A stretch of 35,703 nucleotides of DNA from Desulfobulbus sp. (GTDB taxonomy: Bacteria > Desulfobacterota > Desulfobulbia > Desulfobulbales > Desulfobulbaceae), in the NCBI GenBank assembly GCA_028684915.1, contig JAQUEZ010000053.1:1-35703 (forward strand). Reading direction: 5' to 3'. A program made the translations under genes and the position numbers. The stretch's first letter is position 1, and the number at the start of each line of letters is the position of its first letter. Positions 1 to 35,703 of the stretch are shown piece by piece. The notes beneath the pieces are model-generated. The model did not search any database. It saw nothing but the letters and a program-made list of their open reading frames with translations, and was not told the DNA's origin.

Positions 1-2
1 CC

Positions 3-539
3 TTCCACCAGTGTTTGGTGATCGGGCGGAAATGCTCATTGGTAATCAAGGCCAAGGCAGCCCACATGGAGCAGGAGCTGAACTGCATCGCCGGCATGGC
101 GCCGGAGATCTTTCTGGCCACGGCTCCGCAGTTGGTCAACTGCACGGAACGGCTGCTTATCCCTGCGCCCAAACATCCCTGCACCTTCACGTGCAGCCGG
201 ATCGATCCCCGGGAAGCCATCCCCCTGGTCCGCAAGAGCGGACTGTTGGAGGATCTGCTCACCCACGATCTGGCGCCCGGACAATGCCACTCCATCCGGC
301 CTTTGGCGCCGTTGAAAAACGGTCATCTGGCCCTGATGCTTGCCGGTGGTTACATGAACGGCGAGATCGAGATGGACGGCCACCGGCTGGTGATCAAAGG
401 CGTGGTCCACAAGACGGAAAAAATCCACTCCATATCCGAGAACAACAGCGGCGACACCATGGTCACCACCCGTGACCTGTACCAGCCCACGGTCAAGGCC
501 ATCGACATTGCCAAGGCCGAGATGCTGATCATCCGCTGA
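3..539 (+). CDS. DUF6094-like protein, 3' part only
   Basis: The reading frame is open from the window edge to the TGA at 537-539, so the 5' part lies outside and the first Met at 15 is probably internal. About 178 residues are visible. The segment with 'PLKNGHLALMLAGGYMNG' followed by 'VIKGVVHKTEKI' resembles the C-terminal region of DUF6094 proteins, which carry an N-terminal class I SAM-dependent methyltransferase fold and occur in integrative elements next to helicase and RadC-like genes. The methyltransferase motifs would lie upstream of the window, so that activity cannot be confirmed. It is the first visible gene of a plus-strand backbone run that ends at 5100. The frame assignment is firm and the family name moderate. 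Confidence 0.7.
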   Translation, partial: FHQCLVIGRKCSLVIKAKAAHMEQELNCIAGMAPEIFLATAPQLVNCTERLLIPAPKHPCTFTCSRIDPREAIPLVRKSGLLEDLLTHDLAPGQCHSIRPLAPLKNGHLALMLAGGYMNGEIEMDGHRLVIKGVVHKTEKIHSISENNSGDTMVTTRDLYQPTVKAIDIAKAEMLIIR

Positions 540-565
540 ACTCTTACAAAAGATATCCACACCAA

Positions 566-592
566 CCCATTGGGGGAGCATTCCCCGGTGGG
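566..592 (+). promoter_or_regulatory. Nested hairpin in leader 1
   Basis: An outer stem CCCA (566-569) with TGGG (589-592) encloses an inner stem GGGGA (573-577) with TCCCC (82-86 of the same line, 582-586) and a four-base loop. It lies between two genes, about 28 bases before the next ATG and just upstream of its AGGAGG. The same architecture recurs in the next leaders (1203-1236, 3591-3618, weaker at 4132-4150), so it is probably an RNA-level element and not a simple terminator, since no T-tract follows. Confidence 0.5.
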
Positions 593-620
593 GATGTCTC
601 CCTCTCTTTCAGGAGGCATC

Positions 621-1187
621 ATGCACGACTATCTCACCATCCGCAGCAACGGCTTTGTCACCTACTGCGACGGTCTCATCGCCAGCATCGAGGCGGATCA
701 GGCGCGGGCTTATCTGCTCAGTCTGGTCGGCAGCCCGGCCCAGATCCAGGCCACCTCGGCCCACTTCTACAACGGCGGTTTCAGCCGCATCTCCGGGATC
801 GAACCCACTCCCTTGGAGTTGGGGCGCACGCCGGGCACCATCCGCTCCATCCGGGCGCGGAAGATCGGCGATGTGGTCAACAAGGTGCTGATCAGCGCCG
901 AGCAGTTCGAACGCAAGGCCCAGCATACCGAGACCGCCTGCTCGGTCATCGTCTTTGGCGAGGACATGGCAGCGGTCAAGCAGCAGGCCTATCACCGCTT
1001 GGACAACAGCACCACCATGCCGCTGAAACCTGAGTGGCGCGACTGGTTATGGGACGAGGTCCTGCAACCGGAACGGCTCTACTCCTTTGGCAATCCGCAC
1101 CTGCGGCAGGCCTGGAAGATCAGTTGGCAGGAGGAAGAATTGGAAGAACGGATCCTGGAAGGCATCCGGCTCGGCTATCTCGGTTAG
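621..1187 (+). CDS. Hypothetical backbone protein
   Basis: I chose the ATG at 621 because a clear CAGGAGG lies seven to eight bases upstream (611-617). The longer frame from 570 runs through the leader hairpin. The product is about 188 residues, acidic at its C-terminus (EEELEERILEGIR) and without signal peptide or membrane segment, so it is probably cytoplasmic. I do not recognise a domain. Its position between a DUF6094-like protein and an SNF2 helicase, with hairpin leaders on both sides, suggests that it belongs to the conserved DNA-handling module of the element. Alternative functions cannot be separated from sequence alone. Confidence 0.8.
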   Translation: MHDYLTIRSNGFVTYCDGLIASIEADQARAYLLSLVGSPAQIQATSAHFYNGGFSRISGIEPTPLELGRTPGTIRSIRARKIGDVVNKVLISAEQFERKAQHTETACSVIVFGEDMAAVKQQAYHRLDNSTTMPLKPEWRDWLWDEVLQPERLYSFGNPHLRQAWKISWQEEELEERILEGIRLGYLG

Positions 1188-1202
1188 ACGAACTCAAAAG
1201 AA

Positions 1203-1236
1203 CCCGATCAGGGGAGGCTTTCGTTCCCCTGACGGG
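1203..1236 (+). promoter_or_regulatory. Nested hairpin in leader 2
   Basis: An outer stem CCCG (1203-1206) with CGGG (1233-1236) encloses a perfect eight-base inner stem, TCAGGGGA (1208-1215) with TCCCCTGA (1225-1232). It ends about 31 bases before the ATG of the helicase gene. This is the strongest copy of the leader motif shared by the backbone genes. Confidence 0.6.
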
Positions 1237-1267
1237 GATCGTCTGTCTTCCCCATGGAGGACAGACG

Positions 1268-3568
1268 ATGGACATCCCTTTAAGCGACTTTCTTGACCAG
1301 TGGGGCGAGGTACTCAAGTCCCAGGTCATCACCACCATGCACCCGGTGTATCAGCCCAAGGCGGAGGATCAGTGGGATGCGCAGGCACGTGAACAACTGG
1401 GCCAGCTCAAACGCACCCCGTTTGAGGCCCAGATCCGCTGCGGCATCCTGCCCATTGCCCGGACGCTCTACAAGGAGGACTGCAAAGGCGCCTTCCTGGT
1501 GGGCGAGATGGGTGCCGGTAAGACGATCATGAGCCTGGCTGTGGCCGCGCTCGATCCCAAGCCGACCAAACGCATCCTCATTCAATGCCCCGGTCATCTG
1601 GTGCGCAAGTGGATCCGGGAGGCGGAAGCAACCCTTCCCGGCTGCACCTGCATCAACCTCAACGGCCGGGATATGACCCTGTTGCTTGAACAGAAACGAA
1701 AACCTGCAAAACCTCGGGGCACCGAGATCTGGGTGTTGGGTAAAGAGCGGGCCAAGCTGCACTACCAGCGCAAGCCCGGTCTCATGGTCCGGCAAGGTTC
1801 GTCCTGCTGCCCGGACTGCGGCGCTCAGGTCGTTTTGAATGTGAGCGACCAGGCCCCGGTCTGCGAACACTGCCAGGCCCGGATGTGGTCGGCCGACGGT
1901 GAACGCAACCGGCGCTATGCCAAGGCCGAGTTCATCAAACGCAATCTCCCTAAGGGCTTCTTCGATCTGGTCATCCTTGATGAGGTCCACGAACTCAAAG
2001 GGGGTGGTACTGCCCAGGGCCAGGCCATGTCCTGCCTGATCGCCCGCTCCCGCAAGGTGCTGGCGCTCACGGGAACCCTCATGGGTGGCTACTCGAAGGA
2101 TTTGTTCTACCTTCTCTGGCGGATGTTTCCCCGGCAGATGGTGCAGGCCGGTTTTGAATACGGCCGCACTCTCGGTTTTGCCGAACGCTATGGAGTCGTG
2201 GAGCGCACCTACAAGGCCGATGATCTGGGCCCGGACTGGAATCAGGCCAGCATCGGCCGCAAGACCGGCAAGGCCCGGATCAAGGAGGCACCGGGGATTT
2301 CCCCGCTGCTGTTGCCGGATCTGCTCTTGGAGCGTTCCGCCTTTGTCCGGCTGAACGATGTCAGCCAGGCCTTGCCCGATTATGAAGAAATCATCGTCAC
2401 CACCCCGATGGATGATGCTCTCCAAACGCAATATTTCGAACTCGCCAACACCCTGGTCGCTGCCACCCGCAAGGCGCTCGCCTGCGGGGATATGCGGCTC
2501 TTGGGCAAAATGCTGCAAAGCCTCTTGGCCTATCCGGATGGTTGCCGCTTCGGCGAACGGGTCTATCTCGAACGTGGAGGCGTGGAGGAATTGATAGCCT
2601 CGGCTCCGGCCCTGGAGATCAACCTCCTGGCCAAGGAAAAGCGGCTATTGGAAATCCTGGCCACGGAACGCAAACAGGGCCGCAAGGTGGCGGTCTTTCT
2701 CGAACACACCGGTACCCGTGACCTGGTGCCCACCCTGGTAGACAAGCTGCATCAACAAGGATTCTCCCCTTTGGTCCTGCGGGGACAGGCGGTCAAACCG
2801 GAACAGCGGGAAGACTGGCTGCAAGAAAACCTCGCCACCGGCCAGTACGACTGTCTGCTCTGCAACCCCAACCTGGTCAAGACCGGTCTGGATCTGCTCG
2901 ACTTCCCGACCATCGTCTTCTTCCAGTGCGGCTATTCGGTGTTCACCCTCAGGCAGGCCAGCCGCCGTAGTTGGCGGATTGGTCAGAACCTGCCGGTCCG
3001 GGTCTTCTACCTGGCTTATGCCGAAACCATGCAGGACAAGGCGCTCAGCCTCATGGCCCAGAAGATGGAGACCTCGCTCGCAGTTGAGGGCGAACTCTCG
3101 GGTCAAGGACTGGCTGCGCTTTCCGAATCGGAGAACAGCATGCTCTACGAGCTGGCCAAGGCCCTCACCGGCCAGCAGCCGGTGGAGGATGTCACCACTG
3201 CCTGGAGCAGGTATCGCCAGCGGGAACTCACCTCCGTACTTGATCTCGATGAGACCGAACGCATCACCACCACCGAGGAAACCCGGGTGACCACCACAAC
3301 CACCATCAGTTCTCCCGATGGCCAGACCGCCCTAGTCCGCCACGAGTTGGTGATCAGGGGAAGGGTCTATCTCCGGGGCAACACAGCGGTGGCCTATGTG
3401 GAAGGCAATCGGTTCCGGCTGCAAGCCGGGGTGATTTATTGGCAAGACCGCCGGATCGGCAGCTATGACCGCCAGGGTCATGGCGAGATCAACCGCAAAC
3501 CCATTCGTCTCTACAAGCCGCCCCACCTTGGCCACTATGTCTTGGCCGAGGTCCGCCAGGCTGCTTGA
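1268..3568 (+). CDS. SNF2-family helicase with zinc ribbon
   Basis: I chose the ATG at 1268 (766 residues) because ATGGAGGACAG gives a Shine-Dalgarno site just upstream. The longer frame from 1034 overlaps the previous gene. Superfamily 2 motifs are visible: Walker A GEMGAGKT near residue 79, DEVH (VILDEVHEL) near 237, a TGT motif III (LALTGTLMGG), and the C-terminal helicase half with QASRRSWRIGQ near 580. Between the ATPase motifs sits a four-cysteine ribbon (CCPDCG, then CEHC), as in mobile-element DNA helicases. The final 100 residues are beta-rich and of unknown role. It presumably remodels or translocates on DNA during transfer or establishment of the element. The helicase call is firm; the process is inferred from context. 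Confidence 0.88.
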   Translation: MDIPLSDFLDQWGEVLKSQVITTMHPVYQPKAEDQWDAQAREQLGQLKRTPFEAQIRCGILPIARTLYKEDCKGAFLVGEMGAGKTIMSLAVAALDPKPTKRILIQCPGHLVRKWIREAEATLPGCTCINLNGRDMTLLLEQKRKPAKPRGTEIWVLGKERAKLHYQRKPGLMVRQGSSCCPDCGAQVVLNVSDQAPVCEHCQARMWSADGERNRRYAKAEFIKRNLPKGFFDLVILDEVHELKGGGTAQGQAMSCLIARSRKVLALTGTLMGGYSKDLFYLLWRMFPRQMVQAGFEYGRTLGFAERYGVVERTYKADDLGPDWNQASIGRKTGKARIKEAPGISPLLLPDLLLERSAFVRLNDVSQALPDYEEIIVTTPMDDALQTQYFELANTLVAATRKALACGDMRLLGKMLQSLLAYPDGCRFGERVYLERGGVEELIASAPALEINLLAKEKRLLEILATERKQGRKVAVFLEHTGTRDLVPTLVDKLHQQGFSPLVLRGQAVKPEQREDWLQENLATGQYDCLLCNPNLVKTGLDLLDFPTIVFFQCGYSVFTLRQASRRSWRIGQNLPVRVFYLAYAETMQDKALSLMAQKMETSLAVEGELSGQGLAALSESENSMLYELAKALTGQQPVEDVTTAWSRYRQRELTSVLDLDETERITTTEETRVTTTTTISSPDGQTALVRHELVIRGRVYLRGNTAVAYVEGNRFRLQAGVIYWQDRRIGSYDRQGHGEINRKPIRLYKPPHLGHYVLAEVRQAA

Positions 3569-3590
3569 AACCAGTCGAACTCAAACCAAT

Positions 3591-3618
3591 CCCAGACGGG
3601 GCACACTGCCCCGATGGG
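3591..3618 (+). promoter_or_regulatory. Nested hairpin in leader 3, before the radC-like gene
   Basis: The outer stem CCCA (3591-3594) with TGGG (3615-3618) encloses inner CGGGGCA (3597-3603) with TGCCCCG (3607-3613) and a CAC loop. It ends about 30 bases before the ATG at 3648. It matches the layout of the other backbone leaders and may correspond to the published radC RNA motif, which lies in 5' leaders of radC, antirestriction, methyltransferase and related genes. Confidence 0.55.
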
Positions 3619-3647
3619 CTATTGTGCCACATCCATAGGAGGCACAC

Positions 3648-4127
3648 ATGCTCTACATCAAAGATTTGTGCGGGATCTATCAACCCGCACCCAAGGAAAC
3701 CATCCTCTCCGAAGCCCGCAGGTTGAGCGGTTATCAGTTCCGGCGTGGGGCCGCGATCCTGTCGCCCACCGCCGCTAAGGAGGCCATCGGGCTTAAGCTC
3801 ACCGGCCTGGAACACGAGGTGTTTGGCTGTCTGTTCCTCGACAGCCGGCATCAGGTGCTGGCCTGGCGGGAGATGTTCCGGGGTTCGATCAATCGCAACT
3901 CAGTCCATCCCCGTGAGGTGGTCAAGGAGGCGCTGACGCTTAATGCAGCGTCGGTCATCATTGCCCATAACCACCCCTCCGGCGGCATCCAGCCCAGTAA
4001 GGAAGATCTGGAACTCACCCGTACCCTGACCGAGATCCTCAAGGTGATCGATGTCCGGGTGCTCGATCATCTGATCGTGGGGGAAGAGGTCCTCTCCCTT
4101 TCCGAAACCGGCCATCACAGCGCATGA
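3648..4127 (+). CDS. radC: RadC-like MPN/JAB-domain protein
   Basis: This 159-residue protein carries the metal-binding signature of RadC proteins. The HNHPSGG motif near residue 106 is followed by an Asp in 'SKEDLELT', and a conserved Glu precedes it. The ATG at 3648 has a good site (CATAGGAGG) upstream. Mobile-element RadC proteins keep the MPN(+) metalloprotease-like fold but usually lack the N-terminal helix-hairpin-helix region of chromosomal RadC, and this short protein fits that. The biochemical role is unproven; links to DNA repair rest on old genetics. It lies between the SNF2 helicase and an ArdC-like gene, as in many integrative elements. The family call is firm. Confidence 0.9.
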   Translation: MLYIKDLCGIYQPAPKETILSEARRLSGYQFRRGAAILSPTAAKEAIGLKLTGLEHEVFGCLFLDSRHQVLAWREMFRGSINRNSVHPREVVKEALTLNAASVIIAHNHPSGGIQPSKEDLELTRTLTEILKVIDVRVLDHLIVGEEVLSLSETGHHSA

Positions 4128-4131
4128 CACC

Positions 4132-4150
4132 CATTGGGGACGACCCGATG
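4132..4150 (+). promoter_or_regulatory. Short hairpin in leader 4, degenerate copy
   Basis: CAT (4132-4134) pairs with ATG (4148-4150) around a GGG/CCC core. The leader shares the string CCCATTGGGG with leader 1 (566-575). The inner stem is shorter than in the other three copies, so this is either a degraded member or chance similarity. Confidence 0.35.
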
Positions 4151-4179
4151 AAATATCCCTGCACCCAAGGAGCGAGACT

Positions 4180-5100
4180 ATGAACGATCAAAAAATATCC
4201 ATCTACGAAGAAATCACCGCCAAGATCATCACCGCCTTGGAAGACGGCGTCAACCCATGGGCCAAGCCCTGGCAAACGGTCCATTACGGCCCGTTCCGCA
4301 ATGCGCTCACCAACCGACACTACCGGGGAATGAACGTGCTGTTGCTCAACCTGGTGGCGCTGGCCCGTGGTCATGTCGATCCCCGCTGGCTCACCTATCG
4401 CAATGCCGAGCAGTTGGGCGGCCATGTACGCAAGGGCGAGAAAGGGGCGTCCATTGTTTTCTGGAAGTTCCTGCCCGCTAGGGATCGGGACGGCGATGCG
4501 GAGTCCGATGCACTCACCGACGATGAACAGGAGCGGAAGCTGATCCCCTTTGCCCGCAGCTACACGGTGTTCAATGTGGAGCAGTGCGAGGGATTGGAGT
4601 TGCCGCCGTTGGTCGAAGAAGAAGCACCGGATGTGGACGCATGCAACGAGCTGGCGGAGCAGATCCTGGCCCTGCCGAACCTGAAGCATGGCGGCAACAA
4701 GGCCTGCTACCTACCGGGACTGGATATGGTAATTCTGCCGCATCGGTCCATCTTCGAGCATGGTGATTTCTACTATGCCACCGGCTACCATGAAATCTGC
4801 CACTGGACGGGCCATCCCGACCGGTTGAACCGGGTGTTCAGCACCCGGTTCGGTGATCTCGGCTATGCCTTCGAGGAACTGGTGGCCGAGATCGGCGCCG
4901 CCTTCCTTGGCACCCATACCGGCATTCCCTTTGAGAACATGCGCCATCCAGAGTATATTAGCCATTGGCTGCAGATCCTCCAGGGTGACAGCAAAGCCAT
5001 CTTCACCGCTGCTGCCAAGGCCCAGCAAGCCGCCGACTTTGTCCTCGACAAGGCTGGGATTGTCTGCGTTCAGGAAGAAACGCTGCCGGCAGCAGCATAA
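4180..5100 (+). CDS. ArdC-like antirestriction / ssDNA-binding protein
   Basis: The 306-residue product begins with an ArdC N-terminal domain (ssDNA-binding, DUF1738-like). The hallmarks are 'IITALEDGVNPWAKPW' near residue 16, 'RHYRGMNVLLL' and 'WLTYRNAEQLGGHVRKGEKG'. The C-terminal part contains a zincin-like metallopeptidase motif, 'YHEICHWTGH' near residues 202-211, with a downstream Glu-rich helix (AFEELVAEIGAAFL). ArdC proteins protect incoming plasmid DNA from host restriction early in transfer. The ATG at 4180 is preceded by CCAAGGAGCG. It is the last gene of the plus-strand backbone run and is followed by a strong terminator. Both domains look intact. Confidence 0.9.
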   Translation: MNDQKISIYEEITAKIITALEDGVNPWAKPWQTVHYGPFRNALTNRHYRGMNVLLLNLVALARGHVDPRWLTYRNAEQLGGHVRKGEKGASIVFWKFLPARDRDGDAESDALTDDEQERKLIPFARSYTVFNVEQCEGLELPPLVEEEAPDVDACNELAEQILALPNLKHGGNKACYLPGLDMVILPHRSIFEHGDFYYATGYHEICHWTGHPDRLNRVFSTRFGDLGYAFEELVAEIGAAFLGTHTGIPFENMRHPEYISHWLQILQGDSKAIFTAAAKAQQAADFVLDKAGIVCVQEETLPAAA

Positions 5101-5139
5101 AGAAAGAAACTGAAGGAACGAAGAACCCCCTGCAACGCC

Positions 5140-5180
5140 AACGGCTGCTCCGACCATATAGGTTAGGCAGCCGTTTTTTT
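5140..5180 (+). terminator. Rho-independent terminator after the ardC-like gene
   Basis: A nine-base stem AACGGCTGC (5140-5148) pairs with GCAGCCGTT (5167-5175) and runs into an unbroken T-tract. It closes the backbone operon and marks the left boundary of the cargo. Confidence 0.85.
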
Positions 5181-5219
5181 GTTTTTCAAAGCCCAGTAAG
5201 TGTCAAGAAACCAAGAAAC

Positions 5220-5235
5220 TTGGCCTTCGGGCCAA
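5220..5235. other. UUCG-type hairpin in the junction spacer
   Basis: TTGGCC-TTCG-GGCCAA forms a perfect six-base stem. No proper T-tract follows on either strand, so a terminator for the minus-strand MBL gene is possible but weak. Confidence 0.3.
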
Positions 5236-5323
5236 AAAAGAAGAAACAACGTGACTGAAGAAACGAACAAACATTAAAGTTCAAAGCGTCAATATAGCCT
5301 CTGTTGCAAGCGTTTGTTAGGCT

Positions 5324-6142
5324 TCATGCCGTAAATTTGAATGTCTTAACTTCTGTTGCCGACACAATCGTTTTCAGGGATTGCCCCTTTCCATAGCTGG
5401 TGCTGTAGTAATCGCTAGTATGAGCAGCGAATAGACGCGTTGTCCCCGCATCAGGGTGCCCGTATTGATTGTCGACACCCGCGCTAATCAGAACCGTACG
5501 TGGTCGAATAAGATTGAGTGCTCCTGCTGTGATGCCGTTCTTCGAACCGTGGTGAGGTGCTGCGAGAACGTCTGATGAGAGAGCATCACCGAAGTAGTAA
5601 GCGATTGAATCCCACCGATCGTTCTCAGTGTCCCCGGTGATCAAGTACGTTTTCCCTGTAGCATGCTCTTTGACTTTACACACAAGGGAACAGTTGTTTG
5701 AAGAGTTCATATCAGCGGCGTGCGGAGATAGTACCTCATATGAGAAATCCGATGAGAGCTTGCTATAGAACCGAGTGTCATTTTGCGACAGCGAGACGGA
5801 CACCCGCCTGAATTTCTTTTGAGTCTCGAATCCTTCTATAACAGAAAAACATGAGTTCGCTTCCTTCGTTTTCTTAAAGTACTTCGGGTACATAATCCAG
5901 TCGGGTCGGTATTTGTTCAAAACTATTCTCATTCCAACCTCATTGAAATGATCAGCGTCGAATCCAGTTACGATTAGACCAACAAGTTCCTTGCCATGGA
6001 GGATTGAAGCTAGCGCAGCCTTGACATTGATGACGTCATTGGTCGGGTTAATTGGAACGTACGTGTCTACGATAAACGCTTGAGACGAGCCCGTTACGAC
6101 GACTAACTGTCCCTGGCCGACATTGAGTGTATAGATATGCAT
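5324..6142 (-). CDS. ComEC-like metallo-beta-lactamase-fold protein, altered metal site
   Basis: The 272-residue protein begins with 'MHIYTLNVGQGQLVVV', typical of the MBL fold of ComEC/Rec2-like proteins (which start with a DVGQGD-type strand). The expected His-X-Asp-X-Asp-His loop reads TGFDADH near residue 59, so the first His is replaced while the Asp and final His remain. Later ligands are visible: the Asp in 'LITGDTEND' and the His pair in 'APHHGSKNG'. No membrane segments are present, so it is cytoplasmic and not a DNA-uptake channel. The ATG at 6142 lies only nine bases after the stop of the upstream membrane protein, so the two are probably co-transcribed. Substrate unknown. The altered ligand may mean one-metal use or loss of catalysis. 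Confidence 0.8.
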   Translation of the reverse strand: MHIYTLNVGQGQLVVVTGSSQAFIVDTYVPINPTNDVINVKAALASILHGKELVGLIVTGFDADHFNEVGMRIVLNKYRPDWIMYPKYFKKTKEANSCFSVIEGFETQKKFRRVSVSLSQNDTRFYSKLSSDFSYEVLSPHAADMNSSNNCSLVCKVKEHATGKTYLITGDTENDRWDSIAYYFGDALSSDVLAAPHHGSKNGITAGALNLIRPRTVLISAGVDNQYGHPDAGTTRLFAAHTSDYYSTSYGKGQSLKTIVSATEVKTFKFTA

Positions 6143-6151
6143 TCGGTTTAC

Positions 6152-6643
6152 TCACTTCTGGATATTCGCGGCGATGCGCTTCCGGATATAGGCTGTTTGC
6201 TTTCGATAGGCAGCTAAGTACAAAACAAACAATCCACAAACTATTACAATTGGTGCTGCGCGCTGGAGAAGTGCAAGATGAGAGGCTGCGTATTGGTATG
6301 CGCCAACGACTGCCATTGAAAGCATCAGCGAACAAATTGTCCGGTACATGTTGTTAACCTCGGACAGAATTTCGAGCTTCTGGTCAGTTTTTGCCGCACG
6401 CACAAAGTCCTCATATGGTGCAAATTCAACAAGCCCTAGGCACAAAAAGGCAGGTTCGATTAACAGCGAGCCTATTCGACTAACGATAGAGCCGAGAAAA
6501 TAGTATATGAAGGCCCCAACAGCCATATTCACCTGAAGGAGTTTTATGGAAGTTGACCAATCAATAAATGCAGCGAAAAGTACACCGGGAAGGAGATAGT
6601 TGAAAATGTTGTACGAACCTAGCTTCTCAAGTAGTTCCTTCAT
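6152..6643 (-). CDS. Small multi-pass membrane protein
   Basis: I chose the ATG at 6643 (163 residues) because AGGAGAAGC lies directly upstream. The ATG at 6658 is only five codons longer and precedes that site. The sequence starts 'MKELLEKLGSYNIFNYLLPG', a pattern found in uncharacterised membrane proteins of mobile regions. About four hydrophobic segments can be seen: residues 17-30, 38-60, 90-108 and 115-135. A basic tail (YRKQTAYIRKRIAANIQK) probably faces the cytoplasm. It is paired with an MBL protein downstream. In defence loci such pairs often join a cytosolic sensor or enzyme to a membrane effector; here that is only a suggestion. Confidence 0.75.
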   Translation of the reverse strand: MKELLEKLGSYNIFNYLLPGVLFAAFIDWSTSIKLLQVNMAVGAFIYYFLGSIVSRIGSLLIEPAFLCLGLVEFAPYEDFVRAAKTDQKLEILSEVNNMYRTICSLMLSMAVVGAYQYAASHLALLQRAAPIVIVCGLFVLYLAAYRKQTAYIRKRIAANIQK

Positions 6644-6957
6644 TGCTTCTCCTGTCATTTTCTGAGAGATATCTCTGTTATTTCGCCGCGGTCAGTGGAA
6701 AGTTGGCCGCAGGACATCTTGTGCGCTGAAATGCATTGTTAATACCCTTATGTATTCATCAAGGGAAATGTGTGGTTCATTTCGGTGTTTTTTAAATCTA
6801 TTAATTAGCCCCCATTTTGGGCACTTCTTAACAAGAAGTTGAATTTCTGTTAAGTATTCGGGGAATGCTTACGAATGCAAGTAACCCAGAGTGGAATGCC
6901 ATCGCCCGAATGCCGCCTCCCGAAAGGGCAAGCCCTATTTGATTACCGCCCGATATC
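6644..6957. other. Intergenic region with a gene remnant
   Basis: This 314-base spacer separates the membrane protein/MBL pair from the E2-E1-JAB gene. It is AT-rich in its middle. It holds a 58-codon open stretch on the minus strand (described separately) and a promoter may lie between 6645 and 6690. I see no convincing terminator after the E2-E1-JAB gene. Confidence 0.5.
6692..6868 (-). pseudogene. Remnant coding stretch without a start codon
   Basis: Reading the minus strand from 6868 to a TGA at 6692-6694 gives 58 protein-like residues, including 'YLTEIQLLVKKCPKWGLI' and 'HISLDEYIRVLT'. A TAA lies immediately upstream (6869-6871) and there is no in-frame ATG, GTG or TTG near the start. 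In another frame an ATG near 6900 gives a short peptide that enters the same region, so a frameshifted small gene is possible. I do not recognise the family. It may be a scar of an earlier gene at the junction of two cargo units. Confidence 0.4.
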
Positions 6958-9213
6958 TCACTTATCATCTATTTTACCCGTATACCACGTCTCTTGGTCT
7001 TCACCGACAATCAACATTAAGGCCGGTAGTCCTTCGAACTCTAGTGCAACGGCCAAGTGCGCTAATAGAACCATATCGTAACTGCTGGGCTTGGAAGAGC
7101 AATGTCGTGGATGACTATGCCATTCTCCAACATACCCGACAATATTAGCAGTCCGTTCTCCTGCGTTTTTAACAGCATCCTCTAATCCTTGGATGCCACG
7201 GATGAAACTGGTTGCGTCGGCGTGACTATCTGGCGGGGCAGCTAGCGCATCCACAATGAACACCTTATGCTGGACCAGGTCAAAGTATCCTAGTAATACG
7301 CCCCCAGTCTCGTTAGGCAGATTTTTTTCACGCTGTGAACGGATTTTACCTTGAATTTCTTCATCCCAGACAATTTGAAGACCACCAAGTTTAGAGACCT
7401 TTGTCGCTACAGCTTTGTAACTATTATCCGTAATCGAACCGGTATCAGGGTCGTAGTGCCAAATATGCAGGAATGCTTCAGATGCGGTTGAGCGTATGCG
7501 TACCATTCTGGCAAGATTCGCACCGTGGACGGCAAGGATTTCATTTTGGATAACTGCAGAAATATCACGGCAGCCGGCCCCTGCCCACAGATGTCCCTGA
7601 TGGTTGATGAGATGTTGCCTGCCCCAAGGTTGGGATATTACATGCCGATAATACTGAGATTCTATGGAGTCTAGTCGAATTGCCCGCCTCACATCCTCCA
7701 TGAGCATCACAGCTCCATACCCCGATGGTGTTACGAAGACTGATAGTGCCCGCTTAACACTATCACGGGCGGCTAGTGCTCTTGGAAAGTCGAGGGTTGT
7801 TGTTGCATCGATTACTATATCCGACAAATCCAGTGAATTTCTGACCTCTGCACTCTCCAGGTTAGTGGCATCTTCCGAAATGGCTGTTGTATTAGACGGT
7901 TGTTGAGGCATTAAATTGTCAGCTAAATTTTTTACCGCATCGACCTTTGGAAATCCGACATGACACTCCAATGAACTATGACGTGCCATATTATGCGGTT
8001 TGACAAGGTCTGAATCGACAATCGTCCATTTCCCCCATCCTGCGCGCATCCACAAATTGAACATTTCACTTCCGAGAGCACCGACTCCAGCGAGTGTACC
8101 TGTTGGCCCCTTATCCTCGATGCCGCAAGCCTGCCGAGCGAGTTCCGGCGTAAAAGCTGGTGTAATTTCAAGAGGATTAATCTCAAAATTTCGCCAGTCC
8201 TGGCGCTCTGGATTCTCGACACCAATTAGGTTCACCGCCAAATATACATTATCTACTTTCTCAAGAGCGCCACTCGCTACTCCGAGATCTGCAATGTTGT
8301 TCTGGACTATAAAACCTTTCACCACTGTACGCTCAATAGGCCCATTCATTTCTCGAAGCAGAGGGACACTTAGAATGAGCAAGGTGTTCGATGCTTGTGG
8401 TTTTACAACGAACCCGTTTTGACTGAGATCACGAATCGCGTTGAAAAGTGGTCGGGCGAATGAGGCTCCTCGATTTTCAAGTTGATCGTAAAGTCCGCCA
8501 AGAGTATGCGGAAAGTGTTCGATAGGTCCGTGTACTATTGGCGTCAGTGATAATGCGATGCAAGGTAGTTCTAGAGTTCCAGTGGTTGTACCCAGAGGAC
8601 TCATTGTCCCCATCAAGGTTAATTTATTTGAATCTTTTCCACGTCCCTCTGCGACAAGTTTGTAGTCTTTGCGGGTGACTTTGTCTTCGAAATCGTAAGG
8701 AAGAATAAGTTCGATGGGACTTTGAAAATAGAGTTGTTCAAGCTGTTGCTCAGCCCGGTGGAGAGTGCCGCTTGCGGTTTCAGCCAGCCACCACATTATT
8801 CGGTTTAGGTGTTTCTGTGGCGTCCAAGTTGCGCGAACAGCGATCCAAGGTTCAAAATAAAGACAGAGACTCGGGGGTTCTCCTTTTGGCACATGGTTTT
8901 GGTGAAGTGTAGCTGGAAAATCGATGCGTAACGCACGAACTTCGGGGATGCGATCGGCCTCGCTATGGAAAAGCAAGCCTAGTCTTTCGCGATACTCGAT
9001 GCCAACATGATTTTTTGTCGGTACTTCATCGTTTTCGCAGTCAACAACCAGGATCTCTGCATAATTCTCGCCGTAGTGTTGCCGTCTCGCCTCAACGATG
9101 GCAAATTTTTGGTGGCGTATAATTATGTTCCAGGTTTCTTTTGCCCAAGGCACAGTTAAACAATCTGGAAGCGAGCCCTCGATAATTTCACCGAATGAAT
9201 AATATGTCTCCAA
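6958..9213 (-). CDS. E2-E1-JAB triple-fusion ubiquitin-like conjugation protein
   Basis: The 751-residue protein combines three domains. Residues about 1-170 look like an E2 (UBC-like) domain, with the candidate active Cys at 117 in 'PPSLCLYFEPW' followed by 'W.P..HL' and 'WWLAETASGTLH'. Residues about 360-560 form a ThiF/E1 adenylation domain: GVGALG near 376, VDSDLVKPHNMARH near 399, and a candidate E1 Cys near 548 in 'AGAGCRD'. The C-terminus is a JAB/JAMM deconjugase with Glu near 635 (NETGGVLLG) and HSHP...PSSYD near 699-713. Bacterial E1-E2 (Cap2) and JAB (Cap3) act in type II CBASS and Bil-type systems; here all are in one chain. No ubiquitin-like gene or cyclase is visible nearby. It lies four bases after the MBL gene. 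Confidence 0.88.
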   Translation of the reverse strand: METYYSFGEIIEGSLPDCLTVPWAKETWNIIIRHQKFAIVEARRQHYGENYAEILVVDCENDEVPTKNHVGIEYRERLGLLFHSEADRIPEVRALRIDFPATLHQNHVPKGEPPSLCLYFEPWIAVRATWTPQKHLNRIMWWLAETASGTLHRAEQQLEQLYFQSPIELILPYDFEDKVTRKDYKLVAEGRGKDSNKLTLMGTMSPLGTTTGTLELPCIALSLTPIVHGPIEHFPHTLGGLYDQLENRGASFARPLFNAIRDLSQNGFVVKPQASNTLLILSVPLLREMNGPIERTVVKGFIVQNNIADLGVASGALEKVDNVYLAVNLIGVENPERQDWRNFEINPLEITPAFTPELARQACGIEDKGPTGTLAGVGALGSEMFNLWMRAGWGKWTIVDSDLVKPHNMARHSSLECHVGFPKVDAVKNLADNLMPQQPSNTTAISEDATNLESAEVRNSLDLSDIVIDATTTLDFPRALAARDSVKRALSVFVTPSGYGAVMLMEDVRRAIRLDSIESQYYRHVISQPWGRQHLINHQGHLWAGAGCRDISAVIQNEILAVHGANLARMVRIRSTASEAFLHIWHYDPDTGSITDNSYKAVATKVSKLGGLQIVWDEEIQGKIRSQREKNLPNETGGVLLGYFDLVQHKVFIVDALAAPPDSHADATSFIRGIQGLEDAVKNAGERTANIVGYVGEWHSHPRHCSSKPSSYDMVLLAHLAVALEFEGLPALMLIVGEDQETWYTGKIDDK

Positions 9214-9216
9214 TGT

Positions 9217-10350
9217 TCAACCTGCTCGCGGTGGTACTGACGCTATTATAGATGCTGCGCCAACCATTTTCGTGGAAGCCAATTTTCCGCCGTTTTTCGA
9301 GATTTCGAATACGATTGGCTGTGGCTTAGACTCAGAGGGCTCTTCCATTGTGACTAAAAAACGTCGTCCTTTGATCTTCTGGAGATAATTGACATAAGTA
9401 TTCTTGGCCTGAATATGTGGTGGTTGTTGTTGTTCATAAGCAGCTTTGTCAATGCCAATTAGATTGCTGGAACTAACGATATATGCATCCTTCTGCCCAT
9501 GGAGCAATAATTCAGCTACGCGATCGACCGGGGTCGTCTCTCTGTCGCCCTTGTCTGGCCCAAGCGCAAGATAACTACAATGATGTGGGATGTTGAATAG
9601 ATCCCAGTCGAGGCGATCATCGTTGCCGTGATAAGTGGTTATATCGACGATATCCGCAAGAACCTCATGTTCCGAATCTCCCGTTGCGAAATAATTGAAG
9701 CGAGTACCCAATACCTCAAAACGCACTTGAAAAATAAGTGCCGCTTCGTTGCGCATGATGTCGTTCCCATCTATGTGTTTTATGAATGGGGAATGGCAGA
9801 AGAATTCGACTCCATCAACGTTGAGGCTGAAATTAGGGACTAGCTGTCCAGCATCTGTAATCAGGCTGCGGCGATCGTCGACGTGCAAATCGTTATCCTC
9901 AAGCCATTGCTTGAGCTTTTCTGGCTTGGAAAAAACTCGAATACCTTTGCCTTGCTTGAGACGATAACGGGCTTCCTGGCGCCAGAAAATGAATTCATCG
10001 CTTTGTTCATCGTTTGTCGCTGTTTCGAGAATCATTGCTGCTGGTACCCAGAGCTCTTTGATCTTAATGCGTCCATCACCTTGATACTTGGCGGCATGTA
10101 AAAGCTCAAAAAACTCAGTACTGTTACAGATATGATCACTGTCACCATGAGTAAAAGCAACGACATCAAAATAATCGCGCTGTTCCTTGTCCAACTCATC
10201 CTTCAGGTGCTTTTTGAGGTTAAAATCCTTTGAACCATCTGCTTCACTCTTTTTTTGGTGCCGAAAATCAAACAACAACCGCTTCCCGTTTTCGAGGATG
10301 ATCTGGCTGGTGTCGCCGTTGCCTACTGGGTAAAAAATGATTTTATGCAC
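9217..10350 (-). CDS. Metallo-beta-lactamase-fold protein partnered with E2-E1-JAB
   Basis: I prefer the GTG at 10350 (377 residues, starting HKIIFYPVGNGD after the initiator) because GGAGAA lies eight bases upstream. A TTG at 10380 would add ten residues without a ribosome site. The metal loop 'THGDSDH' near residue 72 keeps the His-X-Asp-X-Asp-His pattern, an Asp follows in 'FATGDSEHE', and the later His pair is in 'NIPHHCSY', so the two-metal centre looks intact. The layout fits ComEC/RNase J-like soluble MBL proteins; the substrate could be nucleic acid or a nucleotide. MBL genes beside E2-E1-JAB fusions have been noted in surveys of prokaryotic ubiquitin-like systems. Its stop and the next gene's start are four bases apart, so translation is probably coupled. 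Confidence 0.85.
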   Translation of the reverse strand: MHKIIFYPVGNGDTSQIILENGKRLLFDFRHQKKSEADGSKDFNLKKHLKDELDKEQRDYFDVVAFTHGDSDHICNSTEFFELLHAAKYQGDGRIKIKELWVPAAMILETATNDEQSDEFIFWRQEARYRLKQGKGIRVFSKPEKLKQWLEDNDLHVDDRRSLITDAGQLVPNFSLNVDGVEFFCHSPFIKHIDGNDIMRNEAALIFQVRFEVLGTRFNYFATGDSEHEVLADIVDITTYHGNDDRLDWDLFNIPHHCSYLALGPDKGDRETTPVDRVAELLLHGQKDAYIVSSSNLIGIDKAAYEQQQPPHIQAKNTYVNYLQKIKGRRFLVTMEEPSESKPQPIVFEISKNGGKLASTKMVGAASIIASVPPRAG

Positions 10351-10420
10351 TAATTTTTCTCCGCTACCTGTTACCGTCAATCTCGTTCACTGAACCAGAT
10401 GAACGAGCGCTCAAAAAAAA

Positions 10421-10975
10421 CTACCCTATTCGGTAGTATGAAAATTCTACTCCACCAGACTCAGCAATATCTTCTCGGCGAAGCAGGAATCCCTGCTCCC
10501 AGAGTTGCTTGAATTTGGTACTTGCGTTGGCAATCGACATCGCCGGTATGGATGCTGCAAATTCAGCTGCTTTAACGCTCTCTCTCGTAATCGCGAACTC
10601 AAATGCACTCAATGCACCCCGACTTGGCCCGATTCCAATTGGTCGTCCTTTATTGCCCTGCCAAAGCATGATTGGTTGTTTTTTGCGCGAGGCTGCTGCC
10701 TCCCAGTTTTCGAGCATATCCTGGTCGGTAAGATCGACAAAACAGAAACCTTTTTGCCCCCGATAACGGCGTGCAAGCTCCACAATTGTTTCGGAAGCGA
10801 AAGATATGTCGACACGTTTTGTTCCTTCAAGCGAAACCATGAAGATCATGAATCCCGGATGATCCTCAACAAAATCAATCAATTTCTGATAGACTTTGCG
10901 ACCATGATCACGACCCCATCCCTCCGGGGTTTCCATAAATTCGCACAGCTTTAAGGTTAGGGTATTCTGATTCAT
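10421..10975 (-). CDS. STAS-like (DUF4325-type) protein with C-terminal winged-helix-like region
   Basis: I prefer the ATG at 10975 (184 residues, MNQNTLTLKLCEFM). The ATG at 11023 lies inside the GHKL gene. Residues about 10-100 resemble the STAS-like DUF4325 fold ('VDISFASETIVELARRYRG', then 'GFCFVDLTDQDMLENW'). The C-terminal 60 residues look like a small helix-turn-helix ('SIANASTKFKQLWEQGFLLRRED'). STAS proteins are the partners of GHKL kinases in partner-switching regulation, and a GHKL ATPase gene lies directly upstream, overlapping or 22 bases away depending on the start. A regulatory pair controlling the downstream MBL and E2-E1-JAB genes is a reasonable inference. No classical phosphoacceptor motif is evident. 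Confidence 0.75.
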   Translation of the reverse strand: MNQNTLTLKLCEFMETPEGWGRDHGRKVYQKLIDFVEDHPGFMIFMVSLEGTKRVDISFASETIVELARRYRGQKGFCFVDLTDQDMLENWEAAASRKKQPIMLWQGNKGRPIGIGPSRGALSAFEFAITRESVKAAEFAASIPAMSIANASTKFKQLWEQGFLLRREDIAESGGVEFSYYRIG

Positions 10976-10997
10976 TGAATCCACTAAACCAGAATTA

Positions 10998-11918
10998 TCA
11001 TTTCTGGTCAAGATGGAAATCAAAAATAATATGGGTTCCCCAAATCAAAGGCAAATTTTCCGAACAGTATGCTTTGTTGTTTGGCTGGTATGTCCCTTGA
11101 GCAGGGACAAGAAGAGAGCGCACTTTTGGCAAGCGCACCTCTAAATTAGCGTTGAATTTAATAGCTTTTTGAGCACTACCTCTTAAACCACATCCTCTAT
11201 CTCCACCATGCCGTGATATTCCTTGTCGAAATATTTCGACAAGAAGTTGGAGGTCTGAAAGGCCGACCAAGTTGGGATATTCAGCATGGAGAGACGGCCT
11301 GAGGGTTTCCATTATCCCAAGTCCGCTATCAGAAACAACTACCTTGAGACTATTACCATTACGATAGAGTTGTGAAGCAGCATAACCATCAAGAGGAGTT
11401 TGGCTGTGGGAAAAGATATTATCAATTAACTCAGCAAAAATTGTCCAGGCTGCCCCTTCCAACTCATTGGCATCTGTTCGTCCAGAGCATGATTCCATCA
11501 AGGTATCTGTCAAACGAGAAGGTAGACTTTGATCTCTATGACTTTTGTTAATTGCCTCAATTTCAACAAGATTTCGATTTGTTCTCCCATAAACAAAAGC
11601 ACCAGATAAAATGGGCCGATCCGGGAGTACAGTAATCCCTGGAGCTAGATGATCAAAAAATCCCATTCTATTCAAATATCCCATTGCGCCAGATTCACCT
11701 TCCGAAAAATCCAACACTACATTTTTGCAACAGTGATCGAGTTGATTTGCAAGTGAAAGAAGGCGAACCGCCGTTCCTATCATAACTTTGCAGTTAAATG
11801 GAAAGGAAAATACTATTTTTGCGGATGTTGTTTCATGAGGATAATCGTTGGACGAGAGAGCCTCTTCAAAACGATTTTCGTCAATCCAGGTTGCAGGGAA
11901 TTTGATCTCCGTCATCAA
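10998..11918 (-). CDS. GHKL-type ATPase (histidine-kinase-like)
   Basis: The 306-residue protein has the Bergerat-fold motifs: N box 'AELIDNIFSHS' (Glu 163, Asn 167), G1 'SDSGLGI' (196-202) and a G2-like 'GDRGCGLRG' (239-247). The N-terminal 100 residues have a STAS-like look ('NVVLDFSEGESGAMGYLNRMGF'). No dimerisation helix with phospho-His and no membrane segment are seen, so it resembles anti-sigma-type or MORC/HSP90-like GHKL proteins more than a sensor kinase. The ATG at 11918 was kept; a second Met follows at once. It opens the four-gene run GHKL, STAS-like, MBL, E2-E1-JAB, 45 bases after the methyltransferase gene, all minus strand. Confidence 0.8.
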   Translation of the reverse strand: MMTEIKFPATWIDENRFEEALSSNDYPHETTSAKIVFSFPFNCKVMIGTAVRLLSLANQLDHCCKNVVLDFSEGESGAMGYLNRMGFFDHLAPGITVLPDRPILSGAFVYGRTNRNLVEIEAINKSHRDQSLPSRLTDTLMESCSGRTDANELEGAAWTIFAELIDNIFSHSQTPLDGYAASQLYRNGNSLKVVVSDSGLGIMETLRPSLHAEYPNLVGLSDLQLLVEIFRQGISRHGGDRGCGLRGSAQKAIKFNANLEVRLPKVRSLLVPAQGTYQPNNKAYCSENLPLIWGTHIIFDFHLDQK

Positions 11919-11963
11919 TCACGCCTCATTCGTTATCAACTGATTGAAAGAATCTAGAACAGA

Positions 11964-14900
11964 TTAAAACAAGCTCCCTTGGCGTTCGTCTTTTTTGGCT
12001 TTGCGGGTTCTTTTGGTTGTGGTTTTGGGTGGTTTGGTGGTGGCCTGCTCGGAGGCGCGCTGGTGGTTAAGGGCCAGTAGGCGTTTGAGGATCTCTTTGC
12101 GGGCTGTGGGGCTGATGGTGTAGCGGACACGGTCGTTTTCCGCCAGGGTTTCCATTTCGTGGAAATCGTGATCGAGGTCAAGGTCGGACCAGCCGTAGGC
12201 GTCGCGGATGGCGTTGTCCAGTTGGCGGTGCAGGTTGCGCAGTTCGAGGATGGACTGGTAGCCGGCTTCGGCCTCTTCTGAGGATTTTTTGCTGACCTTG
12301 GCGACGTGTTCGGGGGTGAGGTCGCGGCGGTGGAAGTGATTGTAGATGTCGGTGAGGCCGAGCCAGAGCTGGAGCATGAGGCGGCGGCGATGTTCGTGGT
12401 AGTGCTCGCCGATTTCAGCCAAGCTTGGAAGGCAATTTAGCCAGAGTTCCTGTGGAAAAGGGAAGGTGTCGAAACACAGGGAAGGGGAATAGTTTAACCT
12501 TGTTTCCAGTGCTCCACTGTATTTTCGCGCCCAAACTTCGTGCAGAGTCGATTGGACCACCGTATAGAGATCCCAACGATCAGTAGCGAAAACATATAAT
12601 CTGTGTGTAAAGACAATATTGGTTGGAACGGATGAAAAATTTAAATATTTTGTAACAACAGCTGCGACAAAACAACGATCTATTCCGCGAATACCGTTAT
12701 ATAATCCCGTGGAACGTTCGGCGTATTGCCACCATCGCTCACGCCGAGCTGCGCGGTTAACCTTCTCTCTCTCGGGCTTTACGAGTTGTTCAATCCTCTC
12801 GAAAGCTTCCCCATACACCTGAGCTTTATCCAAGGGCCAATCAAAGAAGTTTATAATTTTCCGCCCTGGTGCCTGGTCTGGCTGGTTGTTGATCTCATGT
12901 CCATTGGTAACCGGAAAGATGACTTCGGCCAAGTGCGGATTGTTTGACTTCATGGCATCTGCTTCTTGGTGAGAGAGGAGAAATCCCTCGCCCAAAAAAA
13001 TCGAACCCTGAAAAAGACGATTTCTATTTTCTGGAAGCGCTTTTGGTTCACTCAAGTCATGACAATCTTCAAATAAGGTGCTTATAATCGATACATATTT
13101 TCCATCCAGCATTCGTTTCCCAAGCCAAACGCCTTTGTGGAGGGCAACCAGTGCGACCACCAGGTTTGCCCTGCCCGGCCATTTGATGCCGCGTACCGCC
13201 ATGTTGATCATTCCGCCCTGTTTGATCACTTGTTCTAGTCCGTCCTTCCTTATGTCTCCATCCTTGATTGAATTTGTAGTAATGAAAGCGGTGAACCCTT
13301 CGGGACGCAGCAAAGAAAATATTCTCCGGACAAAATAGACGACCAAGTCGGAAAGCCCGGTTGGGGCATACTGCCATTTCACATATCCACAAAGGGCATG
13401 TCCATAAGTGCCGCTGAGCTTTTGCCCTCCCAAATATGGAGGGTTCCCTAAAATGCAGTCAAAGCCTCCCAGTTCGATTATCTCGGGAAACTCCAAGAAC
13501 CAGTGAAAAAAACATTTATCGAAACTTCGAGCCCAAGCAGCGGCTGTAGTCTGCCCCTGTGGTTGGCGCTCTCCTGTCAAATAGCTTCGATACTCGGCAT
13601 CGGTGACGAACTTCTGCACATTCTCCGGAGTCTTCTCCTGATAGAATTGGGCAATGGGAATGGCGGCAATCTGCTGAATGTGCAGGGTCTCTTTTTCCTT
13701 GGCAAAGCGCTGGTACCGGTGTTTTTTGGCTTCGATCTCCTCGGGGGTTTGCTCCGGGAGTGCGGAGAGTTCCCGCCAACCACGCAGAATATCGTCCAGT
13801 TGCCTTTTGATTTGCGGTGAGTAGTCCTCGACACGAGTCTGACCGCTCTTATGCTCCAGTCGTTCAGCCTTGTTGCGTTTCCTCAGGATGGCAGCGGTTT
13901 CCTTGTCGTCACCCGGCAGCGTCACAAAAGCCTCATCCGGCACCCCACGCTCCAGTTCCTCTCGCCGGGCAAAGCCGACAATGGCGTTGCCGCATTTGAT
14001 GTGGTGATCGAGAAAGTTGAGGGGCTCGCCGGGATTATGGGCCTCCAGCCAGAGGGCAACTTTGCAGAGCTCGACGGCCAGGGGATTGAGGTCCACACCG
14101 TAAATGCAGTGGCGGATGACGGCGCGGACAGCGGAACGAAAGGCTGAAGGGGATGGCTGTTCCTCGCCAGTGCGGACATAGGCCAGTTCTGTGGCGATGC
14201 GCCGGGCGGCGGCAAGAAGAATATGACCGGATCCGCAGGATATGTCGGCCACGCGCAGCGAGAGCAGGGCCTGCTCCGGATTGTCTGCCTGGAGCTTTTC
14301 GGCGATCAAATAGTCAAGCGAATGTTTGATCAGCGGCTGGACCAGGTCGTCCGGGGTGTAGTGGGAACCTGTGGCGGCGCGGACATCGCCTTGGGCAAAG
14401 ATGAATTCGATCCGTCCATCCGTGAATATGAAGACAGGTTGGTATTCCAGTAAGCCCTCGTAGACAGAACCGAACTCCTCGACATTGAGGGCAGCATAGT
14501 TGACACGGATGAGCTGGCTGCTGTCCGGATGTTGATAGAGGCCAAGCGAGCGCAGACAGCCGAGGAGAACATCGTTGCCCAGCGTACAGGTGGCCAGGGG
14601 GCCGATGGCGTTAGGATCGAACAAGTCACCTGCCAGAGGAGCGAGTCCCATTTTCCGGCCAGGACCGCCGGACTCAAAGAGACGGAAGGTGGTCAACAGA
14701 GCCAACCAGAGATCCCGATGCCGGGGATCGGCCAGGTGCTGTTTTTCGGAGAGACGCCGCAGACGCTGCAGGCTGTAGAAGCGAAAGTACATCTCGCGGT
14801 GAGCGCTCTCGGCATCGGTCGGGAAAACCAGGCCCCGCTCCTCGATAACGAGAAGAAAGAGCAGCCGGTAGATCAGACGGAGCAGGTGCTGGTAGTACCT

Positions 14901-15731
14901 TTCCGGGGTGAGCTGTCCCGATTGGATTTGTTCGTGCAGATCATGGTTGCCCTGTTGGCTGAGGAAGCCGTTGGCAAAGGCCAGGATCGCTTGTTCCACC
15001 GCCTTGCTCAGGCCTTCTCGGATGCGGGCGCCGGAATCAAGGGAATCCTGGTGGTAGCGCTCCAGCCAGCAAGCGGAGGAATCCTCGACGCTCTGGGGCA
15101 GGCGGCTGGCGTGCAGCAAACGGTAGAGAACGGCGAAATCGGCAAAAAGGCCGTCGGAGAAGATGCGATCGAGATCGAATTCAAGATAGGTGAGCTTGAT
15201 CAACCGGGAGCTGTCGCGCAGGAGGCGGAGGACAAGGCCATTGGTAACTAGGCCGTAAAGTTCGTCCTTGAGGTTGAGATATTCCTGAACCATGGCATGG
15301 GCAGACATCCGCGGGCCGCCGGTCTTTTCCGGTTTGCGGTCGAGCCCGGCCGTTTCGCGGCAGCCGATGATATGGATGGGGGTGTTGCCCCGGTTAGTGG
15401 TCCGATGGGAAACGGGATAGAGCTTGTCGTTGATGGTGACGCCGCGTGCCTGATATTCCAACTGATGACCAAGGAGGCCGAGCAATGGGACAACCCAGTT
15501 ATTGCGGGTTTCACTGGTGGCCGGAGAGTCAGGCTTGAGGGGTTCGAGCTTACGCTGGAAGATGCGCCAGTAATCCTGGGCATCGGCCCAAGCCCGGGCA
15601 ATCTCATCCTTGACCTTGGTGCTGCCGTCCAGGCCAAAATCGACGGGGCGCTGGCCGGCGATATCCTCCAGCCGGTCGAGAATGTCCGGAGAAAAAATTG
15701 CGCCTTCGATGCGGATGGAGGGATAATTCAT
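11964..15731 (-). CDS. Eco57I/PglX-like adenine-specific DNA methyltransferase
   Basis: The 1255-residue protein contains SAM-binding motif I 'VADISCGSGHILLAA' near residue 495 and catalytic motif IV 'NPPYLGG' near 762, which define a gamma-class N6-adenine methyltransferase as in Eco57I, BREX PglX and DISARM DrmMI. The N-terminal 450 residues are helical and could hold a degenerate nuclease or scaffold; I cannot see a clear PD-(D/E)XK. Residues about 765-1095 should hold the target-recognition region. The C-terminus is basic (KTTTKRTRKAKK). It overlaps the upstream Schlafen-like gene by ATGA (15728-15731). DNA from about 12440 to 13450 is visibly AT-richer than its flanks, which suggests exchange of the recognition domain. 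Confidence 0.88.
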   Translation of the reverse strand: MNYPSIRIEGAIFSPDILDRLEDIAGQRPVDFGLDGSTKVKDEIARAWADAQDYWRIFQRKLEPLKPDSPATSETRNNWVVPLLGLLGHQLEYQARGVTINDKLYPVSHRTTNRGNTPIHIIGCRETAGLDRKPEKTGGPRMSAHAMVQEYLNLKDELYGLVTNGLVLRLLRDSSRLIKLTYLEFDLDRIFSDGLFADFAVLYRLLHASRLPQSVEDSSACWLERYHQDSLDSGARIREGLSKAVEQAILAFANGFLSQQGNHDLHEQIQSGQLTPERYYQHLLRLIYRLLFLLVIEERGLVFPTDAESAHREMYFRFYSLQRLRRLSEKQHLADPRHRDLWLALLTTFRLFESGGPGRKMGLAPLAGDLFDPNAIGPLATCTLGNDVLLGCLRSLGLYQHPDSSQLIRVNYAALNVEEFGSVYEGLLEYQPVFIFTDGRIEFIFAQGDVRAATGSHYTPDDLVQPLIKHSLDYLIAEKLQADNPEQALLSLRVADISCGSGHILLAAARRIATELAYVRTGEEQPSPSAFRSAVRAVIRHCIYGVDLNPLAVELCKVALWLEAHNPGEPLNFLDHHIKCGNAIVGFARREELERGVPDEAFVTLPGDDKETAAILRKRNKAERLEHKSGQTRVEDYSPQIKRQLDDILRGWRELSALPEQTPEEIEAKKHRYQRFAKEKETLHIQQIAAIPIAQFYQEKTPENVQKFVTDAEYRSYLTGERQPQGQTTAAAWARSFDKCFFHWFLEFPEIIELGGFDCILGNPPYLGGQKLSGTYGHALCGYVKWQYAPTGLSDLVVYFVRRIFSLLRPEGFTAFITTNSIKDGDIRKDGLEQVIKQGGMINMAVRGIKWPGRANLVVALVALHKGVWLGKRMLDGKYVSIISTLFEDCHDLSEPKALPENRNRLFQGSIFLGEGFLLSHQEADAMKSNNPHLAEVIFPVTNGHEINNQPDQAPGRKIINFFDWPLDKAQVYGEAFERIEQLVKPEREKVNRAARRERWWQYAERSTGLYNGIRGIDRCFVAAVVTKYLNFSSVPTNIVFTHRLYVFATDRWDLYTVVQSTLHEVWARKYSGALETRLNYSPSLCFDTFPFPQELWLNCLPSLAEIGEHYHEHRRRLMLQLWLGLTDIYNHFHRRDLTPEHVAKVSKKSSEEAEAGYQSILELRNLHRQLDNAIRDAYGWSDLDLDHDFHEMETLAENDRVRYTISPTARKEILKRLLALNHQRASEQATTKPPKTTTKRTRKAKKDERQGSLF

Positions 15732-17287
15732 GGCTTGGTTGTTTCGAGAGTGGCCAGCAGGTCGCGACCTTTATCGGTAAGACGGTAACGTTGCTTGCTG
15801 CTGGTGGGTTTGTCAGGAATGGTCATCTCCAGCAAGCCTCTCAGAAGCAATGGCCTGATAACCTGGTTCCTGAACTTGGTGCGGTCGGCCCTGCCGATGA
15901 GGGCCATAAGATCGGCAAGAGCGCTCTCCTGCCCGCACTTTTGCAGGATTTCAACCTGGTGCCGACTTGGTGCCGACCTGGTGCCAGGACGAGGTTCCTG
16001 CTGATCGCCTTTTACCGAGGTTGAGACTTCAAGCGCCGTCGGATGCACTGGCAGGCGAACCATGAAATAGCTGTAGTCTTCGTCGAATTCAAATTCAGGA
16101 GGTGGAGAACCATTTCTGGCCATGGCCTCAAGAATTTTCGGGATACCGGTTGAGCGACCCTCGGTAAATTCCAGCTCTTTGAGGAACTCACCAAGGCGGC
16201 GATTGCGATAGCGGCGCGAATGGGCGCGGCCGAGGCGGAGCTGATCGAGGCGCACCGAGCGGTCCGGTCCGGGATAGCTGAGCACCACCAATTCATCATG
16301 CATGATGCGAATTTCCACTGGTTCGCGGACATCGTATCCCCGGTGATAGACCGCATTGACCACGGCTTCCTCGATGGCATCATAGGGGAAATTCTCGACA
16401 CGGGTGGATTCGGCCCGGCCATGGTGCTTGATCACTGTTTCGCTGATGAAATTGCGCTTGATGTAGTCGAGGGCATCACGGGTCATCTGAGGCAGAGGGC
16501 CTCTGAAGACCTTTTCCGAGAATTTGTTGCCGCCGGGTCCCTCCTTGGGGAACCATACCACGTCAATCTGCATCACCGGGAAAAATCGCCAAGGCTCAGG
16601 ATGGAACATCATGAGCCCGACATTGAGCGGAAACGGCGATTCGACCGGGCCGCCAATGATCCCCATCTGTCGCCCCAACTCCTCAAGGGAAAGTTTTGGG
16701 GCCTGGCGCAACAAATCGCTGCCCACTCGCTGTAAATAGTCGAGCATCAGATCGCGGGAGAGATCCTCAATCTTGGCCTGCTGATTGAAACGATCATCAA
16801 AGGGAACCGTGGCGGTCAGGGACATGAGTTCGGTTTCATCGGCACCCCGGGCGCGGATGGTGCTGGAACCCTTGCGGATGTAATAGGCGTAGTCCTTGCT
16901 GTCCTTGGCCAAAGATCGTTTGGCCTTGTACGGGCGGGTCTGGCCGCCCAAAGCCCAAAGAACCAGGATATGCCTGCCTTCGATTTCCACGGGCACGACA
17001 AGGGGATGGTAATAGGGAATGATCGCGTTGAATCCCAGGCCCAGCAGTTCCTTCTGGATGCCATCGATTCTGGCGCTGTCGATACCGGCCGGTGGAAGCA
17101 CCGGGCGTCCGTTTTCTTCCGCAATGCCGATGATGATATAGCCGCCGCCAAGATTATGGAAATCGTTAGCAAAGGCGCAGAGGGTGTGGAGGATTTCCTC
17201 GGGATTCCAATCCGCCTTGAATTCGAGACGCTCCCATTCCACGGGCTTGCCCATGAGAAGATCGTTGATGTTCACAGGAAGAGGCAT
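15728..17287 (-). CDS. Schlafen-like AlbA_2 / HATPase_c_4 ATP-binding protein
   Basis: I chose the ATG at 17287 (519 residues, MPLPVNINDLLMG) since GGAG lies ten bases upstream inside the end of the helicase gene. The longer frame has no such site. Residues 10-140 form an AlbA_2/Schlafen divergent AAA domain ('VEWERLEFKADWNPEEI', then 'GGGYIIIGIAEENGRPV'). Residues about 290-430 match the HATPase_c_4 part ('DAIEEAVVNAVYHRGYD', 'GRSTGIPKILEAMARNG'). The C-terminal 90 residues look like a winged helix ('YRLTDKGRDLLATLE'). Schlafen-like proteins bind nucleic acid, and some cut tRNA or RNA in phage defence. The gene is tightly coupled to the helicase upstream and the methyltransferase downstream. 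Confidence 0.85.
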   Translation of the reverse strand: MPLPVNINDLLMGKPVEWERLEFKADWNPEEILHTLCAFANDFHNLGGGYIIIGIAEENGRPVLPPAGIDSARIDGIQKELLGLGFNAIIPYYHPLVVPVEIEGRHILVLWALGGQTRPYKAKRSLAKDSKDYAYYIRKGSSTIRARGADETELMSLTATVPFDDRFNQQAKIEDLSRDLMLDYLQRVGSDLLRQAPKLSLEELGRQMGIIGGPVESPFPLNVGLMMFHPEPWRFFPVMQIDVVWFPKEGPGGNKFSEKVFRGPLPQMTRDALDYIKRNFISETVIKHHGRAESTRVENFPYDAIEEAVVNAVYHRGYDVREPVEIRIMHDELVVLSYPGPDRSVRLDQLRLGRAHSRRYRNRRLGEFLKELEFTEGRSTGIPKILEAMARNGSPPPEFEFDEDYSYFMVRLPVHPTALEVSTSVKGDQQEPRPGTRSAPSRHQVEILQKCGQESALADLMALIGRADRTKFRNQVIRPLLLRGLLEMTIPDKPTSSKQRYRLTDKGRDLLATLETTKP

Positions 17288-17291
17288 GGGG

Positions 17292-20171
17292 TTACTCCGG
17301 CAGCAGAATGTAGAGGCCCAGCAGATCCATGGGGAGCACAGGATACACGACCTGGAATTTTTGATGATCCATGAGGCTGCTGAAACGCTCATGGGCGGCT
17401 ACCAGTTTTTTTGATTGGGCTTCGGCGACACTCAAAAACTCGGTATCCAGAGTTTGGAGGAGCTTGAGTTCGTTGTCGAGAAAACCGGCTCTTGCCTGCG
17501 GGGATAGGTTGGATGAGGCCCTCGCGGTGCCCAGCAGGTTTTTGGCTTCTTCGTGGGCAAGAAATTCCTTTAGCTGTGGTGTTCCCCGCCATCCCCAGAG
17601 CAGCATTTCCTCAGCCACAATCTGATGGCCGCTTTTGGTTTGCTCAATGACATTGCGGCAGCGGAAGAGCAGCAGCGTGGTTTTGATACTGACCTGCCGG
17701 GTGCGAACAATGGCACAGCGGGCGGCACGCTTGTCAAATCGATTCATGGTGTTGGCCATGACCAGCTGGCAGAGTTGTTCGACAAAACGGTGATTGCGTC
17801 CCAGGTAGTGATATCCTTCAGGGGTGGGCGAGAGAAAGCTGATTTTGAGCGGATCTCCAGGAGGCAGGAGTTCCCGGAGTTGCGGCGGCAGGTTGCCGGT
17901 GATGACGCGATAACCCTTGGCATCCAGAATAACCTGCACACCAAACAGGTTATTGAGAACGGCAACAACGAATTCCTCCACTGCCTTGGGATCACCGATG
18001 GCCTCGTCCATCTCGCGCAGGTCAGCTTCAATTTCTTGGGCCTTAATGGCGTTCTGGGCAAAGATGCTGCGGGAAACTTTTTCCCGCTCCGCTGCCTCAT
18101 CGACCTTACGACTGATGTTTGCCTTGGCCTGCTCGGCCTCGGAGAGGCCTCCGAAATCCAAGGTGAGCTGAATTGGACCACCTCGTTTTCTGGCGCCCTT
18201 GACAGAGATGCGACGATCAGGATTGAGCAGCAAGGCCTGGGTAATGGTGTCGATGATGCTTTGCGAATCCTCCGGAAAGGGGACGTTGATGCCGGTGGCT
18301 CGCTTGATCTCCCTGACCTTGCGCAAGAGGACATCAAGAACGATGCCATCGATGGGATTGTCGGCGCCGTACAGCAGACATGCTTTGACCTTGGGCGCTA
18401 CCTGGCCGTACCGATCAACCCGGCCCTCCCGCTGTTCCAGTCGGTTTGGGTTCCAGGGCAGATCGTAATGCAGGATACCGGTGAAATCCCGTTGCAGGTT
18501 AATGCCCTCGCTTAAACAGTCGGTGGCGATCAGCACCCGCTGGGGAGATTTACCCATTTCTTCAATCCGTTGCTTGCGGAGTTCATCGGGCAGTTCACTG
18601 GTAATGACCTGGATATCGAGCTTGGGAAATTTTTTCTTGAGCGCTGGGGCAAGGTGGGCACCCACATAATTGGCAGTGGCGATATAACGGCAAAAAACAA
18701 CCGGATGAAATCCTTCATCCAACCAATCTTCAATAATGAGTTCCGCCGAGGCAAGTTTCTGGTCATCCTTGAGGTTAGCCAGAGTCTCTAGTTGAAGAGC
18801 AAAGGCTCGGAGCGACTGACGTTGTGTATTGGTCCAGTCCTGACGCTCGAAGAGCTGGGTTGGGGCGTTGTCGCCCTCAAAGCCGAATTCTGTGTCCCGG
18901 ACAGGATTCTCCGCTTCCTCTTCAAATACGTCATAAATCGTCGGCTGGTTATCATCGGTTATGGTCGTCAGGCTCGTGAGCCGGGTCTTGAGCATCTCAA
19001 TGCCGGCGGCCGGACTCGACATAACACCGCGCAGGAGTGCCAGCGCAGTCCAATACTGGACCCGTTTATGACCGCCTCGTTTCAGATCCGGAGCAATCAG
19101 CTTGCGGGCAAATTCGATGATTTCTTCGAAAAACGACGAATATTTCTCCCCGAGCTCATAAAACCATTCAAAAGCCTCGCGTTCGGGGAAAGGGGTGTCC
19201 TCTTTCGTCGACCATTTGGCCACATCGGCCCTTTTGCGTTGCACAAAGAATCGGGACAACTCTCGACGTTGGGCCTGATTGGAATTGGGCAGGTCGAGAA
19301 ATTCGAATTCCTTTCGCAGCAACCCAAGGAGTGAGTGGAATTCCTCGGGTTTGCCGCTGTGGGGAGTGGCGGTGAGCAGAACGAGATGCTGATCCGGTTT
19401 GCGAGCAATACTGCTGACAAGGTGGTAGCGTTGCTGCTGACTGTTCGAAGCGCCGGCGGGGCGTGCTCCGGTATGGGCCTCATCGACAATGACCAGTTCG
19501 GGGCATTGTTCGATGAAGACATTTCGCCGGTTGTCGGACTTGATAAAGTCGATGCTGATGACCTGATAGGGATAATAATCGTAAACGCTGGTGTCGCCCT
19601 GGATCTGCCGGTCGAGGCGAGCCTGGGTGCTGGAGCGGATGATGACGGCTTCTATGTCAAGCTTGTCTCTAATCTCCGCCTGCCACTGTTCGCAGAGGTG
19701 AGGGAGGCAAATTACGGCGAATCGTTTAATTCGCCGCCGTTCCAGCATTTCCTTGGCAATGAGCAGTGCTTCGATGGTCTTGCCGACACCGACATCATCG
19801 GCTATCAGTAGTCGGACCGTCTCCTGGCGCAGGGCCATGATGAGCGGCACCATCTGGTAGGCACGGGGGCGGAAGGAGAGTTTTGCCAGAGATCGAAACG
19901 GTCCCGCACCATTGCGGAAGGCGAGCCGGGCAGAGTCGAAAAGTAGCCGTGCGGTACCGATATCGCCGAGATCTGCTGCTTCCGGTGGAGCAAATCGGGC
20001 ATCCACAGGTTGGTCGGAGGGAATGGCCAGGGGCAGATAGATCCCCGCGATTTCCTCGTCCGAACCTCCCAAGGGTTTAATGATCAGCAGATCTTTGTCT
20101 TCAGAGGGCAGGACGATCCAGTCCCGGCCTCGCAGAGAAACCAGTTTTCCGGGTTGGAGCATGATACTCAT
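17292..20171 (-). CDS. SNF2-like helicase, DrmD-like
   Basis: The 959-residue protein begins with a small beta domain ('LQPGKLVSLRGRDWIVLP', 'KPLGGSDEEIAGIYLPL') followed by the ATPase core: Walker A 'DDVGVGKTIEA' near residue 125 and DEAH near 230. The second RecA half shows 'LIATDCLSEGINLQ' and 'NRLEQREGRVDRYGQ'. The overall arrangement resembles DrmD of class 1 DISARM and other SNF2 proteins paired with methyltransferases in defence islands. Such proteins translocate on duplex DNA. Its ATG overlaps the stop of the upstream DUF1998 helicase as ATGA (20168-20171). A second start at 20162 is possible. The helicase call is firm; the DrmD relationship is moderate. Confidence 0.88.
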   Translation of the reverse strand: MSIMLQPGKLVSLRGRDWIVLPSEDKDLLIIKPLGGSDEEIAGIYLPLAIPSDQPVDARFAPPEAADLGDIGTARLLFDSARLAFRNGAGPFRSLAKLSFRPRAYQMVPLIMALRQETVRLLIADDVGVGKTIEALLIAKEMLERRRIKRFAVICLPHLCEQWQAEIRDKLDIEAVIIRSSTQARLDRQIQGDTSVYDYYPYQVISIDFIKSDNRRNVFIEQCPELVIVDEAHTGARPAGASNSQQQRYHLVSSIARKPDQHLVLLTATPHSGKPEEFHSLLGLLRKEFEFLDLPNSNQAQRRELSRFFVQRKRADVAKWSTKEDTPFPEREAFEWFYELGEKYSSFFEEIIEFARKLIAPDLKRGGHKRVQYWTALALLRGVMSSPAAGIEMLKTRLTSLTTITDDNQPTIYDVFEEEAENPVRDTEFGFEGDNAPTQLFERQDWTNTQRQSLRAFALQLETLANLKDDQKLASAELIIEDWLDEGFHPVVFCRYIATANYVGAHLAPALKKKFPKLDIQVITSELPDELRKQRIEEMGKSPQRVLIATDCLSEGINLQRDFTGILHYDLPWNPNRLEQREGRVDRYGQVAPKVKACLLYGADNPIDGIVLDVLLRKVREIKRATGINVPFPEDSQSIIDTITQALLLNPDRRISVKGARKRGGPIQLTLDFGGLSEAEQAKANISRKVDEAAEREKVSRSIFAQNAIKAQEIEADLREMDEAIGDPKAVEEFVVAVLNNLFGVQVILDAKGYRVITGNLPPQLRELLPPGDPLKISFLSPTPEGYHYLGRNHRFVEQLCQLVMANTMNRFDKRAARCAIVRTRQVSIKTTLLLFRCRNVIEQTKSGHQIVAEEMLLWGWRGTPQLKEFLAHEEAKNLLGTARASSNLSPQARAGFLDNELKLLQTLDTEFLSVAEAQSKKLVAAHERFSSLMDHQKFQVVYPVLPMDLLGLYILLPE

Positions 20172-23100
20172 CGTACCTTCCTGAAGATGTCGGAGCGGGC
20201 CGCGATTTTCTCGGCCAGATTATCCCGGTAATAATAAACCCACACTTCATCGCCTTGGGCGATAATAGCCTGGCGTTTGGCTTCATCATCGACCTGTACG
20301 GTGGGAGAATCGTGTGGTGTGCCGTCACAAAACACCCAGAAGCGGGGCTCATAATAAAAATCTGGTTGCACAAAAATCCCATCGACCCTTTTTTGCGCGG
20401 CATCCGGCAGGCGCAGACCGTTTTCGTAGAGGTAATTGAGGAATTTCAATTCGGTTGAGGAGGTTGGGTCAAACCCTCGCAACAGGGACTGATAGTGCTC
20501 TTCATAATTCCTAAAACCGGTGTTGCTTTGGATTTCGATATCGCAAATGAGCAATTTTGCCAATGCGTCCTTGATGAGGTGTCGATCTATGCTTCGATGG
20601 TCCCGCTGATTGTAATAGCTGAGCAGGTCGTCATAGCTAGCCGGGTCTTTGTAGTTTTCGTCTTCATACCGGCAAATCGTCACAGCCTGTTGAATCACCT
20701 GATGGAAGACCTCTACATCTTCGACAAATTGTGACAAGATACCAAGGCTACCTTCAGCCGCTTCGAAAAGGAGAATATTGGGAGTTTCCTGGTCACCAAT
20801 GGAGACAGCACCAATTTCATTGGATTCGACCTGGAAAATATTTTCTATGGCTCTTTTCAGCGCATACTGAAAGGTTATGACGCCCTCAGGTGTCAGACCA
20901 AGGGGCTGGACCGGTTCTATATATAAGGCATCGGCGAGGTTTGACGTCCAGAGTTTGACCAGATTGAACGCCTCTTTGTAATTACTCTCCGCATCAGGCA
21001 TGGAACTGCGCCAGTCACCGGAAACTAGGCCAATCGGAAAACCATTAGATCGTTGCGAACGCCAGCCATAGTTGACATGGACAAGGCGGGCTGCGGGGAT
21101 AAAACGAAGGTTCAGCAGTGTATTTTCGCTGGAAATCACCGTTGCCTTTTTAATACGATCCAACTGTCCTCCATCCACCGAAAAGTAGGTTTTGATATCA
21201 AAACCAAGGGAACGCCGCTCTTCTTCCTCGCAGGTTATCCGATCCACCTCCTCAGCCCTGGATTCGGTCATTTCCACAAGATGATGCAGATGCTCTGTGT
21301 TGGCATTATCGCTGAGATCAAGACCGGTAAAGGGACAAACCTCCAAGTCTTTCTGATCGGGCGGCAAAAAATATCCTGCCTTCTTACTGATTTTCGCCTC
21401 GGATTGGGAAGCGTCAGTGTCCTGCACCACCAGTTGGGTTACGCGAAATTTACGGCCGTTATGGTAGATGATATTGAGAGGCCCGTACTCACGCAGCGCG
21501 ATGGTACGCGGCCGGGAGATAAAATCGCCGGAGGAGTCGCTCGTAGGGAGGAACACCCGTAGCGGGAGCCGGGTAAAATTGTAGCCGGGAAGAAACCCCT
21601 CGGAGGCCAGATAGCGATAGGGGTAGAACTCGGAGAGTTCACTTGCCTTGCCGCTGAAATTGTTCCGCAAGAGATCCAGTTGACGGGTGGCCTGATCCTG
21701 ATTTCGTTTATACTTCCGGTATTCCTCGCTCCCTAAACTTAGGGTACCACTTTCAATGCGTTGAGTTGCTCTAGTGAGGATGATTCTTGCAGAACGATAG
21801 AGACCTCGCCAACGATGCAACGATTCATCAAGATGATCGGCCAACCGTGATAAATTCTGTTCGGTCCACTGCTCTGAAAACCAACCTGATGCTTTGTTCT
21901 CAAGGTCTTTTTCAAAGTCTTTGACCACCTGCTTGAACATCGATTTTATGGTGTTAAATGTACCAGGGGGAAGGTCAAGACCTGCTCGTACCGATGAAGA
22001 AAGGGGCATCTTGTTGCCGTCATCCTCGACGAACTGCATAACTGATGGTTTTTCTCCTTCGTTGCCATCAAGGCCGGGCAGGCCAACTTCAGAAATGGCG
22101 AGAGCATTTAGGTGAGTAATGAGCAATTCCTGGTTGCACAGGTCAATGCGGGGTGCCTGGACGGCACCTGCAACCAATTCTTTCTGCTGCTGGAAATAGT
22201 GGCGATCATGGGGAGAGTAACTGGAGCAGTAGGTGAAAATGAGAGCTCCTTGCCCGCTTCGACCTGCCCGTCCTGAGCGTTGGGCGTAATTTGATGGATT
22301 CGGAGGGGCATTGCGCATGTGCACAACACTTAACCCCCCTATATCAATGCCCAACTCCATGGTGGGCGAACAGAATAAAGCGCTGATCTTGCCCTCTCTA
22401 AACAGATTTTCCCTTTCAATACGTGCATCGGTCCCCAGTTGACCGGTATGATCCTCGGCCCGTAACCGTTTAGTTGCCGAGAAATCGCGCTGGTAGATGT
22501 CGCGAAAAAATTCATTTGGCCGTGGATTCTGTTGGCGGTAAGAGCGACGTTTAATGACATCGCTCTTTACCGTATGGCCATCACCAAGCAGCCAGATAAT
22601 TTTATCGATTCGCAGGCGGTAGACCGGAGTCTCTTCGTTCTTTTCACTCCTAACCGTCTTGGATATCAGATAATCCGCATCTACAAGCCGATTCATCAAT
22701 GTCAAAATGAACTCTCGATAGTGATCCCCTTTAAGGTTGAGATCCAACCCCTTTTGCTTGACAAACAACTTGATATATTTGCCAAAGGCACTAGCCGGCC
22801 CCATGCTCTTTGATGAGACTTTGACGGATTTGGCCAGCGGGTCGTAACGGATGAAAAATGGTTCTCGTAGATTTTCATTACGATCAAGGGTCCATGGGGG
22901 ACGCAACATTTCACGAAAGAGCTTTTCGTTTTCTTTGATCTTGGATTGGGTCAGGTAATTTTCACTATGAATGGCATATTCAAGGCGGAAGAAATCCAGA
23001 ATTGTATATAAGAATTCACGCCGGACTTCATGTCTCAATGCATTCAAGAGCGGTATATCGCTCCAGGCAGTATCTGTAGCCGCTGTTTCATCCAAATCTT

Positions 23101-25276
23101 GAAATTCTATCCGCAACAAACCGCATTGCTCCAGATTGGGCAGGACAATTCGCCAGCTACGCCGGAGATCGGCAAGGGCGCGGTACACTAAATAATTATG
23201 GAAACATTGCTCGTAAGGTCTCTGGATATGAGGAAAAGTTGATCCATCCTTACGGGTGGCAAAGTCGGAAAAAGGTAAATTTAGGGCCTTGAATATCGAT
23301 TCACCCAAGGTGGCAAAGGTGATCAAATGGGCTGGAGCATCCAGTAAAGCTTTATGAATGCCTGCTCTAAGCTGAATGACTTGCACGAAATCATTAAAAT
23401 GTCCGGCCTGCAAGGCAGCGTCCTGCCGGTTGTCGGTGAAGCTCAGCAGCTTCTGGTCATTGGGATGATATCCGACTTCATTCAATTGATTGAGTATCGT
23501 GAACGCAGTGATGGTGGTTGAAGTACTGCGCCCTTCGCTCCCCAGCTTGGTCAGCTTGGTGCCTTCGTTGGTTTTTGTGTCATAAAACACACCACCGGTA
23601 GGATCGAAGAGGAGGGGCGCTTTCATAAACCACCCCCAGTATTTCAGAGGGGTGGTTTCAGAGCATTGACCATATTCGTCAAAATACAGCTTGCTTGGGA
23701 AAAATGGCCGCTTTGTAGCGTTTGGGCCTTTTCTGCTTTTTAGCAACCAGGAGTCAGGTAAATTTTCGAGGTCTTCCAGAGGATCCCATACATCCTCCCC
23801 AATAATGAGATATCCGTCGGTGGTCTCCTCATCTTCAGAGAATTCACGGAACTCCCTTGGTTCCAGACGATTTCCCACACGTGAAACACAAATAAAAGCC
23901 TCTCCGCTGGCCCGACTGAAAACATTGGGGAAAATAGGTTTTTTCCCTTCTTCATCCTGCTTGTACACACCTGGTTCTAAAGTGATAAAGCGAGCATCAT
24001 CAAGATCAAGAGTGCTGTAAACCGAACCTGTCTGAGAAATAAATTGGTGGAGCTTGAAAGGTAGGATGGTGTATCGGTGCCCAGCAGCCTGGAGTCGCTG
24101 ATTAACACCGCTTATCCATTGCAGCAAGGCAATGAGAAACTCCTTGCATTGTTCGTTCTCTAACCCGGAACTATTTGCCAGAGCGGTTATTATCTCACTC
24201 ACTTTCTGCGGTTTGCGACGAATGAGGCAACCGTCTTGTTCTTCAAGTGCCACATTATTTTCCAGCCAAGTCGCTACCGGATGAGTCTTGAGGGTCTCAG
24301 CATTGCTGTCGAGTGGAATGCCGGCATGGATACTGGCTGCGAGTTCAGAATTTTCTGGATTTTTTGAAACAGAGGTGAGTGAGCGAGTGAGAGTCTCGAC
24401 CACAACTTGGTCAGGGTGAAATGGCCGCCCAAAAAGAACCGTAGCCACCTCGGCAATCTGTTTGCGCTGAGAGGTCAGGTTTCCCCCGGCAACCATCGTG
24501 GCTGAAGTGCCTATGTTGCGTACTTCATTTGCGCAACGGGAGCGAATTCGCCGGATGAGCATTGCCACATCGGCTCCCTGCCGTCCACGATAGGTATGTA
24601 GCTCATCGAATACCAGAAAACGGAGATTCTCATAAATGGCTTCTCGGATATTTCGTTCACGAATACGGGTGAGAAGCAGCTCCAGCATCATGTAGTTTGT
24701 CAGGAGTACTTGAGGCGGGTGTTCTCGCATACCCTGACGTTTTTCTTCCTTTTCCTGTCCGGTATACTGGCCAAATGAAATGGGAAAGGTCAGCCCTGTG
24801 GCCTTTTCGTAATTCTCACGATAACGATCGAACTCCTCGAACTGGGAGTTGATAAGGGCATTCATGGGATAAACCACAATGCCGACCACTCCTGCCGCAT
24901 TAGGGTTGTTGAGTAAGTGATGAAAGATGGTTCCTATATAGGTGAGTGATTTACCAGACCCGGTTCCCGATGTGACGATAAAATCCTGGCCATCCAACCC
25001 TAAACGGATAGCCTCAACCTGATGTCGGTAAAGAGAGTAACCTTTGAAAATATCAGCTAATGCCGGATGCAATTGACTGGACTTCGTCAATTCTTCCACG
25101 CTACCTGCCATTTCAAATGACGGGTTAAATTGCAAGAGCGGTTCCGGCCAGAGTTTCCCCCGATTGAGTTCAGACTCGACCAATTCCCTAATTTGAGGAT
25201 CAGCGATATTAAGAAAACTGCGGATATAGGTGCCGTAGTTTTCGATAATCTGGGAGTGAGTATGGAAGATATTCAC
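20168..25276 (-). CDS. Giant DUF1998-type superfamily 2 helicase with C-terminal nuclease-like domain
   Basis: The 1702-residue protein starts at GTG 25276; no in-frame ATG lies close. Motifs include a Q-like 'LYRHQVEAI', Walker A 'SGTGSGKS' near residue 103, DELH near 224, 'SATMVAGG' (motif III) and motif VI 'QRSGRAGRSGQG' near 1000. The region near 1510-1560 corresponds to DUF1998 ('LLSYYNQRDHRSIDRHLI'), but the usual cysteine cluster just before it is largely absent. The C-terminal 70 residues ('PDFYYEPRFWVFCDGTPHD', then 'DDEAKRQAI') resemble a Vsr/PD-(D/E)XK nuclease fold. Relatives include MrfA/YprA and large defence helicases such as DruE and the DrmA/DrmB pair. It opens the minus-strand defence operon. 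Confidence 0.87.
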   Translation of the reverse strand: MNIFHTHSQIIENYGTYIRSFLNIADPQIRELVESELNRGKLWPEPLLQFNPSFEMAGSVEELTKSSQLHPALADIFKGYSLYRHQVEAIRLGLDGQDFIVTSGTGSGKSLTYIGTIFHHLLNNPNAAGVVGIVVYPMNALINSQFEEFDRYRENYEKATGLTFPISFGQYTGQEKEEKRQGMREHPPQVLLTNYMMLELLLTRIRERNIREAIYENLRFLVFDELHTYRGRQGADVAMLIRRIRSRCANEVRNIGTSATMVAGGNLTSQRKQIAEVATVLFGRPFHPDQVVVETLTRSLTSVSKNPENSELAASIHAGIPLDSNAETLKTHPVATWLENNVALEEQDGCLIRRKPQKVSEIITALANSSGLENEQCKEFLIALLQWISGVNQRLQAAGHRYTILPFKLHQFISQTGSVYSTLDLDDARFITLEPGVYKQDEEGKKPIFPNVFSRASGEAFICVSRVGNRLEPREFREFSEDEETTDGYLIIGEDVWDPLEDLENLPDSWLLKSRKGPNATKRPFFPSKLYFDEYGQCSETTPLKYWGWFMKAPLLFDPTGGVFYDTKTNEGTKLTKLGSEGRSTSTTITAFTILNQLNEVGYHPNDQKLLSFTDNRQDAALQAGHFNDFVQVIQLRAGIHKALLDAPAHLITFATLGESIFKALNLPFSDFATRKDGSTFPHIQRPYEQCFHNYLVYRALADLRRSWRIVLPNLEQCGLLRIEFQDLDETAATDTAWSDIPLLNALRHEVRREFLYTILDFFRLEYAIHSENYLTQSKIKENEKLFREMLRPPWTLDRNENLREPFFIRYDPLAKSVKVSSKSMGPASAFGKYIKLFVKQKGLDLNLKGDHYREFILTLMNRLVDADYLISKTVRSEKNEETPVYRLRIDKIIWLLGDGHTVKSDVIKRRSYRQQNPRPNEFFRDIYQRDFSATKRLRAEDHTGQLGTDARIERENLFREGKISALFCSPTMELGIDIGGLSVVHMRNAPPNPSNYAQRSGRAGRSGQGALIFTYCSSYSPHDRHYFQQQKELVAGAVQAPRIDLCNQELLITHLNALAISEVGLPGLDGNEGEKPSVMQFVEDDGNKMPLSSSVRAGLDLPPGTFNTIKSMFKQVVKDFEKDLENKASGWFSEQWTEQNLSRLADHLDESLHRWRGLYRSARIILTRATQRIESGTLSLGSEEYRKYKRNQDQATRQLDLLRNNFSGKASELSEFYPYRYLASEGFLPGYNFTRLPLRVFLPTSDSSGDFISRPRTIALREYGPLNIIYHNGRKFRVTQLVVQDTDASQSEAKISKKAGYFLPPDQKDLEVCPFTGLDLSDNANTEHLHHLVEMTESRAEEVDRITCEEEERRSLGFDIKTYFSVDGGQLDRIKKATVISSENTLLNLRFIPAARLVHVNYGWRSQRSNGFPIGLVSGDWRSSMPDAESNYKEAFNLVKLWTSNLADALYIEPVQPLGLTPEGVITFQYALKRAIENIFQVESNEIGAVSIGDQETPNILLFEAAEGSLGILSQFVEDVEVFHQVIQQAVTICRYEDENYKDPASYDDLLSYYNQRDHRSIDRHLIKDALAKLLICDIEIQSNTGFRNYEEHYQSLLRGFDPTSSTELKFLNYLYENGLRLPDAAQKRVDGIFVQPDFYYEPRFWVFCDGTPHDSPTVQVDDEAKRQAIIAQGDEVWVYYYRDNLAEKIAARSDIFRKVR

Positions 25277-25515
25277 ATTGACGACCTATGGTTCTGGGTA
25301 AGAATACTCTCTCTAACGATGGGTTCTGATGACGTCCTTAGTATTCATTGTCAACAAACGGATAATGTTCAAAAGCCTTGCGGCAGAAGACTTTTTTGCT
25401 TTTTTTGAAAAATCAAAAATATCTTGAAAAAATATAGTATTTACAGTGAAATAACAATAGATTTTAGGTTGGCTGTTATAGTGAGACTCATGTTGTCGTA
25501 TCGAAACATCCATCT
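25277..25515. promoter_or_regulatory. Divergent intergenic region
   Basis: This 239-base gap separates the start of the DUF1998 helicase operon from the divergent PLD-SNF2 gene and must hold promoters for both. A strongly AT-rich tract lies at about 25395-25470. I cannot fix -35/-10 pairs with confidence. A nine-codon leader frame (25490-25519) is described separately. Confidence 0.5.
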
Positions 25516-25519
25516 TTGA
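25490..25519 (+). other. Possible nine-codon leader ORF before the PLD-SNF2 gene
   Basis: An ATG at 25490 opens a nine-residue frame (MLSYRNIHL) whose TGA at 25517-25519 overlaps the TTG start of the next gene (25516-25518). This stop-start overlap could couple translation. The ribosome site is weak, so it may also be chance or reflect a frameshift near the start of the large gene. Confidence 0.3.
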
Positions 25520-28500
25520 CGAAATTGAAAAACTTTCAAGAGGTATCGTTGCGCCTATTCACACCCCAGCTTGGTTTATTTGACGAACAAGTTGTTAGGT
25601 CGGCCAAGATAAGGAACATCACCGATTGGCCGGAACAACAGCGTTTTCCGTTAAATTTCGACAAGAATAAAGTTGAAGACATTGTTCTCAACGATATTCG
25701 ATCAAGCACATCTCCCCTCATTATCACAGGTTTCACCTCCCTTGATTATTTGATCGATTTTGTCTCAGATTTGGACGGTGATCAGCCCAAGTCGATCTCT
25801 ATTCTTTTTGGCAGTGAACCCAGTCCAGCCCGGCGCAAGGAATACAGCCTCAAAAAATCGAACTTCCCCCAAGAGGTTGTCGACTATTGGCTGGAAGCAG
25901 GTATCTCCTTACGCTTGTGCTATAAAATTCTCATATTCAAGGAGATGATTGAGAAAGGTAGAATCGTGAGTAGGTATATCCCCGATGAAAAAAACAAACT
26001 TCACGCCAAGATCTTTATCGCCGAATCAGCAGCTACCCTTGGTTCCAGCAATTTTTCTTTTACCGGTTTTCGAAGGCAATTGGAGGCCAATGTCCGATTC
26101 GATGCTCAAAAGGAGCCCAAGAGATACCGTGAAGTCGAACAGATAGCTAAAAATTATTGGGATTTGGGCGAAGACTATAATCAGGGGTTGCTTGATCTAC
26201 TCCAGCAACTTTTGCAGGTAGTTTCCTGGCAAGAGGCTTTGGGCCGTGCTTGTGGCGAGCTTCTTGAAGGAGAATGGGCGCAACGATATATCAAAAACAA
26301 ATATGTCAGCAGTGGCAATGAACTCTGGCCATCTCAGAAAACCGGCATCGCCCAAGCTCTCTGGATGGTTGAGAATGCAGGGAGTGTTCTGGTCGCCGAT
26401 GCCACCGGTTCGGGCAAGACCCGGATGGGGGCACATCTATTACGATCAATTATGGACCGGATTTGGAGCATGGGAAGGGTAAGAAAGGATATAACCGCCT
26501 TGGTCTGCCCGCCAAATTTTGTCAAAGAAGCCTGGAAGAAAGAAGCCGTCGAATGCGGCTTGCCTTTGTCCGTCCTTTCACATGGAATTCTCAGCTATGA
26601 AAAATCGGAGAAGCATGAGGAGATCCTCAAGACGGTTCGAAGAGCCCAATCGCTTGCAGTAGACGAAGCCCATAATTTTCTCAATCCAACATCTTCCAGG
26701 ACTCGCAGTCTGTTGGGAAACATGGCGGATGTTATGGTGATGTTTACGGCTACTCCTCTTAACAAAGGGGTGCGAGACCTATTGCGGATTGTCGATTTGT
26801 TGGGCGCTGATAATCTCGACGATGATTCCTTGAAGCTATTTGAACGTCTTGAACAGCGTATTCGGCGTTCAAATGGACAACTGGTGGCAACAAAAGCAGA
26901 ACGGCAAGAAATGCAAAAGGCCGTGCAACGGTTCACGTTACGTCGTACCAAAACCATGTTCAACAAGATGGTTGATCAACAACCAGAAGCGTATTGTGAC
27001 GATCGGGGGCAACAATGCCGCTATCCGGAGCACACTCCAAAAACGTATGAGACAAATGAAAGCACTCAAGACCAACGAAATGCCGTTAAGATCAGGGAGT
27101 TTGCAGGAAAGCTGAAAGGACTGATCAATCTGCAATCCGCCGTTGAACGTCCGGAAGGCTTAAACGTAGATGATGACCGATTTATCAAGGGAAGATTGCA
27201 CGGAGCCAAAGGACTGGCAATATACCAATTAATGTCCAGGTTGCGCTCCTCTCGTGCGGCGGTGGTCGAACACCTTCTTGGCACCACTGAGGCCGCTCAT
27301 CGATTTCAGCTAGAGGAGAGAATCAAAACCGAAGATACCGGTAATGTTCTCAAGACACTGGAAGAATTTTCAGGACAGGTCAAGCCAAGTTCCTTGGCGG
27401 AAAAGCTCCCTGTTTGGCTTACAAACGCAGATGAACATCGAAAAGCAGTCTCTGAAGAACTGGAGATCTACAAAAGGATACTGGAACTGATCGATGAAAT
27501 CAGTGGCAACAGAGAACAAACCAAGGCGGAACAACTCAGCAACCTTTTAAAAACACATCCCTTATTACTAGCGTTTGACAGTTGCCTCATTTCCCTTGAA
27601 GTCATTAAACAACTTATCCACCAACAGAATGCTGGCTGCAATGTGATAGTGGCAACAGGTTCACAGGCCAAGAGCAAAAAAGAAGTGAACAAGCTGTTTG
27701 CTCTTGGCTCCAACGCCGAAGGAGTAATAGCTCTCTGCTCGGATGCAATGTCGGAAGGGCTGAATTTACAGCAAGCTTCGGCGGTTGTACTCCTCGATAT
27801 GCCAAGTGTCATTCGCGTGGCAGAGCAGCGGGTTGGCCGGGTCGACAGGATGAATAGTCCGCATAAAGCTATCGAGGTTTGGTGGCCGATTGACTCCGAT
27901 GCCTTTGCCCTTAAAACAGACCGGAAGTTTTTTCGACGATACACTGAAGTCCGCGATATCCTCGGATCAAATCTGGATCTCCCTGAAAATCTCCTGCCCG
28001 AAGAAATTGTTGAAGGGCCTGATACTGTTGAGGAGATGGTCTCAAAACTTGCTGAACTTGACCAGAAGGGTACAAGCTGGGACGGTATTCAAGACGCCTT
28101 TCAGCCTGTCAGGGATTTGGTCGATCCAGAACGTGGGATTGTACCGGTTGATGTATACGACCAGGTGCGGCATTCAAAAGCACGGGTTTTATCCTCAGTG
28201 AGTTTGGTCAAAGCAAAAAGAGCTTGGGCATTTTTTGCAATTTTGGGAGCGGATTACGGTGCCCCAAAATGGATATTTTTTGATCATCCTGGCGCCCACC
28301 CGCTCACGCATTTGGAGGAAATAGCAAGCCGATTGAGAGAGGTTCTTTTCGGAGATATCGAAAACCGCACCATGGATGCAAAGGCATCACTGTTGATAGA
28401 AAAATTCTTGGAGCATGTGCTGGAAACAGAACGATTTCTTTTGCCAAGAAAGAAGCAGCGCGCATTGGCAGAAATGAAATTGGTTTTGGACCATTATATC

Positions 28501-28821
28501 AAGACTGCAAAAAAACACGAAAACTGGGGCGCAGCAGAACTGCTGGGTGACATTTTGAAGTTCATCGACGCTCCAAAGAATGATGAGGATAAGCCTGATC
28601 TTGATACCATTGCCGAGATCTGGCTCGATCTTACCCGGGACGCCTGGTACGAAAAACTTCTCAAAAAGCGCAGATACAAACCGTTGCGACTTAAGGACAT
28701 TCGCAAAGATTTACAACAAAACCCTTTAGAGATAGAACGGTTGAGGGAGGCTTTCTTACATATCCGGCAAAGTCAACCGATCAATAGTAGGGTGATCGCC
28801 GCTATTGTCGGTGTGCCTTAG
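25516..28821 (+). CDS. PLD-domain / SNF2 helicase fusion
   Basis: The 1101-residue protein begins with a phospholipase D-like domain: 'KLHAKIFI' near residue 151 followed by 'LGSSNFS' near 165. It has the His-X-Lys pair but Glu at the usual Asp position, and only one copy. The helicase core follows: Walker A 'DATGSGKT' near 285, DEAH near 373, 'TATPLN' near 412, and the second half with 'SDAMSEGLNLQ' and 'QRVGRVDRMNSPHK'. PLD nucleases joined to helicases are common in defence loci; DISARM has a separate PLD protein, DrmC. The only usable start is TTG 25516, without a clear ribosome site, so the exact N-terminus is uncertain. It is transcribed away from the minus-strand operon. Confidence 0.85.
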   Translation: MTKLKNFQEVSLRLFTPQLGLFDEQVVRSAKIRNITDWPEQQRFPLNFDKNKVEDIVLNDIRSSTSPLIITGFTSLDYLIDFVSDLDGDQPKSISILFGSEPSPARRKEYSLKKSNFPQEVVDYWLEAGISLRLCYKILIFKEMIEKGRIVSRYIPDEKNKLHAKIFIAESAATLGSSNFSFTGFRRQLEANVRFDAQKEPKRYREVEQIAKNYWDLGEDYNQGLLDLLQQLLQVVSWQEALGRACGELLEGEWAQRYIKNKYVSSGNELWPSQKTGIAQALWMVENAGSVLVADATGSGKTRMGAHLLRSIMDRIWSMGRVRKDITALVCPPNFVKEAWKKEAVECGLPLSVLSHGILSYEKSEKHEEILKTVRRAQSLAVDEAHNFLNPTSSRTRSLLGNMADVMVMFTATPLNKGVRDLLRIVDLLGADNLDDDSLKLFERLEQRIRRSNGQLVATKAERQEMQKAVQRFTLRRTKTMFNKMVDQQPEAYCDDRGQQCRYPEHTPKTYETNESTQDQRNAVKIREFAGKLKGLINLQSAVERPEGLNVDDDRFIKGRLHGAKGLAIYQLMSRLRSSRAAVVEHLLGTTEAAHRFQLEERIKTEDTGNVLKTLEEFSGQVKPSSLAEKLPVWLTNADEHRKAVSEELEIYKRILELIDEISGNREQTKAEQLSNLLKTHPLLLAFDSCLISLEVIKQLIHQQNAGCNVIVATGSQAKSKKEVNKLFALGSNAEGVIALCSDAMSEGLNLQQASAVVLLDMPSVIRVAEQRVGRVDRMNSPHKAIEVWWPIDSDAFALKTDRKFFRRYTEVRDILGSNLDLPENLLPEEIVEGPDTVEEMVSKLAELDQKGTSWDGIQDAFQPVRDLVDPERGIVPVDVYDQVRHSKARVLSSVSLVKAKRAWAFFAILGADYGAPKWIFFDHPGAHPLTHLEEIASRLREVLFGDIENRTMDAKASLLIEKFLEHVLETERFLLPRKKQRALAEMKLVLDHYIKTAKKHENWGAAELLGDILKFIDAPKNDEDKPDLDTIAEIWLDLTRDAWYEKLLKKRRYKPLRLKDIRKDLQQNPLEIERLREAFLHIRQSQPINSRVIAAIVGVP

Positions 28822-28864
28822 CTGGAAAGAATGTCGACCGACAGCATTCAAAATGCTTAAATTA

Positions 28865-29242
28865 TTACATATTTATCCATGTTTCACGATAGAGATAATA
28901 ATGACCTAGCACTCTAGAGACATAGATTTTGGTTTCGAAAATGTTGGGGATGGCGTCTTTGACCTTGCCAGGCCCGGCGTTGTAGGCCGCAATGCTCAAC
29001 TCTAAATTCCATCCATAGCTGTCGAGTAGGGAACGAAGGTATTTGGTGCCACCAGTGATATTGTCTTGTGGATCAAAGGGATCGGCAACCTGCAGATCCC
29101 TCGCCGTCGCCGGCATGAGTTGCATCAACCCCTGGGCGCCTTTTGGCGAAACAGCGGTGGGGTCAAAATTCGATTCAGCTTTGATGATCGCCTTGATCAG
29201 CAAAGGATCAACGCCGTGTTCGATAGCCGCTGTTTGGATATC
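28865..29242 (-). pseudogene. Lytic transglycosylase, 5'-truncated
   Basis: Reading from the junction near 29242 gives an SLT (lysozyme-like) domain: 'AAIEHGVDPLLIKAIIKAES' with the catalytic Glu in KAES, then 'GAQGLMQLMPATARDL' and 'AAYNAGPGKV'. The domain itself looks complete to the TAA at 28865-28867. The signal peptide and start are missing and replaced, in a different frame, by the first codons of traK. An internal ATG at 29203 would give 112 residues but without export signal and without the helix before the Glu. Such enzymes open peptidoglycan for conjugative machines. This copy is probably inactive. Confidence 0.75.
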
Positions 29243-29382
29243 TGCCCGGGGCAGACGATGCGGTTGATCTCCTTAGCCGAGAGTTCCACCATGGTGGGGA
29301 CCTCGGCGGGAACACCCTCACCGGCCACAGCAGGACTAGCAATCATCACAAAGCAGTATGCTGAAAAGAATACTTTCTTCAT
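29241..29382 (-). pseudogene. traK: TraK, 5' remnant
   Basis: The ATG at 29382 overlaps the traE stop as ATGA and has GGAG upstream, the normal traE-traK coupling. The first 48 residues hold a signal peptide ('FFSAYCFVMIASPAVA') and the start of mature TraK ('PTMVELSAKEINRIVCPGQI'). At about 29240 the sequence passes into the lytic transglycosylase gene in another frame and terminates 13 codons later. TraK is the secretin-like outer-membrane component of F-type type IV secretion. The remainder, and normally the following traB, traC and other genes, are absent here. Confidence 0.65.
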
Positions 29383-29954
29383 TTGTCACTCCTCTCTTCT
29401 CCGGATTTTTCCTTCTCTTTGAAGGCCAGCAGGGAGAACCGGCCGTCCCTGATTTGGAAGTCGAGGAAATAGGTCCGGGTCGTATTTTCCAGCCGGGTGT
29501 TGCCGGTGTACTGCTTCAGATCACCAAATACCTCGATGCGATTGTCCTTCATGGTCAGGGTCTGCGGATAGAAGACCGAACTGACTTGGGACTCCTCGAT
29601 TCGGCCTGCCAACGAGTACCAGAGCGTGGAGGCCTCGGGGTAGGACTCGGGCGCGTAGTAGACCAGCAGCTCGTTGAATTGCTTGCGTGCCGTGCTCGGT
29701 GAGTAAGTGGTGGCCAAAGAGATGATCCGCCGGCCAATGTCCTGGATGTAGGTCTCGGTTGGCTTACCCTGGACAAACTCGACTGTGCCGGTCATCTGCG
29801 GCGGAATAAGGATCACCTTCTGATAGCGCACTGCCCGGCAGGCCATGAAGGAGGTGAACATCAGGCAGACCGCCAGAACGATCACCACAAACTGGAGCAA
29901 CCGGTTGCGGGCAAAGAGGTTGCTGCTCTGTTGCACATAGGTGTTGAGTTTCAC
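29379..29954 (-). CDS. traE: TraE-like type IV secretion protein
   Basis: The 191-residue protein has a short cytoplasmic N-terminus, one membrane segment (about residues 21-42, 'LLQFVVIVLAVCLMFTSFMA') and a periplasmic domain, the layout of TraE/VirB5-VirB8-like inner-membrane components in F-type conjugation systems. Residues such as 'VILIPPQMTG' and 'YSPSTARKQFNELL' fit TraE. It starts at ATG 29954, overlapping the traL stop, and ends in the traK start. The gene itself looks intact, but its partners downstream are lost. The call rests on topology, motif and gene order. Confidence 0.8.
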   Translation of the reverse strand: MKLNTYVQQSSNLFARNRLLQFVVIVLAVCLMFTSFMACRAVRYQKVILIPPQMTGTVEFVQGKPTETYIQDIGRRIISLATTYSPSTARKQFNELLVYYAPESYPEASTLWYSLAGRIEESQVSSVFYPQTLTMKDNRIEVFGDLKQYTGNTRLENTTRTYFLDFQIRDGRFSLLAFKEKEKSGEERSDK

Positions 29955-30226
29955 TCGTGGAACTCCTGTTCAAAGTAACCGGGATAGTTTTTCATCTGCA
30001 GCAAGGCACAGGCATAGAGCAGGTGCTTGAGAAATCCCCGTGGTTTGCTCCGTTTGGTTCGGATGTAGCTGTACTGGACTCCAACAAAGACAAGCCAGGC
30101 CAGACCACCGTAGATCAGGGCAACGGTGAGGGTGAACAGAAATATGGCCAGCTCATCGACCTCAAACCACAGCACCTGGAAGGGTCGGGACAGATACTGG
30201 GGGAATTTGCGGGATGAGCCGGCCAT
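29951..30226 (-). CDS. traL: TraL-like type IV secretion protein
   Basis: The 91-residue protein has the TraL signature: N-terminal 'FPQYLSRPFQVLWFEVDELAI', then two adjacent hydrophobic segments (about residues 27-55) and a basic loop. TraL is a small inner-membrane pilus-assembly protein equivalent to VirB3. The ATG at 30226 has GAGGGG just upstream, overlapping the end of the pilin gene. Order pilin-traL-traE-traK is that of F-type systems. The gene looks intact. Confidence 0.85.
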   Translation of the reverse strand: MAGSSRKFPQYLSRPFQVLWFEVDELAIFLFTLTVALIYGGLAWLVFVGVQYSYIRTKRSKPRGFLKHLLYACALLQMKNYPGYFEQEFHE

Positions 30227-30233
30227 CTTCCCC

Positions 30234-30557
30234 TCAACAGATCAAGGCGCCGATGGTTTCGACTACGGTGTTGGCCCGGAGCAGAAAGGCCCCGCCCAAA
30301 ACCACGCCGGCCGCCGGCAGGATCATCTGCCGGATGGCCAGGATCGCGGCCACGCACATGCAGGCCACTCCACCGGTGAAACCCACTGGGCCAAGCAGGA
30401 TCTGGTTGACGCCGATATCGTAGAGGTCATAGGCAAAGGAGCCGGTTGCCGGTACGGTCATGGCCAAGGCGTTGCTCGCCTTCATCAGGGAGAGCAGCAC
30501 TGTGGCCATCCAGGTTGCCATGTTCAAACGTTTACGGAAGCGGTGCAGTCGGTTCAT
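30234..30557 (-). CDS. Pilin-like (TraA/VirB2-type) protein
   Basis: I chose the ATG at 30557 (107 residues) because GGAGGA lies seven to eight bases upstream. The product has a basic N-terminus, a long signal segment ending near 'SNALA' and two hydrophobic helices separated by a short polar turn ('AILAIRQMILPAAGVVLGGA'), the structure of conjugative pilin precursors. It sits directly before traL, where TraA is expected. Cleavage after ALA would leave about 75 residues, close to the size of mature F pilin. Sequence similarity alone is weak because pilins diverge fast. Confidence 0.75.
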   Translation of the reverse strand: MNRLHRFRKRLNMATWMATVLLSLMKASNALAMTVPATGSFAYDLYDIGVNQILLGPVGFTGGVACMCVAAILAIRQMILPAAGVVLGGAFLLRANTVVETIGALIC

Positions 30558-30606
30558 CGTGGTCTCCTCCAAAGAGATTTTTTGAAATATCTGCCGTTCT
30601 GGCAGG

Positions 30607-31128
30607 TTATGGTTGGGTCAAGGCGAGTTCGACTCGCCGGTTGTTGGCCAATTCAGTTCCAGGTAGCGGGTAATATGAGCCCTTTCCTTCCAGCCTTGAG
30701 ACGGTGTAGCCATGGGCACGAAGAACCGCTGCCACCTGTTCTGCCCGCTCTCGGGAGAGGGTACGGTTGCGCTCTTTCGTGCCCAGTGAACAGGTGTGGC
30801 CGGTGACGATCAAGCCGGTATCGGGAGCAATGGTGCATTGGGCCAGGGCTGTCAGCAGGGCATCTTGCTCGGACAGGGACAACTCGGCGCTGCCAAGTTG
30901 GAAATGCGTCACCGGCAGCTCACAACCATCCGTGGCCTTTACGGTCTTTTCCTTGCAGGCTGGCTGGCGGTGATTCGGTGTGCTGGTCAGGACAAAGGTT
31001 TCCCGGTCCGTCACCTGCACAATCTCGCTTGGCAGGGAGAAGCGTTCCTGACGAATCTCTCTGGCCATGAGCGGCGAGACGCTCAGGATCAGGACGGTTA
31101 TCAGGATGGGAATCAGGTGGGCGTTCAT
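30607..31128 (-). CDS. OmpA-family periplasmic/outer-membrane protein
   Basis: I chose the ATG at 31128 (173 residues) because it places a clean signal peptide first ('MNAHLIPILITVLILSVSPLMA'). The start at 31179 adds a charged leader without ribosome site. The C-terminal 95 residues are an OmpA-like peptidoglycan-binding domain: 'HFQLGSAELSLSEQDALL', 'IVTGHTCSLGT' and 'NRTLSRERAEQVAAVLRAHG' ending with 'NNRRVELAL'. Such proteins anchor transfer machinery to the cell wall in some conjugation loci. It precedes the pilin gene with about 50 bases between. A five-base hairpin lies in that gap. Role in transfer is inferred from position. Confidence 0.82.
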   Translation of the reverse strand: MNAHLIPILITVLILSVSPLMAREIRQERFSLPSEIVQVTDRETFVLTSTPNHRQPACKEKTVKATDGCELPVTHFQLGSAELSLSEQDALLTALAQCTIAPDTGLIVTGHTCSLGTKERNRTLSRERAEQVAAVLRAHGYTVSRLEGKGSYYPLPGTELANNRRVELALTQP

Positions 31129-31180
31129 GATTTTCTTGTTCTCTCTTTTTCGGGCCGTTGAGGTCGGTTTTGTCATCATT

Positions 31181-31197
31181 AAGAAACGTTGTTTCTT
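31181..31197. other. Palindrome AAGAAAC-GTT-GTTTCTT
   Basis: Seven-base perfect arms around a three-base centre overlap the stop of the sigma-like gene and lie about 55 bases before the OmpA-family start. It may be an operator or a weak hairpin; no T-tract follows on the minus strand. Confidence 0.3.
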
Positions 31198-32191
31198 ACT
31201 TCTTAGTTTGCGCGATGTAAGAAATCTCCCGGGCCTTTTTCTTCATGTCTCGGTACCGGGCGACCTGGGCTTTGGAGCGAATATTTCGAATCCGGCTGAT
31301 CTGTTTTTTGGTCAGCTCAAAACGGAAGGTGGTCTGGATTTCTGCAATGACCTGCTGCAGGGAAAGACGGCTTCCCGGCTCCTGGTTGAAGTAGCGGGAA
31401 TAGGTGTAGCGCTCCCATTTGCTGCTCAAGGCCACGGTCCGGATGAACTTCTCCCTGGCTAGACGGGACATACGGGAAATCTGCGGACGAAGCACATTCC
31501 TGTCCCCCCAGACCTGCTCCAAAACACGCAGGCCGATCTGGTCCTCCTGGGTCAAGGGATCCTGGATGATCTCTTTGCGCTTCAGGAGCAGGAGGATTTT
31601 CCGGGGGAGCGGTGACTTGCGGGAAAACTCGGTGATTGTCGGTAGTTTGGGCTGCATTTTTCGTTGTTGTTGAATGATGTGGTCAGTGGCGTTCTGAAGG
31701 ACTCGACAGACCTGTCTCCGACTGAGGTTGAAATGGTACGCCGTCTCTTCGGTGGAGACCGGGAATGGTTGCTGGAGGATCCACCGGCAAATCTGCCGGT
31801 CCCTATCCTCGACCCGTTGCATGGCTGCCATGATCTCGTCGGGTTGCGGTTCGGGAAGGTATTCCTCCTCTTCCCGAGAAGCAGTGCAGACCAGGTACTC
31901 GTAGGAAAAATGTGCTGGTCGGAGACCAATGGCCATCTTCAGGCACTGTGTTCTGAAGATGGTCCGAAAATAGGTGATCAACCGCTGACGGTCTTGGTTT
32001 TGAACCTCCCTCAGTGCCTTGAAAGCTGCTATGATGGCCTCCTGGAACAGATCGTCGTCATCTCCTGCCATGTAGGGAAAAAAAGGGGCAGCCTCCCAAC
32101 GGACCACATGGGTATGTGCTTGGACCCATTGCGTGGCGGCGAGCCAGGTGAGCTGGCTGGAAGTGATGTGGATGGCGCTCGGTGCTGTCAT
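31196..32191 (-). CDS. Sigma-70-like DNA-binding protein
   Basis: The 331-residue protein has a sigma region 2-like segment ('GDDDDLFQEAIIAAFKALRE' near residue 42, then 'YFRTIFRTQ') and a region 4-like helix-turn-helix near 148-175 ('EETAYHFNLSRRQVCRVLQ'). The last 120 residues are basic and could form a second helix-turn-helix with extra DNA contacts. It is not a housekeeping factor: there are no region 1 or 3 blocks. The ATG at 32191 lacks a good ribosome site. It stands directly before the transfer remnant and after the replication region, so it may have driven transfer genes. A role as a divergent transcription activator is equally possible. Confidence 0.7.
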   Translation of the reverse strand: MTAPSAIHITSSQLTWLAATQWVQAHTHVVRWEAAPFFPYMAGDDDDLFQEAIIAAFKALREVQNQDRQRLITYFRTIFRTQCLKMAIGLRPAHFSYEYLVCTASREEEEYLPEPQPDEIMAAMQRVEDRDRQICRWILQQPFPVSTEETAYHFNLSRRQVCRVLQNATDHIIQQQRKMQPKLPTITEFSRKSPLPRKILLLLKRKEIIQDPLTQEDQIGLRVLEQVWGDRNVLRPQISRMSRLAREKFIRTVALSSKWERYTYSRYFNQEPGSRLSLQQVIAEIQTTFRFELTKKQISRIRNIRSKAQVARYRDMKKKAREISYIAQTKK

Positions 32192-32216
32192 GGTGGTTGT
32201 GGAGTTGGTCCGCCCT

Positions 32217-32319
32217 TCTTTTAAGATTAAAAAAAGATTAAAGATGATTAGATGGCTCGGGGCATCTGGAAAAAACCTATTATTTGCAATTGGTTGCGTG
32301 CGAAAAAAATTGAGCGACT
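32217..32319. other. AT-rich part of a plasmid-type origin
   Basis: An AT-rich tract next to the iterons contains two copies of AAGATTAAA (32223-32231 and 32234-32242) and a related GATTAGAT. Such repeats are typical of the DNA-unwinding element beside iterons. It also lies upstream of the sigma-like gene and may contain its promoter. I see no canonical DnaA box. Confidence 0.45.
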
Positions 32320-32446
32320 GTGAGTGCTATGCCCCCAAAACGTGAGTGCTATGCCCCCTGTTTTGTGAGTGCTATGCCCCCAGGTGTGAGTGCTATGCCC
32401 CCTGAGTGTGAGTGCTATGCCCCCCAAGTGTGAGTGCTATGCCCCC
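32320..32446. repeat. Six iterons (GTGAGTGCTATGCCCCC)
   Basis: Six identical 17-base direct repeats start at 32320, 32342, 32365, 32386, 32408 and 32430, that is every 21-23 bases, two helical turns. They are the expected binding sites for the TrfA-like initiator next to them. Copies 4 to 6 overlap the 3' end of the initiator gene, and its stop codon lies in copy 4. Confidence 0.92.
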
Positions 32447-33355
32447 TCTTTCTTGAGGTGACTGAGGGTGGCGCACCACGTTTAACTTGTCTTCAGGATC
32501 AATGTCCCAACCCTGGACAGCTCCGGCCTGGACCAATTCGCTCATCGCGGATCGTAAACTCCGGCGAAAATCAACCAGCCGAGAGCACTCCGACCCGCAG
32601 AGATGCTTCAATGTGGCAATTTTTACGGGATAGGGCGCTCGGTGACTCGCATAGAAGCCATGCAGCCACTTGGCGAGGTCGGTCTTGAGCTGGAGCCGCT
32701 GTTGCCACTGCACCTGGGTCCAGCCGACATCGAACAGGCCTACCAATTTGGGATTGATCCTGACGATGTAGGACTGGTCTTCATCGCTGAAATAGAATTC
32801 GTCGACCAGTGAGCCGGCATAGGAGAAACTCCCCCGGTATGCACCAAGATCGACCTTGATCTCCACAGCGGTGGCTGTCAGGCGTCGGAGTGAATCCTTG
32901 AGCCACTCCCGGCCTGATTTCCCGCCTTGACGTCCGATGGCCGCAAGAAAGGGTTTCACCTTGATCCTGAGAAACTGTCGTTTCTCAGGATCGGGCTCAC
33001 GGGCTTGAAAATGGAGTGCTTGCGCCAACACGTCAAAATCACCCTGATCCAATCGCCAACCGGTATATTGGATCGTCACCCCCTTGAGCGATGCGATGAG
33101 TTCCTTCTTGACGGCTTTTCGTCGCCCTCTTTTGATCACCCCGAACAGAGCGGATCGCAGGCATATATTGGGGATGCCGCGCGTCTTGTCGGGCCAGTCG
33201 GGTAGCAGAGGGATTTGCTCAATGGCTTGAATCTTCTGTCGCATCTCAGGCGACAGGGAATCAAAACAGCGATGCTGGAGAAGACCGCCCCCTCCTGGTT
33301 CTGTAGGAAATAACTCGCGTGAAATAACAGCCTCCTTGCTCGGAATTGTTTTCAT
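32393..33355 (-). CDS. trfA: TrfA-family plasmid replication initiator
   Basis: The 320-residue protein matches TrfA features: 'GIPNICLRSALFGVIKRG' near residue 62, 'GVTIQYTGWRLDQGDFDVLAQAL' near 92, and C-terminal 'FYASHRAPYPVKIATLKHLCGS' near 230-250, a winged-helix initiator region. TrfA binds iterons and opens the origin in IncP plasmids. The last 18 residues ('RGGIALTLGGHSTHTQGA') are encoded by the iteron repeats themselves, so this tail is probably a by-product of the overlap and not a functional domain. The ATG at 33355 follows the small helix-turn-helix gene by eight bases, so they are probably co-transcribed. It indicates autonomous replication of the element at some stage. Confidence 0.9.
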   Translation of the reverse strand: MKTIPSKEAVISRELFPTEPGGGGLLQHRCFDSLSPEMRQKIQAIEQIPLLPDWPDKTRGIPNICLRSALFGVIKRGRRKAVKKELIASLKGVTIQYTGWRLDQGDFDVLAQALHFQAREPDPEKRQFLRIKVKPFLAAIGRQGGKSGREWLKDSLRRLTATAVEIKVDLGAYRGSFSYAGSLVDEFYFSDEDQSYIVRINPKLVGLFDVGWTQVQWQQRLQLKTDLAKWLHGFYASHRAPYPVKIATLKHLCGSECSRLVDFRRSLRSAMSELVQAGAVQGWDIDPEDKLNVVRHPQSPQERGGIALTLGGHSTHTQGA

Positions 33356-33363
33356 AAAACGAG

Positions 33364-33588
33364 CTACCGCTCACGAATCTGAATAGATCGACGAGGCCGG
33401 CCTGCTTTCACCGCTCGAATACGCTTGCTTTCAAACCAGGCATTTAGGTCAGCTTCCAGGATCAAGACGGTTTTCCCTGGCTTATAGGCTGCCAGATCAC
33501 CCCGCTTGATTGCCCGGTGAATGGTGTGGTAGCTGCACTTAGCGAGCTCAGCCGCCTCATCGATCGTGATGGATGTGTTTCGTATCAT
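33364..33588 (-). CDS. Excisionase-type helix-turn-helix protein
   Basis: I chose the ATG at 33588 (74 residues) because AAGG lies nine bases upstream. The GTG at 33594 is too close to it. The sequence 'SITIDEAAELAKCSYHTIHRAIKRGDLAAYKPGK' is a MerR/excisionase-like (HTH_17) winged helix, followed by 'LNAWFESKRI' and a basic tail. Such proteins act as excisionases or as regulators of replication genes. It overlaps the upstream XRE-like gene by about 32 bases and precedes trfA, so it is probably a regulator of the replicon. Confidence 0.82.
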   Translation of the reverse strand: MIRNTSITIDEAAELAKCSYHTIHRAIKRGDLAAYKPGKTVLILEADLNAWFESKRIRAVKAGRPRRSIQIRER

Positions 33589-33799
33589 TGGCACATACCT
33601 TGTGGACCTCTGCGCGGATTTGCTCTGGAGAGCCCCAAACCCAGATCACTCTACTGATACCTGTGACTCTTTCGAGGCGAACCGCCACCGCTTTCGGGCA
33701 GGGCCGTTTGCCGTGGAGGATTTGACTGAGAAAATCTGGCGAGATTTCAGCCTCCAGGGCAATTTGCTTTTGGGTGATCCGCTCGTTCGTTGCGCTCAT
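33557..33799 (-). CDS. Small XRE-like helix-turn-helix protein
   Basis: I chose the ATG at 33799 (80 residues); a TTG at 33805 adds two codons. 'ITQKQIALEAEISPDFLSQIL' with 'GKRPCPKAVAVRLERVTGI' is a Cro/CI-type helix-turn-helix. The C-terminal 30 residues are short and charged. It is the first gene of the minus-strand group XRE, HTH_17, trfA, and two operator-like palindromes (33877-33888 and 33895-33908) lie 80-110 bases upstream. Confidence 0.8.
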   Translation of the reverse strand: MSATNERITQKQIALEAEISPDFLSQILHGKRPCPKAVAVRLERVTGISRVIWVWGSPEQIRAEVHKVCANDTKHIHHDR

Positions 33800-33876
33800 G
33801 GTCAACTATTTGGATGAAAATATGGATGCAGTCAAGAGAAAAATGTCGATAATATGCTGTTTTTATTCAATAAAAC

Positions 33877-33908
33877 GAGCAATTGCTCAATAGATGAGCA
33901 GGTGCTCA
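33877..33908. promoter_or_regulatory. Paired operator-like palindromes
   Basis: GAGCAATTGCTC (33877-33888) and TGAGCAGGTGCTCA (33895-33908) share the pattern GAGCANNTGCTC with centres 19 bases apart. A third copy lies before the XRE regulator gene (34633-34644). They are probably operators for one of the helix-turn-helix proteins, most likely the regulator starting at 34658. Confidence 0.65.
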
Positions 33909-33990
33909 TTTATTTCCCCGCAGGTTTCCCGCAATCAATGCCCACAAAAACGCTTTTGAGGGGGCTGATCGATGAGGTGAAAAGTTGTTG

Positions 33991-34479
33991 CTACGGAGAA
34001 CAGTTGGATGGGGTTAGAACCTGTCCGCTGTTCTTCAGGTGATCGTAGGCCAAAGCAGCGAACTTGCCTATGATGTCGTCTTTTGCTGGATTGTAACTGG
34101 TTGGAATAGGGAGGATTATAGCCTGGAACGTGTCCATCTTGATGTTTTGTCCATGAACAGGAGCAATGATGTATTTCCCCGGAAATATGTGGAAATCTTG
34201 AGGCAACCCGTCCATCTTTGCAGCGGGCGGGTCAGGTGGTGTCAGCGAATCTTTTATTTTTTCCCGGTATTCTCGCCAGTAATGGGGATGCTGTTCCCGC
34301 CATCGTTTCTGACAATCGTTCTGGTTTTGGCGGTAATCTGGATCAGAGGCTCTTTTTTTTCGCTGCCATTCTCTTTTTCTGGCCCGCTGGCAGTCGGCAC
34401 GGTTGCAGTATTCTTGTTTGGGGCTCCTTGGGTTTACAGGTTGAATTCGATGACAAGCATTGCAGCAGAAGGGTTTCAT
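33991..34479 (-). CDS. Putative zinc-finger protein
   Basis: The 162-residue protein starts with a four-cysteine cluster ('CCNACHRIQ' and 'EYCNRADCQRARKREWQ'), followed by a basic, aromatic repeat-like region ('RKKRASDPDYRQNQ', 'HYWREYREKIKD'). This kind of finger occurs in small proteins of mobile regions, and nucleic-acid binding is likely. The C-terminal 75 residues have no recognisable domain. The ATG at 34479 is preceded by AAGGAAA. It lies between two regulator genes and has no obvious operon partner. Confidence 0.7.
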   Translation of the reverse strand: MKPFCCNACHRIQPVNPRSPKQEYCNRADCQRARKREWQRKKRASDPDYRQNQNDCQKRWREQHPHYWREYREKIKDSLTPPDPPAAKMDGLPQDFHIFPGKYIIAPVHGQNIKMDTFQAIILPIPTSYNPAKDDIIGKFAALAYDHLKNSGQVLTPSNCSP

Positions 34480-34632
34480 GGCAACGGTTTCCTTAAACGC
34501 GCTTGCGCTATGGGTTTAAAAAAGCGAGCAAAATGAAGCTCGCGCCATGAGAGTTCTACCAAATGCCAATATCAAAGATTATGCAACCCCCTCACATTTT
34601 CGATCCAGCCGCATTCTCGGCTTTCAATTATT

Positions 34633-34644
34633 GAGCAAATGCTC
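34633..34644 (+). promoter_or_regulatory. Operator-like palindrome before the XRE regulator
   Basis: GAGCAAATGCTC lies 13 bases before the ATG at 34658, on top of the ribosome-binding region. Binding here would block expression of the regulator gene, consistent with autoregulation. It matches the two sites at 33877-33908. Confidence 0.6.
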
Positions 34645-34657
34645 TATCGTTTGCGAC

Positions 34658-35212
34658 ATGAATAATCCAATCGCTGAGCAGTTCCGGGTCGCTTTAAATT
34701 TTTTGCTCCAACAGGAGGGAAGAGGCGCACAGGTGCGTCTTGCCCTGGCCCAGAACATTGATCGCGGCTATCTCAATGCGGTGATCAAGGGAAGAAAGCC
34801 GGCGGCTGAGGAGATCCGACTAAAAATTGTCGATCATTTTGGCATGACCTATGAAGCCATGCTCACTCTCGGCCGGGCGGTTCAAGAAGGAACAGTGGTT
34901 CAGAGCCAAGGAGTTTCGCGGCTTGGGTCTTTACGGGAGGAGCAATCCAGTGCTGATAACCTTGGTCGACACTTGGACAAAACGAAATCCGAAACCTTGC
35001 AGCGAGCCTTGGAAATGCTCAAGTCTGAAACTGAGTACAGCGCAATCTTGAGTGGGGTAATCGATGGGCTTTATGGGGCCATGAAAGGAAAACGAGAGAA
35101 TGTGGAGATGGTCAGGCGGCTGGAGATGCTGGAAGAAAGATTGGGGAAATTGGAGTGCGCTGGAGTGTTAAATCGCACCAAAAAAAAGAAAATACCGTTA
35201 AAATGCGACTAA
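34658..35212 (+). CDS. XRE-type transcriptional regulator
   Basis: I chose the ATG at 34658 (184 residues, MNNPIAEQFRVAL) because the longer frame from 34547 contains the operator palindrome and has no domain before that Met. Residues about 5-65 form a Cro/CI-like helix-turn-helix ('AQVRLALAQNIDRGYLNAVI', then 'KPAAEEIRLKIVDHFG'). The C-terminal half is helical and probably oligomerises (coiled-coil-like 'RRLEMLEERLGKLE'). No peptidase motif of LexA/CI is seen, so it is not a self-cleaving repressor. It is the last gene before the tRNA-type attachment site. It may control the replicon and the flanking HTH genes through GAGCANNTGCTC sites. Confidence 0.8.
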   Translation: MNNPIAEQFRVALNFLLQQEGRGAQVRLALAQNIDRGYLNAVIKGRKPAAEEIRLKIVDHFGMTYEAMLTLGRAVQEGTVVQSQGVSRLGSLREEQSSADNLGRHLDKTKSETLQRALEMLKSETEYSAILSGVIDGLYGAMKGKRENVEMVRRLEMLEERLGKLECAGVLNRTKKKKIPLKCD

Positions 35213-35257
35213 ATTTGCGACTAATCGCTTCAATATATTGATATTATAGACACTCAT

Positions 35258-35316
35258 CTATCTTGAGGGGGTAGCGGCCCACGGTCGTGCGAGTTCGAGT
35301 CTCGCCTTCGGCACCA
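35258..35316 (+). tRNA. 3' part of tRNA-Leu (GAG), attachment-site core
   Basis: The anticodon stem-loop is present (CTATC 35258-35262, loop TTGAGGG with anticodon GAG at 35265-35267, GGTAG 35270-35274). A variable region follows, then a perfect T-arm (GCGAG 35289-35293, TTCGAGT, CTCGC 35301-35305), the acceptor strand CTTCGGC and CCA at 35314-35316. The matching 5' acceptor strand GCCGAAG is absent; upstream only TAGACAC resembles the D-arm end. Identity from the anticodon loop to CCA is the classical core left by a tyrosine-integrase element inserted in a tRNA gene. It is not a functional tRNA gene as it stands. Confidence 0.85.
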
Positions 35317-35350
35317 AATTTTAGTCCAGCGTCATACGCTGGCATCCATT

Positions 35351-35385
35351 AACCCCGTGAATTCTTAGAGTTCACGGGGTTTTTT
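35351..35385 (+). terminator. Rho-independent terminator downstream of the tRNA part
   Basis: AACCCCGTGAA (35351-35361) pairs with TTCACGGGGTT (35371-35381) around a nine-base loop and runs into a T-tract. It would end transcription from the tRNA-Leu side before the integrase gene. Confidence 0.88.
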
Positions 35386-35428
35386 CGTTTTTGTTTGTCC
35401 GGTATTGTCCTTTTCGATCTATTGACAG

Positions 35429-35488
35429 CCGGGTACAAAGCCGGGTACGGGTAATCGGCAATCGAATACCCGGTTGAAAAATACCCGG
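35429..35488. repeat. CCGGGTA repeats, possible integrase arm sites
   Basis: CCGGGTAC occurs at 35429-35436 and 35441-35448, and the inverted TACCCGG at 35467-35473 and 35482-35488. Two direct and two inverted copies in 60 bases between the attachment core and the integrase start are typical of arm-type binding sites or an integrase operator. A TTGACA (35422-35427) precedes them but no good -10 is seen. Confidence 0.5.
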
Positions 35489-35506
35489 TTTTTGAGAAAA
35501 CACCCT

Positions 35507-35566
35507 ATGTTGACGGCATTAGAAGTCAGAAACGCCAAGGCCAGGATAAAACCCTACAAGCTCGCA
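35507..35566 (+). pseudogene. Tyrosine integrase, 5' fragment
   Basis: The ATG at 35507 opens 20 codons, MLTALEVRNAKARIKPYKLA, the typical N-terminus of P4-like integrases with a DUF4102 arm-binding domain (consensus like 'LTD..IRNAKP..KPYKL.DG'). Homology stops at 35566, where an insertion sequence begins. The frame continues into IS sequence without integrase features. The rest of the gene may lie beyond the window on the far side of the insertion. As it stands the gene is disrupted. Confidence 0.8.
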
Positions 35567-35703
35567 CTCTTAACTGCCTATTCCGGTGATTCCGGCCACC
35601 CTGGTCGGAGCGTAGCGACGCGGTTGTTTATGGTGTCTCTACTTGCTGTCTTGCTGTTCTGTCAATGGGGTCTTCTTCCGCATCGATCCTCCTTTGAGTT
35701 TCA
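35567..35703 (-). mobile_element. End of an IS21-family insertion sequence
   Basis: The boundary with the integrase codons is at about 35567. The terminal region contains ATTCCGGTGATTCCGGCCAC (35579-35598), a short repeated pattern (ATTCCGG twice) that I associate with the ends of IS21-family elements. A partial istB lies inside on the minus strand. The other end and the target duplication are outside the window. Confidence 0.7.
35639..35703 (-). CDS. istB: IstB-like ATP-binding protein, C-terminal end
   Basis: Reading the minus strand from the window edge to TAG at 35639-35641 gives 'KLKGGSMRKKTPLTEQQDSK'. The first half matches the usual C-terminal end of IstB helper ATPases of IS21 elements (pattern '...NAYRI.LKG.SMRKK'). 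IstB is an AAA+ ATPase that assists the IstA transposase. Only this tail is in the window, so completeness is unknown. Confidence 0.7.
   Translation of the reverse strand, partial: KLKGGSMRKKTPLTEQQDSK

Follow-up and report, generated by a model that had tools for sequence, protein, structure and literature searches.

A tailed MBL-fold enzyme as probable modifier of an E2-E1-JAB cassette beside a CapK-CapS-type switch in Desulfobulbus

A contig of Desulfobulbus sp. (JAQUEZ010000053.1, of which the 35,703 nucleotides analysed are the window) carries what looks like an anti-phage gene set on a plasmid-like stretch. It comprises four neighbouring minus-strand ORFs (capK, capS, an MBL gene and an E2-E1-JAB fusion gene), found in the ORF list just as a preliminary description of the sequence had placed them. 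We consider it likely that the set is a conjugation module resembling type II CBASS, in which a ComEC-like MBL enzyme replaces the cyclase. The MBL itself is probably the modifier, because it carries a near-universal tail, shows precursor-like extensions past that tail in some relatives, and has a tail that tracks the E2-E1-JAB lineage. The true starts of capK, capS and the MBL gene given below are read from the sequence and its relatives.

10998..11918, minus strand: GHKL kinase, CapK-like, STAS-like in its N-terminal part and lacking an HTH; likely start ATG at 11915
10421..11023, minus strand: CapS, a STAS plus winged-HTH repressor; likely start ATG at 10975, 184 aa
9217..10380, minus strand: enzyme with an MBL fold, of the 6A-MBL family; GTG at 10350 as likely start
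9220..9231, minus strand: segment encoding the PRAG tail at the MBL C-terminus
6958..9213, minus strand: E2-E1-JAB fusion, 751 aa (NF058523, 651 bits, cut-off 320)
8695..9075, minus strand: E2 domain with Cys117 (Prok-E2_A, 91 bits, residues 47-173)
7789..8094, minus strand: E1 adenylation part with GVGALG (ThiF, 48 bits, residues 374-475)
6994..7359, minus strand: JAB/JAMM isopeptidase domain (Prok-JAB, 45 bits, residues 619-740)

Within the fusion, Prok-E2_A, ThiF and Prok-JAB all exceed their Pfam cut-offs, and C117, C548, E635, H699, H701 and D713 are invariant across the 31 sequences of alignment A1 (window included), which bears out the single E2 (Cys117)-E1-JAMM chain described earlier. 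The E2 fold around Cys117 is predicted from one source, the Prok-E2_A profile, and Cys548, beyond the ThiF part, is a candidate E1 thioester cysteine. E2, E1 and JAB in one chain and in that order form the core of the 6a/6A-MBL type, and an adjacent MBL of the specialised family accompanies it in the window; such an MBL was called in 77 of 84 loci. The seven others lie outside the tail count: L038, L063, L077 and L084 begin near the end of the available sequence, L078 has a partial MBL ORF, L030 has no MBL, and in L075 the MBL (ending APRAGTI) is 434 bp away from a broken E2-E1-JAB ORF. Duplicate loci are L127 (= L060), L171 (= L069), L169 (= L061) and L174 (= L007). Scans of viral contigs gave 3, 1 and 13 loci, L106 being the useful one.

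The MBL scores 402 bits against NF058524 (cut-off 220). Its nearest solved chains are ComEC-type domains, matched over profile positions 5-79 only, and its similarity to PADLOC families is remote (RTasMBL, 40 bits; LmuA, 38 bits). Among 38 aligned sequences including the window, H77, D81, H82, D234, H265 and H266 are invariant (start residue uncounted) and D79 is kept in at least 90%. The metal ligands, first described as intact, follow the motif HxDxDH, unlike the classical HxHxDH.

Of 78 operon MBLs, 77 carry a PRAG-type tail, defined as [RK][AV]G within the last 12 residues; the sole tail-less one is frameshifted, with APRAGA readable in another frame. The strict RAG form occurs in 74 of the 78. 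The motif is exactly C-terminal in 56 of the 77 tailed MBLs and is followed by 2-8 further residues in 21, as residues follow the tail motif in ubiquitin precursors. It is absent from all E2-E1-JAB ORFs (0/85), MBL2-type ORFs (0/19) and WYL ORFs (0/15), its background among unrelated ORFs longer than 200 aa is 13 in 1009, and every one of the 120 top-ranking database matches, out of 3707, has it. All 38 aligned MBLs keep the final G, and at least 90% keep the R and likewise the A, while none of the 29 positions before the tail is conserved at 90%. The tail codons vary freely (every one of the 6 Arg, 4 Ala and 4 Gly codons is used, with 65 distinct 12-mers in 77), and selection therefore acts on the protein; a ribosome-binding or start signal for the next gene is ruled out on the same grounds.

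Deep relatives carry other tails, and the tail goes with the E2-E1-JAB lineage, not with the MBL body. In a tail/partner body comparison of 20 hand-chosen pairs, the MBL bodies of L001, L042, L051 and L032 scored 304-378 bits against five HG-tailed MBLs and 67-142 bits against five window-type MBLs, whereas the E2-E1-JABs of the same loci scored 234-553 bits against window-type partners and 55-88 against HG partners; their tails are RAG. All 12 of 12 further partner ORFs had the reference of their own tail class as best match, which would equally result from plain co-inheritance. Because the 3' end of the MBL gene adjoins the 5' end of the fusion gene, a single recombination could also carry the tail along with the enzyme even if function did not require it. 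The MBL of L162 ends KVGFGAE and groups with G(F/Y)G tails despite its KVG match to the RAG pattern. The MBL tree, which omits L006, L011, L039, L045, L070 and L076 (short, over-extended or frameshifted) and the duplicate L169, is a quick tree whose careful search is unfinished, and the argument does not rest on it. A C-terminal Gly alone says little, since a Gly (..RIG) is also the last residue of CapS in 24 of the 31 alignment A2 sequences. The preliminary description had suggested that either the MBL or the STAS protein is handled through its own C-terminus. Only the MBL half is well supported, by the PRAG tail, with the MBL as the attached party: in the cyanobacterial loci L003 and L007, CapS ends ..KWTE while the MBL ends PRAG, and the STAS protein was rejected as modifier.

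Upstream of the candidate immune operon, capK is directly followed by capS, the arrangement of CapK-CapS. The GHKL protein scores 21.5 bits against HATPase_c, under the Pfam cut-off of 26.4, yet it matches WP_001567866.1, encoded by the gene preceding that of the published CapS WP_001567865.1, at 36% identity over 308 columns (E 1.3e-55), in agreement with the Bergerat-fold ATPase proposed at the outset. The kinase Asn is kept, position 218 of WP_001567866.1 aligning with window N166. The STAS-GHKL part of the HTH-STAS-GHKL architecture of CapK aligns, but the first ~60 residues of WP_001567866.1, its HTH part, have no counterpart; because this N-terminal HTH is absent, we name the window protein a CapK-like, HTH-less variant. 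As far as the available text of PMC13373217 reports, deletion of the CapK HTH had no visible effect. The STAS-like partner is a CapS by its matches to PDB chains 9z72/9z73 (E 1.1e-28) and 9z71 (E 2.2e-25), the latter identical in aligned sequence to WP_001567865.1, and its C-terminus bears a winged HTH that had been overlooked. The published phospho-Ser S54 corresponds to window S58 (S74 in the long ORF), and the winged-HTH contacts N145, K151, G169 and G170 are all retained. By analogy with published CapKS, phosphorylation of the window CapS is predicted to be activated by ssDNA. Synteny, which the preliminary description had proposed to check, indicates that the GHKL-STAS pair is conserved but optional: it lies directly 5' of the core in 6 of 84 loci, and a WYL gene does so in 15 of 84, some loci having no upstream sequence. 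The order capK-capS-MBL-E2-E1-JAB recurs in L003, L005, L007, L008, L009 and L058.

10971..10979, no strand: candidate narrow CapS operator TTCA-N1-TGAA, overlapping the likely CapS start codon
10382..10407, no strand: candidate wide CapS operator CTCGTTCA-N10-TGAACGAG, between capS and the MBL gene

TTCA-N1-TGAA has 2 matches in the window against 0.81 expected, alone without significance; its arrangement is repeated in L058 and, by eye, in L005. GTTCA-N10-TGAAC has 1 match against 0.03 expected, for a pattern picked after an inverted-repeat listing had displayed it, and TTCA-N10-TGAA is present at the same position in L005 and L058. The published wide CapS operator has a 10-bp spacer too (PMC13373217).

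The functional unit seems to extend past 6958..11918, toward 5324, where three further genes or remnants lie.

6828..6968, minus strand: remnant of the 5' part of a patatin phospholipase gene, with a stop after 46 codons (tblastn)
6152..6658, minus strand: membrane protein of the PADLOC candidate family PDC-M48A (194 bits)
5324..6142, minus strand: second, ComEC-like MBL (TIGR00361, 85 bits, under the cut-off of 190)

The patatins of L005 and L012 match the remnant with E-values of 9e-9 and 4e-9 (tblastn), and a longer patatin is the first gene downstream of the core in 34 of 84 loci. Since its own patatin is a remnant, the window copy may be partly inactive. The PDC-M48A membrane protein is a possible effector, its family supplying the next gene past E2-E1-JAB in L068 and L082; the second MBL scores 34 bits against PDC-M48B. 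A patatin or membrane protein is frequent downstream of the core in relatives, and at most 14 of 84 loci have no effector gene called, an upper bound because the ORF caller is crude. Terminator-like sites number 14 in the window against 7.1 expected, and promoter-like sites do not exceed chance. A query of 20.5 kb of the window returned no near-identical plasmid, and Rfam and tRNA scans of the window returned nothing.

In the proposed mechanism, damage to DNA, whether caused by phage or by the upstream restriction-like operon, would activate CapK, which would phosphorylate CapS; CapS would then leave its operators, and the MBL/E2-E1-JAB operon would be expressed. These switch steps are published for CapKS and are transferred here on homology, kept residues and the spacing of the candidate operators. 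JAB would trim the MBL tail in relatives with an extension, and E1 would adenylate the C-terminal glycine of the MBL and hand it over by thioester to E2 Cys117. The MBL would be joined to lysines of target proteins, from which JAB could remove it. Attachment might then localise or activate the MBL, which, together with an effector that attacks the membrane (patatin or membrane protein), might halt the infected cell; these last two steps are the least certain.

Other readings of the tail and the switch were weighed. The tail could be a docking peptide or JAB cleavage site by which the MBL is regulated while being attached to nothing. The post-motif residues of 21 of the 77 tailed MBLs would be open to JAB cutting, and the available text of PMC12799240 describes MBL nucleases of other defence systems as pro-enzymes activated by proteolysis, but 56 of the 77 already end in G, where a cut after G would be pointless, and cutting alone would not need the invariant E2 and E1 cysteines; we regard this reading as unlikely. 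We hold it still less probable, indeed quite improbable, that the modifier is a ubiquitin-like protein encoded elsewhere in the genome, with the MBL merely an effector. Our scan covered 20 ORFs of the window, which leaves such a protein room; the tail, however, is typical of E1 substrates and goes with the E1-E2 lineage. An MBL-family-only search of 398 Pseudomonadota genomes points the same way: 6 non-centre genomes passed the cut-off, and in each of them the MBL has an E2-E1-JAB-like ORF as neighbour (best matches 131-495 bits).

CapKS might instead belong to the upstream restriction-like operon, the MBL operon being a chance neighbour. The capK ORF begins ~45 bp past the methyltransferase-like ORF of that operon, and 88 of 443 published capK-capS pairs stand directly 3' of restriction-modification systems (PMC13373217). 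Against this, the capK-capS-MBL-E2-E1-JAB order recurs in the six loci named above, and the candidate wide operator sits between capS and the MBL gene; we give this reading very little probability.

We judge a wider proposal on balance probable: a ComEC-like MBL nuclease serves as a ubiquitin-like modifier without the ubiquitin fold, the second enzyme class, after the CBASS cyclases, to be joined to targets by an E2-E1 by way of an evolved glycine tail, with clade-specific tails (PRAG, HG, G(F/Y)G, TYG, TQG/SQG) matched to E1-E2 lineages, and with swappable DNA-damage switches (CapKS, CapW-like WYL, perhaps CapH+CapP) and membrane effectors. If so, on at least two occasions bacteria have made ubiquitin-like modifiers out of unrelated enzymes, just by adding a tail, and the 6A-MBL family would be a comparison system for conjugation that switches on immune enzymes. 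The conserved glycine tail allows a specific and cheap test. Plasmids of Klebsiella (169 of 335 matching records) and Escherichia (26 of 335) carry the family as well.

Both halves of the cassette are already known. An MBL with E2-E1-JAB is operon type 6a of Iyer et al. 2006, the kind of survey that the preliminary description had mentioned; the available text of PMC1779556 names no substrate for it, and we found none for the 6A-MBL operon in the literature. The NCBIfam families NF058523 and NF058524 bear the database label "anti-phage 6A-MBL system", and an anti-phage role is predicted for the window cassette. Type 6a shares the single-chain E2-E1-JAB and adjoining MBL; the window adds CapKS and effector genes, and we propose the MBL tail as modifier. 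The GHKL-STAS pair is CapK-CapS, a DNA-damage switch (Chambers et al. 2026, EMBO J), for which the available text of PMC13373217 counts 7 capKS-linked "MBL operons". An unprecedented combination is thereby ruled out, and the remark that no characterised system is known to add a GHKL-STAS pair falls, as does the STAS protein as modifier; a ubiquitin-like system with its own switch has support at sequence level. The published system and the window agree in gene order, in the kinase Asn, in the phospho-Ser and in the winged-HTH contacts, and the two candidate operators would match its half-site spacings, 1 and 10 bp, whereas published CapK has an N-terminal HTH and the published half-site is TTAA, against the candidate TTCA/TGAA.

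The Bil and Bub pathways share E1, E2 and JAB enzymes with the window but have a dedicated ubiquitin-like protein gene; as the preliminary description noted, neither a ubiquitin-like nor a cyclase family appears among the 20 window ORFs, small ones apart, that went through the Pfam scan, nor a CD-NTase/cyclase among those given to PADLOC and NCBIfam. capKS likewise stands before Bub operons (PMC13373217, available text). HamM, Avs1a and LmuA, MBL pro-nucleases in the available text of PMC12799240, are remotely similar to the window MBL, and unlike in their systems no trypsin-like protease was found among the window ORFs scanned. In type II CBASS, as described in the available text of PMC10097602 and PMC11153139, the cGAS of Cap2/Cap3 systems has a Gly or Ala as its last residue, and its conjugation runs through that end (PMC10097602). 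The window has the MBL where type II CBASS has a cyclase, and holds E2, E1 and JAB in one chain; common to both are E2-E1 with JAB and an enzyme with a C-terminal Gly, whose conjugation by E2-E1 is a prediction for the window MBL, and patatin or membrane protein genes, which also occur in relatives of the window cassette.

The conjugating enzyme and the MBL of the window both belong to described protein families. The ORF listing of the window confirms the positions of capK, capS, the MBL gene and E2-E1-JAB given in the preliminary description. As that description also proposed, E2, E1 and JAB form one 751-residue chain, in which Prok-E2_A, ThiF and Prok-JAB each exceed their Pfam cut-offs, with intact active sites: none of E2 Cys117, E1 Cys548 or the JAMM residues varies across 31 aligned sequences, including the window. 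The chain belongs to NCBIfam 6A-MBL_cap2_3 (651 bits, cut-off 320) and the MBL to 6A-MBL_enzyme (402 bits, cut-off 220). In the MBL, H77, D81, H82, D234, H265 and H266 are kept throughout an alignment of 38 sequences, where D79 reaches at least 90%. Among solved chains, the MBL profile finds two matches, to a competence protein and to ComEC, both across its first 79 positions; a nuclease is therefore the best guess for the activity of this putative enzyme.

The MBL of the window ends in VPPRAG. An E2-E1-JAB profile run against genome contigs yielded 80 loci (the best 80 of 468 confirmed), which four plasmid loci bring to 84; an adjacent MBL was called at 77 of these. Among these 77 MBLs and that of the window, 77/78 carry [RK][AV]G within the last 12 residues (strictly RAG in 74/78), exactly C-terminal in 56 and followed by 2-8 residues in 21; in the lone exception, L076, APRAGA can be read in another frame. 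The pattern is absent from the ends of E2-E1-JAB (0/85), MBL2-type (0/19), WYL (0/15), CapS (0/5) and CapK (0/2) proteins, and occurs in 13/1009 unrelated ORFs of more than 200 aa, exactly C-terminal in one. As a counterpoint, 24 of 31 aligned CapS sequences end in glycine (..RIG), outside this pattern. When the MBL profile was searched against a sequence database, the motif was present in every one of the top 120 of 3707 matches, the closest ones, and lay exactly at the C-terminus in 109 of them. The last glycine is invariant in the MBL alignment and R and A reach at least 90%, a level attained by none of the preceding 29 positions. Every codon for Arg (six), Ala (four) and Gly (four) is used, with 65 distinct 12-mers among the 77 tails, and the constraint, judged from this codon variation, therefore acts at the protein level. 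At locus L030 (1962-2630), an ORF starts as an acetate kinase (up to about residue 217) and continues in frame into ..SLPPRAG, immediately upstream of an intact-looking E2-E1-JAB ORF; the MBL body was probably lost through a deletion sparing just its last codons.

Deeper relatives within the NCBIfam families carry different glycine tails (HG, G(F/Y)G, TYG and TQG/SQG), and sequence comparisons indicate that the tail tracks the conjugating enzyme. Further partner ORFs find their best match in the reference of their own tail class in 12/12 cases (counting GYG as GFG and SQG as TQG, and with L127 and L171 being copies of earlier loci), an agreement that co-inheritance alone would explain. The discriminating fact is a conflict between MBL body and partner among 20 hand-chosen MBL/E2-E1 pairs, compared by best BLAST segment after removal of the last 30 MBL residues. 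The MBL bodies of four loci (L001, L042, L051 and L032) score 304-378 bits against five HG-tailed MBLs and 67-142 bits against five window-type (RAG-tailed) ones, whereas their E2-E1-JABs score 234-553 bits against window-type partners and 55-88 bits against HG partners; their tails are RAG. Since the tail codons adjoin E2-E1-JAB, a single recombination could move tail and enzyme together. At locus L106 (8010-11521: MBL, Prok-E2_B-type E2-E1 gene and separate JAB ORF), the MBL body lies in the clade of these four (252-322 bits) and the MBL, at 375 bits, exceeds its family cut-off, while its E2-E1 is unrelated to the other partners (25-54 bits), contains Prok-E2_B rather than Prok-E2_A, and has Prok-JAB on a separate ORF. 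The L106 MBL ends in GGGGYA, and partner and tail look as if exchanged with a CBASS-type set.

Sampling by the MBL alone, 7/398 Pseudomonadota genomes exceed the family cut-off, including the genome around which the set was drawn and L127, the genome of L060. An E2-E1-JAB-like ORF adjoins the MBL in each of the six besides the central genome (best matches 131-495 bits), with tails RAGTHGLR, KHGDDD, LGHG, AHGCRNKDS, MRAG and GYGD. One searched genome (G215) has only a shortened MBL-like ORF under the cut-off. A single cyanobacterial genome of 292, the central one itself, matched at E 1e-20, and 7/395 Bacteroidota genomes, including the central one, matched a TYG-tailed query.

Candidate effectors lie downstream. 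The next gene is a patatin in 34/84 loci, and 21 of the 34 show a 4-bp overlap; patatins were identified by protein cluster, with Pfam PF01734 demonstrated on two members.

First same-strand gene within 320 bp past E2-E1-JAB, other than patatin (84 loci)
11/84: TM-CL2, a family of membrane proteins predicted to have 3-4 helices
5/84: MBL-CL7, then a membrane protein
4/84: TM-CL8, small membrane protein
7/84: other predicted membrane proteins
Remaining loci: MBL-CL5, 1; other, 7; none, 14; truncated, 1

A 46-codon remnant is what the window retains of the patatin gene. After it come a PDC-M48A membrane protein, whose family also lies downstream of E2-E1-JAB in L068 and L082, and a ComEC-like MBL. 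These last two genes (5324-6658, minus strand) resemble the PADLOC candidate pair PDC-M48A/B. By annotation, a Streptomyces plasmid (L157, 3501-8296) carries a split form of the MBL/E2-E1-JAB set, with an MBL gene, separate ThiF and Mov34 genes, then a patatin.

Other genes of the window
11964-25276, minus strand: restriction-like operon upstream of the cassette (DruE-like helicase, DrmD/DpdE-like helicase, AlbA/Schlafen-type protein, DrmMI-like methyltransferase)
25516-28821, plus (opposite) strand: 1101-aa protein that combines SNF2 helicase domains with a PLD-like match below threshold
29379-33355 and 4180-5100: genes of plasmid type, for TraE, a TrfA-like replication protein and an ArdC-type antirestriction protein

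Both helicases recur (66% and 73% identical) in the same order on a Paraburkholderia plasmid (L172), ahead of an annotated DNA methyltransferase.

The STAS protein of the cassette is CapS, with matches to PDB chains 9z72 (E 1.1e-28) and 9z71. On an Enterobacter plasmid, the published CapS accession, WP_001567865.1, is preceded by WP_001567866.1, which we take for the CapK of the publication. The window CapK shares 36% identity with this protein across 308 columns, lacks its N-terminal ~60 residues and conserves the Asn of its position 218; the window CapS conserves the phosphorylated Ser and four named DNA-contact residues. According to Chambers et al. 2026 (PMC13373217), ssDNA-activated CapK phosphorylates CapS, and this releases TTAA operators whose spacers are 1 bp and 10 bp long. 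The capS-MBL gap of the window holds a candidate operator, the palindrome CTCGTTCA-N10-TGAACGAG, noticed in an inverted-repeat listing; GTTCA-N10-TGAAC, a pattern picked after seeing it, matches the window once against 0.03 expected. TTCA-N1-TGAA spans the likely capS start, by itself not significant, and TTCA-N10-TGAA also occupies the capS-MBL position of L005 and L058. In four cyanobacterial loci an N11 form precedes capS, with none between capS and MBL.

Upstream switches vary among the 84 loci. CapKS lies immediately upstream of the core in L003, L005, L007, L008, L009 and L058, and a WYL gene in 15/84. By annotation only, two alphaproteobacterial plasmids place an HTH gene and an ImmA/IrrE peptidase gene there, a pair resembling CapH+CapP.

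This analysis establishes the gene content, the conserved active sites, the conserved tail with its E1-E2 link, and the operator-like spacing. We propose that the MBL is the modifier: DNA damage would derepress the cassette, JAB would trim the MBL tail, the tail would be adenylated and then transferred as a thioester, the MBL would be attached to targets, and arrest would follow through the effector. Both the core and the switch are already published, in 2006 and 2026 respectively; a search of the open literature, with partial coverage, found neither the MBL tail nor MBL conjugation, and the NCBIfam label 'anti-phage' suggests further existing work on 6A-MBL. In CBASS, conjugation of cGAS is reported to increase cGAMP output (PMC10097602), and PspA to be an attachment target of one cyclase (PMC11153139). 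The cassette has a gene layout similar to that of CBASS, with the cyclase replaced.
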